NCBI RefSeq assembly: GCF_000769115.1
Contig: NZ_JQZV01000003.1
Location: forward strand, 1 to 64,000
From: Porphyromonas canoris
GTDB taxonomy: Bacteria; Bacteroidota; Bacteroidia; Bacteroidales; Porphyromonadaceae
Direction of reading: 5' to 3'
DNA length: 64,000 bases
Below the pieces are notes generated by a model. It made no database searches, was not told the DNA's origin, and was given only the letters and a program-made list of their open reading frames with translations. Shown one piece after another: positions 1 through 64,000 of this stretch (position 1 is its first letter; each line of letters starts with the position of its first letter). The position numbers and the translations under genes were made by a program.

Positions 1-608
1 ACCCGGCAGGTGGCTGTCTTACCGCCATCCACGGATGTAGCAGTAATGGTGGCACTGCCTTCCTTATGCGTGGTTACCTCTCCGTTGCTGTCAACGGAAG
101 CGATGTCCGATGCCGAGCTGCTCCATGTAACCGCCTTGTTCGGAACATCCGCAGGTGAGAACGTTACCTGAATCTTGAACTTCTCCCCTGCAACTACGCT
201 CTTTTCCGTGGGAGATACAGCGATGCCTTCCACCACCTTCACCAGGGTTACTTTCACCTCCTGCCCGTAAGCCGTACCGGCGGAATTGGTTGCGTACGCA
301 CGTGCATGGTAGACCTTGCCCGGAGTAAGGTTGCCGATGCTTACCTTGAAGCTGCCGGTCCCGGAGCCTCCGGAGACTTTGTCATTGGAAATAGTGGGAG
401 ACGAACTCATGGCATAGCAGACGCCACGATCCGTAACCGCCGCTCCTCCATCTGCAGAGACATTCCCCTCGCACTCGAAACTTGTTGTGGTGATGTTGGA
501 AACAGAGCCGGTTGCTACCGTGGGAGCTTTTGCAGGCTCTTTGGGATCTTTCTTGCATCCCATAACAGACAGGGATACAGCCAGTAATAAAAATAGTACT
601 CTTTTCAT
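1..608 (-). CDS. Surface lipoprotein with Ig-like (BIG2) domain, 3' end cut by window
   Basis: The reading frame enters at 608 (an alternative ATG lies at 614, same frame) and runs off the window edge, so the C-terminus is missing. The N-terminus is a lipoprotein signal (MKRVLFLLLAVSLSVMGC, then KKD), with the lipobox Cys at about residue 18. A region rich in Gly, Ser and Thr that resembles a fibronectin-like fold follows, then a BIG2-type bacterial Ig repeat (AVTWSSSASDIASVDSNG, later ATITATSVDGGKTATC). This implies a surface-exposed, lipid-anchored protein. Bacteroidota surface lipoproteins often carry such domains as spacers in adhesins or polymer-binding proteins; the specific function cannot be told. 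A good promoter lies upstream at 724-754. Confidence 0.85.
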   Translation of the reverse strand, partial: MKRVLFLLLAVSLSVMGCKKDPKEPAKAPTVATGSVSNITTTSFECEGNVSADGGAAVTDRGVCYAMSSSPTISNDKVSGGSGTGSFKVSIGNLTPGKVYHARAYATNSAGTAYGQEVKVTLVKVVEGIAVSPTEKSVVAGEKFKIQVTFSPADVPNKAVTWSSSASDIASVDSNGEVTTHKEGSATITATSVDGGKTATCR

Positions 609-723
609 AATCATAAATTTTGTTATTTTCTCTTTCAATGATCTGATTGAACAAAACGCATAACAGAGAGAAGACGGCAGACAGTGAGCCGTATTCCAAA
701 GCATGATCGTTCCTTAATACTTA

Positions 724-754
724 CAAAGGTATTATAAAAATATCTCTGTTCAAA
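724..754 (-). promoter_or_regulatory. Bacteroidota promoter for the Ig-like lipoprotein
   Basis: Read on the minus strand, TACCTTTG (724-731) matches the -7 consensus TAnnTTTG, and TTTG (751-754) sits 19 nt upstream as the -33 element. Transcription would start about 115 nt before the lipoprotein start codon. Confidence 0.7.
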
Positions 755-830
755 ATCATATATCGAATACTGAAACAACTTGAGATAAACGCTTATAAAA
801 CTTCCTCTGAATAGTTTTGCCGTCTGAAAT

Positions 831-940
831 CATGCCTTGACCGCCACAATTCGTGGCTTGACTGATACAATTCACGCCTTGATCTTCACAACTCAAACCT
901 CAATTCCCAACAATCGCACCTTGCTTCAGACCTCCGAAAG
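831..940. repeat. Degenerate 22-bp tandem array (5 units)
   Basis: This is the main content of the 609-1334 gap. Five consecutive 22-bp units begin at 831, 853, 875, 897 and 919; the first three share a core like GCCTTGA followed by CAATTC or CAACTC. The bases at 871-896 match the array before thrS (17861-17886) at 21 of 26 positions. The flanks (787-830 and 941-984) may be further decayed units. The function is unknown. The rest of the gap holds the lipoprotein promoter, an orphan hairpin (1014-1054) and the lptF promoter. Confidence 0.6.
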
Positions 941-1013
941 GGTTCAACGAAAGTTCTAAACCTGTTTGTTCTATTTTCTAAGCAGATTCAGGCACAAAAG
1001 TCTCCACACAAAA

Positions 1014-1054
1014 AAGAGCAGAAAGCAATGCTCCTGCATCTGCTTTCTGCTCTT
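1014..1054 (-). terminator. Orphan rho-independent terminator (minus-strand polarity)
   Basis: A 14-bp perfect stem (AAGAGCAGAAAGCA, 1014-1027, pairing with 1041-1054) has a loop that itself can pair ATGC with GCAT. On the minus strand it is followed by a T run. No intact minus-strand gene lies just upstream; only a short open frame (1126-1269) does. Confidence 0.65.
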
Positions 1055-1254
1055 CTATCGTTTCCTCCGGAAGGCTTATCTTCTCCGTCTGCCGTTGCCA
1101 CTCTTTCCCTCACACCGCCTTGGGGTTACGCTTTACGGACCATGATGCCTCGCGATCCTACTTCAAAATCCCTGTAAGCCTGCGATAGATCGCCATACAG
1201 AGAGTGTCTCGTAACTGCCGGAGAAGGATGGGGTTCATTATCGGTAAATATCCC

Positions 1255-1262
1255 TATCTTTG
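1255..1262 (+). promoter_or_regulatory. Promoter -7 box before the LptF/G gene
   Basis: TATCTTTG fits TAnnTTTG and lies 73 nt before the ATG at 1335. No clear -33 TTTG is visible at the expected spacing. Confidence 0.5.
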
Positions 1263-1334
1263 CAGATGTCTAAAGCCGGGATAAGGCTTTGGGCAAAGAA
1301 TGAAACACTCATACACAGACGGCTTACAACATAG

Positions 1335-3500
1335 ATGTTAGGAACAAAAAGGCTTTACGTATATACGCTTCAAAAGTTTTTCCCGCTCTTGGCTATGAAC
1401 TTTCTCATCGCATGGTTCGTAGTGGTGATGCGGGCTCTTTGGAGTATCGTGGAGGATGTTGTGGGCAAGGGAATAGACGGATTCTTGCTCTTTGAGCTGA
1501 TCTTCTATGCTGCCGTATCGGTGGTTCCGCAAGCACTCTTTCTAGCGGTGCTGCTCGCTTCGCTGATGACCTTCGGCAGTCTGGGCGAGAAACTGGAACT
1601 TTTGGCAATAAAGACAGCCGGGATTCCGCTCTATAAGGTAATGCAGCCGGTCTTTGTGGTGGTGGTTCTGCTGGCAATAGGAAGCTATACGTTTCAGAAC
1701 GACTGGCTGATCAAGAGTCAAGTTAAGTTTTATACCCTTTACTTTTCGGCGAGTAATAAAGCTCCGGAACTGGAGATTCCGGAGGGTTCATTCTATAGTC
1801 GCATTCCGCACATGAGCATCTACGTCAAGAAGAAAGATGTCCAGAAAAAGATGCTAAGGGATGTGATCATCTACGATTTTTCGCAAGGACATTCGGATGC
1901 ACGCATTATTCTGGCGGACTCTGCACGTCTCTTCTCCTATGCGGAGAGCAACAAGCTGGTCATGCGACTTTATAGTGGTGAGTCTTTTGAGAATCTTCGA
2001 GGACATGCTTCCGACCCTTATGGAGAGCTTGTTCCGTATCGTCGGGAAATTTTTGAACAGAAAGATCTTGTCTCTGCATACGATGCCTCTTTCAGCCTGA
2101 TGGATCAAGACGTGATTTCATCCCAGTTTGTCGGAAAGAATATTCAACAGCTCGGACACTATACGGACTCCATGAGGTTTGTGGTGGACTCTCTTCAGGC
2201 AGAGGTGGCAACGCTGATGCTCAACAAATCTTACCTCAAGACATTTGCTTCGGAACGCACCGTGCGTACGCCGAGCCGGGTCTTTGAAAATCCGGAAGAG
2301 GGGTCGGATATCATCCAAACGGAAGAAGAGTTTCTTGCCGCTTCTTATGCCGAGGGCTTCAACGAGGACAGCATCGCTGCAGGTTCGGATACAGCTACGG
2401 ATACGGCTGCTTCGCAAATGGAGCAAGGGGTTGTCTATCCCGAAATGCCTGATCTCAGCGGTACGGACCAGCAGAAAAAAGAGGTCTCGAATGCCTCTGA
2501 AAATACCTCGGAGATCGTCTTGGCAAATCCCGAAAACAGATATGCCAAACTTTCGGATGAGGAGAAAGAAACGTTCAATGTATATAAGAAATTAGAGAAG
2601 GCAGATCTTGAGAAACGTCTTTTCATAATATCTCAAGCTCGTGAGTCGCTCAGCTCGAACAGAGAGTCCATTGCATTCGATCAGACGATAGTGGAGGATC
2701 AGAGCCGTGTGTACAGACGAAATCTAATAGAGTGGCATAAGAAACTGACCATACCTATTGCCTGTATCGTCTTCTTCTTTATCGGGGCCCCGCTTGGTGC
2801 GATCATTCGTAAGGGCGGACTCGGTACTCCATCCATCATAGCAGTGCTCTTTTTTATCTTTTACTTTATCATGGATTCCATCGGATACAGAATGGGACGT
2901 GACGGAAAGTGGATGGTGTGGTTCGGTATTTGGCTTCCGACAATGGTGTTGATACCGATAGGCATTTGGCTGAGCTACATTGCGACCAAAGACTCTTCCA
3001 AACTGAATGTGGATGCGTATATACTCTTTGTTAAGAAGCTATTCGGATCGGCTACGGCTCGTAAGGTAGAGTTCAAAGAAGTTACCATGGTCGATGTGGA
3101 GAAGAGCAGAGCTATGGCTGAAATAGATGATCTCGATCGCTTGGTAAAGCAAGAGCAGGAAGCTCCGCTTCTTAGCTATCGGGCTCTCTTCTTGGACAAA
3201 GATGCGCAGAAGTCCAGACGAAATCTTGTGATGCGTACAGAGCAGCTTGTGGAGTATTTGGCTAATAGCCGGGATCTGCTGTTGGTATCCAAACTGGCAG
3301 AAGTACCCTTGCTCTCGACAATAGCGTTCTTGCCTCAGTCAAGGTTTGGATGGCTCAATAAATTATTGATGATACTTCTTCCTTTGGGGCTAATGGTTTT
3401 CGGATATTACTATATACGTACTCGACAACTTCGTAAATCGCTCAAGCAGATGCAGGTAACACTGACATCGCTTCGGGAATATGCCGGTAGAGAAGCGTAA
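1335..3500 (+). CDS. LptF/LptG-family permease (LPS export)
   Basis: This is an inner-membrane permease of the YjgP/YjgQ family, which works with the LptB ATPase to extract lipopolysaccharide from the inner membrane. Three hydrophobic segments lie in the first 120 residues, a large periplasmic region follows, and three more membrane segments lie at about 475-560 ([20 protein letters not shown] is the typical post-periplasmic helix). At 721 aa it is about twice the length of E. coli LptF or LptG. The extra length is an acidic, low-complexity insert (about 320-420) and a C-terminal extension with one more membrane helix near 680-698; long versions are usual in Bacteroidota. LptF and LptG cannot be told apart here. 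ribBA follows after 50 nt, probably on the same transcript. Confidence 0.9.
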
Positions 3501-3550
3501 AAACGGACATATAACATATTAAACATATAAATAACTCGGAAAGGAAAGCT

Positions 3551-4762
3551 ATGGAATTCCAACTTGCCAGCGTAGAACAGGCTATTGAAGATATAAAACA
3601 GGGTAAAATTGTTATCGTTGTGGATGATGAAGACCGCGAAAATGAAGGCGACTTTGTGATAGCGGCAGAGAAGGTTACTCCTGAAATCATCAACTTTATG
3701 ATGCGATATGGTCGCGGTGTATTGTGTGCTCCAATATCCGAAACCAGGGCTGCGCAACTTCAGCTCCCTATGCAGGTGCAGGATAATACTTCTCTGCACG
3801 AAACCCCATTTACTGTGACGGTGGACTTGATAGGTAAGGGGTGTACCACGGGTGTATCCATGTATGATAGAGCAATGACGATACTGGCTCTTGCCGATCC
3901 TGCGACTACACCCAATATGCTTGCAAGACCCGGACATATAAGTCCTCTGAGGGCAAAGGAAAAAGGGGTACTTCGTCGTGCCGGACACACAGAGGCTTCG
4001 GTAGATCTCTGTAAACTTGCAGGTCTTGAACCAGTGGCGTGTCTTATAGAAGTGATCAATGATGATGGTACTATGGCTCGCTTGCCACAGTTGGTAGAGA
4101 TCGCCAAGCAGTTTGACCTTAATATCATTACCATCAAAGATCTCATTCAATATCGTCTCCGCTACGACTCGATAGTGGAGAAAGGAGCCTCCGCCCATCT
4201 TCCGACGCTGTATGGAGACTTTACAATAGTCCCATTCAAACAGAAATCAAACGGATTGGAGCATATAGCCATCATCAAGGGAGATATTGCAGATGGAGAG
4301 CCGGTGCTGGTTCGTGTTCACTCTTCTTGTGCAACAGGGGATATCTTCGGATCTATGCGCTGTGAGTGTGGAGAACAGCTTCACTCCGCATTAAGAAAGA
4401 TAGAAGAAGAAGGACGAGGTGTGGTAATCTACTTGAATCAGGAAGGACGTGGAATAGGTCTGATGGCTAAGATAGAAGCCTATAAATTGCAAGAAGAGGG
4501 CTTGGATACAGTAGATGCAAATTTACATCTGGGCTTCAATGCCGATGAGAGAGACTATGGAGTGGGAGCAAGTATGCTACATCTGTTGGGTGTACAGAAG
4601 ATGAGACTCATGTCCAACAATCCTGTAAAGCGCATCGGACTTGAAGCCTACGGGCTCGAAGTAGTAGAGAATGTGCCCATAGAGGTAACACCCAACAAGT
4701 ACAACTATCAGTATATGATCACAAAGAAAGAGCGTATGGGACATAACCTTTGCAAATTGTAA
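3551..4762 (+). CDS. ribBA: Bifunctional DHBP synthase / GTP cyclohydrolase II
   Basis: The enzyme supplies both entry steps of riboflavin synthesis. The N-terminal RibB half makes 3,4-dihydroxy-2-butanone 4-phosphate from ribulose 5-phosphate and shows the acidic [10 protein letters not shown] loop near residues 25-34. The C-terminal RibA half opens GTP and shows the zinc site [20 protein letters not shown], with three cysteines, and a GRGIGL motif. At 403 aa the length is normal for the fusion. I see no FMN riboswitch, because the upstream gap is only 50 nt after the LptF/G permease gene; co-transcription with it is likely. Confidence 0.95.
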
Positions 4763-4806
4763 AGAGGGCAAAAGCCATTTGGACTTTCTTTCTGTAAATT
4801 CTTTGG

Positions 4807-4814
4807 TAACTTTG
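4807..4814 (+). promoter_or_regulatory. Promoter -7 box deciding the aminotransferase start
   Basis: TAACTTTG fits TAnnTTTG. It lies inside the upstream extension that a TTG start at 4779 would give, so a transcript begun here can only use the ATG at 4860. Confidence 0.5.
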
Positions 4815-4859
4815 TACTTGGAAACGGATATAAATATACCTCACAACACCAGTAAAGAT

Positions 4860-5882
4860 ATGAGAACAACAGCTGCAAGACTTGAACAAAAGCAACCGAT
4901 GGATTTCGGTACCAATGTATGGTATGGAGCCACGTTGGATAAGCTTAAAAGCCATCTGATAGAACAGATAGATATAATATCTTCTTATCCGGAAAGGGAT
5001 GCCAAGTCGCTTCGTCGTCTGTTGGCTCGTCGCTATGAACTCAAGGATGGAAATCTGATCATTACGGCAGGAACTTTCACTGCTGTCAATGTGATAGCTC
5101 GCATATTCGATCGAAAGAAATCTCTTTTTGTTACGCCTTGCGGAGGCAAACTTATAGAGGGATGTGAGGCAAGTAATCACGAGATAGTTCTTTCCGGAGA
5201 TGTCAATAGTCTGTCCGAGTTGGACTTTACGGGAATAGACCTCTGCTGGATGGCAAACCCGAATACGGTTTCCGGCAAACAGTACAGGAGAAAAGATATT
5301 TTGGATATGGTGGATAGCCACCCCAATGTAACTTTTATCTTTAATATTACCTATGGAAATTACGTCTTGGACGATCCATTAAAGCCATCGGATATGGGCA
5401 AGAGGAGCAATATGATCATGTTCTCTTCTGTATCCAAAAGTTACAATCTACCCGGACTTCGCTTAGCTTATATTGTTGCTCCGGAAGGCATTGGAAAGGT
5501 GTTGCAGAAGCAAGTGGCTTCTTATAGTATAAGCACTATTGCACAAGAGGCAGGGAAGTATATTTTTGTGCATCCGGCTCAGTTTGTCATTCCTTTAAGA
5601 AAGTGGCTGCGCAGTGCGGAAGAGTTTCGCTCTACTCTTGCAACAATACCGGAGATAGAGGTTTTACCATCAAATACTCCTTACTTCTTGATCAAGCTGA
5701 ATGTCGGAGACGGAAGAGAACTGGCACGTTTCCTTGCAGAGCATCGCAATATCAATATTCGGACAACGGATGATGTTTGTGGCTTGAGCAATCAGTTTAT
5801 AGGGGTAAGTACACGCTCCTCTGAAGAAAATAGCCTGCTTGTAGCAGCGATTAATGAATGGATAGCGAGCAAAGTGAAGTAA
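4860..5882 (+). CDS. PLP-dependent class I/II aminotransferase (HisC/CobD-like)
   Basis: This is a fold-type I PLP enzyme of 340 aa. The PLP-lysine region reads SVSKSYNLPGLRLAYIVAP, with the cofactor lysine after SVS and the phosphate-binding Arg in GLRLAY. The ANPNTVSGK segment corresponds to the conserved NPNNP-type motif. Length and motifs resemble histidinol-phosphate aminotransferase and the cobalamin enzyme CobD, but no his or cob genes are nearby, so the substrate is open. I chose the ATG at 4860 over the in-frame TTG at 4779 because a promoter box lies between them and the 27 extra residues look unlike the family's N-terminus. Confidence 0.85.
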   Translation: MRTTAARLEQKQPMDFGTNVWYGATLDKLKSHLIEQIDIISSYPERDAKSLRRLLARRYELKDGNLIITAGTFTAVNVIARIFDRKKSLFVTPCGGKLIEGCEASNHEIVLSGDVNSLSELDFTGIDLCWMANPNTVSGKQYRRKDILDMVDSHPNVTFIFNITYGNYVLDDPLKPSDMGKRSNMIMFSSVSKSYNLPGLRLAYIVAPEGIGKVLQKQVASYSISTIAQEAGKYIFVHPAQFVIPLRKWLRSAEEFRSTLATIPEIEVLPSNTPYFLIKLNVGDGRELARFLAEHRNINIRTTDDVCGLSNQFIGVSTRSSEENSLLVAAINEWIASKVK

Positions 5883-5909
5883 CATAAAAGTAGCTCTTTA
5901 TTCCCTATC

Positions 5910-5940
5910 TTGCTTATATGCAAAGTTCTTAGTATCTTTG
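5910..5940 (+). promoter_or_regulatory. Promoter of rpsU
   Basis: TATCTTTG (5933-5940) with TTG (5910-5912) 20 nt upstream is a good Bacteroidota promoter. The start codon lies about 80 nt downstream. Confidence 0.65.
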
Positions 5941-6021
5941 CACACCAAAGTAGAGCTTGCTCTCCTTTCCATTAAATCAAGTTTGGATACAATAATAAAA
6001 TAATAGCTATATACACAAATC

Positions 6022-6213
6022 ATGATTGTAGTACAATTGAAAGAGGGCGAGAACATAGAAAAAGCCCTAAAGAAGTTCAAGAGAAAATTTGAACGTACTG
6101 GTGCCGTTCGCGAGCTTAGAGCACGTCAGGCTTTTACTAAACCTTCTGTAACTAAGAGAAAACAGATGGAAAAGGCCAGATATGTTCAGAAGCTTAGAAG
6201 CGTAGAAGAGTAA
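6022..6213 (+). CDS. rpsU: 30S ribosomal protein S21
   Basis: This 63-aa basic protein has the bS21 pattern: MIVVQLKEGENIEKALKKFK at the start and many Arg/Lys residues after it (RELRARQAF, KPSVTKRKQ). bS21 sits on the 30S platform near the anti-Shine-Dalgarno region and affects initiation. The gene has its own promoter and is followed by a strong terminator hairpin at 6315-6361, so it is probably monocistronic. Confidence 0.97.
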   Translation: MIVVQLKEGENIEKALKKFKRKFERTGAVRELRARQAFTKPSVTKRKQMEKARYVQKLRSVEE

Positions 6214-6314
6214 GAGAGGCTCTCTTCTTCGTGCGTTTTGCAGTACGAGTATGGGCAATCTTCGGATCCTACTACGTCAGATCAGCTTATAGTATATATT
6301 TTTAGAGCAATCCC

Positions 6315-6361
6315 AAAAGCTACTTTACAACGTGAATTTTTCCGTTGTAAAGTAGCTTTTT
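6315..6361 (+). terminator. Rho-independent terminator after rpsU
   Basis: An 18-bp perfect stem (AAAAGCTACTTTACAACG, 6315-6332, with 6343-6360), a 10-nt loop and a T-rich right arm. It lies about 100 nt past the rpsU stop and just before cdd. Confidence 0.85.
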
Positions 6362-6391
6362 CGTATCTTAGAGGTTACAAAAACTTAAGTT

Positions 6392-6868
6392 ATGAATCAG
6401 AAACAAATTACTATACCATACCATCTGCGTTCTAATGACAAGTTGTCGGATACAGAGCAGACTCTTGTGGCTAAAGCACGAGAGGCTGCGGAAAAAGCCT
6501 ATGCCCCTTACTCCGGATTTCATGTCGGGGCTGCCGTTCTTCTTTCCAATGGGGAGATTGTTTCTGGATCCAATCAGGAGAATGCGGCTTATCCATCCGG
6601 GATATGTGCCGAGCGGACAACTCTCTTCTATGCAAATGCACAATATCCGGATGCTTCCGTAGAGGCCTTGGCTATCATAGCCATTCACGGTGGAGAGGTA
6701 GTACCATCCATATCTCCATGTGGAGCATGCAGGCAGGTCATGGTAGAGGTATCTTATCGCTACAATAAATCGTACAAGGTTATTCTTGCAGGAAAAGATA
6801 AAAGTGTTGTCTTGGAAGATAACAGAATGCTTCTCCCTTTTACGTTCTCCGGAGACGACCTTAAATAG
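6392..6868 (+). CDS. cdd: Cytidine deaminase
   Basis: This zinc-dependent deaminase (158 aa) converts cytidine or deoxycytidine to uridine forms in pyrimidine salvage. The catalytic motif is visible as GICAERTTLF (zinc Cys plus the proton-shuttle Glu), with the second zinc pair in SPCGACRQVM. HVGAAVL and NQENAAYPS are substrate-pocket signatures. The length matches the homotetrameric short class. It starts right after the rpsU terminator; only a weak box (TATCTTAG) is visible upstream. Confidence 0.95.
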   Translation: MNQKQITIPYHLRSNDKLSDTEQTLVAKAREAAEKAYAPYSGFHVGAAVLLSNGEIVSGSNQENAAYPSGICAERTTLFYANAQYPDASVEALAIIAIHGGEVVPSISPCGACRQVMVEVSYRYNKSYKVILAGKDKSVVLEDNRMLLPFTFSGDDLK

Positions 6869-6901
6869 TATCTGATATGATTATCAATAATACTTTATTG
6901 G

Positions 6902-6909
6902 TATCTTTG
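6902..6909 (+). promoter_or_regulatory. Promoter -7 box before the serine dehydratase gene
   Basis: TATCTTTG, 57 nt before the ATG at 6967. No clear -33 element. Confidence 0.5.
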
Positions 6910-6966
6910 TTCGGTTAAAAAAGTCGTGTGTAGATAAAATTTCTTTCCGGAGTAGAAAAAGTATTT

Positions 6967-8190
6967 ATGGAATCTATCAAACAGATATATAAGATAGGCA
7001 ATGGCCCATCTTCAAGTCATACCATGGGACCTAAAAGGGCCGCAGAGATCTTCATACAGGATCTGCCTGATACAGTGGCATCTTTCCGTACAACGTTGTA
7101 TGGAAGTCTTGCTGCCACGGGTGTTGGTCACATGACAGATGTTGCGGTTCTCGATGTACTGCGTCCTATAGCTCCTACGATCATTGTATGGGAACCTAAG
7201 ACAGAGTTGGACTTCCATCCCAATGGGATTCGGTTTGAAGCTTTTGATGCAGAAAACATCCTTATCAAGGAGTGGTTGGTTTTTAGTGTAGGCGGTGGTT
7301 CTCTTGCCAATGAAGAGTTTGACGAACGGACATCCCAGGAAGTTTATCCGCACAATACTATTACGGAGATTATGGACTATTGTAAGGCCAACAGCCTTCA
7401 TTATTGGGAGTATGTGGAGAAGTACGAAGGTCCTGAGATCTGGGAGCATTTGGACGAAGTGTGGAAGGTAATGAAGGAGGCAGTGGAAAGAGGGCTTGAT
7501 GAAGTGGGTATTCTTCCCGGCGGATTGAATCTGCGTCGAAAAGCAGGGGATTATATGATTCGAGCCAAAGGATATGGCAGTAATGTGCAGAGTAGAGGAT
7601 TGGTTTACTCTTATGCCCTTGCTGTTTCGGAAGAGAATGCAGCGGGAGGCCGTATAGTTACAGCCCCTACTTGTGGTTCTTGTGGTGTATTGCCGGCAGT
7701 GCTTTATCACCTATCTACTTCTCGTTCTTTCACTCCAAAGCGTATTCATAGAGCATTGGCTACTGCAGGGTTATTTGGTAACGTTGCACGTACAAATGCT
7801 TCTATCTCCGGAGCAGAGGTCGGATGTCAGGGAGAGGTCGGGGTTGCTTGCAGTATGGCGGCGGCAGCAGCGAATCAGCTTTTTGGAGGAACACTCAAAC
7901 AGATAGAGTATGCCGCAGAGATGGGACTCGAACACCATCTGGGGTTGACATGTGATCCCGTTTGCGGACTTGTACAGATACCTTGTATTGAACGTAATGC
8001 CTTTGCAGCTGCTCGTGCTTTGGATGCTAATACTTATGCCAACTTTTCCGATGGTACTCACCGGGTTTCTTTTGATCAGGTCGTCTCCGTCATGAAGCAG
8101 ACAGGTAAAGATCTTCCCAGTATTTATCGTGAAACATCCGAAGGAGGACTTGCACTTCATGAGCAGAGCATACAAAGTATCACTTGTTAG
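6967..8190 (+). CDS. sdaA: L-serine ammonia-lyase (iron-sulfur, single chain)
   Basis: This enzyme deaminates L-serine to pyruvate and ammonia using a [4Fe-4S] cluster. The N-terminal beta domain opens with the signature [18 protein letters not shown]. The C-terminal alpha domain carries the cluster cysteines in [13 protein letters not shown] and [16 protein letters not shown]. At 407 aa both domains are in one chain, as in the SdaA/SdaB type. In an amino-acid-fermenting organism it would feed pyruvate metabolism, which fits the peptidases in this window. pdxH follows after 30 nt and is probably co-transcribed, although this dehydratase does not itself use PLP. Confidence 0.95.
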
Positions 8191-8220
8191 AACCTTTCTA
8201 TTTTTAACTAATAATACATT

Positions 8221-8865
8221 ATGAGCTTAGAACTACAGGATATCCGTCGAGACTTTAAGGCCGGAAGTCTTGATAGAAAGGATATGCCGAAAGATCCGCT
8301 TGTAAAAGTGGATGAGTGGATAAAGGAGGCCGTTGAAAAGCAAGCAATAGAACCTACGGCAGTAATCGTAACGACGGCAACTCCGGATGGTCATCCTTCT
8401 TCTCGGACAGTACTTTTGAAAGAAATCTTGAATGGGAAGTTTATTTTTTACACCAATTACGAGAGCCGAAAAGGGGAGCAAATAGCTGCAAATCCCTATG
8501 TGTCGCTTACATTTTTATGGCATCAGTTCGAACGTCAGATACACATAGAGGGCGTCTGCACCAAGGTTCCTTCGGAAGTTTCGGATGCTTACTTCCGTAC
8601 TCGTCCATATAAGAGCAGAGTCGGAGCTCGTATCTCTCCTCAGAGCAGACCTATACCATCTCGTACATTTATCATGACGGAGTTTATGAAAGAGTCTCTC
8701 AAATATACCGGACGAGAAGTTCCGAGACCGGACTCATGGGGAGGCTACCAAGTTATTCCGCATAGGATAGAGTTTTGGCAAGGGCGTGAGAGTCGTCTGC
8801 ATGATCGTTTTCTTTACGTACAAGATGAAAGAGGAGAGTGGACATTGGAGCGTATAGCCCCTTAA
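8221..8865 (+). CDS. pdxH: Pyridoxamine/pyridoxine 5'-phosphate oxidase
   Basis: This FMN-dependent oxidase (214 aa) makes pyridoxal 5'-phosphate. Family signatures are the FMN-binding region SSRTVLLKEI, then FYTNYESRKGEQIAANP, and the C-terminal substrate motif around WGGYQVIPHRIEFWQGRESR. The length is typical. It lies 30 nt after the serine dehydratase gene and is followed by a terminator at 8920-8958, so the two genes form a short unit. Confidence 0.95.
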   Translation: MSLELQDIRRDFKAGSLDRKDMPKDPLVKVDEWIKEAVEKQAIEPTAVIVTTATPDGHPSSRTVLLKEILNGKFIFYTNYESRKGEQIAANPYVSLTFLWHQFERQIHIEGVCTKVPSEVSDAYFRTRPYKSRVGARISPQSRPIPSRTFIMTEFMKESLKYTGREVPRPDSWGGYQVIPHRIEFWQGRESRLHDRFLYVQDERGEWTLERIAP

Positions 8866-8919
8866 TAGGATAGCGATCGGAGTATTTATATTTTGTCTAT
8901 TAGGGCTACGATATAGAGT

Positions 8920-8958
8920 GAAAGCTACACAACAGATGTGTGGCTTTCATTTTTTTTT
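8920..8958 (+). terminator. Terminator after pdxH
   Basis: Arms 8920-8931 (GAAAGCTACACA) and 8937-8948 pair with one G-T wobble and are followed by a run of T (8950-8958). The rest of the 8866-9141 gap shows no other clear signal. Confidence 0.8.
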
Positions 8959-9141
8959 GTGCTCTGCCATAACTGCTTGTTTGGTATGGCAGAGGTTCTT
9001 TTGTAGGGCTGATATATTATTAGTACTTTAGCGGAGGAATAAAAAAGAGGTTTTGTTTCATTTCTTTACGAGATCTCTATTTTATGGCTCCTTTTAATTG
9101 AGGATTTAAGAATAAGTATAAATAAGCAACAGACATTCTAC

Positions 9142-11247
9142 ATGAAAAAAACATTCTTTATGGCATGCCTCTGTGCTGCTATCGGATTCGGGAGCGGATC
9201 CGCAACAGCAGCTACTCCCGGTGCTTCTACGGAGAAGAAAGCAATGACTCCGGAAGTTTTACTTTCACTTACTCGTATTTCGGCACCTACACTCTCTCCC
9301 AATGGTCAGATGTATCTTTATAGCCGATCCATGCCCAATATCAAGGACAATAAGATTCTTTCCGAAGTGGTATTGGCGCGTCTTGATGGCAAAGGTGCTC
9401 CGGAGGTAATTTTAGGTACGGACAAGAAAGCTTCTCAGGCTACATTCTTATCGGATACGGAGATTGCTTATGTTGCAAAAGCGGGAGACTTCTCTCAGAT
9501 ATGGCTTTATAATACAGTAAGTAAGACATCTGTACAGCTCTCAAGTTTCGATTTTGATGTTACCGGATTCCTCTTTTCTCCAAACCGTGAAAAGGTTGTG
9601 GTGGTAAGAGATGTGGAGTTGCCCAATATCGCAACGGATAGAAACAAAGACCTTGACAAGATTTCCGGAAAGATCTACACCGATCTTATGTATAAGCATT
9701 GGGACGAGTGGAAGGTCTCCATACCGAAACCATTCGTTGCGAAGGCAGAAACCGGCTCCAATAAGATCGCCGGCGATCTCCTGCCTGTACTTAGAGCGGA
9801 TGAGTGGTTCGAGGCTCCTACCAAACCTCATGCCGGAATCGAGCAGTTCGCTTGGTCTAATGAAGGCAAATACTTGGCTTACTCTTGCCGCAAGAAAGTC
9901 GGATTGGAGTATGCTGTAAGCACAAATACAGACATCTATCTTTTCGATACAGAGACAGCCACTACGGTAAATCTTTCGGAAGGAATGATGGGCTACGATA
10001 CCAATCCTATGTTTTCTCCGGATGGTCAGTCCATTGCTTGGGTCAGTATGGAGCGCGATGGTTATGAGGCGGATATTAAGCGTCTGTTTGTGATGGATTT
10101 TAAGACACAGATGAAGAAGCACCATGCTCCCTACTTTGAACACCATGTAGATCAGTTCGTTTGGCTACCCGATGGAAAGAAGATTCGCTTTGTCGCTACC
10201 ATAGAAGCTCTTACCAATATCTACGAGATAGATCTTGCCACAGACAAGATAGAGGCCATAACCGAAGGCGTACACGATGTAACGGCATTCTCAGGCAATG
10301 GTCGTACCTTCGTTACCGGTATTCAGTCTTTCACTCACCCTACGGATCTCTTCCGCGTGGAGCTTCCTGCAAAGAAAACCAAGAAGAATAGAGGATTGGG
10401 CAAGCTCACAAAGCTCACCACAGAAAATGATGCCGTGCTTGCCGGTATAGAGATGGCTCAAGTGGAGAAAGTATGGATAGACACTACGGATGGTAAGAAG
10501 ATGCTCACATGGTTCGTGAAGCCTCCGTTCTTCGATCCTAATAAGAAGTATCCTGCTATTCTTTACTGTCAGGGAGGTCCTCAGAGTACGGTGAGCCAGT
10601 TCTGGAGTTATCGTTGGAACCTCAATACATTCTCTTCTTTCGGATATGTCATTGTGGCACCGAACCGCAGAGGCTTACCATCTTTTGGCAAGGAGTGGCT
10701 CGAACAGATCAGCGGAGATTATGGTGGTCAGAACATGAAAGACTACCTTGCTGCCATTGACCATGCCGCCACCCTTCCTTATATAGATAAAGATCGTTTG
10801 GGATGTACGGGCGCAAGTTACGGCGGATTCTCCACTTATTGGCTTGCCGGACATCACAACAAACGCTTCAAAGCGTTCTTCGCGCATGCCGGTATCTTCA
10901 ATCTTGAGGCGCAGTATCTCGAAACGGAAGAGAAGTTCTTTGCCAACTGGGATATGGGCGGTCCATACTGGGATAAGAGCAATGCCACCGCGCAGAAAAC
11001 ATTTGCCACCTCTCCTCACCGCTTTGTGGGCGAGTGGGACACTCCCATCTTCATCTGTCACGGGGAGTACGACTTCCGCATCCTTGCCTCCCAGGGCATG
11101 CAGGCTTTCGATGCCGCACGCATGAGAGGAATACCAACCGAGATGTTGTTGTATCCGGACGAAACACACTGGATATTGAAGCCTCAAAACGGAATGTTGT
11201 TCTACAGAAGCTTCCGGTCTTGGTTCGACAGATGGCTTAAGAAGTAA
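9142..11247 (+). CDS. S9 prolyl oligopeptidase family peptidase, DPP5-like
   Basis: This is a secreted serine peptidase of 701 aa. A signal peptide (about residues 1-23, ending SATA) is followed by a seven-bladed propeller region with WD40-like repeats (LSPNGQMYLYSRS, FSPDGQSIAWVS) and a C-terminal alpha/beta-hydrolase. The predicted triad is Ser559 (GASYGGF), Asp644 (HGEYDF) and His676 (DETHW). Length and order match the periplasmic dipeptidyl peptidase 5 of Porphyromonas, which releases dipeptides with a hydrophobic residue at P1. That identification is by pattern only; an acylaminoacyl-peptidase name is also possible. The HAD phosphatase gene begins 11 nt downstream, suggesting one transcript. 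Confidence 0.88.
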   Translation: MKKTFFMACLCAAIGFGSGSATAATPGASTEKKAMTPEVLLSLTRISAPTLSPNGQMYLYSRSMPNIKDNKILSEVVLARLDGKGAPEVILGTDKKASQATFLSDTEIAYVAKAGDFSQIWLYNTVSKTSVQLSSFDFDVTGFLFSPNREKVVVVRDVELPNIATDRNKDLDKISGKIYTDLMYKHWDEWKVSIPKPFVAKAETGSNKIAGDLLPVLRADEWFEAPTKPHAGIEQFAWSNEGKYLAYSCRKKVGLEYAVSTNTDIYLFDTETATTVNLSEGMMGYDTNPMFSPDGQSIAWVSMERDGYEADIKRLFVMDFKTQMKKHHAPYFEHHVDQFVWLPDGKKIRFVATIEALTNIYEIDLATDKIEAITEGVHDVTAFSGNGRTFVTGIQSFTHPTDLFRVELPAKKTKKNRGLGKLTKLTTENDAVLAGIEMAQVEKVWIDTTDGKKMLTWFVKPPFFDPNKKYPAILYCQGGPQSTVSQFWSYRWNLNTFSSFGYVIVAPNRRGLPSFGKEWLEQISGDYGGQNMKDYLAAIDHAATLPYIDKDRLGCTGASYGGFSTYWLAGHHNKRFKAFFAHAGIFNLEAQYLETEEKFFANWDMGGPYWDKSNATAQKTFATSPHRFVGEWDTPIFICHGEYDFRILASQGMQAFDAARMRGIPTEMLLYPDETHWILKPQNGMLFYRSFRSWFDRWLKK

Positions 11248-11258
11248 TCTCATTGCGG

Positions 11259-11888
11259 ATGAAAATAGAAAACATTGTCCTTGATCTCGGTGGCGTCCTG
11301 CTCCATCTTGATATTGAGGAGAGCATAAAAAGATTTCAAGAGATTGGCGTGTATGATGCACGCCAATTTCTTAACCCCTACAAGCAGAGCGGACTTTTCC
11401 TCGACCTTGAACGAGGGACGCTCTCCGCCTACGAGTTTGTCCGGGCGCTCTCGCAGAGATACGGACGCAGCTACACCTATAACGATATAGAGCACTGCCT
11501 GCTCGGCTTTGTCCGCGAAGCGCAAGCCTATAAGTTTGAGTTTATAGAGCAGCATCTTCTGCCTCACTACAACCTTTATCTCCTCAGCAATAATAATCCT
11601 TTCATCTACAATTGGTGTAATAGCAACTCCTTCCTGCCCGACAGAAGGAAGCTCGAAGGATTTTTCCACAAGACCTTTTGCTCCTATCACATGAATCTGT
11701 GCAAGCCGGAAGCCGAAATCTTTCAGGCAGCCATAGATATTTCCGGAATGGATCCGGAGAAAACCCTCTTTGTGGACGACGGAGAGGCAAACGTGGAGAT
11801 GGGGAAAAAGTTTGGCTTCCGAACGATCATGCCCCACAACGGAGCCGACTGGCGAAACGAACTCTTATCCATACTTCACCGGCAATGA
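11259..11888 (+). CDS. HAD-superfamily hydrolase
   Basis: This predicted phosphatase has 209 aa. HAD motif I appears as VLDLGGVLLHLD near residue 8 (in this form DxGGV, with the second Asp replaced by Gly, common in the HAD-IA epoxide-hydrolase/AGP-like group). Motif II is LLSNNN, motif III is the Lys in KPEAEIF, and motif IV is FVDDGEANV. The loss of the second motif-I Asp makes a standard phosphatase mechanism uncertain. I used the ATG at 11259 rather than the TTG at 11253. Its stop overlaps the start of yigZ (ATGA), so the two are translationally coupled. Confidence 0.85.
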   Translation: MKIENIVLDLGGVLLHLDIEESIKRFQEIGVYDARQFLNPYKQSGLFLDLERGTLSAYEFVRALSQRYGRSYTYNDIEHCLLGFVREAQAYKFEFIEQHLLPHYNLYLLSNNNPFIYNWCNSNSFLPDRRKLEGFFHKTFCSYHMNLCKPEAEIFQAAIDISGMDPEKTLFVDDGEANVEMGKKFGFRTIMPHNGADWRNELLSILHRQ

Positions 11889-12493
11889 CCGCATATAAGA
11901 CCATCCTTCAACGCTCCCAAAGCGCCCTGACCGAGAAGCGAAGCAAATTCATCTCCTTCGCCATCCCCGTAGCCTCTCCGGAAGAAGCACTGGAGGAGGT
12001 AGCAAAGTTGCGAAAAGAGTATTTCGATGCTCGCCATGTCTGCTGGGCTTATGTCGTGGGGACGCGAACGCGACAAGAGAGAGCCAACGACGACGGAGAA
12101 CCATCCTCCACAGCCGGAAAGCCCATCTTGGGACAGATACACTCCGCCGAACTGACCAATATCCTCGTTGCCGTTGTTCGCTACTTCGGGGGGATAAAGC
12201 TGGGGACGGGCGGACTCATCGTGGCCTACAAAGAAGCAGCCGCTCTGGCGATAGCGGCATCCGAAATCATCACCATAGACCTCGCCAGACGCTACAAAGT
12301 CTCTTTCGGATTCGATGACATCAACACCATCATGCGTGTGGCGAAGACCTATTCTGCCGAGACGGCAGATACCGAAAGCTCTCTCTCCGGATACCAATGG
12401 ACTTTCTCCGTGAAAGAGGAGCTTGCCGGTTCTTTTTTTGATGAAATCTCATCACTCTACTTTGCCGGAATAGAAGAGTTGCAAGAAGAATAA
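11885..12493 (+). CDS. yigZ: YigZ/IMPACT family protein
   Basis: This 202-aa protein belongs to the YigZ/IMPACT (UPF0029) family. The conserved core is visible: KRSKFISFAIPV at the N-terminus, then DARHVCWAYVVG, NDDGEPSSTAGKPILGQI, and VVRYFGGIKLGTGGLI. A C-terminal DUF1949-like domain follows. Eukaryotic IMPACT proteins regulate GCN2; the bacterial role is not settled. The true start is the ATG overlapping the HAD stop codon at 11885; longer readings upstream lie inside the HAD gene in another frame. This is the last gene of the DPP5-HAD-yigZ run. Confidence 0.9.
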   Translation: MTAYKTILQRSQSALTEKRSKFISFAIPVASPEEALEEVAKLRKEYFDARHVCWAYVVGTRTRQERANDDGEPSSTAGKPILGQIHSAELTNILVAVVRYFGGIKLGTGGLIVAYKEAAALAIAASEIITIDLARRYKVSFGFDDINTIMRVAKTYSAETADTESSLSGYQWTFSVKEELAGSFFDEISSLYFAGIEELQEE

Positions 12494-12521
12494 TCCCCCT
12501 ATCCCGTCATCGCACACTCTC

Positions 12522-12719
12522 GTCCGCACGCCAATTTATTTCCGTCCGCACACCAATAAATTTTTGCATATACGAAAATAAATTTCTGCATATGCAAAAA
12601 TATTTTTCTGCATATACGAAAAAATATTTCTGTCCGCATGAAAATTTTTTTCCATGCCCATGAAAAATTTTTTCTTGGCCACGGAAATTTATTTTCTTAC
12701 TAATCCAAAGTTTTTTTCT
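12522..12719. repeat. 22-bp tandem array, A/T-tract type (9 units)
   Basis: Nine units in strict 22-bp register fill most of the 12494-12840 gap between convergent yigZ and hmuY. Each unit begins with a mixed part (GTCCGCAC, GCATATACG, GCATATGC, ATGCCCATG and similar) and ends with an A/T tract (AATAAATTT, AAAATTTTTT). The sequence varies but the phase is kept. With one A/T tract per about two helical turns the DNA should be curved. The function is unknown. Confidence 0.8.
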
Positions 12720-12756
12720 GTAGACTATAAGTGAGTTTTGTCTGTCGTCAAAAAAT

Positions 12757-12788
12757 AAGAAGCCGTAAAGATAGATTTACGGCTTCTT
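12757..12788 (-). terminator. Terminator after hmuY (works from the minus strand)
   Basis: A 13-bp perfect stem (AAGAAGCCGTAAA, 12757-12769, with 12776-12788) and a 6-nt loop. On the minus strand it is followed by a TTATTTTTT tract, about 50 nt past the hmuY stop. Confidence 0.8.
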
Positions 12789-12840
12789 CTGCTTGTCTAT
12801 CCGTAGCGATGCGGATAGTCTGTATTCCAGATAATGGAAG

Positions 12841-13503
12841 TTAGTTCAGTTTCGTACTGCCATCGGCTTGGTAGACATATTTGAAGCTGATGTATCCCGG
12901 TCTGCCTTCTGCATTGGAGTAGCTGACGAACTTTACTTTGGCATACTTGCCGTCCGCCGTGCGGATGATGAAGATGTTTTCGTTGGGTGTATAAGTGGGA
13001 GGAGGTCCTTGGAACCTGATTGCCTCACCGAGTCGGATGTCTACTCTTGGTTGGAGCTGGATCTTGGAGATGCCGCTCAGCACAACGTTTGCCGTGGTTT
13101 GGTGTTCGATCACTTTACCATTGTAGCCGAGAGCAACGTAGTCTTCGTCTATGCCGTATCCTGTGATCGGTGCTTCTTTGACATCGGCAAGATTCTGCTT
13201 GTCTGTCTTGAGTGCGCCACCTTTCCCTTCGCCGGACTTACCGCTGTTCGTACGGAAGAAGAAGGAGTTGAACGCTATATCCCAGTCTGAACGCTCTTGA
13301 TAGTTGGACTCTGTAACGCCTCCCACTTCTTTGCCCGTAGCAAAAGAGAAGTAGATCCATTCTCCTTGAAACTCGGTAGGTTTGCTCTGTGTGTACTCTT
13401 TTGCAGAAGCATCGGGAGATGGAGCTTCTCCGGGCTTTTTTCCGCACGATGTCAGTGATAGCGCTGCCAGTATGACAAGCGAGATAAAGATTGTTCTGTT
13501 CAT
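12841..13503 (-). CDS. hmuY: HmuY-family haem-binding lipoprotein
   Basis: This outer-membrane lipoprotein has 220 aa; the signal ends at LSLTSC with the lipid Cys at residue 20. It matches the HmuY family, which strips haem from host proteins and passes it to the HmuR receptor: the family core includes GEWIYFSFATGKEV, SDWDIAFNSFFFRTNSG and the C-terminal FKYVYQADGS. It contains a single histidine (His134) and no methionine after the start, so the paired axial ligands known in studied HmuY proteins (His/His or Met/Met) cannot both be present. It lies 45 nt after hmuR in the same direction and ends at a terminator. Confidence 0.88.
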   Translation of the reverse strand: MNRTIFISLVILAALSLTSCGKKPGEAPSPDASAKEYTQSKPTEFQGEWIYFSFATGKEVGGVTESNYQERSDWDIAFNSFFFRTNSGKSGEGKGGALKTDKQNLADVKEAPITGYGIDEDYVALGYNGKVIEHQTTANVVLSGISKIQLQPRVDIRLGEAIRFQGPPPTYTPNENIFIIRTADGKYAKVKFVSYSNAEGRPGYISFKYVYQADGSTKLN

Positions 13504-13548
13504 AAGTGATAAGTATATAAGTTGTGTTTGAAGTAAAACGGGGGCAGA

Positions 13549-15594
13549 CTATATCTTGAGATGCAGAGATACAAAAGCGTTTCGCCCGATCCCCGTGTAT
13601 GAATTGAAGCTGACGATACCTGCGTGGTAGTCGAATATGTTGTCCACTCCGAGCGTTATCTGACCTACTTTGTCGTGGCGATAGGAGAGGGAAACGTGCC
13701 AGAGGGAGTACGCCGGAATGATTGTCGTGTAGTATTCCGTTGTCGTGGTACCGTTTTGTTCGAGATCTTCTTGGACGTCAAACTCCTTTTTGCCGATATA
13801 CGAACCGGAAAGGTTGATGTTGATGCCGCTCTTTTCCCATGAGCGATCGTACTCGGCACGAAGCGTTCCGGACAGAGTGCTTTGTGTGTTGAGCTGGAGA
13901 CTTTTGTTCTTTGTGGGGTGGAGGTAGCTGGCAGAAGCGTGGAGATGAAGCCCGTTCACAAACGGATTGAATCGTATCTGTGCCTGCAGTCCGGCAAGGA
14001 GAGAAGACTCGATGTTGTTGTAATGAAGTTCTTTTTGATTGTTCCGCCAAATGCCCTCGATCTTGTTGGAGAAGCTGTTGTAGTAGCCGGAGATCAGCGC
14101 ATAGAAGCGTCCGGAGACATACTCGGAAGAGAGAGAGAAGTAGTGGTTGCGCTCCGGTCGAAGTGCGGAGTTGCCATAGATCATGAACATACCGAGATGA
14201 TCCCAGTTCATGTGCAGCTCTTTGATACTCGGCGATCGGTATCCTGCGCCGTAATTGAAGCGGAGCGTTACCGGCATCAGCTTATATATGGCTGCCGCTT
14301 TGGGTGCAAGATTGAAGCCGTAAGCGTTGTGATAATCTCCTCTCAGCCCGGCTATAATGCCAAAGCGGGGAGTGATCTGCCAGTCCTCTTGAACGTAAAG
14401 AGATGCGCTGTGCTGGCTTCGGGCGGAGTAGCCAACATTGGTAAACTTATCCGTGTAAAGCATCTCGTCGAAGTATTCTGCGCCAAGGCTCAGCTCGTGA
14501 TGCTCTCCGATCTTCCGGACGTACGAGAGGCGCGGCTGCACCAAACGGTGTTTGTAGATGAGGTCTTTGCGTCCTTTTATCAGTTCGAACTTCTTGTACT
14601 TGTTGTACTGATCACCCGAAAGCGTGAGCTTGAGCATTCCCTTATTATCAAATGTATATGTTCCGGAGATGCTTCCGGCGATATCCGTGTTGTATTCGTA
14701 AAGGTTGTCCGGATTGAGATCATACTTGCTCATCTCGTACAGAGTGCCCGTAGCGGAGAGGGAGAGCCTTTTGTTCGGAGTGAATGTCAACACTTCACGT
14801 ACGCTGTTGGTACGGAAGCCTGAGACATTGGTCGGGGAAGTGCTTACCGGCAGCGTGATGGTAAGATCCTGTTTCTTGAAATGTTTTTTGAGCCCTTCGC
14901 TGTCATAGAGAGCGTAAGCGTCCGCACTCCGATGCGTCAGTGTGGTCTGTGTACTCCACTTGCTATGGCGGTAGGATGCGGTCAACGAGCCGTTCAGGTT
15001 GGGTGCATCGGCATTTCGTTTGAAGAGAGCGTATTTATCGCCTGCTTCTATCGAGGGATAGTTCGTCTGATAAGCCGGGCTCCACTTCGTGTCCAGTGAG
15101 AGTCGAAAACGATCTTTGGGCTTTTTCGTGATGATATTGATGACGCCTCCCATTGCCTGCGTACCATAGATGGCAGACCCGGCACCTTGGACAATCTCTA
15201 TCCTTTCTATATTGTTCAGATTGATCCGCTGGTAGTCTATATTATTGCCACTCTCTCCTGCCATACGCTCTCCATCTATAAGGAAAAGGATGTGTTTGCC
15301 ACTAAGCCCTTGCATATTGATGCTTGTTCCGAAACCGACCTCATTGAACGTAAGCCCCGGTACCTCTTGCGACAGAAGAGATTTAATGTCCGTAAGTCCT
15401 CTGGACTCTATCTGTTTGGCGGTGATCACCTGCGTCATCACAGAGGAGTTAGATATCTTTTTCGGAGTACGGGTTGCCGTTACCACTACTTCCTCGATCT
15501 CCCGGTAGTCATCGGCGTTGCGCTTCTTCCCTTGCTGTGCAAAGGAGGCAGAGTATATGAATATACCCAAGAGGGTAAAGATGATGCGAGTCAT
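13549..15594 (-). CDS. hmuR: TonB-dependent haem receptor HmuR
   Basis: This outer-membrane beta-barrel transporter has 681 aa. It has a signal peptide ending SASFAQ, a TonB box (EEVVVTA, about 35-41), a plug with MQGLSGKHILFLIDGERM (His101) and a barrel ending in aromatic FVSLHLKI. Haem-receptor signatures are YRSP at 452-455, His461/His466 and NSALRPE from 475, corresponding to the FRAP/NPNL box of haem receptors. It is the first gene of a two-gene unit with hmuY. The Porphyromonas gingivalis order is hmuY then hmuR, followed by hmuSTUV, so here the order is swapped and the later genes are absent from this window. A good promoter precedes it. Confidence 0.9.
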   Translation of the reverse strand: MTRIIFTLLGIFIYSASFAQQGKKRNADDYREIEEVVVTATRTPKKISNSSVMTQVITAKQIESRGLTDIKSLLSQEVPGLTFNEVGFGTSINMQGLSGKHILFLIDGERMAGESGNNIDYQRINLNNIERIEIVQGAGSAIYGTQAMGGVINIITKKPKDRFRLSLDTKWSPAYQTNYPSIEAGDKYALFKRNADAPNLNGSLTASYRHSKWSTQTTLTHRSADAYALYDSEGLKKHFKKQDLTITLPVSTSPTNVSGFRTNSVREVLTFTPNKRLSLSATGTLYEMSKYDLNPDNLYEYNTDIAGSISGTYTFDNKGMLKLTLSGDQYNKYKKFELIKGRKDLIYKHRLVQPRLSYVRKIGEHHELSLGAEYFDEMLYTDKFTNVGYSARSQHSASLYVQEDWQITPRFGIIAGLRGDYHNAYGFNLAPKAAAIYKLMPVTLRFNYGAGYRSPSIKELHMNWDHLGMFMIYGNSALRPERNHYFSLSSEYVSGRFYALISGYYNSFSNKIEGIWRNNQKELHYNNIESSLLAGLQAQIRFNPFVNGLHLHASASYLHPTKNKSLQLNTQSTLSGTLRAEYDRSWEKSGININLSGSYIGKKEFDVQEDLEQNGTTTTEYYTTIIPAYSLWHVSLSYRHDKVGQITLGVDNIFDYHAGIVSFNSYTGIGRNAFVSLHLKI

Positions 15595-15643
15595 TGCTTT
15601 ATACAGAACAGAGCATAGAATATTCTACTTCTGAATTTTTGTG

Positions 15644-15674
15644 CAAAACTATACATACCTTTCTTTCTACACAA
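15644..15674 (-). promoter_or_regulatory. Promoter of hmuR-hmuY
   Basis: On the minus strand TAGTTTTG (15644-15651) fits TAnnTTTG, and TTG (15672-15674) lies 20 nt upstream. It is about 50 nt before the hmuR start. I see no obvious Fur-box palindrome. Confidence 0.65.
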
Positions 15675-15758
15675 TAGCTATAAATCGGTATTTTGTTCCT
15701 CTCTTTTTGTCTGTGCATTAAGGGTAAAATCGGAGCCGTTATATTGCAGAAAGTTTCT

Positions 15759-15766
15759 TAAATTTG
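15759..15766 (+). promoter_or_regulatory. Promoter -7 box deciding the galE start
   Basis: TAAATTTG lies 28 nt before the ATG at 15794. It overlaps the TTG at 15764 that would otherwise extend galE by ten residues, so that longer start is unlikely. Confidence 0.55.
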
Positions 15767-15793
15767 CGAGAGCAAAAACCCAAAGAATTAGAT

Positions 15794-16822
15794 ATGAATA
15801 AGAAAACAATTTTGGTAACCGGCGGTACCGGTTATATCGGTTCTCATACCACCGTGGAGCTTCAAGCAGCCGGATATGATGTCATTATCGTGGATAACCT
15901 TTCCAATTCCAATAAAGAAGTGATAGACGGGATAGAGTCCATATCGGGTGTGCGTCCGTTGTTTTATGAGTTGGACTGCAACGATAAAGAGGGGCTAAGC
16001 CGCATCTTCTCTTCTCATCCGGGTATAGAGGGTATTATTCATTTCGCTGCAAGCAAGGCGGTAGGGGAGTCTGTGCAGAAACCACTGCTCTATTACCGTA
16101 ACAATATAGTAACACTACTGAACCTGCTGGAGCTGATGTCCGAGCATTATGTCAAGGGTATCGTCTTCTCCTCATCCTGCACCGTTTACGGGCAGCCGGA
16201 TATACTTCCCGTCACGGAAGCGGCTCCCACAAAACCTGCACTCTCTCCGTATGGCAACACGAAGCAGATCAACGAAGAGATCATACGCGACACCATCTAC
16301 TCCGGTGCGCCTTACAAAGCTATTCTGCTGCGCTACTTCAACCCGATAGGCGCGCATCCCTCTGCCAAGATAGGCGAGCTTCCCATCGGCGTACCCCAAA
16401 ATCTTGTCCCTTACATCACGCAAACCGCAGCCGGCATCCGTGCCGAACTGAGTGTCTTCGGGGATGATTACGACACACCGGACGGCTCTTGCATCAGAGA
16501 CTATATCAATGTGGTAGACCTTGCCAAAGCGCACGTCATCGCCATGGATCGTATGCTCAAGAGCGATAAAGGCGAACAGATGGAGGTCTTTAACATCGGA
16601 ACGGGACGAGGCGTCAGCGTTCTGGAGCTGGTGCATACCTTTCAAGAAGCTACCGGCGTGGCTCTTCCGTACAAGATTGTAGGACGAAGAGAGGGAGACA
16701 TAGAAAAGGTCTGGGCAGATCCCAAACATGCCAACGAAGTGTTGGGATGGCGGGCAGAAAAAGAGTTGGCTGAGACTCTTCTGAGCGCTTGGGACTGGCA
16801 GAAAAAACTGTCTCAAAAGTAA
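15794..16822 (+). CDS. galE: UDP-glucose 4-epimerase
   Basis: This NAD-dependent short-chain dehydrogenase/reductase (342 aa) interconverts UDP-glucose and UDP-galactose (or the N-acetyl forms). The Rossmann motif is TGGTGYIGSHT near the N-terminus. HFAASKAVGESVQKP is typical of GalE, the SSSCTVYG segment holds the catalytic Ser, and SPYGNTKQ holds the Tyr-x3-Lys pair. The length is standard. The start at ATG 15794 gives the usual N-terminus MNKKTILVTGG. It stands alone between the divergent hmu unit and the TPR gene and likely supplies sugar nucleotides for LPS or capsule. Confidence 0.93.
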   Translation: MNKKTILVTGGTGYIGSHTTVELQAAGYDVIIVDNLSNSNKEVIDGIESISGVRPLFYELDCNDKEGLSRIFSSHPGIEGIIHFAASKAVGESVQKPLLYYRNNIVTLLNLLELMSEHYVKGIVFSSSCTVYGQPDILPVTEAAPTKPALSPYGNTKQINEEIIRDTIYSGAPYKAILLRYFNPIGAHPSAKIGELPIGVPQNLVPYITQTAAGIRAELSVFGDDYDTPDGSCIRDYINVVDLAKAHVIAMDRMLKSDKGEQMEVFNIGTGRGVSVLELVHTFQEATGVALPYKIVGRREGDIEKVWADPKHANEVLGWRAEKELAETLLSAWDWQKKLSQK

Positions 16823-16907
16823 ACCTGTCCGTTTGCCCGGCTTTCTTTCCGCTCTCTATCCGCTACAAAATTAAGATGGTAGTATCAGGGTATTCAACTT
16901 TATTTTG

Positions 16908-16915
16908 TACTTTTG
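16908..16915 (+). promoter_or_regulatory. Promoter -7 box before the TPR gene
   Basis: TACTTTTG fits TAnnTTTG, 72 nt before the ATG at 16988. Confidence 0.45.
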
Positions 16916-16987
16916 TGGGCGGAATGAATTATTCTCTAATTTTTTGAGCATAAACTTAAAAGTCACATTTAGATTACGAGACTAAAA

Positions 16988-17665
16988 ATGAAGGATCAGA
17001 AACAACACTCTTCGTTAGGAGAGACTACAGCGGAAGCTATAACCCGTTCGGAGAAATTTTTAGACGAAAACAAGAAAGCTATTGTCTTTGTCATCATAGC
17101 AGCAGTAGCTTTGGTGGGTCTCATTTTGGGATACAAGTATCTGTACAAACAACCCCATGAGAAGAATGCAGAAAAGAGCATCTTCGTTGCGGAAAACTAT
17201 TTCGCCAAAGACTCTTTCCAGCTTGCTCTCAACGGTAACGGTGCAGACATCATGGGTTTCTTGGACGTAATCAAAAAGTATGACGATACACCTACAGGCA
17301 ATGTGGCTCATGCTTATGCAGGTATCTGCTACTACAAGCTCGGAGACTATGCAAAGGCTGAAGAGCATTTGAAGAAGTTCGACTCTTCGGATACCATGGT
17401 CGCACCTGCTTTGATCGGTCTTATCGGAGACTGCTATGTAGAGCAAGACAAGTATCAGGAAGCCATCGGCTACTTTGAAAAAGCAGCAAAGAGTGCCGAT
17501 AACGAGCTGATCTCTCCGATATATTTGAAGAAAGCGGCAACCGTTTACAAGCATCTTGGTCAGAATGACAAGGCTTTGGAATGCTACAAAACCATCAAGG
17601 AAAAGTACTACGCTTCTCAAGATGCTCAAGATATAGACAAGTACATAGAGCAGCTATCGTTCTAA
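16988..17665 (+). CDS. Membrane-anchored tetratricopeptide-repeat protein
   Basis: A 225-aa protein. A short cytoplasmic N-terminus is followed by one hydrophobic helix (about 33-52, AIVFVIIAAVALVGLILGYK) and then TPR units such as GNVAHAYAGICYYKLGDYAK and IGYFEKAAK. The layout resembles YfgM-like anchored TPR proteins that associate with secretion or envelope assembly machinery, but TPRs are generic and I cannot name a partner. A terminator follows at 17690-17733, so the gene appears monocistronic. Confidence 0.75.
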   Translation: MKDQKQHSSLGETTAEAITRSEKFLDENKKAIVFVIIAAVALVGLILGYKYLYKQPHEKNAEKSIFVAENYFAKDSFQLALNGNGADIMGFLDVIKKYDDTPTGNVAHAYAGICYYKLGDYAKAEEHLKKFDSSDTMVAPALIGLIGDCYVEQDKYQEAIGYFEKAAKSADNELISPIYLKKAATVYKHLGQNDKALECYKTIKEKYYASQDAQDIDKYIEQLSF

Positions 17666-17689
17666 ACATCCGTTTAGACCCGAAGAATA

Positions 17690-17733
17690 AGAGAGGGTGC
17701 GTCTTTCATCAAGGCGCATCCTCTTTCTTTTTC
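17690..17733 (+). terminator. Terminator after the TPR gene
   Basis: GAGGGTGCG (17693-17701) pairs with CGCATCCTC (17715-17723) with one wobble and is followed by TTTCTTTTTC. Confidence 0.75.
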
Positions 17734-17772
17734 AGGTGTCTGTCCGGATGTCTTCTCCCGAAAGATTTTTTT

Positions 17773-17969
17773 CTCCGAAGCTGTTCAGAACATTCTCCAA
17801 ACCTTGAAAGAGGTTGCTCTAAACGGTATAAAAGGTCAAAACTGAGCCTTGTTTTCCCTGATTCACGGCTCGATTTGCAAAACTCATGACCTGCTTTGCA
17901 GAACTCACGGCTTGCTCCGCAAAAACTCACGGCTTGCTTTGCGACAGTCAAAGTTTGCTTCAAAGAATA
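17773..17969. repeat. Degenerate 22-bp tandem array upstream of thrS (9 units)
   Basis: Nine units of 22 bp (one of 21) run from 17773. The clearest are the last five, built on CTCACGGCTTGCTTTGC-like sequence (17861, 17883, 17904, 17926, 17948). The 13 bases GGCTCGATTTGCA (17867-17879) recur exactly at 52584-52596. The array fills most of the 17666-18053 gap and stops about 40 bp before the thrS promoter box. Confidence 0.7.
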
Positions 17970-18006
17970 TAACAGGTTCATTCTTTTATTTATACACTAA
18001 AAGAAG

Positions 18007-18014
18007 TATCTTTG
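18007..18014 (+). promoter_or_regulatory. Promoter -7 box of the thrS cluster
   Basis: TATCTTTG, 40 nt before the thrS ATG. No clear -33 TTTG; the segment upstream is AT-rich. Confidence 0.55.
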
Positions 18015-18053
18015 CACAATATTTAGATCAAAAAATAGATTCAATAGGAACTT

Positions 18054-20006
18054 ATGTCTCAAATAACGATAACTTTCCCCGATGGCTCTCAGAGAGAGTT
18101 CGAGTCCGGTATCACTCCTCTTCAAATAGCGGAGTCTATCAGCTCCAGATTGGCCGGAGATGTCCTTTCGGCGTCTATAAATGGTAAAAATTCCGACCTT
18201 GCCACGCCCATTACGGAGGATGCTTCCATCATTCTTCACAAGTGGGACGACAAAGAAGGCAAGCATGCGTTTTGGCACACCAGTGCTCACCTCATGGCGG
18301 AAGCATTGCAAGAGCTTTATCCAGGAGTGAAGTTCGGTATCGGTCCGGCTATCGAGAACGGTTTCTATTACGATGTGGATCTTGGCGACAGAGTGATAAA
18401 AGACTCCGATCTGGCTGCAATAGAGAACAAGATGAAAGAGTTGGCATCTCAAGGATGCCCGCTGCAAAGACGTGCCATAAGCAAGTCGGACGCTTTGGAG
18501 TACTGGAACCAAAAAGGAGACGAATATAAGATAGAGCTTATAACAGACCTTGAAGACGGTACCATCACAACATATACACAGGGAGGATTTACCGATCTCT
18601 GTCGCGGTCCTCACCTGAGAGACACATCGCCCATAAAGGCTATAAAGCTGCTCTCCATTGCGGGTGCATACTGGCGTGGAGACGAAAAGCGCAAGCAGCT
18701 CACACGTATATATGGTATCACTTTCCCTAAGAAGAAGATGCTCGATGAGTATCTCGTTCTTCTGGAAGAAGCCAAAAAGAGAGACCACAGGCGCATCGGT
18801 AAAGAGTTGGAGCTCTTTGCTTTCTCACAAAATGTGGGCGCAGGGCTTCCCTTGTGGCTGCCGAGAGGTACACAGCTTCGCCTTTCGCTCGAAGACTTCT
18901 TGAAGAAGATCCAAAAGCGTTATGGTTATGATCAGGTGATGACTCCGCATATCGGTAACAAGGCTCTATACGTTACTTCCGGACACTATGAGAAGTACAA
19001 GGAAGATGCTTTCCGCCCTATTCTTACACCTCAAGAGGGAGAAGAGTTCATGCTTAAGCCGATGAACTGCCCTCACCACTGCGAGATGTACAAGGTGAAG
19101 CCTCGTTCGTATAGAGATCTTCCGGTGCGTCTGGCAGAGTTCGGTACGGTTTATCGTTATGAACAGAGCGGAGAGCTTCACGGTCTTACCCGTGTAAGAG
19201 GGTTTACCCAAGATGATGCGCACATCTTCTGCCGTCCCGATCAGCTGAAAGAAGAGTTCTTGAAGGTTGTGGATATCATCTTCATCATCTTCAAAGCTCT
19301 CAACTTTGAAAACTTTGAAGCGCAAATATCGCTCAGAAGCAAAGAGGACAGAAGTAAATATATCGGAAGCGAGGAAAACTGGGAAAAAGCAGAAACAGCG
19401 ATCATAGAAGCTTGTCAGGAGAAAGGTTTGAGTGCCGTAATAGAATATGGAGAAGCGGCATTCTATGGACCTAAGCTTGACTTCATGGTGAAGGATGCCC
19501 TTGGTCGCCGTTGGCAGCTCGGTACCATTCAGGTGGATTATAACCTCCCGGAACGCTTCGACCTCGAATATACCGGAGAGGATAACAAGAAACACCGCCC
19601 TGTGATGATTCACAGAGCACCATTCGGATCTATGGAGCGTTTTGTGGCAGTGCTTATCGAACACACTGCCGGAAAGTTCCCTCTATGGCTTACACCGGAT
19701 CAGGTGGTTATCCTGCCTATCAGCGAAAAGTATAACGACTATGCTTATAATGTTTCTCGCTACTTTGCTTCTCAAGATATTCGCTCTTCGGTGGATGACA
19801 GAAATGAGAAAATCGGCAAAAAGATCCGGGATAACGAGCTTAAACGCATCCCTTACCTGCTTATCGTAGGAGAAAAAGAGATGGAAACCAACACGGTATC
19901 TGTAAGAAAGCAAGGTGAAGGTGATAAAGGTTCGGAAGAATTTACTACCTTTGCGAAGAATTTGAACGAAGAGGTTGAGTCTATGCTTAATGCATGGCAG
20001 GCTTAA
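18054..20006 (+). CDS. thrS: Threonyl-tRNA synthetase
   Basis: This class II synthetase has 650 aa. It has an N-terminal TGS domain ([11 protein letters not shown]), the editing domain ([13 protein letters not shown]; the HxxxH zinc pair is typical), and the catalytic core with [15 protein letters not shown] (motif 2 region with a zinc Cys), [20 protein letters not shown] and the motif 3 stretch [22 protein letters not shown]-terminal anticodon-binding domain follows. The length is normal. It heads the thrS-infC-rpmI-rplT cluster, the same order as in many bacteria, with gaps of 72, 106 and 111 nt. Confidence 0.97.
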
Positions 20007-20078
20007 TCCCTATTTTGATTATACATATACATTATAACATACACACCCATATTCACCGGCAACAGAAAAAAGTACTGA

Positions 20079-20618
20079 ATGGCGATAAACAACAAGAAAG
20101 ACGATAAGGATCAGCATAGATTAAATGAGAAGATCCGTGTAAAAGAGGTTCGTCTCGTAGGAGATAATGTAGAGCAAGGTATCTATCCTACTCAGAAAGC
20201 TCTTGCAATGGCAGAGGAACAGGGCTTGGATCTCGTGGAGATTTCTCCTAATGGTGAGCCTCCGGTGTGTAGAATAATGGATTACCAGAAGTTTCTTTAT
20301 CAGCAAAGAAAGAAACTGAAGGAGCAGAAAGCAAAATCTGTAAAGGTCGTGGTGAAGGAGATTCGCTTCGGACCTCAGACAGACGAGCATGATTATAACT
20401 TCAAGCTCAAGCATGCGATAGGATTCCTCGAAGATGGTGCAAAGGTTAAGGCTTACGTCTTTTTCCGTGGACGATCCATCCTTTTCCAGGATCAGGGAGA
20501 GATGCTTCTGCTTAAGTTTGCAAACGACTTGGAGGAATACGCTAAAGTAGACCAGCTACCCAAGTTGGAAGGTAAGAGAATGATCATGATGTTCTCTCCT
20601 AAGAAGACTAAAAAGTAA
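20079..20618 (+). CDS. infC: Translation initiation factor IF-3
   Basis: This 179-aa protein binds the 30S subunit and checks initiation codons. The N-terminal domain has [38 protein letters not shown] and KFLYQQRKK; the C-terminal domain has [20 protein letters not shown] and FRGRS. It starts with a plain ATG rather than the rare AUU used for self-control in E. coli, so that feedback is not expected here. It is flanked by thrS and rpmI. Confidence 0.96.
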
Positions 20619-20724
20619 AGCAGCTGCAAAGCTCTTGACTCGATAATTCATATATTTTAAGTGTTGATTGCGCTTATGGCTGCGCAACAACATTATGTTT
20701 AACAAACAATACAAACGTACGAAA

Positions 20725-20922
20725 ATGCCTAAATTGAAGACTAACTCCGGTGCGAAGAAAAGGTTTACCCTTACCGGAACAGGTAAAATCAAGCGCAAAC
20801 ACGCTTTTAAGAGTCATATCCTGACTAAGAAGACAACTAAGCAAAAACGTCATCTTACCGCTACCGGTCTTGTTCATAAAGTGGACGAAGCCAGTGTGAA
20901 GAGAATGCTTAACCTCAGATAA
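20725..20922 (+). CDS. rpmI: 50S ribosomal protein L35
   Basis: This 65-aa basic protein has the bL35 pattern: [14 protein letters not shown] at the N-terminus, then [16 protein letters not shown] and a C-terminal VKRMLNLR. A longer in-frame reading from 20668 would add 19 unrelated residues, so the start is the ATG at 20725. It lies between infC and rplT, as is usual. Confidence 0.95.
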
Positions 20923-21033
20923 CAGAGGCTCCTGAAAGTAGTATTTGTACAGATTTTTTTAACAGAGCACTTAGCCCCGCAAAGGAGTAAGAGATTCCAT
21001 AATCCGCTAAGTCTCACAAAACAATTTTAAACT

Positions 21034-21378
21034 ATGGCTAGATCAGTCAATCATGTTGCTTCAAGAGCGAAGAGAAAAAGAATTTTGAAGCTCACTCGTG
21101 GCTATTACGGAGCCCGTAAGAATGTTTGGACCGTTGCTAAGAACACTTGGGAAAAGGGTCTTACATACGCTTACAGAGACCGTAAGAACAAAAAACGTAA
21201 CTTCCGTGCTCTTTGGATCCAACGTATCAATGCAGCTGTTCGTCAAGAAGGTATGAGCTACTCTAAGTTTATGGGTGCTCTTCATGCAAACGGTATAGAA
21301 ATCAACCGTAAGGTTCTTGCAGATCTTGCAATGAATCATCCGGAAGCATTCAAGGCTATCGTAGATAAGGTGAAGTAA
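21034..21378 (+). CDS. rplT: 50S ribosomal protein L20
   Basis: This 114-aa basic protein binds 23S rRNA and is needed early in 50S assembly. Signatures are [49 protein letters not shown] and a C-terminal [12 protein letters not shown]. In other bacteria L20 represses its own operon through a leader RNA; I see no clear mimic here. The strong terminator at 21409-21445 ends the cluster. Confidence 0.97.
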
Positions 21379-21408
21379 GAAACACTTTCATCTACCAAAA
21401 TACTCAAG

Positions 21409-21445
21409 GACTCCTGCCTCTTTTAGAGGTGGGAGTCTTTTTTTT
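21409..21445 (+). terminator. Terminator after rplT
   Basis: Arms GACTCCTGCCTC (21409-21420) and GAGGTGGGAGTC (21426-21437) with a 5-nt loop and eight T. The rest of the gap to dnaK has a 30-bp spaced duplication of TCTGCCAG (21509, 21539) but no CIRCE element. Confidence 0.9.
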
Positions 21446-21643
21446 AGTCATATTTGGCACGTTATCTGCTATGCTATCCAAGAGGTGTCATAGATGTCTG
21501 TCATACATTCTGCCAGAGTTAAGCTCTTGTCAGTGTACTCTGCCAGCTTTAATCTGTTGGCACACCGTTTGAATTTTATTGTGTGGAATGCTCGAAAGAG
21601 AGCTTTCCGAAATGAACGAACAAACTAAAAACAATTATATATA

Positions 21644-23560
21644 ATGGGAAAAATAATCGGAATTGACTTAGGTACTACCAACAGCTGCGTATCTGTAATG
21701 GAAGGTAACGAGCCGGTAGTAATTGCAAATAGCGAAGGTAAAAGAACAACACCTTCAGTAGTGGCATTCGTGGAAAACGGAGAACGTAAGGTGGGAGATC
21801 CTGCTAAGCGTCAAGCTATCACGAATCCTCAAAATACCATATTCTCTATTAAGAGACTTATGGGAGAGACATTCGGACACATGGCAAACGAAGCAAGCAA
21901 GCTTCCTTATAAGGTTGTTAAGGGAGATAACGACTCTTGCCGCGTAGATATTAACGGTCGTCTTTACTCTCCTCAAGAGATTTCTGCGATGATTCTTCAG
22001 AAGATGAAGAAGACGGCGGAAGATTATCTTGGAGAAGAGGTAACATCTGCGGTGGTAACTGTTCCGGCATACTTCTCGGATGCTCAACGTCAAGCAACAA
22101 AAGAAGCAGGCGAGATTGCAGGTCTTAAAGTAGAGCGTATCGTGAACGAACCTACTGCCGCAGCTCTTGCTTATGGCTTGGATAAGAGTACAACAGATAA
22201 GAAGATCGCTGTATTCGACCTTGGTGGTGGTACATTCGATATCTCTATCCTCGAATTGGGCGATGGCGTCTTTGAAGTACTCTCCACAAATGGAGATACA
22301 CACTTGGGTGGTGATGACTTCGACCACGTTATCATCGAGTGGCTTGTGGATGAGTTCCGCAAAGATGAAGGATTGACACTCAGCGAAGATCCTATGGCGC
22401 TCCAACGTCTAAAGGAAGCAGCAGAAAAGGCAAAGATAGAGCTATCTTCTTCTGCATCTACAGAGATCAACCTTCCATACATCATGCCCGTAAACGGTAT
22501 CCCCAAACACTTGGTGCGTACATTGACCAGAGCAAAGTTTGAACAGCTGGCAGACAAGTACATCCAAGCCTGTGTGGCTCCTTGTCAGAAAGCATTGTCC
22601 GATGCAGGACTCAAGGCTTCGGACATCGACGAAGTAATCTTGGTGGGAGGTTCCACCCGTGTACCGGCTATTCAGGAGATTGTACAAAAGATCTTCGGCA
22701 AAGCTCCATCCAAGGGCGTAAATCCGGACGAAGTGGTGGCTCTCGGTGCTGCGATACAAGGTGGAGTACTCAGCGGAGATGTGAAAGATGTGCTTCTATT
22801 GGACGTTACACCTCTATCTCTCGGTATCGAAACACTTGGCGGAGTGATGACAAAGCTTATAGATGCCAACACCACTATCCCTGCAAAGAAGAGCCAAGTA
22901 TTCTCTACTGCTGCGGACAATCAGCCGTCCGTAGACATCCACGTGCTTCAAGGCGAGCGTTCTATGGCGAGAGACAATAAAACACTCGGTCGTTTCTCTC
23001 TCGATGGTATTCCTCCTGCACCACGTGGTGTGCCTCAAATCGAAGTAACATTCGACATCGACGCCAATGGTATCGTGAACGTAAGTGCAAAAGATAAGGC
23101 TACCGGCAAAGAGCAAGCTATCCGCATCGAAGCATCTACCGGTCTTTCGGAAGAAGAGATCCAACGCATGAAGGACGAAGCTGCGGCAAATGCAGAAGCA
23201 GACCAAAAAGAGCGTGAGCGCATAGACAAGCTGAACCAAGCAGACAGCATGATCTTCCAAATAGAGAAGAGCCTCAAGGATCTTGGCGATAAGCTTCCTG
23301 CCGACAAGAAGAGCGAAATAGAGACAGCTCTTGCCGACCTTAAGGAGAAGCACAAAGCTCAAGACATTGCCGGACTTGATGCTGCAATGGATAAGCTCAA
23401 CGCTATCTTCCAAGAAGCAAGCCAACAGATGTATGCTCAGCAAGGTGCACAAGCCGGAGGTCCTCAACCTAATCCTAACGCTTCATCTGCTAATGCCGGT
23501 GGTGGTGATGCAAATCAGGAAGGAGATGTTACGGATGCGGATTTTGAAGAAGTGAAATAA
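21644..23560 (+). CDS. dnaK: Chaperone DnaK (Hsp70)
   Basis: This ATP-dependent chaperone has 638 aa. The nucleotide-binding domain shows [17 protein letters not shown], the [16 protein letters not shown] phosphate loop and [14 protein letters not shown]. The linker [19 protein letters not shown] precedes the substrate-binding domain, and the C-terminus ends in an acidic DADFEEVK tail. grpE and dnaJ are not adjacent. No CIRCE inverted repeat (TTAGCACTC) is visible upstream and I could not place a promoter box. The acquired island begins about 100 nt past its terminator. Confidence 0.98.
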
Positions 23561-23592
23561 TTACGCTCACAAACGAGCATCAAATAAACAGT

Positions 23593-23632
23593 AAATAGCA
23601 GTAAGATAATAACTTACTGCTATTTTTATTTT
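23593..23632 (+). terminator. Terminator after dnaK
   Basis: A 13-bp perfect stem AAATAGCAGTAAG (23593-23605) with 23613-23625, then a T-rich tract. Confidence 0.85.
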
Positions 23633-23675
23633 CTAGAGTTTCTCGTATTTCTTCGTTTTCTATCGATTTTAGTCG

Positions 23676-23683
23676 TATATTTG
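23676..23683 (+). promoter_or_regulatory. Promoter -7 box at the left end of the island
   Basis: TATATTTG, 88 nt before the HTH gene at 23771. It overlaps the 13-base sequence that recurs at 37146. Confidence 0.45.
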
Positions 23684-23770
23684 TACCATATTTGTGCCGC
23701 GACTTATTAGTGTATAAAGTGCGACTTAAATAAAAATATAAATTGATTATCAGATAGATAAGAAAAGCGT

Positions 23771-24325
23771 ATGCCAGCTGCAAAATTTCAGATTGAGCGA
23801 AAGTGCGAATTGTGTGGGAAGACCTTTCTAGCCAAGACAATCACATCAAGGTATTGTTCTATACAATGCTCAAGGTCTGCGTATTCACAAAAGAAGCGAG
23901 AGGAAAAGTTAGAAGAGCTACGGAGAGAGAAGGCTGCAAAGGTTCCCAAGGATCAACCTTACCTCTCTATCCCTGATGCTATTGCTTTATATGACGTTTG
24001 CAGAGATACACTATATCGACTCGTCAGAAGTAAGGCTCTCCGAAGTTATAACTTGGGAAAAAGGATGACTCGTATCTGTAAAGAAGATTTAGAACGCAAC
24101 TTTAATCTGAGGCCTATTGATGAGCAAAAGGCGAGAAGAAGAAATGAGGCTAAGCTTTACAACCTTGAACCCGAGTATTGTTACACAATTGGTGAAATAA
24201 CAGCCAAGTTTGGTGTCACGGAAGGGACGGTATATAAGCATATCAGAAAGTTTTCCATCCCCATAAGGCAGATTGGCAATTATGTCTATGCCCCAAAGTC
24301 AGAGATAGACCAACTCTACAAATAA
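23771..24325 (+). CDS. Zinc-finger/double-HTH regulator of the mobile element
   Basis: A 184-aa protein. The N-terminus has a probable zinc ribbon with CELC and, after 15 residues, CSIQC (about 13-33). Two excisionase/MerR-like helix-turn-helix segments follow: one around YLSIPDAIALYDVCRDTLYRLVRS and a second around YTIGEITAKFGVTEGTVYKHIRK, each ending in a wing (GKRMTRICKEDLER; GNYVYAPKSEIDQL). Proteins of this kind sit just before the recombinase in Bacteroides mobilizable elements and probably act as DNA-bending or recombination-directionality factors. The gap to the integrase is 12 nt, so they are co-transcribed. Its DNA target is unknown. Confidence 0.75.
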   Translation: MPAAKFQIERKCELCGKTFLAKTITSRYCSIQCSRSAYSQKKREEKLEELRREKAAKVPKDQPYLSIPDAIALYDVCRDTLYRLVRSKALRSYNLGKRMTRICKEDLERNFNLRPIDEQKARRRNEAKLYNLEPEYCYTIGEITAKFGVTEGTVYKHIRKFSIPIRQIGNYVYAPKSEIDQLYK

Positions 24326-24337
24326 CCTTAGATACAC

Positions 24338-25600
24338 ATGAGAAAAGAATTACACAACACGAAAGTAACTGTGAGACTTCGCAAGAGTGCATATAGAAAT
24401 GAGTGGTATCTCTACATTGAGAGTTATCCAGTCTATACTGCGGGCAAATCCGAACCACAACGTGTCCGTGAGTATCTCAACCGCATAGTAACTACGGTAG
24501 TCTGGGATAAAACTCGGACTGCACGCACAACATCTTCGAGCAAATCGTACAAACCCAAGCGAGATTTGAATGGAGTGATACAGTGCAAAAGTGAGGTCGA
24601 TCAAGAAGCTTGTATCTATGCCGATGAGGTGCGAAAGCTCCGTCAAAGAGAATACGATAATGCCGATTTGTACAGTGATACAGATACGGCACAGGCGGAG
24701 CAAAAGGAACGTTTGCAACAAAACTTCATTGGCTATTTTCGAGAGGCGATGTACAAGCGACACAAAAATAGCTCCACTTCTATTCTTGTCAATTGGAAGA
24801 GAGCTCTGGATTTTCTTAAAATGTATGCTGGGGACAATTTGCCGTTTTTCAAAATCGACAATGCTTTTGCAGAGGAATACAAACGATTCCTTTTAACAGC
24901 ACCTCGTGGAGGAAATAAATGTGGTACTATTTCTCACAATACGGCATCCACTTATTTTTCTATTTTCAAGGCAGCTCTCAAACAGGCATTTATAGATGGT
25001 TATCTGACCGTTGATATATCCGCCAAAATAAAAGGTATTCAGGAACAGGAGTCTCGCCGTGAATACCTTACCGTAGAGGAGTTAAATACGCTTGCTTCAA
25101 CTCCTTGTGATCGTGAGGTGATGAAACGGGCAGCTCTTTTCTCTGCTCTGACAGGATTACGCCACTGTGATATTCAGAAACTAAAGTGGAAAGAGATCAA
25201 CATGGATGGAGAACAGCCGAGGTTACATTTCACTCAAAAGAAAACCAAGGGGGTGGAGTATATGCCTATTTCGGAACAAGCCTTACAACTATGTGGAGAA
25301 CCAAGATTGCCAGAACAACTGGTTTTTGAAGACTTACCTAATCCGTCATGGATTTCTAAACCTCTAAAGCGTTGGATAGAGGCTGCAGGCATCAAAAAGT
25401 CCATAAGCTTTCATTGCTTCCGCCACTCCTACGCGACTCTACAACTTGCCAGCGGTACAGACATTTATACCGTAAGCAAGATGCTGGGACACACGAATGT
25501 GAAGACAACGCAAATCTATGCAAAGGTGGTCGATGAAAAGAAAAACAAGGCGGCTCAAGCCATAAAATTGGATACGATAGAGACAAAGAGTCAGGAATAA
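24338..25600 (+). CDS. Tyrosine recombinase / integrase
   Basis: This site-specific recombinase (420 aa) integrates and excises the element. It has an N-terminal Arm-binding-like domain (about 1-110), a SAM-like core-binding domain (about 125-235) and a catalytic domain. The catalytic set is visible: Arg275 (TGLRHCD), a Lys in TQKKTKGVEY, His359 and Arg362 (HCFRHSYA), His385 (LGHTNVKTTQ) and the nucleophile Tyr394. All key residues are intact, so it is probably active. No tRNA gene is nearby to serve as a target. Confidence 0.92.
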   Translation: MRKELHNTKVTVRLRKSAYRNEWYLYIESYPVYTAGKSEPQRVREYLNRIVTTVVWDKTRTARTTSSSKSYKPKRDLNGVIQCKSEVDQEACIYADEVRKLRQREYDNADLYSDTDTAQAEQKERLQQNFIGYFREAMYKRHKNSSTSILVNWKRALDFLKMYAGDNLPFFKIDNAFAEEYKRFLLTAPRGGNKCGTISHNTASTYFSIFKAALKQAFIDGYLTVDISAKIKGIQEQESRREYLTVEELNTLASTPCDREVMKRAALFSALTGLRHCDIQKLKWKEINMDGEQPRLHFTQKKTKGVEYMPISEQALQLCGEPRLPEQLVFEDLPNPSWISKPLKRWIEAAGIKKSISFHCFRHSYATLQLASGTDIYTVSKMLGHTNVKTTQIYAKVVDEKKNKAAQAIKLDTIETKSQE

Positions 25601-25620
25601 CCTCACAAAAATGAATAAAG

Positions 25621-26328
25621 ATGCAGTCTAAGTACTTTGAATATATAATTGTTTATTTATCCGTCTTGCTGGCGTGTGCCTTAATTGGTATAATTGTGAG
25701 ATTTGTTTTTGTCTCGGCTGGAGTTGACGAATTTACTGCAACCGTAATTTTCTGGATTGTTACAGGTGTAGGTATCATTCTCTATTCAGCCCTGATGCTT
25801 CTGATTGACGGCTTGCTCACCGCTATTGTGAAGAAGTTTTTCCCTCGCAAGTATTCTCCATCATCACTTCGAAAAAAGAGAGAAGTTGAGCAGAATTGGG
25901 ACAAAAAGAGTATAGAGACTGAATTTATTCAGGAGATACGAGTTAGCCAACAGCGTAAACAAAGCGATAAATCAAAAGAGAAGTTGGAGATAGCCATCTC
26001 CTATACACAGCATGAATTTGCCCCTTATGTCTCTGATGACGATTTGATACAACTTTGTCAACACATTACAGCTTATTCAGAAGGAAATGTCTTACAAAAC
26101 CCTCAACCCGTCAGGGTCACAAAACTTACTTCTTTAGACCTGTATCATTTCGGCTGGAATATTTGGAAGCATTTCAGTATCGGCAAACAAGACGAGGTTG
26201 CTCTTTTCCTCAAACTTGTTTTTGCCGAAGCACTAAGAGACGTTGAACCAGAGACCATCAAAAGCCACCTCAAAGACGATGAACAAAAAGGGCTAATCAA
26301 GATTCAGAAGTGTCTTACGCTTCTTTGA
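25621..26328 (+). CDS. Two-helix membrane protein of the mobile element, unknown function
   Basis: A 235-aa protein that I do not recognise by function. Two hydrophobic segments lie near the N-terminus (about 8-30, IIVYLSVLLACALIGIIVRF; and 40-66, with IFWIVTGVGIILYSALM). A charged, probably coiled region (about 75-125) and a soluble C-terminal domain (SDDDLIQLCQHI, FGWNIWKHFSIG) follow. It begins 20 nt after the integrase stop and shares its direction, so it probably travels with the recombination module. The C-terminus could sense or contact another element protein; nothing in the sequence shows this. Confidence 0.6.
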   Translation: MQSKYFEYIIVYLSVLLACALIGIIVRFVFVSAGVDEFTATVIFWIVTGVGIILYSALMLLIDGLLTAIVKKFFPRKYSPSSLRKKREVEQNWDKKSIETEFIQEIRVSQQRKQSDKSKEKLEIAISYTQHEFAPYVSDDDLIQLCQHITAYSEGNVLQNPQPVRVTKLTSLDLYHFGWNIWKHFSIGKQDEVALFLKLVFAEALRDVEPETIKSHLKDDEQKGLIKIQKCLTLL

Positions 26329-26380
26329 ATAAATGAGGAGAACGATAATAAAAACTTCCAAATAGCAGATTCTTTCTGCA

Positions 26381-27178
26381 TTATTCTAAATGCATATCCG
26401 TTCTAGATTTTATCTCTTCAGCGATGTCTGATCTATTAGTTTTGATCCACCTATCAAATGCGACTTGAATAAATGGAGCTACCCGATACTGCGACTCTTC
26501 GTCGGGCTCCAATCCTAAATCCAGACTATCTGTATAGTCAGATGCCATCATATAGTGGTTGTTAAAATAGAAAAGATAGGCAAAGTGTTGAACAAAAACT
26601 GCTGTTAAATCATTCAAGAAAATATCTAATGCTTTAACACGATGGGGTAGATATAACTTTTTGTCATTCAGAAGAATATTGTTGTAGTAATTGTAATGAG
26701 TATGATCATTACAGCGTTCCCTAATTTCTTTGTAAAATCTGTCTTTTGAGAGCAATTCCGTTATGGGCTTTAGCTTGTCTGAGTTTTTGATATATTGAGA
26801 CATTATTCGAAAGGAGGGCAATTTCTCTGTGCCTTTTCTCCAATTATCAATACGTTCAACAATGAAGTTGTTGATGCTAAAATGATCCCTTAAATAAACA
26901 TTTGTGTAAACATTAATTATGGTTGCATCATAGTATTTCCTGAGCAAAGAGTATCCATCATTAATACTCCCATTGGCCAACACCATCTTTATAGAGTCAA
27001 GAGTGCTACCTATTGAGCTAAATACGTAAGTATCCAGATTCAGAAAAGCTCTAGTTCCCTGACTCACAAACATCATTATACTATAGGATAAAGATCGATA
27101 AAACTCCGAAAAATCAGAGAGTTCTTCAAAAACTTTATGATTCTTATACTCAATCTCAAGTTGATCAAATTCGTTCAT
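26381..27178 (-). CDS. Unknown cargo protein with a possible HEPN-type Rx5H motif
   Basis: This 265-aa protein is on the opposite strand to its neighbours, between the recombination and replication/mobilization genes, a typical cargo slot. It is mostly helical and rich in Tyr, Phe and Asn, with no signal or clear membrane helix. RERCNDHTHYN (around residue 150) contains Arg-x5-His spacings that fit the HEPN ribonuclease motif (Rx4-6H); this is a weak, short match. HEPN proteins are common in toxin and abortive-infection systems, which would fit a cargo gene, but I cannot confirm the fold. AT-rich composition suggests separate acquisition. Confidence 0.5.
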   Translation of the reverse strand: MNEFDQLEIEYKNHKVFEELSDFSEFYRSLSYSIMMFVSQGTRAFLNLDTYVFSSIGSTLDSIKMVLANGSINDGYSLLRKYYDATIINVYTNVYLRDHFSINNFIVERIDNWRKGTEKLPSFRIMSQYIKNSDKLKPITELLSKDRFYKEIRERCNDHTHYNYYNNILLNDKKLYLPHRVKALDIFLNDLTAVFVQHFAYLFYFNNHYMMASDYTDSLDLGLEPDEESQYRVAPFIQVAFDRWIKTNRSDIAEEIKSRTDMHLE

Positions 27179-27374
27179 ATAAACTCCGTTTATTTGCTAC
27201 TTATTATTTTCTGAATAGGGTTTACATCTCAACAGACTTCAACCTTTTCATCCCTCAATTGTAATTATAAACAAAATTACAATATCTATGATACAAACTT
27301 TGGGTTGGAAAAAACTTTTATAACTTCTCTTTGTCTTAGTAAATAGGAAAACGCACGAATCATAGTGTTTTTGT

Positions 27375-27412
27375 AGTGTTTTCTCCGTGTTTTGAATCAC
27401 AGGGAAAACACT
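27375..27412. promoter_or_regulatory. Dyad upstream of the excisionase-like gene
   Basis: AGTGTTTTCTCCGTG (27375-27389) and CACAGGGAAAACACT (27398-27412) pair at 13 of 15 positions with an 8-nt centre, 41 nt before the gene at 27453. It is a plausible operator or an excision-protein binding site. The 27179-27452 gap holds nothing else clear. Confidence 0.4.
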
Positions 27413-27452
27413 TTATTCATTTGTGCCATGTTAAACTCAAAATAGTATAAAC

Positions 27453-27809
27453 ATGGACAACAACGAAATTTCTTTTGAGAATCTACCTAAGGCGGTAGCT
27501 CACTTAGTGAACGAAGTAGCTGAGATCAAAGCCTTGGTCGAGAAAGGGCAAGATGCGGTTATTTCTCCAAAACGTATTCCTATCGGGATAAATGAGGCGT
27601 GTAAAATCATCGGGAAGGCCAAGCCTACAATTTATACGCTTGTGCGTAAGCGTTTGCTTCCTTGCTACAAGAACGGAAAGCAACTCTACTTCTTCGAGGA
27701 CGAGTTGCTCGAATGGATAGCTAATGGTCGTAGAAAAACTGTGCGAGAACTTGCCGAAGACTCAAAGCTCTTTATCTCTGAAAAGAAGGCCAAGCTCTCT
27801 CATTTCTAA
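27453..27809 (+). CDS. Excisionase-family helix-turn-helix protein
   Basis: A 118-aa DNA-binding protein. After a helical N-terminus (about 1-40, AVAHLVNEVAEIKALVEKGQ) comes an excisionase/MerR-like winged HTH: IPIGINEACKIIGKAKPTIY as helix-turn-helix and CYKNGKQLYFFEDELLEWI as wing and last helix. Bacteroides elements carry such proteins before the VapE and primase genes, where they act as excision factors or regulators. The ATPase gene begins 13 nt after the stop, so the two are probably one transcript. Confidence 0.75.
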   Translation: MDNNEISFENLPKAVAHLVNEVAEIKALVEKGQDAVISPKRIPIGINEACKIIGKAKPTIYTLVRKRLLPCYKNGKQLYFFEDELLEWIANGRRKTVRELAEDSKLFISEKKAKLSHF

Positions 27810-27822
27810 TATCTATTCAACG

Positions 27823-29028
27823 ATGAAAGAAGAAATGGATGAACGACCAGAAGGGAAGCAATCCAAGAATGAACGGATAGAGTCCTTTCTAAGGGAGCAC
27901 TATGACTTTCGATTCAACACCGTAAAAAGTCGCACGGAGTTTCGATACTCGAATAAAGAAGCACTTTTCTACCCGCTCGGTAAATTCGATATCAACTCCA
28001 TGCGACGGCTATTGGATTCTTCACAAGGTATCAGTACTTCGGCAGAGAATATACGAGCGATATTGGAAAGTGATTTCTGTCCGCGTATCAATCCTGTACA
28101 GGAGTATTTCCAAAAACTATCGAAGTGGAACGAGGGAGAGGATTCGGAGATTATTCACTTGGCTTCGTGCGTAACGGTTCGGAATCCTGAGAAGTGGCAA
28201 ACCTACTTGACCAAATGGCTTATTGCAGTGGTGGCGAATGCGATGGATGATTTATTCTGTCGCAATCACACCTGTCTGGTTTTGACTGGAGAGCAGGGTA
28301 AGTTTAAGACCACTTTCTTAGACTTGCTTTGTCCCGTGGAGCTAAAAGCATATTTGTTTACGGGTACTATTGACCCTCAAAACAAGGATACGCAGACCCT
28401 TATAGCCGAATACCTGTTTATCAATATCGACGACCAACTCAAAGCCCTCAACAAAAGAGACGAAAATGAGTTGAAGAATCTCATAACAACTCCACGGGTT
28501 AAGTATCGCAGACCATACGATACGTACATCGAAGAGTATCCTCACTTAGCCAGTTTTATGGCTTCGGTAAATGGTAATGACTTCCTTACGGATCCGACGG
28601 GTAGTCGTCGGTTTCTTCCTTTTGAAGTAGAAGCTATTGACATAGAAGCTGCTAAACAGGTCAATATCAATAAGGTTTATTCGGAGGCTTGGTGGTATTG
28701 GGAAAGTGGATATCGGTACTGGTTTGATGATGCTGAGATTGCAGAGTTGCACCGAGAGAGCGAAGGCTTTCATGTGCAGACAGTCGAATACGAAATGTTG
28801 CTCAAAGGCTTTGAGAAACCAAGTCCTACGGAAGAATCTTATATGACTACTTCGGAAGTCCTGAATTATTTGCGTGGATACACTACGCTGAACCTCTCTG
28901 AAAAACGAATGGGAGAAGCTCTGCGCAAAGCAGGATTTGAACGAAAGTCTCGACGGATAGGAGGTAACCCTATGTATGTTTATCATATCAGGAAAGTCTT
29001 CCCGAATCCGTTCGTGAGTTCCTTTTGA
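27823..29028 (+). CDS. VapE/VirE-family P-loop ATPase
   Basis: This protein (401 aa from the ATG at 27823; an ATG at 27835 is also possible) belongs to the VapE (virulence-associated E) family, helicase-like ATPases often paired with primases in phages and mobile elements. The P-loop is GEQGKFKTT (156-164), and a Walker B-like YLFINIDDQ follows. FMASVNGNDFLTDPTGSRRF holds the sensor and arginine-finger region typical of the family. The C-terminus (about 345-400) is a small winged-helix-like part. It probably unwinds or loads DNA during element replication with the primase encoded downstream. Longer readings begin inside the preceding gene and are not used. Confidence 0.82.
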   Translation: MKEEMDERPEGKQSKNERIESFLREHYDFRFNTVKSRTEFRYSNKEALFYPLGKFDINSMRRLLDSSQGISTSAENIRAILESDFCPRINPVQEYFQKLSKWNEGEDSEIIHLASCVTVRNPEKWQTYLTKWLIAVVANAMDDLFCRNHTCLVLTGEQGKFKTTFLDLLCPVELKAYLFTGTIDPQNKDTQTLIAEYLFINIDDQLKALNKRDENELKNLITTPRVKYRRPYDTYIEEYPHLASFMASVNGNDFLTDPTGSRRFLPFEVEAIDIEAAKQVNINKVYSEAWWYWESGYRYWFDDAEIAELHRESEGFHVQTVEYEMLLKGFEKPSPTEESYMTTSEVLNYLRGYTTLNLSEKRMGEALRKAGFERKSRRIGGNPMYVYHIRKVFPNPFVSSF

Positions 29029-29074
29029 CCTATTGATAAATTACAGTTACTACTTACTACAAGAGATACTAATC

Positions 29075-29196
29075 CAGTGAAAGAAAAAAGATTGAGCGTG
29101 TAGTATGGTTTTATAATCTGTCTTACAACAGAGTTACTACTCGCACCGATGATACTACTACAAGAAAACAGGTTACGACTCTTTTTCTTTTCACTG
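29075..29196. repeat. Spaced inverted repeat between the ATPase and primase genes
   Basis: CAGTGAAAGAAAAAAG (29075-29090) is the near-complement (15 of 16) of 29181-29196. Between the arms short direct repeats occur (GTTACTACT at 29046 and 29132; ACTACAAGA near 29056 and 29157). The 227-bp gap lies between replication genes, so an origin or regulatory region is possible. Confidence 0.4.
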
Positions 29197-29255
29197 TGAA
29201 AGAGTTATCCATCCATATTCATGTAGTAAGGAAAATCTCCAAAACTTAGAAAAAC

Positions 29256-30146
29256 ATGATGAATATTGAACATATAAAATCCTTATCTCTGAAGGATTAT
29301 TTGGCTAATAAAGGCCATTACCCAGTGAAGGAGTATACGACTTATGGAATGTATAGAAGTCCTTTTCGGGAAGAGAGTAGCCCCAGTTTCAAGGTCGATT
29401 ACAGAGCAAGTCTCTGGTATGACTTTGGAAGCGGTGAAGGTGGCAGCATAATTGATTTGGTAATGAAACTACATGGCTGCACACTGTCTCAAGCAATTGG
29501 ACTTTTAGAAGACCGTGTAGAGATTAGCCCTCTTATGCAGAATGACTTTGACCGACAGGCTGAGAGTGGCGAAGAGATGAAAATAATCGAAGCCGCCTCT
29601 TTGCATCATCCTAATTTGCTGAGATATCTACAAGACCGTAAGATTGATTGTTCTGTGGCGAAACGATACTGTCGTGAGATTCACTATCAAGTAAAAGGGC
29701 GTACTTATTACGCTATCGGAATGCCTAACGACTTGGGAGGTTATGCCATTCGTAATCTCTATTTCAAAGGCTGTTTACCTCCTTCCAGTATCTCCTCCTT
29801 TGATCGAAATACGGATACTATCAATCTCTTTGAAGGATTTATAGATTACTTGAGTTTTTGTACCCTTTATCCTGACAGAAATACTGAATCTGCGATTGTA
29901 CTGAACTCTGTAAACAATCTCCAAAAGGCTCATTCCTTACTCTCGAAATATGCCATTGTTAACGCTTATCTCGATAACGATGCAGCAGGAAAGAAAACGC
30001 TTGAAGTGCTTTGGAGAATGAATCTTCGCGTTAATGATTGCTCCATCCTTTATGAGGGACATAAGGACTTGAATGATTTTCTCTGTCGAAAAAATCAAGA
30101 ACTCATTTCTCCTCCGAGAATGAAAAGTCGGGGACTCAAACGATGA
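29256..30146 (+). CDS. DnaG-like Toprim primase of the mobile element
   Basis: A 296-aa primase-like protein. The N-terminus resembles the CHC2 zinc-binding domain of DnaG in layout (SPFREESSPSFKVDY, then WYDFGSGEGGSIIDLVMKLH) but the zinc cysteines and histidine are missing. The Toprim half shows LFEGFIDYLSF with Glu193 and LDNDAAGKK with Asp240 and Asp242, the metal-binding acidic residues. It probably primes replication of the excised circle together with the VapE ATPase. The start is MM at 29256 or 29259. mobC follows after a dyad-rich gap. Confidence 0.82.
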   Translation: MMNIEHIKSLSLKDYLANKGHYPVKEYTTYGMYRSPFREESSPSFKVDYRASLWYDFGSGEGGSIIDLVMKLHGCTLSQAIGLLEDRVEISPLMQNDFDRQAESGEEMKIIEAASLHHPNLLRYLQDRKIDCSVAKRYCREIHYQVKGRTYYAIGMPNDLGGYAIRNLYFKGCLPPSSISSFDRNTDTINLFEGFIDYLSFCTLYPDRNTESAIVLNSVNNLQKAHSLLSKYAIVNAYLDNDAAGKKTLEVLWRMNLRVNDCSILYEGHKDLNDFLCRKNQELISPPRMKSRGLKR

Positions 30147-30155
30147 ATGGGTATG

Positions 30156-30233
30156 GAGTCAAGCCCTTTGCTTATTAGAGGAGCAAGTTTGTGTTTTGGT
30201 CAGACCAAAACCTTGCTCTTCGAGGATTGACTC
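30156..30233. repeat. Nested inverted repeats upstream of mobC, candidate oriT
   Basis: Three concentric dyads share one centre region: GAGTCAA (30156-30162) with TTGACTC (30227-30233); GAGCAAG (30181-30187) with CTTGCTC (30212-30218); and GTTTTGGTC (30193-30201) with GACCAAAAC (30203-30211), separated by one base. It lies 42 nt before the mobC ATG, the usual place for a transfer origin. It could also serve as an operator or as the primase terminator. Confidence 0.5.
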
Positions 30234-30274
30234 ATCCCGTTGGTCTATTCATAAATCAAAAAACAAATGCAGTA

Positions 30275-30637
30275 ATGAAGACAATAGAAAATCGTAATAC
30301 GAACGATCGCCCACCCAAACGACCGGTAGAAAAGAAGAAATATAAGGTTACACTGAAAATGGCAACCGAGGAGTTCTACTCTCTGAAAGCTAAAGCACGT
30401 CTTGCTGGGATTACCCGAAGTGAATACATCCGTCGTTGTATCGCTGCGAGTATCGTCAGGCAGAGGCTGTCTCCCGAATTGATGAATCACCTTCGTCAGC
30501 TAAGTGGAATGGCCAATAATGTCAATCAGATTGCCCACAAAGCCAATGCTATGGGATACGCACGAGTCTATCAAGACAACCTTGTGATGACTGAGAGATT
30601 GGACAATATCATAAAACGAATCGAAGATGATTGCTAA
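30275..30637 (+). CDS. MobC-type mobilization accessory protein
   Basis: A 120-aa basic protein. The N-terminal half has a ribbon-helix-helix-like segment (YKVTLKMATEEFYSLKAKAR, then GITRSEYIRRCI). The C-terminal half has the MobC pattern RQLSGMANNVNQIAHKANAM. MobC proteins bind near the nick site and help the relaxase open oriT. The ATG at 30275 is chosen; an earlier ATG at 30191 would lie inside the dyad. The 3' end overlaps the relaxase start by 11 nt, showing translational coupling. Confidence 0.8.
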   Translation: MKTIENRNTNDRPPKRPVEKKKYKVTLKMATEEFYSLKAKARLAGITRSEYIRRCIAASIVRQRLSPELMNHLRQLSGMANNVNQIAHKANAMGYARVYQDNLVMTERLDNIIKRIEDDC

Positions 30638-31568
30638 GATTGTTCAGGGGAGAGGATTTCGAGGGGTGATAAACTATGTTTTGGAGAAAGAGCGTGCTCA
30701 GCTCTTGCAGGCGGAAGGCATTCGTCTGAAAGATAGAGAAGCTATAATCCGAAGCTTTATTACTCAAAGTAAACTTAATCCCAAGATTACGAAACCTGTA
30801 GCCCACATCTCTTTGGATTTTTCAGCCCAAGATAAGGCGCATTTAACGGATGCTTTTATGGTCAAGGTGGCACAGGAATATTTACAGAAAATGGGCTACT
30901 CCAACACGCAGTATCTTATTGCTCGTCATCACGATACAGACCATCCACACATACACATGGTAATCAATCGTATTGATAACGATGGTCGAAGAATTTCAGA
31001 TCAAAATGAAAAACTACGTAGCACAAAGGTCTGCATGGAACTGACTAAGAAATACGGATTATATATTGCTTCTGGAAAAGAGAATGTCAAGCGTGAACGG
31101 CTGAAAGGGAACGACAAAACCAAATATGAGATTTACGATGCTCTCAAAAAAGCTATTCCTCAAAGTTTGACGTGGGGACAGTTGCAAGCAACCCTAAAGC
31201 AATCAGGTATAGGCTTGGAATTCAAGATAAATGGCAATACGTATAAGATTCAGGGCATCATTTTTGAGAAAGATGGTAATCGGATTTCAGGCTCCCATGT
31301 AGATAGAGAATGTAGCTTCTCAAAGATTGACAGGCAGATTAAAGATAATGCCTATCAAGCACTGCAAGTGGCAGAAAAACAAGAGTTCAAAACATCAGAA
31401 ACTGGAGGTGTGATGGATGCTCTTGATTCTCTTATTGGGCAACTCAGCATTTTCTCACTTTTTGATAGCCCTCATTATGATGCGACACTTGCCGAATACA
31501 TTCAGGCTCTGAAAGCCCGAAAGTTGGCGGCTAAAAGCAAAATCAGAATACGCAGAGTACTGCACTAA
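30627..31568 (+). CDS. MobA/VirD2-like relaxase (MOBP type)
   Basis: This relaxase has 313 aa and nicks oriT to start mobilization. A probable nucleophile is Tyr17 (GVINYVLEKE). The three-histidine metal motif is clear in RHHDTDHPHIHMVINR (His106, His108, His110). The C-terminal part (about 160-313) has no helicase or primase domain, so it is a short Bacteroides-type relaxase. It overlaps mobC by 11 nt. No coupling protein or type IV secretion genes are present, so the element is mobilizable rather than self-transmissible. Confidence 0.9.
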   Translation: MIAKIVQGRGFRGVINYVLEKERAQLLQAEGIRLKDREAIIRSFITQSKLNPKITKPVAHISLDFSAQDKAHLTDAFMVKVAQEYLQKMGYSNTQYLIARHHDTDHPHIHMVINRIDNDGRRISDQNEKLRSTKVCMELTKKYGLYIASGKENVKRERLKGNDKTKYEIYDALKKAIPQSLTWGQLQATLKQSGIGLEFKINGNTYKIQGIIFEKDGNRISGSHVDRECSFSKIDRQIKDNAYQALQVAEKQEFKTSETGGVMDALDSLIGQLSIFSLFDSPHYDATLAEYIQALKARKLAAKSKIRIRRVLH

Positions 31569-31593
31569 TGTTTAATCACAAAAGAAAAAGTAT

Positions 31594-32316
31594 ATGTACA
31601 CAGATAGAATAGATACTTCGGCCGTATATGGTCTGTTTGAGGAATTGAAGCAAAGTCTTACGGAAATGGCTTCCTCCTTAAAGGGAAGATCTGAACAACA
31701 AACGATCGACTTGAGTAAAATCGAAGAGCTTCTCGGGAAGATGAATACACTTTCAAAGCAAGAGGTGTTTTCTCCCGAACAAATCAGTGTCTTGGAAGAA
31801 ATACTTACCAAGAGCGTAGTGGCAGGAATGGAAATCGTCTTTGAGAAGTTGGAGGGATGGGATTCAGAGAAAAAAGAGACTCTACAAGCCATTGAGGCGA
31901 AAATTGATGAGATGGGCAAAGAGAGTCGCACTGTCATCCGCAAAGAACATGTTTTTAGTCTTGACTTTAAGAACAGTAAAACGGTTATCACTCTTTGCTG
32001 TATGGGACTTGTTCTTTTGTTTTCTCTGGTTGGAAACTTCTGGCAAATGCGACAAAACGGTAAACTATCGGATAATGATTTGAAGTATCGCTACATCAAA
32101 ATGTATGGAGAAGCCAATCAGGAAAAACTAATGGATTTGGAAACGGTTTTTACTTATCAGAGAGACGAAGAGCAGATTGCTCTCATCCGAGAACAAGTGG
32201 AAACTTACGAACGATTGGTCAAAGAACAGGCAGAAAAGACAGAGCGAGCCCGCCTGAACACATCCCAAGCAAATGAACTTCAGAAGCAGGCAGAGTTCAT
32301 AAAACAACGGAAATAA
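31594..32316 (+). CDS. Coiled-coil membrane protein of the mobilization region, unknown
   Basis: A 240-aa protein. A helical N-terminal half (about 1-115) is followed by one hydrophobic segment (about 129-148, VITLCCMGLVLLFSLVGNFW) and a second long coiled coil (about 175-240, rich in Glu, Gln, Lys and Arg). It lies 25 nt after the relaxase and is closed by a terminator at 32348-32382, so it is the last gene of the mobilization transcript. Proteins of this kind often accompany relaxases in Bacteroides elements; a link to the membrane transfer channel is a guess. Confidence 0.6.
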   Translation: MYTDRIDTSAVYGLFEELKQSLTEMASSLKGRSEQQTIDLSKIEELLGKMNTLSKQEVFSPEQISVLEEILTKSVVAGMEIVFEKLEGWDSEKKETLQAIEAKIDEMGKESRTVIRKEHVFSLDFKNSKTVITLCCMGLVLLFSLVGNFWQMRQNGKLSDNDLKYRYIKMYGEANQEKLMDLETVFTYQRDEEQIALIREQVETYERLVKEQAEKTERARLNTSQANELQKQAEFIKQRK

Positions 32317-32347
32317 ATGCTTCTCTTCTACACCCATTAAAAGATTT

Positions 32348-32382
32348 AAGGGAATGAGAAAATAAATCCTCATTCCCTTTTT
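32348..32382 (+). terminator. Terminator ending the mobilization operon
   Basis: AAGGGAATGAG (32348-32358) pairs perfectly with 32369-32379, followed by a T run. Confidence 0.85.
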
Positions 32383-32400
32383 CTATGCTATTTCATTTCA

Positions 32401-32408
32401 TATCTTTG
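32401..32408 (+). promoter_or_regulatory. Promoter -7 box before the short XRE gene
   Basis: TATCTTTG, 25 nt before the ATG at 32434. Confidence 0.5.
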
Positions 32409-32433
32409 CACTATCAAAAGAACATTGAACGCG

Positions 32434-32598
32434 ATGGATAAACCCATGAATCGAATCAAAGAAGTGCTTGAGGAAAAAGGAATTAAGCAAACATGGCTTG
32501 CCGAAAAACTTGGCAAGAGCTTCAGCATTGTCAATGCCTATGTCTGCAACCGACGACAAGAAAATTTCAAAAATTATTTTATCGATTCTAGTTACTGA
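32434..32598 (+). pseudogene. Truncated XRE-family HTH regulator (54 aa)
   Basis: The first 41 residues match the Cro/CI-type HTH of many Bacteroidota regulators (MNRIKEVLEEKGIKQTWLAE, then KLGKSFSIVNAYVCNRRQ). The usual last helices (a stretch like P-x-L-x-x-L-x-x-I-A) are replaced by ENFKNYFIDSSY and a stop. This looks like a 3' deletion or recombination junction, so the protein is probably non-functional or a dominant fragment. It has its own promoter box. It lies exactly where the mobilization module meets the AT-rich cargo, so it may mark the insertion point. The following gap to 32805 shows nothing else. Confidence 0.6.
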
Positions 32599-32805
32599 CA
32601 AATCATAAACTATAGATATAAATAGTTTTAGTATAGATTGATGAATTAATTCTTTATTCGTTCTTTGATTGATTTATTGAATCTGTGATGAGAGTAGAGG
32701 TGAGTAAACAGAGGTAGCTTATCTAGAGATGTTTTTATATCCCGACAAGACATTTAGGGTACTATTCGCTTAAAATATAGTTTCAAAAAGACAGAATTTG
32801 TTTCG

Positions 32806-33879
32806 ATGAAAAATTCAAGAAAATACATATCTATTCAACGGATAAGAATCAGACAAGATAAATTAGAGCGTTTGAGAAGAAAATCTGTTAAAAAGAAACG
32901 ACAAAGAAATATTGATAGCAATGGTAGGAAAAAGGATAAAGAATGGGAAATTAACGAAAGACATTCTTTGTATGGGCATGCTAAGCGAATAGCTGTTTCT
33001 GCAAGACAGAATCTTAGTTTGCTCAAGGACTCAGAAAATGTATTGGATTTTATGAGAAAAATTGAAAACGCAACAGCTAAAAATCAAAAAGTAATTCTTA
33101 CTCTTGACCTCAGGCAAGTTACAAGTATTGATATTGGGGCTATTAGTGTTTTGTTATCTAAAATAAATAAACTAACTCAGAGGAATATACAAGCTATTTG
33201 CAAGTTGCCACAAGACGGTAATTGTAAGAAAATGTTTTTTGAGTCAGGTTTTTCTGATCATATGAGAGATTTGCAAGGAGGGAGAATACTCTACAATAAA
33301 AAAAATAAAAACTTAATGGTAAACCGAGGTTTTGATAAAACGAGCAATCGAGAAATCGGGTTGGCCATTAAAGATTCTGTTAAGTATTTAACAGGGGTTG
33401 AAGATACCTTTAGACCATTATATAGTATAGCTCAAGAAATGTGTGCCAATTCAGTGGAACATGCCAATCGGTACAATAAGAATTGGCTATTTTCCGTTTG
33501 GTACAAGGATGAAGATAATGTTTGCTTCACGATGACTGATATTGGTGAGGGCATTTTGGGAACATTAAAAAGAAAATTTTCTCAAAAAATCAAAGAGCAG
33601 CTTTTGATTGATAATAAAGAAATTTTAAAACGAGCATTTGAGAAAAAGTATACTTCTGTGACCAAGGATGTTAACAGAAATAAGGGGTTGCCGAAAATAA
33701 AGAATATTTCGGATGCGAACTACATTAACAACCTGATTGTTATAACAAACAACGTGTTGATGGATTTCTCTGATAGCACAAATTCAAAAGTCTTAAACCG
33801 AAAGTTCAATGGAACTTTCTATTATTGGGAGCTAAATAAAACATGTATAGAAATATGGAAGAACAGAAAATTTGCATAG
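32806..33879 (+). CDS. STAS-like / GHKL ATPase fusion (switch-type regulator)
   Basis: A 357-aa protein. A very basic N-terminus (about 10-47, many Arg and Lys) could bind nucleic acid or membrane. A STAS-like domain follows (about 75-155; VILTLDLRQVTSIDIGAIS), then a GHKL/HATPase_c domain with N box EMCANSVEHA (Glu211, Asn215), G1 box TDIGEGI (244-250) and G2-like NKGLPKIK (292-299). This is the arrangement of anti-sigma kinase and anti-anti-sigma parts in one chain. It has no receiver or dimerization/phospho-His domain, so it is not a classical sensor kinase. The next gene overlaps its 3' end by 37 nt. AT-rich composition marks it as acquired. Its signal and target are unknown. Confidence 0.75.
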   Translation: MKNSRKYISIQRIRIRQDKLERLRRKSVKKKRQRNIDSNGRKKDKEWEINERHSLYGHAKRIAVSARQNLSLLKDSENVLDFMRKIENATAKNQKVILTLDLRQVTSIDIGAISVLLSKINKLTQRNIQAICKLPQDGNCKKMFFESGFSDHMRDLQGGRILYNKKNKNLMVNRGFDKTSNREIGLAIKDSVKYLTGVEDTFRPLYSIAQEMCANSVEHANRYNKNWLFSVWYKDEDNVCFTMTDIGEGILGTLKRKFSQKIKEQLLIDNKEILKRAFEKKYTSVTKDVNRNKGLPKIKNISDANYINNLIVITNNVLMDFSDSTNSKVLNRKFNGTFYYWELNKTCIEIWKNRKFA

Positions 33880-34295
33880 CCCTAGCTGATTATTCAAAGA
33901 GTCCAGGGCCAAGATATTGTTATCAGGGAGATGATTCTGGTGAAGATTTTTACCACAAGATTCTGAATAAAAAATTCAAAGAGGCCTTTGATAAGAAGCT
34001 AGAACTCGAAGTGAATTTAGATGGTCCTGATGGATATGCCTCATCATTTCTTGACGAAGCATTTGGTAATCTTATTTTTGATTTTGGACAGAAGAATGTG
34101 CAGAGTCACGTAAAAATCATTTCGAATGAGGAGCCTGAATGGATTGAGATGATTGAGAAAGAAACTTTTCCAGAATGGGAGAAACGGCGTAAAGGTAATC
34201 AATCTCCTAAAAAAACTGTTGAGCACGAAGAATGGTGGCGTTTTAACTTTGCAAATAATTCAACAGAGAGACAAAAATGGATAGGCAAGAGCTGA
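33843..34295 (+). CDS. DUF4325 STAS-like protein
   Basis: A 150-aa protein (138 aa if the ATG at 33855 is used). The core matches the STAS-like DUF4325 family: SGEDFYHKIL near 32-41, then a beta strand LELEVNLDGPDG and the signature YASSFLDEAFGNL (65-77), where the SSF Ser is the position expected for a switch phosphosite. A GGGAG at 33827-33831 supports the ATG at 33843. It overlaps the ATPase gene by 37 nt and the next gene by 19 nt, so the three are made together. I infer that the ATPase acts on this protein, as kinases act on STAS partners. Trp residues near the end (EEWWRFNF) may form a binding patch. Confidence 0.75.
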   Translation: MYRNMEEQKICIALADYSKSPGPRYCYQGDDSGEDFYHKILNKKFKEAFDKKLELEVNLDGPDGYASSFLDEAFGNLIFDFGQKNVQSHVKIISNEEPEWIEMIEKETFPEWEKRRKGNQSPKKTVEHEEWWRFNFANNSTERQKWIGKS

Positions 34296-34867
34296 TGTTA
34301 TGCGGGTTGCAAATCTCTGATTGGATTGGGGTCGTAGAAATCATTGTAAGTTCCGCGATTGGCATTTGGGTTGCTATTACCGTACAAAATAATCTCACAA
34401 AAAGCAGGTATTTAAAAGAATACTTTATCAATGAGGTAAAAGACATTAGAGATTTATATAAATCATTTATAAACCGACTTTATAAGAGTGAGATTTCGGC
34501 TATAGATATTAAAGATTGGTTTAAAGTTATGTCTGAGAGGACTCAAAATTTAGATAAGTTCCTTTATGAAGAGTATTGTAAGTTTGATAGTTTTTTGATA
34601 GTTTCTAAACATGCAGAAATTCAGCGCAAAATCACCTCAATGGACGAATTTAACGAGAATTATAAAGAGCCTACAATATCATTTGCAAATTCCTCTAAGA
34701 ACGAAATTCTTAAACTTCATTCTGAATTAAGTTGTGTTTTGACTCAAAGGATTATTGACATAAACTCAGCGAAAAAGCGAAAGAGAAAGAAAAAAAAGCA
34801 TATAAGCGGATCGAAAATCTGCAATGTATTTACTATCCATATTATCAATTTGCATAAAGGGATCTGA
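34277..34867 (+). CDS. Membrane-anchored third component of the STAS/GHKL operon, unknown
   Basis: A 196-aa protein. One hydrophobic helix lies at about 14-37 (SDWIGVVEIIVSSAIGIWVA); a soluble, helical domain (about 45-165) follows, then a lysine/arginine-rich stretch (about 166-175) and a short hydrophobic tail. It overlaps the DUF4325 gene by 19 nt, the tightest sign that it belongs with it. I recognise no enzyme motif. With a regulator pair ahead of it, a membrane effector or sensor role is the simplest reading, but this is inference. The gap to the next gene (34868-34960) holds no clear terminator. Confidence 0.65.
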   Translation: MDRQELMLCGLQISDWIGVVEIIVSSAIGIWVAITVQNNLTKSRYLKEYFINEVKDIRDLYKSFINRLYKSEISAIDIKDWFKVMSERTQNLDKFLYEEYCKFDSFLIVSKHAEIQRKITSMDEFNENYKEPTISFANSSKNEILKLHSELSCVLTQRIIDINSAKKRKRKKKKHISGSKICNVFTIHIINLHKGI

Positions 34868-34960
34868 ATTATCGTCCTTTGTAACCACCCAAATGTAAGG
34901 GTAAAAACAATATTACATGGACAAAAAGAATGACAAAAGTTATAAAATTAGATAATTAAT

Positions 34961-36427
34961 ATGATTGTCTCTAAAGACCTTCTGCAAATGCTTTCAGACA
35001 CTGAGAGCTACAATATCGAGAGGACAGAGTCGACTGGCAATATGGATAAGTTTTGTCAGGCGATATGTGCTTTCTCAAATGATATTTCGGGTAGTGGCAG
35101 GAATGGCTATCTCATTATTGGAGCAAAGGACAATGGAGAGTTGTCAGGTTTGCAGGTTGATGATAAGCTCTTATTGCAGATTGCCAATATTCGGACAGAT
35201 GGCAACATTCTCCCTCAGCCCACCATGACAGTAGAGAAGTTCCATTTTGATGAAGGGGATGTATTGGTGGCAGAAGTCCAGCCCTCAGAATTTCCGCCTG
35301 TACGTTATCGTGGTCGTGTTTGGGTACGTGTCGGTCCTCGGAAGAGCACTGCAACAGAGGCAGAAGAAAAGATACTCACCGAAAGGCGACTCTCCAACGT
35401 TCATACTTTTGATGCTATGCCTTGTTTGGGAACGAGCATTGACGACTTAGATGTATCTCTCATTCGTAAGGAGTTTTTGCCCAAGGCTGTGGCAGAGGAT
35501 GTTCTCGGTGAAGACAAACGAGATATCACGGATCAACTTGCCTCTCTTGGCTTATATGATTTGCGCTATAACTGTCCGACTAATGGGGCTATTGTCCTAT
35601 TTGGAAAGAATCCTGAGCGACACGTACATGGGGCGTATATTCAATATGTTCGCTTCAAGGGTAAGGATCGTGCGGGCGATATTCTCAACGAGCATAAGTT
35701 TAGCGGTAATCTTTGCAAGGTATTGCTTAAGATTGATGCTTTTGTCGAGACAAGTATCTCTCAAAAGCGTCCTATTCCCGTGAGTGTACTTCGGGAAGAA
35801 ACAGTTTCTAAGTACCCATACTGGGCTACTCGAGAGTTGTTGATGAATGCCATTATGCACAGAGATTACGAGGGTAACGCTCCTATTCAGTTTTATGAGT
35901 ACGACGACCGCATCGAGATTCAAAACCCTGGAGGGTTGTACGGCAAGGTCTGTCCTGATAATTTCCCAAATGTTAGCGATTATCGGAATCCCTTTATTGC
36001 CGAAGCAATGAAAGTCTTGGGCTATGTAAACCGATTCAGCCGTGGAGTCTATCGAGTTCAGAAGGAATTGGAAGAAAACGGTAACGGGCAAGCCTCTTTT
36101 GATTTTTCATTGATTACAGCTTTTCGAGTAGTTGAGAACGTTTCTCAAAAGTATTTTGAAGAGGGCTTTGGAGGAGAAACTACCCAAGAAAAGCCCAAGA
36201 AAGGCCCAAGAAAAGCCCAAGAAACATCCAAGAAACATCCAAGAAACATCCAAGAAGAACTATTAGGCATAATCCAAGAAAATCCAGAGATTACACGGAG
36301 AGAAATGGAAATGATACTCGGATGTTCAACGGGTAAAATAAAGTATTACATTGAGAAAATGACCAAGCAAGGTGTCATCAAGCACGAAGGCTCTACAAAG
36401 GCTGGAAAGTGGATAATAATCAAATAA
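34961..36427 (+). CDS. AlbA_2 / RecG-like ATP-binding transcriptional regulator
   Basis: A 488-aa protein. It has an N-terminal AlbA_2 (Schlafen-related) DNA-binding domain (about 10-130; ERTESTGNMDKFCQAICAFS, NGYLIIGAKDNGELSGL, YRGRVWVRVGPRKSTATEAE), a middle GHKL-like domain with RELLMNAIMHRDYEG (Asn296) and IEIQNPGGLYG, and a C-terminal winged helix (about 434-488, TRREMEMILGCSTGKIKYYI). Residues about 408-433 are encoded by seven tandem 11-bp repeats, so copy-number change would shift frame and cut off the winged helix. Such proteins often lie in defence or mobile regions; the regulated genes here are unknown. Confidence 0.8.
   Translation: MIVSKDLLQMLSDTESYNIERTESTGNMDKFCQAICAFSNDISGSGRNGYLIIGAKDNGELSGLQVDDKLLLQIANIRTDGNILPQPTMTVEKFHFDEGDVLVAEVQPSEFPPVRYRGRVWVRVGPRKSTATEAEEKILTERRLSNVHTFDAMPCLGTSIDDLDVSLIRKEFLPKAVAEDVLGEDKRDITDQLASLGLYDLRYNCPTNGAIVLFGKNPERHVHGAYIQYVRFKGKDRAGDILNEHKFSGNLCKVLLKIDAFVETSISQKRPIPVSVLREETVSKYPYWATRELLMNAIMHRDYEGNAPIQFYEYDDRIEIQNPGGLYGKVCPDNFPNVSDYRNPFIAEAMKVLGYVNRFSRGVYRVQKELEENGNGQASFDFSLITAFRVVENVSQKYFEEGFGGETTQEKPKKGPRKAQETSKKHPRNIQEELLGIIQENPEITRREMEMILGCSTGKIKYYIEKMTKQGVIKHEGSTKAGKWIIIK
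36182..36258 (+). repeat. Seven tandem 11-bp repeats inside a coding sequence
   Basis: Units start at 36182, 36193, 36204, 36215, 36226, 36237 and 36248. They read like GCCCAAGAAAA (first four) and ATCCAAGAAAC (last three). The period is not a multiple of three, so gain or loss of one or two units shifts the reading frame. Confidence 0.9.
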
Positions 36428-36430
36428 AAC

Positions 36431-36550
36431 GTGTACATAATATTGAGCAGTCTTTTGTTGCTTGTATTGGTTGTCGTGCTCATAGGAGCAGTCCTTCCGA
36501 GAATCAGAACAGCTACAAAATGGTGTTTTATATACCTTTGTTGTGGTTAA
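36431..36550 (+). CDS. Possible small hydrophobic peptide (39 aa)
   Basis: A GTG-initiated frame just after the AlbA_2 gene gives a hydrophobic stretch (SSLLLLVLVVVLIGAVLP) followed by RIRTATKWCFIYLCCG. It could be a real small membrane protein, the end of a decayed gene or chance. It overlaps the promoter box of the next gene. No homology can be judged from sequence alone. Confidence 0.25.
   Translation: MYIILSSLLLLVLVVVLIGAVLPRIRTATKWCFIYLCCG
36533..36540 (+). promoter_or_regulatory. Promoter -7 box before the first acetyltransferase
   Basis: TACCTTTG fits TAnnTTTG, 47 nt before the ATG at 36588. Confidence 0.5.
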
Positions 36551-36587
36551 ACACTTATCATAGGTTTAAACATATATACTATAGCAA

Positions 36588-37073
36588 ATGTCAAATAATG
36601 CAGTTTTTCGAAGAATGTTCCCTCATGAGTATTGCATGTTGGAGGACTTTTTGTATGAAGCCATTTTCATACCTGAGGGAGTAGAGCCTCCTCCGTATGA
36701 CATTATTTATCTACCAGAGCTATATATGTACATTGAAGACTTTGGGAGTAAAGCTTCAGATCTAGCAGTAGTAGCAGAAGTGGATGGAATCATAATCGGA
36801 GCAGCATGGGCACGTATCATGATGGACTATGGACATATTGATGATCAAACGCCCTCTCTTTCCATCTCACTACATCCAAACTTTAGAGGACAAGGCATCG
36901 GTACAAAACTTTGGAAGACATTACTTGATCATCTCTTTCTGGCTGGTTATCACCAATGTTCTCTATCTGTACAAAAAACAAATTTTGCTACTAAACTGTA
37001 TGTACGCAGTGGATTTTATGTCGTCAAAGAGAATCAAGACGACTATGTAATGGTAAAGAAGCTCAGAGAGTAG
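36588..37073 (+). CDS. GNAT-family N-acetyltransferase
   Basis: A 161-aa acetyl-CoA-dependent acetyltransferase. The acetyl-CoA pyrophosphate loop is PNFRGQGIGTKLW (near 108-120), and the C-terminal motif B region reads NFATKLYVRSGFYVV. The N-terminus (PPPYDIIYLPELYMYIEDFG) is typical of a small GNAT group annotated as acetyltransferases of unknown substrate. It is preceded by its own promoter box and followed by a 67-bp repeat and a strong terminator, so it is a single-gene cassette-like unit. An antibiotic- or metabolite-modifying role is possible but not shown. Confidence 0.8.
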   Translation: MSNNAVFRRMFPHEYCMLEDFLYEAIFIPEGVEPPPYDIIYLPELYMYIEDFGSKASDLAVVAEVDGIIIGAAWARIMMDYGHIDDQTPSLSISLHPNFRGQGIGTKLWKTLLDHLFLAGYHQCSLSVQKTNFATKLYVRSGFYVVKENQDDYVMVKKLRE

Positions 37074-37116
37074 ATAAATCAGAAACACTACTACATTGTC
37101 TACAATATAACCATAA

Positions 37117-37183
37117 CCGATTGTTTGTAATCGATTTCAGAAATCATATTTGTACCATGTGATTGCAATCTGCTGTAAATCAG
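37117..37183. repeat. 67-bp direct repeat, copy A
   Basis: It matches 39572-39638 without gaps at 56 of 67 positions. It contains the palindrome GATTGCAATC and ends in AAATCAG; the outer ends are weak inverted repeats. It begins 44 nt after the acetyltransferase stop. The gap 37074-37567 holds this repeat, a terminator (37234-37274) and a promoter box (37475). Confidence 0.75.
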
Positions 37184-37233
37184 TATAGATTTGTTTTGAA
37201 GAAGTCAAATAAGCATTACATTCTAACATAAGT

Positions 37234-37274
37234 AGAAAAATCGCAGCAAGTGTTTAGCTTGCTGCGATTTTTCT
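37234..37274 (+). terminator. Terminator after the first acetyltransferase
   Basis: A 17-bp perfect stem AGAAAAATCGCAGCAAG (37234-37250) with 37258-37274, a 7-nt loop and a T-rich end. Confidence 0.9.
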
Positions 37275-37474
37275 TTCTACCCATCCTTTATGCCTAACCA
37301 GAGGAGGATATAATATTTTTATCGTTTAGTCGGTTATGCTTTTATAGTTCTGATAAGGCTATATCATTGACGAGAACCCAAAGAAAGGAAAGAGGCGAGA
37401 ATAGAATAGGTGATGAAGATAAAATCTCTGATTTTTATCTTGCTTTTTTCTATCTAACACATTATTCCATTTCA

Positions 37475-37482
37475 TATCTTTG
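37475..37482 (+). promoter_or_regulatory. Promoter -7 box before the second acetyltransferase
   Basis: TATCTTTG, 86 nt before the ATG at 37568. The bases before it (CCATTTCA) resemble those before the XRE gene box at 32401. Confidence 0.5.
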
Positions 37483-37567
37483 TGTTAGTGCATTATCCTA
37501 CATTAGTGATAGGCGAGAGATGATATGACAAGATGATAATAAAGTGAAATCTTGATTTAGTAAGAAT

Positions 37568-38122
37568 ATGGAATTACAAACAGAACATTTAATTTTAAGG
37601 CCATGGCAAGAGAGCGATGCCGAAGATCTTTACAAGTATGCGCAAAACCCTAATGTTGGTCCAATAGCTGGTTGGCCCCCACATACGAGCATAGAGAATA
37701 GTCGTGAGATTATTAAGAGCGTTCTTTTGACTCCTGAAACTTATGCTGTTGTATTGAAAGCGACAGGAGAAGCAGTCGGTAGCGTTGGGTTAATGACGGC
37801 AAGAAGTGAAATTCACTCTGCAAAAATGGCAGATACCGAGTGCGAAATAGGCTTCTGGCTTGGAGAGCCATTTTGGGGACAGGGTTTGATACCCGAAGCT
37901 ATAAATGAGTTACTTCGATATGCTTTTGATGACTTAAAGCAGACTGCCGTTTGGTGCGGTTATTTTGACGGAAATGAAAAATCAAGGCGTGTACAAGAGA
38001 AATGTGGATTTACTTACAGCCACACAGAGCACGACAAAGCAGTTCCATTATTGAATGAATTTCGCACAGAACATTTCACGAAACTCACATTAGACAATTG
38101 GAGAAAAACCAGAAACAGATAA
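37568..38122 (+). CDS. RimJ/RimL-type GNAT acetyltransferase
   Basis: This acetyltransferase (184 aa) belongs to the RimJ/RimL subgroup. It begins with the typical strand TEHLILRPWQESDAEDLY; GFWLGEPFWGQGLIPEAI is the acetyl-CoA loop, and GNEKSRRVQEKCGFTY is the C-terminal motif. Members acetylate protein N-termini or small molecules; the substrate cannot be told. It is transcribed in the same direction as the glycosyltransferase 110 nt downstream, and both lie between two copies of a 67-bp repeat. Confidence 0.85.
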   Translation: MELQTEHLILRPWQESDAEDLYKYAQNPNVGPIAGWPPHTSIENSREIIKSVLLTPETYAVVLKATGEAVGSVGLMTARSEIHSAKMADTECEIGFWLGEPFWGQGLIPEAINELLRYAFDDLKQTAVWCGYFDGNEKSRRVQEKCGFTYSHTEHDKAVPLLNEFRTEHFTKLTLDNWRKTRNR

Positions 38123-38232
38123 ATATGTTCGGTGATGCTTTTGTGGACTTAAACCTGTTTATGACAGTATTATATCGAGAAGAATTCAGGATAGGGTTAA
38201 GTGTTAACTTTTAATTTTCAACCAAAATCGAT

Positions 38233-39546
38233 ATGAAAAATAACATAACCATAGCTATAGCTACGATCTTTCAAAACGGAGGGGATGCAACAAGAGCCCT
38301 TGAGATAGCGAAGATTATAGATGAATATAAACCAGAGAATTGTAATCTCAGGATTGTATTCCTCACAAGAGGAAGCCTATACGAAGATAAAGTTATTGAA
38401 GCAGGATTTGAGCTCTATCGGGCTACTCCTCGATTGGAAGGTATTCGCTATCAAGATGATTTCGAAACTAAATTCGGAGAGCTGATCGGAAACGAATCAT
38501 TAGCTTATGATATATTGCAGGGGGAGATTAAAGCATATAAAGAAATCAACCCCGATTTACTCATTTATGGATTTTGGCCGATAGGGAGCATCGCAAAGCG
38601 TTTGGCTATTCCAAGCGTAAAAAGCATTGCTTTCCTGCCACTGCCGTTAACGGAAACTTTTCTAAATGAGAGCCTCACCTTTCCTGATGAATTATTCTTT
38701 TCTCGATTACCAGCTAAGTTTCAGAAGTGGATAATGAGCTGTATTCCCCATTCATTAAAAAAGAGGAATCCGGCATTAAAGCATTCCTTAATCAGAAAGG
38801 CTGCTGAAAAATCCGGATGGGATGGATCTCCTTTAATCAACATATTTGAGATGCTTAAGTCTGATCTTTTATTGGTCAATGATTTGGCAGTCTTTTACCA
38901 TACAGAGCAATACGACAGTACGGTAATCTTTACAGGACCGGTGTATGCTCAGGAAAAGCAAGAAGAAATAAAAGACAAAGAAATTCTCAAAATTCTTGAT
39001 GATACAAATACACGCAAAAAGTTCTTTTGCACTCTTGGAACATCAGGAAGCAAGGAGGAGTTATTAGAAATAGTAAAGATGTTCAACTCTCCTTGTGGCA
39101 TGAAGTGTGGTGGTATTATTCTTTCTCCTCCTTCTGTTTGTCCATTGGAAGAGTCTCAACGACTGCTTAACAATAAAAATGTTTATGTAACCGATAAATT
39201 TGTTCCGGCAAAAGCTATTAGTAAAAGAGTTGATTTAGTAATATGCCATGGAGGACAAGGAACGCTGCAAACAGCAATAACGAGTGCAATTCCTTTGATA
39301 GGAGTCGCTACGCAACCTGAACAGAAAATCAATTTGGAGCATTTAGAGGCGTTTGGTTCTGCTATTCGGATACCTATGAGAAAGTGGAACTGCAAAACTC
39401 TTGAGAAAAAAATTCAAGAGGTTTTGGAGCATTACCCCGAATATAAACAAAGTGCAGAAATGCTGTGCAGACAATACAATGAAACCAATGCAAAAAAAAT
39501 CATTGGAGAATCAATTTGGGAATCAATAGAAGTTGTCAGAAAGTAA
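38233..39546 (+). CDS. GT1-family glycosyltransferase (UDP-sugar, macrolide-GT-like)
   Basis: A 437-aa glycosyltransferase of the GT-B fold. The N-terminal acceptor half begins ITIAIATIFQNGGDATRALE, close to the GGDTTR-like start of UGT/MGT enzymes. The C-terminal donor half has VICHGGQGTLQTAITSAIPL and VATQPEQKINLEHLEAFGSA, the glycine/histidine and Glu-Gln nucleotide-sugar binding region. Such enzymes glycosylate small lipophilic acceptors (macrolides, flavonoids, lipids). Together with the neighbouring acetyltransferase this suggests chemical modification of a small molecule, perhaps resistance, but that is inference. The low-GC composition marks it as acquired. Confidence 0.85.
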   Translation: MKNNITIAIATIFQNGGDATRALEIAKIIDEYKPENCNLRIVFLTRGSLYEDKVIEAGFELYRATPRLEGIRYQDDFETKFGELIGNESLAYDILQGEIKAYKEINPDLLIYGFWPIGSIAKRLAIPSVKSIAFLPLPLTETFLNESLTFPDELFFSRLPAKFQKWIMSCIPHSLKKRNPALKHSLIRKAAEKSGWDGSPLINIFEMLKSDLLLVNDLAVFYHTEQYDSTVIFTGPVYAQEKQEEIKDKEILKILDDTNTRKKFFCTLGTSGSKEELLEIVKMFNSPCGMKCGGIILSPPSVCPLEESQRLLNNKNVYVTDKFVPAKAISKRVDLVICHGGQGTLQTAITSAIPLIGVATQPEQKINLEHLEAFGSAIRIPMRKWNCKTLEKKIQEVLEHYPEYKQSAEMLCRQYNETNAKKIIGESIWESIEVVRK

Positions 39547-39571
39547 TACCCAAACAACCGGTAATAATATT

Positions 39572-39638
39572 CTGATTGTTTATAATTGATTTCAGTAGTC
39601 ATATTTACTCCATGCTATTGCAATCTGTTGTAAATCAG
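39572..39638. repeat. 67-bp direct repeat, copy B
   Basis: The partner of 37117-37183, 25 nt after the glycosyltransferase stop. It starts CTGATTG and ends AAATCAG. It is followed, like copy A, by a strong terminator. Confidence 0.75.
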
Positions 39639-39714
39639 AATGTTTTTTTTGTTTTTACTTCAAGGAGGAATTATTAAATAAGTAGTATTCCTACTCGTTG
39701 CTACTAATCTCAGT

Positions 39715-39760
39715 AGCCAATTATCGGAAGTTATACGAATCCGATAATTGGCTGTTTTTA
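39715..39760 (+). terminator. Terminator after the glycosyltransferase
   Basis: A 14-bp perfect stem AGCCAATTATCGGA (39715-39728) with 39740-39753, an 11-nt loop, then GTTTTTAT. This is the last recognisable signal of the island. Confidence 0.85.
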
Positions 39761-39812
39761 TTTCTATATTTGATTCCCTATAATTTTAAGATAAATGAAT
39801 AGTCGGATTGTA

Positions 39813-39963
39813 GCTGTTTAGAAAATCATTTGAACGTGTTAGAAAGATAGGTGAAAGGTGTTTAGAAATATGAAGTGAGTCTTGGTTGCTGAAAATCAAA
39901 GTTTGGATTCTGGAAATTATGACTTGATTTTTACCAACCGAGCTTTGATTTCTCTTGTTAAAC
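39813..39963. repeat. Degenerate 22-bp tandem array at the right edge of the island
   Basis: Units begin at 39813 (23 bp), 39836, 39858, 39880, 39902 (22 bp each), 39924 and 39944 (20 bp each). The first share GTTTAGAAA-like cores; the last share CTTGATTT/CTTTGATTT with the arrays at 17773 and 52473. The gap 39547-40256 otherwise holds repeat copy B and the terminator; 39964-40256 shows nothing clear. Confidence 0.5.
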
Positions 39964-40256
39964 GTATTCACCGAAGGAAGTGAACAGGTTCTTTGGAAAT
40001 TTGAAATATGGTCAGACTATAAATTCTTTACACTGTTTCAGATGAAGAGAGGGGTGTTTTGTGGATCTGTCAGTGATTATTCTCTTGTGAACAAGAGAGC
40101 ATGAGAAACGATTTATGTATGACGTTTTTTGCGGAGCCTTATTGATGTGTACTTTGCTTAGCCTTTCCTGCCATGTTGATCTTCGTGGGGTGTCTGCAAA
40201 AGGTATCTGTTGAAGGCTTTTCTAATCTTGGCTCCGGTTTTTCGGCTATTATCTGT

Positions 40257-41024
40257 TCATCTTTCTTCGCACGAAGAGCACATGGCATCTTTGTTCTTGG
40301 TGCGAGAGGCATGCTTGATGATCCATGCGCACGCCTTTGTCATGTCCGGGCTTTCCCAGTCGGTAATGATCTGCTCAAACTTTAGAGGATCGGCTTTGTA
40401 AAGATCGTTCAGATTGTTGGCAACGCTCTTTTGGATGGTTTTGTCCGGATCGTTTCTCAGGTTAGAGAGAATTTCCCGGTAGAGATCGAAGTGCCGTAGC
40501 GCGACATCTGTTTTCTTTGACCATGGGAGGTATATGCGGAGGCATTCGCTTGCCAATCGACGTACTCTTTGATGCTCGTCTTTGCTCCACTCCAACATCA
40601 GCCGCATGGTCTTTTCGGGAAATCGAATGAGGATCGGACGCATACAGTATTCGCCTGTGAATCTTTTGGTCAGCTCTTTGCTGAATGCCGTGCTCGGCTC
40701 GAAGTGAGTGTCTCCGTATAGCTCTACGAACTTGCCCACGGGCCAAAGCCACCACCCCTCGCTGAACATGCCTAAGCTCCCTTCGACTTCCGGTCCGAGA
40801 ATCCGGATGAAGATACTTAGTGTCTGTTCGTAGCTCTCAGGCAGGCATGCTTTGAGCGCAGTGGCAATGAGGATTTGTCTGTCGTTGAACTCTAAGAACT
40901 CCAGCCGTTGCGATACCAAGTTGATAAACTTGCCGGTATCAAACGGAGGATATACCGATGCTATTTTATGTCCAAGAAAGAGGCAATACTCCTGATTATA
41001 ATACTCCTTTAGTTTCTTTGCCAT
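40257..41024 (-). CDS. DNA alkylation repair protein (AlkC/AlkD-like HEAT glycosylase)
   Basis: A 255-aa, all-helical HEAT-like repeat protein. The motifs SKELTKRFTGEYCMRPILIR, RRLASECLRIYLPWSK and QKSVANNLNDLYK match the AlkC/AlkD family, which excises alkylated bases such as 3-methyladenine without base flipping. The start at 41024 gives the usual N-terminus MAKKLKEYYNQEY; a longer frame from 41189 adds atypical residues. The minus-strand direction and higher GC mark the return to native chromosome. The C-terminal tail (RTKNKDAMCSSCEER) is unusual with two cysteines near the end. Confidence 0.85.
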   Translation of the reverse strand: MAKKLKEYYNQEYCLFLGHKIASVYPPFDTGKFINLVSQRLEFLEFNDRQILIATALKACLPESYEQTLSIFIRILGPEVEGSLGMFSEGWWLWPVGKFVELYGDTHFEPSTAFSKELTKRFTGEYCMRPILIRFPEKTMRLMLEWSKDEHQRVRRLASECLRIYLPWSKKTDVALRHFDLYREILSNLRNDPDKTIQKSVANNLNDLYKADPLKFEQIITDWESPDMTKACAWIIKHASRTKNKDAMCSSCEER

Positions 41025-41248
41025 GCTGTTGTCTGTTCGTTTATCGGATTTGAGTGGGCTGAGACTTTGGGTGGTGAAGTAATTGATAAGAAGAGGTCCG
41101 ATTTCGGATGTTGTTGCGGCATGGAAGCTGCAAAAGAGGAATGACGGAAGGAAAGCATGGGAATATTCGAAGAGAGAGCAAGAGCGCAAACGCGTGCCGA
41201 GAAAAAGAGAGTAGAATCGGAGCTTGGAGATAACTTGGAGATAAATAG

Positions 41249-41276
41249 AAGAGCGAAACAGTAATGTTTCGCTCTT
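41249..41276 (-). terminator. Hairpin after the DoxX gene
   Basis: A 12-bp perfect stem AAGAGCGAAACA (41249-41260) with 41265-41276 and a GTAA loop, 15 nt past the DoxX stop. Next to it CTTGGAGATAA is repeated in tandem (41223, 41234). Nothing else clear lies in 41025-41290. Confidence 0.7.
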
Positions 41277-41290
41277 GTGTTATGGTAGTA

Positions 41291-41689
41291 TCAGTCCCAC
41301 TTATTTTTTGTAGAGACGGCATATTTCCCTCCGCCTGTAAAGAATAGAGCAAGAGCCCCGAATAAGAAGAGTCCGGGTAGTTCTGCCCCCCATCCTCCGT
41401 ACTGATTGAGAGAAAAAACGGGGTGCCCTCCTAACCAGATAATGGCAATACAATTAAATACGAACAGGAGTGCCGCTAAGCGTGTCCTTGCTCCAAGTAT
41501 CAGCAGAAGAGGTGCCAGAATCTCTCCTATATATACACCATAGGCGATAAATGCAGGTAGGCTTTTTGCTTCAAGCATCCCTTGTACGGGGCCTATGCCT
41601 CCTTGTAGTTTGGCGATGCCATGCAACAGCATCATCACCCCGATCGAGAGTCGGAGGATCAAAATGCCTAAATCTTTGTTTCTATCCAT
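41291..41689 (-). CDS. DoxX-family membrane protein
   Basis: A 132-aa protein with four predicted membrane helices (ILILRLSIGVMMLLHGIAKL; AFIAYGVYIGEILAPLLLIL; RLAALLFVFNCIAIIWLG; GLFLFGALALFFTGG). The GVMMLLHG and GEILAPLLLILG segments are DoxX signatures. DoxX-like proteins are linked to thiol and oxidative stress in some bacteria; the exact role here is open. It precedes no close partner, but the pirin gene 58 nt upstream points the same way and may share its transcript. Confidence 0.82.
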   Translation of the reverse strand: MDRNKDLGILILRLSIGVMMLLHGIAKLQGGIGPVQGMLEAKSLPAFIAYGVYIGEILAPLLLILGARTRLAALLFVFNCIAIIWLGGHPVFSLNQYGGWGAELPGLFLFGALALFFTGGGKYAVSTKNKWD

Positions 41690-41747
41690 AATGATATTGT
41701 GTGTTTGATGTTGTCTTATTTTGTGTCTGTTTTCTGTATTGCTCTGA

Positions 41748-42467
41748 TCAGGCAGTCATAGGTACTTCCATAAGAAGTATTTCGGTGCCCGAAGCATCGG
41801 ACGTCACGGAGAGAGTGTCTATATCCCAAATACCGAGACCGTCTCTTGTTGAGAGCGAGTGGCCCGAAATAGTGGCTTTACCTTTTATGATAAAGGCATA
41901 GACGCCGTTGCCTTTGTGCTTTATCTTGTATTCGGATGTTGTGCCGTGGTCAAACTTTCCCATATGGAACCATGCATTTTGGTGTATCCATACCCCTTCA
42001 TCATTCGGATCGGGGGAGAGGATTTGGTGGAATCGGTTGATCATGCTGTTTACATCCAAGCTTTTTTGATCGTAGCGAGGAGCAACATTTTTTTTGTTTG
42101 GGAAGATCCAAATCTGTAAAAATTTGGTCAGACGATCTTTGTTCCTATTATATTCACTGTGCTGAATACCTGTCCCGGCACTCATGACTTGAATATCTCC
42201 CTGCTTGATCACAGCAATATTGCCAAGAGTATCTTTGTGTTCAAGATCTCCCTCCAAAGGAATGCTGATAATCTCCATATTGTCGTGCGGATGTTTACCA
42301 AAGCCCATTCCTGCTGCAACGGTATCATCATTGATTACTCTAAGTGCACCGAAGTGTATGCGTTCGGGATTGTAGTAGTTGCCAAAGCTAAAAGTGTGAT
42401 AGGATTCTAACCATCCGAAGTTAGCTTTACCACGTGTTTCTGATTTGTGAATTACAAAATTTTTCAT
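41748..42467 (-). CDS. Pirin-family bicupin protein
   Basis: A 239-aa pirin (YhhW type). The N-terminal cupin holds the metal ligands in GKHPHDNMEIISIPLEG (His, His, later Glu) and SAGTGIQHSEYN. The C-terminal cupin includes YAFIIKGKATISG. Bacterial pirins bind iron and some act as quercetin dioxygenases; others modulate metabolic enzymes. The length is standard. The downstream DoxX gene suggests a stress-related pair. No promoter box is visible upstream. Confidence 0.88.
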   Translation of the reverse strand: MKNFVIHKSETRGKANFGWLESYHTFSFGNYYNPERIHFGALRVINDDTVAAGMGFGKHPHDNMEIISIPLEGDLEHKDTLGNIAVIKQGDIQVMSAGTGIQHSEYNRNKDRLTKFLQIWIFPNKKNVAPRYDQKSLDVNSMINRFHQILSPDPNDEGVWIHQNAWFHMGKFDHGTTSEYKIKHKGNGVYAFIIKGKATISGHSLSTRDGLGIWDIDTLSVTSDASGTEILLMEVPMTA

Positions 42468-42634
42468 GTTAATTAAATCTTATGTGGATTGTGTATAGCT
42501 TTTTATAAATTGGTTATCGACAATCTATCCGTAGAGATGTTCTGAAGAGTGTGAGGATTGTTTTATATCTCTTCTTCTGGGAACAACATACTATGAAGCC
42601 ATGTAACTTAAGTAATTTCCCAAGTGAAACGAAA

Positions 42635-42680
42635 GCACTATATGTAAAGTGAGCATTATCTCGCTTTTTACATATAGTGC
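42635..42680 (-). terminator. Hairpin after the nitroreductase gene
   Basis: GCACTATATGTAAA (42635-42648) pairs perfectly with 42667-42680, with further partial pairing inside. It lies about 70 nt past the nitroreductase stop, in the 42468-42751 gap, where I see no other signal. Confidence 0.65.
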
Positions 42681-42751
42681 CATCTGAATCGGGTGATTTT
42701 ATCTTACCCGAGTGTAGAATTGTAGATAAAACGAATCTTCTATCTTCTGTT

Positions 42752-43363
42752 TTACTTCACTATAAGTGTCTCTGCAAGAGAGAGTTTTTCTTTTGCACTC
42801 ACCTCTTCAACCGGCGCTCCGAAAGGCATCTGTGCTGTGAGTACCCATGAAGGGTCTACACCTGCAAGGGTCTTGATTTCATCGTCTATCATACCGATGT
42901 AGTGCTGAAGATTTACTCCAAAGCCAAGTACATCCAGACCCATCCATACGGCGTATTGGTGAGAGCCCTGAGTCTGTTGAGCCCAAAGAGGAAAGTTTGC
43001 AGCGTATGCGGGGAAAGATGCTTGAAGGCCTTCTGTGACAGAAGGTACATCAAAGAAAAGAATAGTGCCGACACCGCTTGCAAAAGCTTGACGTACTTTA
43101 GGTGCTGTATTAGCTTCGTACTTCTCTTGCCCCATAAACCCTATCAATGCCTTTTCTATAAGTTCCCAGTGAGCGGTATGCGCTTCTCCCGTAAGAAGTA
43201 CCATACGAACAGGTTGAGAGTTGAAAGCTGAAGGTATGTTTTGTAGAACATGACCGAGAAGGTCTTCGACGGCTTCGCGTGGAGCTACCCATTCCGGACG
43301 GATAGCATAATGAGAATGGCGATGCGAAAGGGCATCTTTAAGAGTTTCTATTTTTGTAGTCAT
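42752..43363 (-). CDS. Nitroreductase-family flavoprotein
   Basis: This FMN-dependent oxidoreductase has 203 aa. It shows the short nitroreductase fold: HRHSHYAIRPEWV near the N-terminus, IPSAFNSQPVRMVLLTGE (FMN-phosphate region), QGSHQYAVWMGLDVLGFGVN and MPFGAPVEE near the C-terminus. This layout resembles the HBN1/YodC-like group that reduces nitro compounds or quinones. The physiological substrate is unknown. It has its own promoter box at 43546 and terminator, so it is monocistronic. Confidence 0.82.
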   Translation of the reverse strand: MTTKIETLKDALSHRHSHYAIRPEWVAPREAVEDLLGHVLQNIPSAFNSQPVRMVLLTGEAHTAHWELIEKALIGFMGQEKYEANTAPKVRQAFASGVGTILFFDVPSVTEGLQASFPAYAANFPLWAQQTQGSHQYAVWMGLDVLGFGVNLQHYIGMIDDEIKTLAGVDPSWVLTAQMPFGAPVEEVSAKEKLSLAETLIVK

Positions 43364-43545
43364 ATATTCAAAAAAACCAACTAAGGTGCTATGTCTTTTT
43401 ATAAATCAAAAATTTGATTTAGTTTGTCCGCAACAATAACTAAAAACAAAACAGATATTTTGTGTAGAACCTTTGTTGGAATATTTATTGTTATTTAGAA
43501 GAACTATTTTATATGTTTTGTAATGGAAATACGGACTTCACGTTG

Positions 43546-43553
43546 CAAAGATA
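43546..43553 (-). promoter_or_regulatory. Promoter -7 box before the nitroreductase
   Basis: TATCTTTG on the minus strand, giving a 5' leader of about 175 nt before the start at 43363. No clear -33 element. Confidence 0.45.
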
Positions 43554-43614
43554 CAAAAAAATAGATTTAATGGCGCAGATATGAACGGATAAATTTATCC
43601 TCGTAGGGAGTTGC

Positions 43615-45576
43615 TTATCCAAATCTTTTTTGTATTTCTTCTGCCGTTATTTTAGAAAAGATTGTATGTCCATCAAAAGTAACTCTGGTTTCTGACAGTT
43701 TACGTAGGGAGTAGAGAAGTTTTTGTGCTTCCTGTTTTCGCAGAATAGGTGTAACTCTTTTGTGTAAAGCTTTTACCATCGAAGCAACAATCTGTTCGAG
43801 GACAATCTCTTTTGATTTCTTTTCCAAGTGCTTACTTTCATACAGTATCTGGACAAGAAGATCGGGATCTGTCGGCATTCCTTCCGGAATGGCTACCAAG
43901 CTGAATGTGTTCCCTCCCATATCGGTAAGGTCGTAGCCTACTTCACTCAATTCATCCATGTATCTGTGTAAAAGATGTGCCTCTTGAGTGTTGAGCGTGA
44001 GAAGTTCAGGGAACATCAGCGGTTGAGATACCGGCTTAGAGGCAAGAAGACGTGCCATATATTTGTGGTGCGAAATAGCTCTTGCCGCCTGATGAGCATC
44101 TATAATAGAAAGACTATCCTCATCCATAGTGATGATATATCGCTGGCGAAGGATGATGAGAGACTCTCTCTCCGGCTCATCCGACAGGCTTTCTCTCTCT
44201 TGGGGAGCAGGGGTCAGGAGCGAGTCTGTATGTGTTGTGTCGTCCGGCTTTAGGGATGAAGAGCGAGACGTGAATACGGAAGCAGCTGTCTCCGGCTCTT
44301 GTGATACGGAAGAGGAGAGGGAGGAGGTGCGCCTCTTTACTCTGATGCCGCCGGGGGGTGATGTCGTTATGCCGGAATCTTTTTCAAAGTCTTTGTAGAA
44401 GGCTTCCCATTCCACATCCTTTTCCAACTCGAAACCTCCGAAATCTTTATAGTCGTCCGGGTCGAATGAAGGGATATAGTCCGTGTTTTCTCCTCCGATG
44501 TTGGGTTCTACCAACTCGTTATCGGAAAGAGATTTATAGTTCGGAATGTCTATCTTGTCTTGAGTGAAGTCTATGGCATGCGCCACTGCTCCTTTCATGA
44601 GCGTCTCTCGAAGGACGGTATTGAGTATCTGCCCGATATAGGTTTCGTTCTCGAACTTTATTTCGGTCTTAGTCGGGTGGATATTTACGTCTATTGAGGA
44701 GGGATCGACATAGAGGTAGATAAAGTAGTCTGGCATATCTCCCGATGGAATCATTCCCTCATAAGCATTCATGAGCATCCGATGAAAGTAGGAGTGCTTC
44801 ATGAATCGGTCATTTACAAAGAAGTATTGCTGCGCTCCTCTTTTACGGCATTCGGATGGTGCGCTTGTGAATCCGCAAATGCGGACAAGAGGAGTCTCGG
44901 CTTCTATCTTGAGTATTTTGCTCTCCAGTCTGTGCCCGAAGAGGTCGAGGAGACGCTTTTTGAGTTCGCCCGGATGGTAGTCGAAGATAACCTTTTCCTG
45001 ATGCAAGAGGCGAAATCTGATCTGTGGGCAGACTGCGGCAATACGGTATATTTCGGTCTGTATGCGCCTGAACTCAGTGTCGTTGGTCTTTAGAAACTTG
45101 CGGCGAGCCGGTATCTCGTGAAAGATGTTCTTTACCGAGAAGATGGATCCGGGGGGACAAGTGGCTATCTCGTTGGAGATAACCCGACCTCCTTTGAGCT
45201 CTATGCGCACACCGGTATCTTCATCGTGTTGGCGGGTGATAAGCTCCACCTCTGCCACGGCTGCTATCGAGGGCAATGCCTCTCCCCGAAAGCCCATAGT
45301 ACAAAGGCGGAAGAGGTCATCGGCTGTCTTTATCTTGCTGGTGGCGTGTCTCTCGAAAGCCATTCGGGCATCTATGGGAGACATCCCTTTCCCGTTGTCT
45401 ATAACGCGGAGAAGGGTGCGCCCGGCATCCAAGACTTCTATCTCTATCTCTGTGGCTCCTGCATCTATACTGTTTTCGACCAACTCCTTTATGACAGATG
45501 CGGGTCGTTGTATGACCTCTCCCGCAGCTATCTGGTTGGCAATATTATCGGGCAGAAGATTGATGACATTCTTCAT
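43615..45576 (-). CDS. mutL: DNA mismatch repair protein MutL
   Basis: A 653-aa protein that couples MutS recognition to strand removal. The N-terminal GHKL ATPase shows LPDNIANQIAAGEVIQRPAS, ELVENSIDAGATEI and GFRGEALPSIAAVAEVEL. A long, Ser-rich linker (about 370-450) joins it to the C-terminal dimerization domain. The endonuclease motif DQHA(x)2E(x)4E is not present (IDAHQAARAISHHK in its place), nor a CPHGRP motif (FDGHTIF instead), so it should lack latent nuclease activity. It is the last gene of the minus-strand run from mlaE. Confidence 0.95.
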   Translation of the reverse strand: MKNVINLLPDNIANQIAAGEVIQRPASVIKELVENSIDAGATEIEIEVLDAGRTLLRVIDNGKGMSPIDARMAFERHATSKIKTADDLFRLCTMGFRGEALPSIAAVAEVELITRQHDEDTGVRIELKGGRVISNEIATCPPGSIFSVKNIFHEIPARRKFLKTNDTEFRRIQTEIYRIAAVCPQIRFRLLHQEKVIFDYHPGELKKRLLDLFGHRLESKILKIEAETPLVRICGFTSAPSECRKRGAQQYFFVNDRFMKHSYFHRMLMNAYEGMIPSGDMPDYFIYLYVDPSSIDVNIHPTKTEIKFENETYIGQILNTVLRETLMKGAVAHAIDFTQDKIDIPNYKSLSDNELVEPNIGGENTDYIPSFDPDDYKDFGGFELEKDVEWEAFYKDFEKDSGITTSPPGGIRVKRRTSSLSSSVSQEPETAASVFTSRSSSLKPDDTTHTDSLLTPAPQERESLSDEPERESLIILRQRYIITMDEDSLSIIDAHQAARAISHHKYMARLLASKPVSQPLMFPELLTLNTQEAHLLHRYMDELSEVGYDLTDMGGNTFSLVAIPEGMPTDPDLLVQILYESKHLEKKSKEIVLEQIVASMVKALHKRVTPILRKQEAQKLLYSLRKLSETRVTFDGHTIFSKITAEEIQKRFG

Positions 45577-45585
45577 ACAGCAGAT

Positions 45586-45894
45586 CTATCTGTAATATAG
45601 GACGTAAAAGAGCACAGCAAGCACCACAAGAAGAAGAAGCATCCACCAGTTGGACTTTGCACGGCTCTCCTTGCTCTGTCCCTTGTTTTTACTGCGTTGG
45701 AGATGCTTGGACTGTTTGGAGATAGAGCCTTCGATGAGATCTTTATAGTCTTCCGCAGAAAGAGAAGCCTCGTCTCCGTTCAGCTCTCTCTGGATGCGTC
45801 TTACGCGCTTTTCCAGCTCCTGCTTCCTGACATCTGTATAGATGTAGGAGTATCTGAAGGTCTTCGGCTTTTGAGGATTGAAAAAAGATTTCAT
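45586..45894 (-). CDS. Small C-tail membrane protein between ostA and mutL
   Basis: A 102-aa protein. A basic, hydrophilic body (about 1-80, with a helix rich in Glu, Arg and Lys: RKQELEKRVRRIQREL) is followed by one hydrophobic C-terminal helix (about 83-99, WWMLLLLVVLAVLFYVLYY). The gaps are 2 nt to the ostA stop and 9 nt to the mutL start, so it is certainly co-transcribed. I do not recognise a function. The topology resembles tail-anchored proteins of envelope assembly, but that is only suggestive. Confidence 0.7.
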   Translation of the reverse strand: MKSFFNPQKPKTFRYSYIYTDVRKQELEKRVRRIQRELNGDEASLSAEDYKDLIEGSISKQSKHLQRSKNKGQSKESRAKSNWWMLLLLVVLAVLFYVLYYR

Positions 45895-45896
45895 GG

Positions 45897-47567
45897 TTAA
45901 GATTCTTCTTCTCTGTTAGTAATATTGAGAGACTCTGTTCCGGAGCTTTCTTCTTTCTTCTCTTTATCTTCTTTCTTGCCTCTGTTTGGGGTTGTCCGGA
46001 AAATATCTTTCGGAAAGAGCGGACGTCCGGTAGCAAACCAGAAGAAGTTTGGGAAGTTGTAATTTTTACTTTCTACAAGGAAAATAGGATTGACGATGCC
46101 TTTTGTCTTTTCAAGGAAAGAGATAGACTCCAACTCCTCTTTCTGGAACAGCATCAGTATGGATGCGCTCTGAACGCGAACCTGAGAGGAGACAACAGAG
46201 TCTCCTTCTACGGTATAGTAGATGGTTTCAGCGTTTCCACTGGTTCGGACAGAGTCCATCTTGTTGTCATTAAAATAGGCAAGGATTTCGTTTCCAACCA
46301 TTTGGTTATAGAAGAGATCCTCGGTCAGCTCCATGGAGACCAACGCATTGTTCGAGATCTGTGCCTTGTACGGGTTGCCGTCTTTCATGAACAGACGAAT
46401 GGTGTCTCCCGATATTTGTGAACTGTCGCTCCATATAATGGGCTTGCCCAGAAGGTTCAAAACGGAGTCTTTGGAGCGGTAAAGGAGAGTGTCGGACACG
46501 GCTTGAACATCCTTTCGATATATCCGAACATTCTCCAAGCCCTTTACAATGTCTCCGTTGATGGTGTCTCGTATCAGCTGCATCTCCAATGCGTGCGCCC
46601 AAAGCGTGTCTTTGGAGGAGAAGTCCATCACGTAAGCGTTGTCTCTTGCCAAGCCTTTGCCTTCCTTCTCGTGGTACTCCGCATATTCTCCATGTAGCGA
46701 TACGTTTTCGGCTGTATCTTTCAGCTCTACATTCCCGAAGAGCTTTGCCAGAGATTCGCTACGGCTATACACCATGGAGTCTCCCGTAGCGGTGCGAGAG
46801 CCTGAATAGAGTTTGCTCTTGTCCAAAAGGTAAGCGATGTCTCTTTGAGTATCATATACTCCTTTGGAGGTAAGGATATATCCGCTGTCTCCTACGATGC
46901 GAGAGGGGCTTTTAATGTCTGCAACCTTAGTCTCCGTATTGTAAAAGAGCTTGTCGGAATAGAGTGTGAAGTTGGGGTTTTCCAGCTTCACATCAAATTT
47001 GAATATGGCTGTCTTGTTGTCCGTATAGTACTCTCCGTACTGGGAAGTGAGTGTGTTCAGCGAGTCCACTATGGTCCCTCCCTCGAAGTAGTAGCCCAAA
47101 CCGATGTTTCTGTCGTAGTCCAAACTGTCGGTAAAGAGGGTATTCTCTCCGTGTCGCATGATCACATTGCCACGCAAACGAGCTATCAGGTTGATGCCAT
47201 CGTAGTCGAGATAGTTGCAGGTAATGTGCAGAGAGTCTCCTTGAATGATATGAACATTCCCGAAAGACTCTATGGCGTTGCGCTGTTCGTACAACAATGC
47301 ACTGTCGCACTTCATTACTGCTCCTTTATGATAGAAGTTGACATCCCCCGTGAATATCTTTGCATCCGGATTGATATCCCTATCGTACCACAATCGTCTG
47401 GCTTCCGCCTCTATCTTCTCTACCTCCTGATTCTTTTTTTGTTGGGGCGGAGGGTTTTGATAATAGGGCAACAGAGCGGAGGATGAACGCAATGTCGCAC
47501 CACCCACACCTATGATAAAGAAAGCGGCTATACAGCAAAAAACGATCTGTCTTACTCTTTTATCCAT
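45897..47567 (-). CDS. OstA/LptA-like LPS transport protein
   Basis: A 556-aa periplasmic protein. An N-terminal signal or anchor (about 7-30) is followed by repeated beta-strand units typical of the OstA/LptA jelly-roll (KIFTGDVNFYHKGAVMKCDS, IQGDSLHITCNYLDYDG, LRGNVIMRHGENTLFTDSLD, LFGNVELKDTAENVSLHG). LptA proteins carry LPS across the periplasm. This long form is typical of Bacteroidota. The C-terminus (about 515-556) is a charged Lys/Glu tail. It overlaps the upstream ppiC gene by 16 nt. Confidence 0.88.
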   Translation of the reverse strand: MDKRVRQIVFCCIAAFFIIGVGGATLRSSSALLPYYQNPPPQQKKNQEVEKIEAEARRLWYDRDINPDAKIFTGDVNFYHKGAVMKCDSALLYEQRNAIESFGNVHIIQGDSLHITCNYLDYDGINLIARLRGNVIMRHGENTLFTDSLDYDRNIGLGYYFEGGTIVDSLNTLTSQYGEYYTDNKTAIFKFDVKLENPNFTLYSDKLFYNTETKVADIKSPSRIVGDSGYILTSKGVYDTQRDIAYLLDKSKLYSGSRTATGDSMVYSRSESLAKLFGNVELKDTAENVSLHGEYAEYHEKEGKGLARDNAYVMDFSSKDTLWAHALEMQLIRDTINGDIVKGLENVRIYRKDVQAVSDTLLYRSKDSVLNLLGKPIIWSDSSQISGDTIRLFMKDGNPYKAQISNNALVSMELTEDLFYNQMVGNEILAYFNDNKMDSVRTSGNAETIYYTVEGDSVVSSQVRVQSASILMLFQKEELESISFLEKTKGIVNPIFLVESKNYNFPNFFWFATGRPLFPKDIFRTTPNRGKKEDKEKKEESSGTESLNITNREEES

Positions 47568-48931
47568 CCCGGGTAGATGAATTTACAATGACGCCACTTA
47601 GGATTTATCTTAATGTATGTCTCTGCTTGCTTCTCTTGGATCCATTTGTTCAGAGCCTGTTGTTGTTTCTCTCGCAAGACAAAGTCTTTGATGATCTGGA
47701 AGTCCTGAGACACGTTTGCTCTGTGTCCCGGATTGCGTTTGCGCAGCTTCACAATAGCCACAACCGTATTGCCATCCTTATCTTCCAAAGTAAACGGCTG
47801 TGACACTTCTCCTTCTTTCATTTTGCTGACGATAGGACCGATCTCCTGTGGAAGATCTTCCATTTGGAATTGGGCTGTACCTTGAAGGTGTCCGGAGCCG
47901 GATGCTTTGTTGTTTACCATGACGCCGCTATTGTTTCGCGTATCTTCGTCATAAGAGAGATACCTTGCGGCATCTGCGAAAGAGAGGGAGTCTACGGCTA
48001 TTTTGTGAGCGATGGAGTCGAGTCTGGCTGTTGCAGCGGTAACTGCTTCTTCGGAGGGTGAAGGGCGAAGCATGATGTGGCGTACGTTCACAAGATCGCC
48101 TTTCTTCTCGATAAACTGCATGATGTGATAGCCATATCTCGTCTGTACTATGCGGGAAACCTTTTTGGGATCCATGGAGAAAGCAACATTTGCAAACTCC
48201 GGTTCCAACTCCGCTTTACCATAGAACCCAAGCTCTCCGCCCTTTAGAGCCGAGCCTTTATCCTGGGAATAGAGTCGGGCCAATAGTGAAAAGTCTCTCT
48301 TGCCGGCATTGACTTCCGCTGCGTACAACCGAAGTTTTGCTTTGATTTTATCTATCTCCTCTACGGACACTTTGGGTTTGATGGTTACGATCTGTACCTC
48401 TACCGTTTCCGGCATAAAGGGAAGAGAGTCTTTGTTTACCTTTTCATAGAAACGATTAACCTCGGACGGAGATACCTTTATATTGCCCATGATGGTCTGT
48501 TGTACCTGTTGCACCACAGACTCTTCCCGTAGTGCCTTGCGACGCTCTTCACGTATCTGGGAGATGGTTCTGCCTAAAAGCTCTTCGAGTCTTTCTTTTC
48601 CTCCCACTTCGTTGATCTTTTGGCTGATCCAGCGTTCGGCTGCCTGAATCACCATAGACTCGTTCGGGGAGATACTGTCTATCTTTGCCTGTCTCAAGAA
48701 CAGCTTCTGTATCGCCATCTGTTCGGGAATAAAGCACATCGGATCGCCATCCACTTTTGATCCGCTCTGCTTTAGGTATATGAGCTGATTCTCTATATCG
48801 GATAGCAGGATTGTCTCATCTCCCACCACCCAAGCTATTTCATCTATTATTGTTCTCTTTTGAGCATGGAGTTGCAGTGAAAAAAGCATAGAGACACCGA
48901 GGCTCCACATTATCCATTTCAGTGTTTTCAT
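47552..48931 (-). CDS. SurA-like periplasmic peptidyl-prolyl isomerase
   Basis: A 459-aa PpiC/parvulin protein with a signal peptide (ending LQLHAQ). A SurA-N-like helical chaperone domain (about 25-170) contains AWVVGDETILLSDIENQLIY. Two parvulin domains follow, with DFSLLARLYSQDKGSALKGG and ELEPEFANVAFSMDPKKVSR in the first and VRHIMLRPSPSE in the second. Such proteins escort outer-membrane proteins. Its position directly before ostA, with overlapping ends, points to a shared envelope-biogenesis transcript. Confidence 0.87.
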   Translation of the reverse strand: MKTLKWIMWSLGVSMLFSLQLHAQKRTIIDEIAWVVGDETILLSDIENQLIYLKQSGSKVDGDPMCFIPEQMAIQKLFLRQAKIDSISPNESMVIQAAERWISQKINEVGGKERLEELLGRTISQIREERRKALREESVVQQVQQTIMGNIKVSPSEVNRFYEKVNKDSLPFMPETVEVQIVTIKPKVSVEEIDKIKAKLRLYAAEVNAGKRDFSLLARLYSQDKGSALKGGELGFYGKAELEPEFANVAFSMDPKKVSRIVQTRYGYHIMQFIEKKGDLVNVRHIMLRPSPSEEAVTAATARLDSIAHKIAVDSLSFADAARYLSYDEDTRNNSGVMVNNKASGSGHLQGTAQFQMEDLPQEIGPIVSKMKEGEVSQPFTLEDKDGNTVVAIVKLRKRNPGHRANVSQDFQIIKDFVLREKQQQALNKWIQEKQAETYIKINPKWRHCKFIYPGWIKE

Positions 48932-48955
48932 TATCTCTTAGTATGGGATTTTCTA

Positions 48956-50668
48956 TTAGTTTATCTTTTTGCTCCAAGTATCTTTTAGCGATACGGTGCG
49001 GTTAAAGACCTTTTTATCCGGTGTGCTATCCGGGTCTACATTGAAGTATCCAATGCGTTGGAACTGGAAGTGTTGCAGGGGTTGGGCATCTGCCAAATAC
49101 TTTTCCGCTTTGGCATTGGTAATGATCTTCAACGAGTCCGGATTGAGATAATCTCTGAAATCTTCAATCTTAGGATCCGACGGATTCTCTACCGTAAAGA
49201 GTCTGTCATACAGACGCACTTCGACGTCAATACAATCATCAACGGCAACCCAGTGCAATGTCCCTTTCACTTTTCGGTTTGAAGTATCCGATCCACTCCT
49301 GCTGCTTGGATCATACTCCGCATATACCTCTACCACCTTGCCTGTTTCGTCCTTCTTGCAGCCGGTACAGGTAACGATGTATCCGTTTTTAAGACGCACA
49401 TCTTGCCCCGGAGTCATACGGAAATACTTCTTTGGCGCATTTTCCATAAAGTCTTCCTGCTCTATGTACAACTCGCGTGCAAAAGTTACCGTATGGGTTG
49501 TGGAGTTTGGATCTTCCGGATTGTCTATGGCGACCATCTCCTCTTTCTTATCCTCCGGATAGTTGGTGATGATCAGCTTAACGGGGTTCAGCACCACGCT
49601 TACACGAGTAGCATGCTTGTTCAGATCCTCTCTTACCGCATACTCCAACAGTCCTACATCTACCACCCCTTCGTATTTGGTGTATCCGATTCTGTCTATA
49701 AAGTTTCGGATGGATTCGGGTGTATATCCTCTTCTTCTAAGCCCCGTGATGGTCGGCATACGAGGATCGTCCCATCCCTTAACGGCTTTCTCCTGTACGA
49801 GTTGAAGCAGTTTGCGCTTACTCATCATCGTATATGTGAGGTTGAGACGGTTGAACTCATACTGACGAGGGCGATAATCGCTCTTCATGAGCAGGTCTAT
49901 GAAGTAGTCGTAAAGCGGTCTGTGCACAACAAACTCCAGCGTACATATCGAGTGAGTAACACCTTCAAAATAGTCGCACTGTCCATGAGCAAAGTCGTAC
50001 ATAGGATAAACCTTCCAAGCCGTACCCGTACGATGATGAGGAACATTGATGATGCGATAGATGATCGGATCCCTGAAGTGCATGTTGGAATGCGCCATAT
50101 CTATCTTTGCTCTCAGTGTCAGAGAACCTTCCGGAAACTCTCCTTTGTTCATTCTTCTAAATAGATCCAAACTCTCTTCCACGGGTCTGTCGCGGAACGG
50201 GCTGTTTATACCCGGAGTGGTTGGAGTGCCTTTTTGAGCGGCTATCTGCTCTGCAGACTGCTCCTCGACGTAGGCGTGCCCCTTTTTGATAAGATCTTCG
50301 GCGAAGTCGTACAACTGTTGGAAGTAGTCCGATGCGTAGAAGATTTCTCCCCATTTGAATCCAAGCCACTCTATATCCTCTTTTATGGCATCCACATACT
50401 CCACATCTTCCTTTATCGGATTGGTGTCATCGAATCTGAGATTGCAGATACCATTATACTTTTCAGCGATACCGAAGTCTATACAGATCGCTTTGGCATG
50501 ACCGATATGAAGGTAACCATTGGGCTCCGGAGGGAATCGGGTCTGTATGCGACCGTCGTGTAGTCCTTCCCTTATATCTTTTTCTACTATGGCTTCGATG
50601 AAGTTCAGCGATTTTCCTTCTCCGCTTTCCATCTTGGTGTTTCCTGCTACGCTGTCATGTGTGTTCAT
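48956..50668 (-). CDS. glnS: Glutaminyl-tRNA synthetase
   Basis: This class I synthetase has 570 aa. The HIGH motif is PPEPNGYLHIGHAKA and the KMSKS-like motif is MMSKRKL. FDDTNPIKEDVEYVDAI, GVTHSICTLEF and RMPTITGLRRRGYTPESI are GlnRS signatures. The N-terminal 20 residues before the core are an extra leader. It lies in the minus-strand run between mlaF (40 nt gap) and the ppiC gene (24 nt gap). Confidence 0.97.
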   Translation of the reverse strand: MNTHDSVAGNTKMESGEGKSLNFIEAIVEKDIREGLHDGRIQTRFPPEPNGYLHIGHAKAICIDFGIAEKYNGICNLRFDDTNPIKEDVEYVDAIKEDIEWLGFKWGEIFYASDYFQQLYDFAEDLIKKGHAYVEEQSAEQIAAQKGTPTTPGINSPFRDRPVEESLDLFRRMNKGEFPEGSLTLRAKIDMAHSNMHFRDPIIYRIINVPHHRTGTAWKVYPMYDFAHGQCDYFEGVTHSICTLEFVVHRPLYDYFIDLLMKSDYRPRQYEFNRLNLTYTMMSKRKLLQLVQEKAVKGWDDPRMPTITGLRRRGYTPESIRNFIDRIGYTKYEGVVDVGLLEYAVREDLNKHATRVSVVLNPVKLIITNYPEDKKEEMVAIDNPEDPNSTTHTVTFARELYIEQEDFMENAPKKYFRMTPGQDVRLKNGYIVTCTGCKKDETGKVVEVYAEYDPSSRSGSDTSNRKVKGTLHWVAVDDCIDVEVRLYDRLFTVENPSDPKIEDFRDYLNPDSLKIITNAKAEKYLADAQPLQHFQFQRIGYFNVDPDSTPDKKVFNRTVSLKDTWSKKIN

Positions 50669-50708
50669 ACTATATCTCCTTATGGTATTTCTCTATTGTT
50701 TTATGTCA

Positions 50709-51437
50709 TTATTCTTTGTTCACGAAAACAAACTGCTTGAGTCTTTCGTTGTTCGAGTTCATGATATCCTTTCCTCTCCCTTCCCACTCGATGCGTCCGC
50801 GATGAACGAATATCACTTTCTCGCCCAACTTCTCCAGCGAATTCATATCATGAGTGTTGATGATAGTAGTCATGCCGGACTCGTGAGTGATTTCGAGCAG
50901 AAGATCATCTATAACCGAAGAGGTCTGCGGATCCAGTCCGGAGTTTGGCTCATCGCAGAAAAGGTATTTCGGTTTAAGGGCTATGGCTCTGGCTATGGCT
51001 GCGCGCTTCATCATCCCACCACTTACTTCGGCAGGGTATTTCTTGCCTGCATCCACCATCTTAACCCTGGCAAGACACTCTTTTGCCACATTTATCCGTT
51101 GGGCTTTGGGCAGTGGGGAGAACATATCGAGCGGAAACATCACATTCTCCAGTATCGTCATGCTGTCGAACAGAGCCGACCCCTGAAAGAGCATACCCAC
51201 CTCTTGTCTCAGCTTCTTCATTTCGTTCTCCGAAAGGTTATAGATAGAGTTGCCATCGTATAGCACCTCGCCTTTGTCCGGGAACACAAGCCCTACGATG
51301 CTTTTCAGCAGTACAGTCTTTCCGGCACCGCTTTTGCCTATTATCAGAGACGTTTTGCCGGACTCGAAAGTAGCGGATATGCCTCTCAACACATCCTTTC
51401 CGCCAAAAGATTTTTGTACGTTTTTTATCTCTATCAT
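50709..51437 (-). CDS. mlaF: ABC transporter ATP-binding protein, MlaF type
   Basis: A 242-aa ATPase of the lipid-asymmetry/Mce transporter. Walker A is IGKSGAGKTVLL, the signature region reads EVSGGMMKRAAIARAIAL (a Mla-type LSGGM variant), Walker B is KYLFCDEPNSGLDPQTS, and the H loop is TIINTHDMNS. It works with the MlaE permease encoded 30 nt upstream, moving phospholipids between membranes. The Mce-domain partner (MlaD) is not in the window. Confidence 0.9.
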   Translation of the reverse strand: MIEIKNVQKSFGGKDVLRGISATFESGKTSLIIGKSGAGKTVLLKSIVGLVFPDKGEVLYDGNSIYNLSENEMKKLRQEVGMLFQGSALFDSMTILENVMFPLDMFSPLPKAQRINVAKECLARVKMVDAGKKYPAEVSGGMMKRAAIARAIALKPKYLFCDEPNSGLDPQTSSVIDDLLLEITHESGMTTIINTHDMNSLEKLGEKVIFVHRGRIEWEGRGKDIMNSNNERLKQFVFVNKE

Positions 51438-51467
51438 CTCTATTCGGATTCTAACGTTTTAGCTCTT

Positions 51468-52223
51468 CTATACCAGCATGAGTTGGGTCAGGAGCAAGTC
51501 TGCCACAAGGATCATGATGCTGCTCGATACCACCGCTTTGGTACTTGCCTTGCCCACTTCCAATGCTCCTCCCTTTACAAAGTATCCGTAAAACGCGGCT
51601 ATGGAAGCGATGAGAAATACATACACTTCGCTCTTGACCATGGAGTAGAAGAGGTAATAAGGCTCGAAAAGATACTGGATCCCCTGAATGTATGCACTGA
51701 TAGGCATTTCCGGATTGATGCTGCAAGCGATATAGCCACCGATGATACCGGTAAACATACTTATCAAGACCAATACCGGAACGAAGAGCATGATACCTAC
51801 AATCTTCGGAAGAATCAAGAAGTTGGCAGAGTTTATCCCCATTATTTCTATCGCGTCTATCTGCTCCGATACACGCATTGTTCCTATCTCACTGGCAACG
51901 CTACTGCCTATCTTGCCTGCGAGGATAAGGCACATCACGGTGGAAGAAAATTCCAACAGCACTATCTCTCTCGTTGTGAACCCGATGGTAAACTTGGGTA
52001 TCAGAGGCGATGTGAGGTTCAGTCCCAACTGAATGGTTATTACAGCTCCGATGAAGAAAGATATAATGATGACGATCCAAAGAGAATCATATCCCAGCTT
52101 GTACATCTCCTTCAGCATCTCCCGAAGGAACATACGAAACTTGTCAGGCCTCTCAAAAACCCGCTTCATCAGCAAGAAGTATTGTCCTACTTCTTCTATC
52201 TTTTTTTTTAGTAAGCCAAGCAT
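51468..52223 (-). CDS. mlaE: MlaE-type lipid ABC permease
   Basis: A 251-aa membrane protein of the MlaE/Mce permease family. About six hydrophobic segments are visible; GKIGSSVASEIGTMRVSEQI followed by DAIEIMGINSANFLILPKI is the family's cytoplasmic signature loop. The start at 52223 (MLGLLKKKIEEVGQYF) is preferred to the longer frame from 52343, whose N-terminus is atypical and crosses the promoter box at 52272. It heads the long minus-strand run mlaE-mlaF-glnS-ppiC-ostA-(45586)-mutL. Confidence 0.9.
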   Translation of the reverse strand: MLGLLKKKIEEVGQYFLLMKRVFERPDKFRMFLREMLKEMYKLGYDSLWIVIIISFFIGAVITIQLGLNLTSPLIPKFTIGFTTREIVLLEFSSTVMCLILAGKIGSSVASEIGTMRVSEQIDAIEIMGINSANFLILPKIVGIMLFVPVLVLISMFTGIIGGYIACSINPEMPISAYIQGIQYLFEPYYLFYSMVKSEVYVFLIASIAAFYGYFVKGGALEVGKASTKAVVSSSIMILVADLLLTQLMLV

Positions 52224-52271
52224 CTGTTCTCTCTTACAACTTTCCTTGTTTGCAATTCGGTATTCAACAAG

Positions 52272-52279
52272 CAAATATA
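52272..52279 (-). promoter_or_regulatory. Promoter -7 box of the mlaE-mutL run
   Basis: TATATTTG on the minus strand, 49 nt before the start at 52223. It may drive all seven genes down to mutL. Confidence 0.45.
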
Positions 52280-52472
52280 CAGAAAAAACAGCTTTCCGGT
52301 GCTTTACATACATCATTCCGGAAATAGGATCGTGCAAAGCCACATTGTATTGCCCTCTTTAGGGAGCTCTTTCTGTCCGGCAACTCTTATGGTATGGCTG
52401 CCGGCAGGATGCTTGCAGGAGATCCGGCCTTTTTTGTCCTATTTTATTCAGACCTCGTCGGGAGTTTTATTT

Positions 52473-52692
52473 TAACGCTTTCGGATCTTCTTTTTAACGC
52501 TTTCGGATCTTCTCCTAAACCTTATAAAATCTTGAAATCGTGCTCCGGTTTATAGCAATCAAATCTTGATTTTGGGAGGTCAAGGCTCGATTTGCACGCA
52601 TCGGCTCTTGATTTCCAACTCTATAAGGCATCAGAGCGATTTTTGTCCCTGTTTAATGAATTTTGTTGACGGCTTCAAGAGATTTTGCAGAC
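52473..52692. repeat. Degenerate 22-bp tandem array between divergent mlaE and the M48 gene
   Basis: Ten 22-bp windows from 52473; the first two are nearly identical (TAACGCTTTCGGATCTTCT), and later ones share CTTGATTT or CTCGATTTGCA cores. GGCTCGATTTGCA (52584-52596) is identical to 17867-17879. It is the main content of the 52224-52899 gap, which also holds two promoter boxes (52272, 52845). Confidence 0.6.
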
Positions 52693-52844
52693 CCTTTGGG
52701 AGTTTGAGACAGCTGTGATGGGGGAGTGGAGGAGGGTTTATGACGGAACAGATGAGGAGCGCGAAAACTCTGTCGGAGAGTGCCTTCTCAATATCTATAT
52801 CGGCATGAGCGGTGATGCCGTGCGGGTTACTTATTTTTTTTAGT

Positions 52845-52852
52845 TACATTTG
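52845..52852 (+). promoter_or_regulatory. Promoter -7 box before the M48 protease
   Basis: TACATTTG fits TAnnTTTG, 47 nt before the ATG at 52900. Confidence 0.5.
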
Positions 52853-52899
52853 TATCGTTCTGTGATGTCGTATTTTGAATAAAGCAAAGCAATTATAAG

Positions 52900-53772
52900 A
52901 TGAAGAGAAACAGATATATCGAAAGAGTGCAACAGCTCTCCATGGCTTGTCTTATGGGAGTGCTTCTGCTGGGATGCTCTACCGTTCCGCTCACGGGAAG
53001 GAAGCAGCTCAACCTGGTTTCGGATCAGCAGATCCTCTCTCTCAGCTCCAGTCAGTACAGAGAGTTTATCGCTCAAGCTCCTATCTCCAAAAATGCCGTA
53101 CAGACAAGACGAGTGTTGGAGGTGGGGAACAGGATTGCCAGGGCGGCAGAGGCTTACCTCAGAAATGCCGGACTGGGTTCGGAGGTATCGCAGTACAGAT
53201 GGGAGTTCAACCTTGTAGCCTCCAATCAGGCCAACGCATTCTGTATGCCGGGAGGGAAGATTGTCGTTTACGAGGGCATTCTTCGCTTTGCTCCCACCGA
53301 CGATGAACTGGCTACGGTGATGGCTCATGAGGTTGCGCATGCACTGGCAAAGCATTCCAATGAACGGATGTCGCAGGCTCTTGTTCAGCAACTCGGTGCC
53401 GAAGCTCTTAGCTTAGCCGTTGGCAGGCAGAGCGCAGCGGTAAGAGCCGTAGCAGGAGCTGTGTATGGTATCGGCAGTAATGTGGCTATCATGCTTCCTT
53501 ACAGCCGTACACACGAGTACGAAAGCGACAGAATCGGTCTTACACTCATGGCAATGGCAGGGTATAACCCTCGTATGGCTGTAACATTTTGGGAGAAGAT
53601 GTCGCAGAGTAAAGGTGCCAAAGAAACCTCCGATATGCTTAGCACTCACCCTTCGGACAAGAAGAGGATAGATGCCATCAATAAGTATCTGCCCGAAGCA
53701 CTCAAGCATTACGGCGGAAGTGCCACGACAACAACAGATACCAAGAAGGGTGGCATCATCACCCACTACTGA
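52900..53772 (+). CDS. M48-family metallopeptidase lipoprotein (LoiP/BepA-like)
   Basis: A 290-aa zinc peptidase anchored by a lipoprotein signal (lipobox LLLGC, Cys at about 26). The catalytic motif is HEVAHALAKH, and the third zinc ligand Glu lies in EYESDRIGL. STVPLTGRKQLNLVSDQQIL after the lipid Cys is typical of the LoiP/YcaL group. These enzymes degrade misassembled outer-membrane proteins. The YgiQ gene starts 27 nt after its stop. Confidence 0.9.
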   Translation: MKRNRYIERVQQLSMACLMGVLLLGCSTVPLTGRKQLNLVSDQQILSLSSSQYREFIAQAPISKNAVQTRRVLEVGNRIARAAEAYLRNAGLGSEVSQYRWEFNLVASNQANAFCMPGGKIVVYEGILRFAPTDDELATVMAHEVAHALAKHSNERMSQALVQQLGAEALSLAVGRQSAAVRAVAGAVYGIGSNVAIMLPYSRTHEYESDRIGLTLMAMAGYNPRMAVTFWEKMSQSKGAKETSDMLSTHPSDKKRIDAINKYLPEALKHYGGSATTTTDTKKGGIITHY

Positions 53773-53799
53773 TTTTAGACCGATATAGAAGTAGAGAAT

Positions 53800-55647
53800 T
53801 TGAAGAAAGAGAATCCTACCGATCCCTCTTTATGGCTTCCGACAACCAAGAAGGAGGTGGAAAGACTGGGATGGGACACCCTTGATGTCATCCTTTTTGC
53901 CGGTGATGCGTACATCGACCACCCTTCGTTCGGAATGGCGGTCATTGGTCGCATCCTCCAAAAGCACGGCTACAAGGTGGCGATAGTACCGCAACCCAAC
54001 TGGCGAGACGACCTCAGAGACTTCAAGAAGCTCGGACGGCCTCGCCTGTTTTTCGGTATATCGCCCGGTGCAATGGACTCTATGATCAACCATTATACCG
54101 CTGCCAAAAGACTTCGTAGCAATGATGCCTATACGCCGGACGGCAGATCGGATATGCGTCCGGACTATCCGACCATCGTCTATTCCAAGATTTTGAGAGA
54201 GCTGTACCCCGATGTTCCGATCGTGGCAGGCGGTATAGAGGCATCGTTGAGGCGTGTGGCGCATTACGACTACTGGCAAGACAAACTTCTTCCCGGTATG
54301 CCGGTGATGGCTCCGATAGATTTCCTCATTTACGGTATGGGGGAGAAGCCTATCGTGGAGCTGGCTGATGCTTATGCCGAAGGGAGAAGCATCGAGGAGA
54401 TGAAGAAGATTCCGCAGCTTGCTTACTTGGAAAATGGTGCGTATGCCCCCGCTCCCGATAGTGATGATATAGTGCTTCACAGCTACGAGGAGGCGTTGGC
54501 ATCGAAAAAGAAACATGCAGCCAACTTCAAACATATAGAGGAGCAGAGCAATGCCGTCAAGGCTAAAAGGTTGATAGAGCCGGTAGGGGAGGGATACATA
54601 GTGGTCAATCCGCCTTATCCCGTTATGACTTCGGAGGAGTTGGATGAGTCTTTCGATCTTCCTTATACACGGCTTCCTCATCCGAAGTATAAGGGTAAAC
54701 ACATTCCGGCATACGAGATGATCAAGTTTTCCGTGAATATGCACCGTGGCTGTTTTGGCGGATGCTCTTTCTGTACCATCTCGGCTCATCAGGGGAAGTT
54801 TATCGTTTCCAGAAGTGAACGTTCCATTTTGGAAGAGGCAAAGCGTCTCACTCACATGCCGGACTTTAAGGGATATATCTCCGATCTTGGAGGACCCAGT
54901 GCAAACATGTATGCCATGAAAGGACGCAACCTGAAAGCTTGCGAGAAGTGTCTCAGACCCTCTTGCATCTTCCCCGGTATCTGTCCGAATCTAAATGCAG
55001 ACCATACTCCGCTGAATAATATCCTGAAAAAAGTGGATGCCTTGCCCGGTATCAAGAAGAGTTTTATCGGGAGTGGTATAAGATATGACCTCCTCCTCCA
55101 TCCGTATAAAGATGAAAAGCTGAAGATGGCAGCACGTACCTATATGGAGGAGGTAATAGCTCATCACACATCCGGACGGCTCAAGGTGGCGCCGGAACAC
55201 ACTTCGGATAGAGTATTGGAGCAGATGCGCAAGCCCTCTTTCTCTCTTTTCTATACGTTCAAAAAGGAGTTTGACCGGATCAATAAAGCGTATGGTCTCA
55301 AGCAGCAACTGATTCCTTATTTTATATCATCGCATCCAGGAAGCAGGGAAGAAGATATGGCAGAACTGGCGGTAGCCACTAAAAATCTTCAGTTTAAGCT
55401 GGAACAGGTGCAAGATTTTACGCCTACACCCATGACGGTATCCACTGTGATATACTACACAGGGTATCATCCTTACACGATGGAAAGGGTCTTTACTGCT
55501 ACCACACCCGAACAGAAGGAGCGGCAAAGGCAGTATTTCTTCTGGTACAAGCCGGAGATGAAAGGCGCTATCCGGAAATCTCTGACCCATATCAAGCGTT
55601 TGGATCTGCTGAGACTGCTTTTCCCAAACGAGCGTAGAGAAAAATAG
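53800..55647 (+). CDS. YgiQ-family radical SAM protein
   Basis: A 615-aa radical SAM protein of the YgiQ (UPF0313) family. The cluster motif is CFGGCSFC (Cys-x3-Cys-x2-Cys). SGRLKVAPEHTSDRVLEQM and YFISSHPGSREEDM are conserved family segments. The second cysteine-rich stretch CLRPSCIFPGICPNL is also typical. The only usable start is TTG at 53800: in-frame sequence upstream reaches a stop at 53776 with no ATG or GTG between. The reaction is unknown. It is likely co-transcribed with the M48 gene. Confidence 0.88.
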   Translation: MKKENPTDPSLWLPTTKKEVERLGWDTLDVILFAGDAYIDHPSFGMAVIGRILQKHGYKVAIVPQPNWRDDLRDFKKLGRPRLFFGISPGAMDSMINHYTAAKRLRSNDAYTPDGRSDMRPDYPTIVYSKILRELYPDVPIVAGGIEASLRRVAHYDYWQDKLLPGMPVMAPIDFLIYGMGEKPIVELADAYAEGRSIEEMKKIPQLAYLENGAYAPAPDSDDIVLHSYEEALASKKKHAANFKHIEEQSNAVKAKRLIEPVGEGYIVVNPPYPVMTSEELDESFDLPYTRLPHPKYKGKHIPAYEMIKFSVNMHRGCFGGCSFCTISAHQGKFIVSRSERSILEEAKRLTHMPDFKGYISDLGGPSANMYAMKGRNLKACEKCLRPSCIFPGICPNLNADHTPLNNILKKVDALPGIKKSFIGSGIRYDLLLHPYKDEKLKMAARTYMEEVIAHHTSGRLKVAPEHTSDRVLEQMRKPSFSLFYTFKKEFDRINKAYGLKQQLIPYFISSHPGSREEDMAELAVATKNLQFKLEQVQDFTPTPMTVSTVIYYTGYHPYTMERVFTATTPEQKERQRQYFFWYKPEMKGAIRKSLTHIKRLDLLRLLFPNERREK

Positions 55648-55729
55648 AAGGAGATTTGGATAATTCAAGGATAGAAACGAAATTTGCAACGGATTGTTAT
55701 TTGGATAAACAAACTATAAATACATACTT

Positions 55730-56440
55730 ATGAAGAAAATTCTTTTGGGCGTAGCCCTTCTATTGGGAACCCTTACAGCCGTTGGGCAGAACATCCAGAC
55801 ACACTATCAAGCAGGGCGTCATCTCTACAAGGATATGGAAAAAACTCCCTCTTTTGTTACTACCGTAGAACATTTTAAGGCAGACAGATGGGGACAGACA
55901 TTCCTTTTTGTCGATTTCGTTCATACGGAAAAAGGTATCTCAAACTCTTATTTTGAGATCGCAAGAGAGTTGAAATTCTGGAAAGCACCCGTTGCTCTTC
56001 ACTTGGAGTACAATGGCGGCGTGGATAGAAACTTCTCCATCAACAACGCTTACCTCGTTGGTGCTTCTTACCTTTGGACAAGTAAGGACTTCAGTAAGAA
56101 CTTTAGCATAAGCACCAGCTACCGTTACGATCAAGCGATAGAGGGTGTTCAAGACGCCAATCATGGTATGCAGCTTACTGCCGTATGGGGTTGGAACAGC
56201 TGGAATCGTGTATTTACCCTGAACGGATTTGTGGATGTCTGGACAAAGAAAGCTTCCGATAAAAGCCACGGAGTGGTGGTATATTCGGAACCACAGGCAT
56301 GGATCAATCTGAATCAACTTGTCGGATTTCATGACAATTTCAATTTGAGTCTCGGTACAGAGGTTAGACTTTCTTACAATTTCCTTAACCCGAACAAATT
56401 CTATGCACTTCCGACTCTTGCAGCGAAGTGGACCTTCTGA
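55730..56440 (+). CDS. DUF5020 outer-membrane beta-barrel protein
   Basis: A 236-aa protein with a signal peptide (ending LTAVGQ). The mature part is made of alternating amphipathic strands with many aromatic residues (WGQTFLFVDFVHT, SISTSYRYDQ, WNRVFTLNGFVDVW), ending in a terminal Phe (AAKWTF), the mark of an outer-membrane barrel inserted by BAM. It matches DUF5020, which resembles the Tsx nucleoside channel in layout. Function is unproven. It is 82 nt after YgiQ and is followed by a terminator. Confidence 0.8.
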   Translation: MKKILLGVALLLGTLTAVGQNIQTHYQAGRHLYKDMEKTPSFVTTVEHFKADRWGQTFLFVDFVHTEKGISNSYFEIARELKFWKAPVALHLEYNGGVDRNFSINNAYLVGASYLWTSKDFSKNFSISTSYRYDQAIEGVQDANHGMQLTAVWGWNSWNRVFTLNGFVDVWTKKASDKSHGVVVYSEPQAWINLNQLVGFHDNFNLSLGTEVRLSYNFLNPNKFYALPTLAAKWTF

Positions 56441-56468
56441 TTTTTTTTTGCATAATTGATTATATAAA

Positions 56469-56513
56469 AGGGCGAACCAATCGGATTTTCTTCGGTTGGT
56501 TCGCCTTGTTTTT
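56469..56513 (+). terminator. Terminator after the DUF5020 gene
   Basis: GGCGAACCAA (56471-56480) pairs with TTGGTTCGCC (56496-56505), followed by TTGTTTTT. Confidence 0.85.
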
Positions 56514-56550
56514 AGAGCCGTAAGTCATTCGCAATTGTGGGAAAAATTGC

Positions 56551-56558
56551 TATCTTTG
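56551..56558 (+). promoter_or_regulatory. Promoter -7 box of gyrB
   Basis: TATCTTTG, 60 nt before the ATG at 56618. Confidence 0.6.
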
Positions 56559-56614
56559 TATCTTGAGATTTCAAGAAGAAATCGGACTAAGTACTACTTC
56601 ATTTAGAATAATAA

Positions 56615-58573
<1,959 letters not shown>

Positions 58574-58612
58574 TCGAATAGGGCAACGTTAGTCGATAAC
58601 GTACCAATACAC

Positions 58613-58650
58613 AGAGCCTGAGAGTAAATAGCTACTCTCAGGCTCTTTTT
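58613..58650 (+). terminator. Terminator after gyrB
   Basis: A 14-bp perfect stem AGAGCCTGAGAGTA (58613-58626) with 58633-58646, then TTTTT. Confidence 0.9.
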
Positions 58651-58674
58651 GAAAATTAGTCCTTATCATTTTTC

Positions 58675-58960
58675 GGATTTGTAATTATCGTTTTTGAGGT
58701 TGATAATTATCATTTCGTAGATTGGTAATTACTGTTTTGTGGATTGGTAATTACTGTTTTGTGGATTGGTAATTACTGTTTTGTGGATTGGTAATTACTG
58801 TTTTGTGGATTGGTAATTACTGTTTCGTGGATTGGTAATTACTGTTTCGTAGATTAGTAATTACTGTTTCGTAGATTAGTAATTACTGTTTTGTGGATTA
58901 GTAATTACCGTTTCTCGTTTTGGTAATTACCGTTTCTCGGATTGGTAATTATCAATCTTT
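58675..58960. repeat. Near-perfect 22-bp tandem array downstream of gyrB (13 units)
   Basis: Thirteen contiguous 22-bp units from 58675 to 58960. The central units (58741-58806) are identical and begin GGATTGGTAATTACTG; outer units drift (AGATTAGTAATTACTG, GTTTTGGTAATTACCG). Every unit keeps the phase. Each has two A/T tracts about one helical turn apart (TAATTA and GTTTTG), so curved DNA is expected. It fills most of the 58574-59152 gap. Confidence 0.95.
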
Positions 58961-59069
58961 GTCTTGATTGTCGGCTTGTACGGAAGAGGGCAGGACGGTC
59001 TCTTTCGGGAGATGGAGAGAGGTTTTGTATTCTTCCGTAAGTGGGGGAGGAGTGGGGAGGTGCATTCCA

Positions 59070-59098
59070 TTGAGATTGGGGCATTATTGTTATCTTTG
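59070..59098 (+). promoter_or_regulatory. Promoter of the DPP4 gene
   Basis: TATCTTTG (59091-59098) with TTG (59070-59072) 18 nt upstream; the start codon at 59153 lies 54 nt downstream. Confidence 0.6.
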
Positions 59099-59152
59099 TT
59101 TTCGTCTATTTGACGGATGGTTTTTATTGATAATATCAGAGAAATAGTAGTT

Positions 59153-61330
59153 ATGAGAAGAAAGTTAGCGGTACTCGCATTGGTTGCGGCAGGGGCGATT
59201 CAGCTCTCTTACGGACAGAACGGAGGGAAGCAGCTTACGATAGATTCGATCACGAACGGAACGTTCGCGGCAAAGAGTGCCGGCGCGGGGTTCCGTCCCA
59301 TGGAGGATGGAGCGCATTATTCCGTGGTAAGCAAGGATAACAGAGCCGTGCTGAAGTGCAGCTATTCCACAGGAAAGGTGGTGGATACGCTCTTTTATAC
59401 GAAAACGGCAAGGGAGTGCGAGTTCGAGACGTTCGACGATTATGAGATAGCTCCGAACGGTTTGCAGATCCTGCTGTTTAAGGATACGGAGTATATATAT
59501 AGAAGGAGCCGGAAGTTTAATGCGTACCGGTATGATGTGAGGCGGAATTTGGTGCAGCCTCTGTCTGCTTCCGGGGGAAAGGTGCGTATCCCGACGCTCT
59601 CTCCAGATGGGCGGATGTGCGCTTTCGTAAAGGAGGATAATAATATATATGTTGCGAAGTTTGACTACAATACCGAGTCTGCCGTAACAACAGATGGTAA
59701 GCCGAACGCGATCCTGAACGGTACAACAGACTGGGTCTATGAGGAGGAACTCTATGCCACGAACCTTATGCAGTGGGCAGACTCTTCGGAGCAGCTCATA
59801 TTTGTGCGAACGGATGAGTCGAAAGTACCTCTCTACAATATGCAGATCTTTGGAAACAGGCTTTATCCTGAGGATTATCGCTACAAATATCCTAAGCCGG
59901 GAGAGAGAAACGCAGAGATCTCTTTGCGTTCGTTCGATATTCGTTCCAAGAAAACGGAGGTGATAGAGTTGCCGATTCGTGGCGAGTACTATATCCCTCG
60001 CTTGGATTATGCTCACGGTGCGCTTCAGGTGTTTACGTTCAACAGGAATCAGACCCACTTCCGACTCTTTACCGTGAATCCGAAGAGCGGACTCTCGAAG
60101 CTGCTCCTTGAAGAAAAGAGCGAGAGATACATAGACCCGGAATGGGCAAGACAGCTGGCATATACTTCGAACGGATTTACTTATGTCAATGATAAAAGCG
60201 GCTATAATCAGCTCTATCTCTATTCCAAACAAGGTGCTGTTCAGAAGAAGATCAGCAGAGACAATGCAGATGTTACTGCTTTTTACGGTGTGTCGAATCA
60301 GGGAGAAGCAATCTATGCCATGGCTTATCCGACCCCTATGGACAGGATAATAGTGGCAACAAATCTGAAGAACGGAAAGAGCCGTACTCTCTCTCCGGAA
60401 AAAGGAAACAGCAGAGCCGTATTCAGCAAAGATATGAGCTATTATCTGCTCACTTCGTCCAATATGGAAACGCCTGCAAGATACTCGCTCAACAGAACAA
60501 AGGATGCTAAAGAGATGGTGCTGCTCGAAGATAATGCCGCTCTTCTGTCCAAGATGAAAGAGTATTCGTTTGCTCAAAAGAGATTCTTCCAAGTAACCAC
60601 CGCTTCCGGAGTAACCCTCAACGGCTATATCATCACACCCAAGAATATGGAGCCGGGAAAGAAATATCCTGCTCTGTTTACACAATACAGTGGTCCGGGC
60701 TCTCAAGAGGTGCAGAACAGATTTAAGTTCGACTGGGAATACGTGCTTCCTGAGAACGGCTACGTTGTGGTCTCTCTCGATGGAAGAGGAACGGGAGGAC
60801 GAGGAGCAGAGTTCCAAAAGTGTACCTATCTCAATCTTGGTCTCCTTGAGTCGCAAGACCAGTGCGAAGGAGCCACCGCCACGGCCAAGCTCTTCCCATA
60901 TATAGATGAAGAGAGAATGGCTATCTGGGGCTGGAGTTTCGGCGGATATACTACTCTCATGGCGATGTCTCACACCTCTCCCGTGTTCAAGGCAGGTATA
61001 GCGATAGCTCCTCCTACATCGTGGCGTCTGTATGATACGACCTATACGGAACGTTTCATGCGTACTCCGCAGGAAAACAACTCCGGATATGACCGTACTT
61101 CTGTCATGACGAGAGCCGCGAATCATTCCGGTAATCTTCTTATCATACACGGTTCTGCGGATGACAACGTGCATGTCCAAAATACAATGCAGTATGTGGA
61201 GGCTCTTGTGCAGGAGGATAAATACTTCGAGATGCTGATATATAAGGATCGCAACCACAGTATCTACGGAGGGAATACGAGAAAGCATCTCTACAACAGT
61301 ATTCTAAGATTTTTGAACAGATCTCTTTAA
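59153..61330 (+). CDS. dpp4: Dipeptidyl peptidase IV (S9B)
   Basis: A secreted 725-aa serine exopeptidase that removes Xaa-Pro dipeptides. A signal peptide (about 1-21, ending LSYGQ) is followed by the eight-bladed propeller with the Glu-Glu pair that binds the substrate N-terminus (DWVYEEELYAT) and the hydrolase domain. The triad is Ser595 (GWSFGGY), Asp670 (HGSADDNVH) and His702 (DRNHSIYG). Length and spacing fit Porphyromonas DPP4. I used the ATG at 59153, which gives a normal signal peptide, instead of 59117. lipA starts 8 nt after the stop. Confidence 0.93.
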   Translation: MRRKLAVLALVAAGAIQLSYGQNGGKQLTIDSITNGTFAAKSAGAGFRPMEDGAHYSVVSKDNRAVLKCSYSTGKVVDTLFYTKTARECEFETFDDYEIAPNGLQILLFKDTEYIYRRSRKFNAYRYDVRRNLVQPLSASGGKVRIPTLSPDGRMCAFVKEDNNIYVAKFDYNTESAVTTDGKPNAILNGTTDWVYEEELYATNLMQWADSSEQLIFVRTDESKVPLYNMQIFGNRLYPEDYRYKYPKPGERNAEISLRSFDIRSKKTEVIELPIRGEYYIPRLDYAHGALQVFTFNRNQTHFRLFTVNPKSGLSKLLLEEKSERYIDPEWARQLAYTSNGFTYVNDKSGYNQLYLYSKQGAVQKKISRDNADVTAFYGVSNQGEAIYAMAYPTPMDRIIVATNLKNGKSRTLSPEKGNSRAVFSKDMSYYLLTSSNMETPARYSLNRTKDAKEMVLLEDNAALLSKMKEYSFAQKRFFQVTTASGVTLNGYIITPKNMEPGKKYPALFTQYSGPGSQEVQNRFKFDWEYVLPENGYVVVSLDGRGTGGRGAEFQKCTYLNLGLLESQDQCEGATATAKLFPYIDEERMAIWGWSFGGYTTLMAMSHTSPVFKAGIAIAPPTSWRLYDTTYTERFMRTPQENNSGYDRTSVMTRAANHSGNLLIIHGSADDNVHVQNTMQYVEALVQEDKYFEMLIYKDRNHSIYGGNTRKHLYNSILRFLNRSL

Positions 61331-61338
61331 TTCCGAAA

Positions 61339-62259
61339 ATGGTAGAAAAGAAAACAGGAAGAACATATATACGTAAACCCGAATGGCTCAAAATCAGCAG
61401 AGCCAGCATAGACAGCTACACGCACACCGGACGAACCATTTCTCAGGGAGCACTCAATACGATCTGCGCAAGCGGAAAGTGCCCGAATCAGGCAGAGTGC
61501 TGGAGCAGAGGGACAGCTACGTTTATGATCTGTGGCAATGTCTGTACTCGTGCGTGTCGTTTCTGTGCCACTCAGAGCGGAAAGCCCGACTCTCCGCCCG
61601 ATCCGGTAGAGCCTTTAAGACTTGCGGCTTCTGTTTCGCAGATGAAGTTGAAGTACGCAGTCATCACATCCGTGGATAGAGACGATCTGCCGGATTATGG
61701 AGCCGGACACTGGGCGAGCTGCATCAACGAGATACGCAAACGCTCTCCGGAGACTAAGATAGAGGTGTTGATTCCGGACTTTCAGGGAGACGAGGCGTGT
61801 GTGGATATGGTCATAGAGACAGCACCGGACGTGATCGGACATAATCTTGAGACTGTTCGGAGACTCACACCGCAGGTCAGACATCGCGCTACCTACGATT
61901 GCAGTATGAAGGTCTTGAAGCAGATTGTCGACAGAGGCGCCATAGCCAAAACGGGAATCATGGTAGGGTTGGGAGAGACAGAAGAAGAGGTTGTGGAGCT
62001 GATGAAAGATATTGCGGCGATCGGAGTATCTACCCTGACCATCGGGCAGTATCTGCAACCGACATCGAGGCACATCGAAGTGAAAGAGTATGTGCATCCC
62101 GACCGGTTTGCACGCTATAAGCAGCTCGGAGAGAGTCTTGGCATCACTCACGTGGAGAGCGGACCGCTCGTGCGTTCTTCGTACCATGCAGACGACCATT
62201 TCAATCAGGCATCGAAAAAGAAACTCGATCTGAGAAAGATCGGAAAAGGAAGCGCTTAG
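61339..62259 (+). CDS. lipA: Lipoyl synthase
   Basis: A 306-aa radical SAM enzyme that inserts two sulfurs into octanoyl chains on lipoyl domains. The auxiliary cluster cysteines are in CASGKCPNQAECW, and the SAM-cluster motif is CTRACRFC. HNLETVRRLTPQVRHRATYD and TKTGIMVGLGET-like (here AKTGIMVGLGETEEEV) are family segments. The C-terminus ESGPLVRSSYHADD is typical. It lies 8 nt after dpp4, probably on one transcript, although the functions are unrelated. Confidence 0.96.
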   Translation: MVEKKTGRTYIRKPEWLKISRASIDSYTHTGRTISQGALNTICASGKCPNQAECWSRGTATFMICGNVCTRACRFCATQSGKPDSPPDPVEPLRLAASVSQMKLKYAVITSVDRDDLPDYGAGHWASCINEIRKRSPETKIEVLIPDFQGDEACVDMVIETAPDVIGHNLETVRRLTPQVRHRATYDCSMKVLKQIVDRGAIAKTGIMVGLGETEEEVVELMKDIAAIGVSTLTIGQYLQPTSRHIEVKEYVHPDRFARYKQLGESLGITHVESGPLVRSSYHADDHFNQASKKKLDLRKIGKGSA

Positions 62260-62328
62260 CTCGTAACGGCTTCGGCTTACACTCGAAAAACAAATCTTCT
62301 TGGAGCATTACCGCTCAGATATTCGGAC

Positions 62329-63564
62329 ATGAAATACTTACACTCAAAGGCGACACTCCTACCGCTGCTCGTATCTTTTGCTTTGGCTCTCTTCTCTTGC
62401 GGAGAGGGCGGGTCGGCTTCGTCATATAGCGATGTTGTGAACATCTCATCCGTAGAGATCAGCAGAGACAGTGTGTTATACGCCGAGCCGGGCTTCTTGC
62501 AGGGAGTTTCCGGAGCGTTCGGAGGAGCTGTCGGGGATACATATATATATGGTGGCGGGTGCAACTTTCCGGACATCCCCGTGGCAGACGGCGGACAGAA
62601 AGTCTTCTACAAATCTCTCTACGCACTCTCCGGGAAAGGGGAGAGTTGGGAGACAACTTTCATTTCGTTCCTTCCCAAGTCTCTTGCTTATGGGGCATCT
62701 GTCTCTCTCGGCGGGGGAGATATGCTTTTGCTTGTGGGAGGTGTGGGAGAGCGGGGAGCTTCCGGTGAGATCATGATGCTCTCCAAGATGACAGACACCG
62801 GGGAGATCAGGCTCTCCAAGTATCCGTTTGCACTTCCTTTCGGGTGGTATGAAGGTGCGGCGGCGGAGCATGGAAAAAGTCTTTATTTCACGGGCGGATG
62901 GAAAGATGGGGAGCTTGTGACGGATCTTTATGCCTTTTCGTTGAGATCAGGAGAGACAACGAAAGTGATTTCTCTGCCCGATGGTGCAAGGCTCCAGCCC
63001 AATCTCTTTGTCATCGACGGCTATCTGTTTCTTTTCGGAGGCTTTTTCCCCGGTGGCGATGTGCGGATTCCGGGGCAAGAGCCTTACGTTCACAGGACGG
63101 CATGGAAGCTGAACCTGAGTGCACCGAAGAGCTGGGAGAAGCTGAATACTCCCGAAGCGATGCCCGGTTCTCCGCTCAGCTTCATCGGTGTCGCCGTGGC
63201 ACAAGACCAAGTTTCCGGGGCGGTTTATGCTGTCGGCGGTGTCGATCCCGTGCTGTTTCAGGACGCCATCTCTCGCGGTTATCTTCTGAAGAAGGCGGTA
63301 TTCCGTCGGGATGCCGAGGCGGAGGCGAGGCTGAAGGAGGAGCACCGCTCTTACCTCTTGCAGCCGGAGAGCCGCTACCGCTTCTCGCCGCGTCTGCTCC
63401 GGTACGACCACAGGCAGGATCACTGGAATATTTTGAAAGACTCTGCGATCTTCTCCACCGCGGGAGCCGTTTTGGCTGCCAAGGGAGACGAGCTTCTGAT
63501 GATAGGCGGCGAGCGAAAGCCGGGCGTGCGTACCTTCGATGCCTATCTCTGTAACATGAAATAA
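62329..63564 (+). CDS. NanM-like cyclically permuted mutarotase lipoprotein
   Basis: A 411-aa lipoprotein (lipobox LFSC, Cys at about 24) with Kelch-like beta-propeller repeats: [58 protein letters not shown] and [12 protein letters not shown]. The layout matches the cyclically permuted mutarotase family related to NanM, which interconverts sialic acid anomers. No nan genes are nearby, so sialic acid as the substrate is a family-based guess. It follows lipA by 69 nt and precedes trmD by 28 nt. Confidence 0.85.
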
Positions 63565-63592
63565 GACGACCCACAGAAAAAAACTGTTTCTC

Positions 63593-64000
63593 ATGCGGAT
63601 AGATATTATCACAGTGATACCGGAGATGATAGACGGATGCGTCAACACCTCCATCCTCAAGCGCGCACAGGACAAAGGTCTGGCGGAGATACACCTCCAC
63701 AACCTCAGGGACTACTCCACGAACAGGTGGAAACGGGTGGACGACTACCCGTTCGGAGGAGAAGCCGGCATGGTGATTCAGGTCGAGCCTGTCGATCGTG
63801 CCATCTCCCACTTGAAGAGCCAACGGGCGTACGACGAAGTGATCTTCACCTCTCCCGACGGCGAACTTTTTTCGCAGCCGTTGGCAAACAAACTCTCTTT
63901 GCTGCAGAACATCATCATTCTCTGCGGACACTACAAAGGGATAGACCACCGGATCCGCGAGCATCTCATCACGAAAGAGATTTCGGTGGGCGACTATGTC
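63593..64000 (+). CDS. trmD: tRNA (guanine-N1)-methyltransferase, 3' end cut by window
   Basis: The first 136 codons of TrmD, which methylates G37 of tRNAs to prevent frameshifting. [20 protein letters not shown] is the start; [18 protein letters not shown] and [20 protein letters not shown] are diagnostic of the SPOUT knot substrate and SAM sites. The reading frame is open at the window end. Start chosen: ATG at 63593. Confidence 0.95.

Follow-up and report, generated by a model that had tools for sequence, protein, structure and literature searches.

A conserved trio of overlapping genes on a Porphyromonas canoris mobile element looks like a membrane-acting relative of the vapKSC phage-protecting toxin switch

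Introduction

What might three overlapping genes, encoding a putative STAS–GHKL kinase, a DUF4325 protein and a small membrane protein, do for the mobile element that carries them? The question arises from a 64 000 nt stretch of Porphyromonas canoris DNA (contig NZ_JQZV01000003.1; hereafter the window), for which a first-pass annotation had proposed a partner-switch or ATPase-gated module with a membrane effector, possibly serving phage defence or element maintenance. Our analysis supports that proposal. A search of the literature on DUF4325, STAS-like/GHKL phage defence, VapKSC/CapK and antiphage partner switching, supplements and preprints aside, found no paper on this trio.

The mechanism of the vapKSC operon serves as the template for our reading. 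In the main text of its description (Chambers et al. 2026), vapKSC is a phage-protecting, toxin–antitoxin-like operon in which VapS is the antitoxin and VapC a nuclease; ssDNA activates the kinase, as shown for CapK and proposed for VapK, and the activated kinase phosphorylates its STAS partner, which frees the toxin (PMC13373217). The same text reports that a glutamate mutant of CapS Ser54 is monomeric and loses site binding, and that the operons downstream of capKS vary (PMC13373217). It contains neither the name DUF4325 nor the word transmembrane, and its passages on membranes do not concern a variant such as ours (PMC13373217).

Results

The trio with its domains and marked codons, the two repeats, the integrase, the relaxase and the XRE-like ORF lie on the forward strand. 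The annotated overlaps were reproduced exactly: the kinase gene K (32806–33879, 357 aa; assigned from ORF, Pfam, motifs and predicted fold) overlaps S, which encodes a DUF4325 STAS-like switch protein (33843–34295, 150 aa), by 37 nt, or by 25 nt if S begins at its second ATG (33855), and S overlaps E, encoding a one-helix membrane protein (34277–34867, 196 aa), by 19 nt. The description of these genes as AT-rich held, with a GC content of 0.33–0.35 in the three 1 kb bins of the trio against 0.346 to 0.558 in the remaining bins of the window, but AT-richness is common to some neighbours and is not peculiar to the trio.

K joins a STAS domain (residues 58–159; 32977–33282; Pfam E 3.4e-5) to a GHKL kinase domain (residues 167–348; 33304–33849), as had been annotated. 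The HATPase_c_2 match was weak (E 0.012), and the residues of the N box (E211, N215, H219-A220), the G1 box (D245, G247, G249-I250) and the later motifs (T286, R291, G294, G336-T337) were all present, with E211, N215, D245, G294, G336 and T337 invariant across 122 aligned kinases. The ATP site that the annotation had wanted checked in the fold is part of the predicted model, which comprises a STAS domain and a SpoIIAB-like kinase domain; motifs and model together give the Bergerat fold with N, G1 and G2 boxes that defines the GHKL superfamily. The nearest fold by VIA-align was SpoIIAB/RsbW. The best Foldseek match of the K model was the SpoIIAA chain of 1tid at E 8.4e-3, and none fell below E 0.001; the domain assignment is drawn from VIA-align, profiles and motifs. 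Pfam STAS was detected in only 3 of the 122 K proteins, and PDB searches with early profiles of K and S, four rows each, recovered neither STAS nor GHKL proteins. The N-terminal part is basic, with a net charge of +16 within the first 45 aa, and was modelled with helices at 5–34 and 45–56. In a hand alignment to the SpoIIAA motif, Ile110 stands at the SpoIIAA phosphoserine position. A tryptophan in the strand after the N box (W227; 33484–33486) was invariant in 122 of 122 aligned kinases, and CapK has Phe at the aligned position.

The second protein, S, matched DUF4325 (PF14213) at E 3.4e-13 and carries the annotated SSF signature at residues 67–69. No HTH or wHTH family in Pfam matched it. 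Residue conservation makes the second serine of the signature, Ser68 (codon 34044–34046), the candidate phosphoserine: it was conserved in 176 of the 178 loci when duplicates are counted, and in 121 of 122 after dereplication. The residue before it was S in 146, T in 22, P in 6 and A in 4 of the 178, that is, S or T in 168. The pattern used for the genome and viral-contig scans described below, FL[ED]ExFG[GN]L, did not include the serine; it did fix its own residues, so their conservation follows from the way the loci were selected.

A piece of VapS also matched DUF4325 (E 3.1e-15), which places VapS and S in one Pfam family; the assignment of VapS to DUF4325 is from our analysis. With a 15-row profile of S, the top PDB match was the solved antitoxin VapS, at an E value (0.15) that is not significant alone; an earlier four-row profile did not find VapS in the PDB. 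VapS Ser48 fell one column earlier than Ser68 in the 15-row alignment, on the first S of SSF, and CapS Ser54 aligned with Ser68 in a profile comparison that was not significant overall (probability 0.5 %, E 0.11).

E was correctly foreseen as a protein with one N-terminal membrane helix. Its single hydrophobic stretch (KD19 2.1 from residue 17) corresponds to a helix at about residues 16–35 (34322–34381; hydropathy and model), and the all-helical model (pLDDT 82.3) shows a long helix starting in the membrane followed by three more. The helical domain is predicted to be cytosolic; judged by charge, the C-terminal part lay inside in 136 of 178 E proteins, outside in 19 and was undecided in 6. 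The other 17 had no helix above the cut-off, yet all 17 matched the E family HMM. This HMM matched 171 of the 178, and 53 of 59 sequences outside its training set, which identifies E as one protein family. Thr120 (codon 34634–34636, by alignment) was T in 156 of 178 aligned relatives. Against Pfam, ORF3 had no match up to E 1, no family was matched by more than one of 121 E members, and no PIN family appeared among the matches of the 121-member alignment at E 0.01. Foldseek with the E model found no PDB entry below E 0.001, the weak matches being FAT-like and designed helical bundles. A run of eight A lies at 34790–34797, near the 3′ end of ORF3, and the C-terminal tail encoded beyond this run is not clearly matched in the nearest relatives.

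The annotation had also suggested asking whether the genes occur together in other genomes. Among 100 related genomes, K of the window matched five, its own included: three others (L002 at 53 % identity, L003 and L004 at 31 % each) carry K, S and the membrane protein in the same order, and L005 holds a distant GHKL–DUF4325 pair cut by a contig end. Across 395 genomes from the phylum, an alignment of K matched 19: five, counting the source genome, along most of its length, and 14 through short, weak matches. Of 295 genomes from the family to which an Erwinia species belongs, 13 had a K-like match at E 0.01, the Erwinia included. They yielded four more loci with K, S and a membrane protein whose helix was judged by eye (L197–L200), two of these K matches containing stops, and a CapK/CapS pair (L202); the remaining matches in the family were weaker or partial. 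As a query, K of the window matched no phage, plasmid or viral contig, and S was the better probe for these. It retrieved seven plasmid and phage records; K lies upstream of S, and a protein with an N-terminal hydrophobic helix downstream, in those of Vibrio, Leptospira, Novosphingobium, a Marinobacter phage and a Helicobacter phage. The Acinetobacter record has a short kinase ORF (172 aa), and in the Pseudomonas plasmid record neither neighbour of S was found.

When the S alignment was scanned against 84,980 species genomes, 346 stretches were confirmed, and a scan of viral contigs confirmed 228; the best 80 from each collection were fetched, giving 160 DUF4325 loci. K, called as an ORF of at least 250 aa matching an HMM of 11 seeds, stood upstream of S in 144 of the 149 loci with enough DNA; a 120–260 aa protein with an N-terminal hydrophobic helix stood downstream in 138 of 157, and both neighbours were present in 125 of 146. 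By comparison, 145 of 811 other ORFs of 120–260 aa in the same loci had an N-terminal hydrophobic helix. The trio is a conserved unit. Going by record titles, the hosts include Pseudomonadota, Bacteroidota, Bacillota, Verrucomicrobiota, Deferribacterota, Fibrobacterota and Desulfovibrio, and the plasmid and phage sets add Leptospira and a Helicobacter prophage. The family of E stands beside hundreds of candidate loci, 160 of them examined, in many phyla. Two GHKL–DUF4325 pairs of a more VapS-like type (SSSFLNSSIG/SVG), the contig-end pair in L005 (99–1358) and one in L011 (1111–2348), had no membrane gene visible downstream.

The trio sits in a mobile element, as annotated. A tyrosine integrase (24338–25600) and a MobB-like relaxase below the NCBIfam cut-off (30627–31568) are enclosed by a 19 nt direct repeat with one mismatch, for which none was expected by chance, the pattern being taken from the repeat itself. 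The attL-like copy (23542–23560) is the last 19 bases of dnaK, and the attR-like copy (37194–37212) is followed by a strong hairpin and T run that might be dnaK's own terminator in a displaced position. The carrier is probably a 13.65 kb integrative mobilizable element (23542–37212) at the 3′ end of dnaK; it also encodes a VapE-like and a primase-like protein. Its right boundary is unconfirmed, because the related genome G011 has genes of both sides together: a 90 % identical copy of the acetyltransferase to the right of the attR-like repeat (37568–38122) lies there immediately next to a Schlafen gene that resembles the element's own. In the G011 stretch that was read, this copy is not beside dnaK and the repeat is absent. 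The cut XRE gene reported nearby survives as an ORF (32434–32598) upstream of the trio; its family was judged by eye, and its 54 codons are short for such a regulator, since XRE-type regulators are usually larger. Directly after the trio comes a Schlafen-AlbA/RecG-C type gene (34961–36427), within which a tandem repeat (36183–36248) has an 11 nt period, not a multiple of three, and is a possible slippage site.

Neighbours in viral contigs were tallied for 124 of 143 sampled genes at 31 loci (36 of 54 eligible loci sampled, five left out). The commonest matches were repressors (phrog_4, 19 genes; the CI-like phrog_6201, 12; phrog_8, 12; phrog_2328, 10), with terminase and portal families at 4 each; a single gene may match several families in these tallies. 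A PADLOC test of 36 of the 50 eligible loci among the 80 genome loci showed no gradient between 144 adjoining and 140 farther genes (199 vs 222 families matched), a comparison that counts families rather than genes and, being internal to the same loci, is mute on enrichment. Type I restriction-modification genes were in both lists (25 families shown each). The PADLOC library of 2023 matched none of the three trio proteins of the window at E 1; at E 0.01 it also missed all 10 proteins tried from elsewhere, which made up three complete trios and a single kinase from a fourth locus. In a table of a Francisella phage report, a 293 aa protein, a DUF4325 protein and a 125 aa membrane protein follow CI in a row, and the nearest phage relative of the 293 aa protein is in Marinobacter phage AS1 (PMC7924643); this row appears to be another copy of the trio.

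In a mean-field DCA of 178 dereplicated trios, strong couplings were more numerous for K–S and S–E than for K–E. Above a z of 3.5, real and shuffled pairings gave 132 vs 12–20 couplings for K–S, 50 vs 9–14 for S–E and 78 vs 2–5 for K–E. S columns yield high scores by themselves in shuffled pairings, and the K–E excess over the shuffle is larger still. Covariation was dropped as evidence of contact, as contacts were not separable from shared ancestry.

Discussion

The trio resembles vapKSC in its first two genes, a STAS–GHKL kinase (likened by the predicted fold and motifs of K) and a STAS protein of the DUF4325 family whose conserved Ser/Thr sits in the corresponding loop. It differs in its third gene, a one-helix membrane protein family rather than a PIN nuclease, and in the basic N-terminal part of K. 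The VapK sequence itself was not found: the VapS piece matched none of 392 genomes and one plasmid locus, where short ORFs are annotated DUF4325. A CapK/CapS pair in a genome of the family of the Erwinia species (L202, 1231–2925) has W68 and S54 at the published positions, and its top PDB match is the CapS-type structure 9z71. The K profile aligned with this CapK at an hhalign E of 2.7e-11, beginning after the aromatic ssDNA-contact residue (W68 in CapK, F54 in VapK), so that residue is not placeable on K. The trio shares with CapK/CapS a STAS–GHKL kinase, a STAS partner and an SSF-type serine motif. CapS ends in a wHTH, which the trio lacks: the L202 CapS matched HTH_24 (E 8.6e-6) and ORF2 had no HTH match. 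CapK begins with an HTH; K of the window matched no HTH family, but the L202 CapK itself matched an HTH model only at E 0.024. The third gene of the trio is one family, whereas post-capKS operons vary in the main text of the vapKSC paper (PMC13373217). SpoIIAB/SpoIIAA and RsbW/RsbV share the GHKL kinase fold and STAS-type partner; K differs in having its own STAS domain, and the third protein of the trio in being in the membrane; at a glance, no sigma factor stands beside the trio. In the passages of PMC12894663 on lambda RexAB and RexAB-type systems, prophage genes near a repressor likewise include a membrane protein partner, but the proteins differ: four helices are predicted for the RexB type, the RexA type binds DNA directly, and a kinase switch is not mentioned.

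Relative to vapKSC, the trio retains the kinase and its STAS partner and has a membrane protein in place of the toxin; E would then be a membrane-acting output. On balance, we favour a phosphorylation switch with a membrane output that serves phage defence or element guarding. By analogy, we infer that in resting cells S would bind the cytosolic part of E and keep it silent. K would be activated by a stress tied to phage attack or to damaged DNA, with ssDNA a possible signal by the precedent of CapK, and would phosphorylate S on Ser68 so that S releases E. Freed E would then act in the inner membrane, where its presumed toxicity would stop growth or block infection. On mobile elements and prophages this may protect the carrier against rival phages and perhaps stabilize the element. 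The bolder claim, of an unnamed, widespread immune system of prophages and mobile elements in which a STAS–GHKL kinase sensing phage or DNA damage makes a DUF4325 antitoxin let go of a one-helix membrane effector, is a serious possibility that falls a little short of an even prospect.

The same biochemistry could have been favoured for keeping the element or prophage in place, as an addiction or maintenance module, which would suit the presence of the trio on plasmids, phage records, viral contigs and this integrative element, and the toxin–antitoxin-like character given to vapKSC in its main text (PMC13373217). That text also has vapKSC protecting against a phage, and the frequent repressor neighbours recall prophage defence genes such as the RexAB type in the passages of PMC12894663, so selection for maintenance instead of defence seems unlikely to us. 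The two roles are compatible. E might otherwise be a sensor or membrane anchor that detects an envelope event and controls K via S, the output of K lying elsewhere; membrane proteins serve as inputs in some partner switches, and a single helix with a predicted cytosolic domain also suits a receptor. Homology with vapKSC, however, places the effector third, and no fourth conserved gene was noticed, as an impression rather than a tally; we consider such a role quite unlikely. A transcriptional anti-sigma or CapKS-like switch governing element genes would agree with the SpoIIAB/RsbW-like fold of K, the CapS serine motif in S and the repressor genes frequent in viral contigs. It would leave no role for the membrane partner family that accompanies the K–S pair, and ORF2 lacks the wHTH match seen in the L202 CapS, which makes it very improbable.

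If the trio is indeed an immune system of this kind, the CapK/VapK switch would have, besides transcription and RNA cleavage, a third kind of output, comparable in its working to a Rex system gated by phosphorylation. One kinase switch with three outputs (repressor, nuclease and membrane protein) would then illustrate how immune modules are rebuilt, and both DUF4325, the Pfam family that includes VapS, and a membrane protein family that Pfam does not model would gain a testable function.

Among the 178 loci, the only S protein without the serine (L101 7968–8309, the same locus as L010) has AAF in place of the motif. The kinase ORF beside it is missing the usual G-T...W motif at its end and stops interrupt the genome match, as though this switch had decayed.
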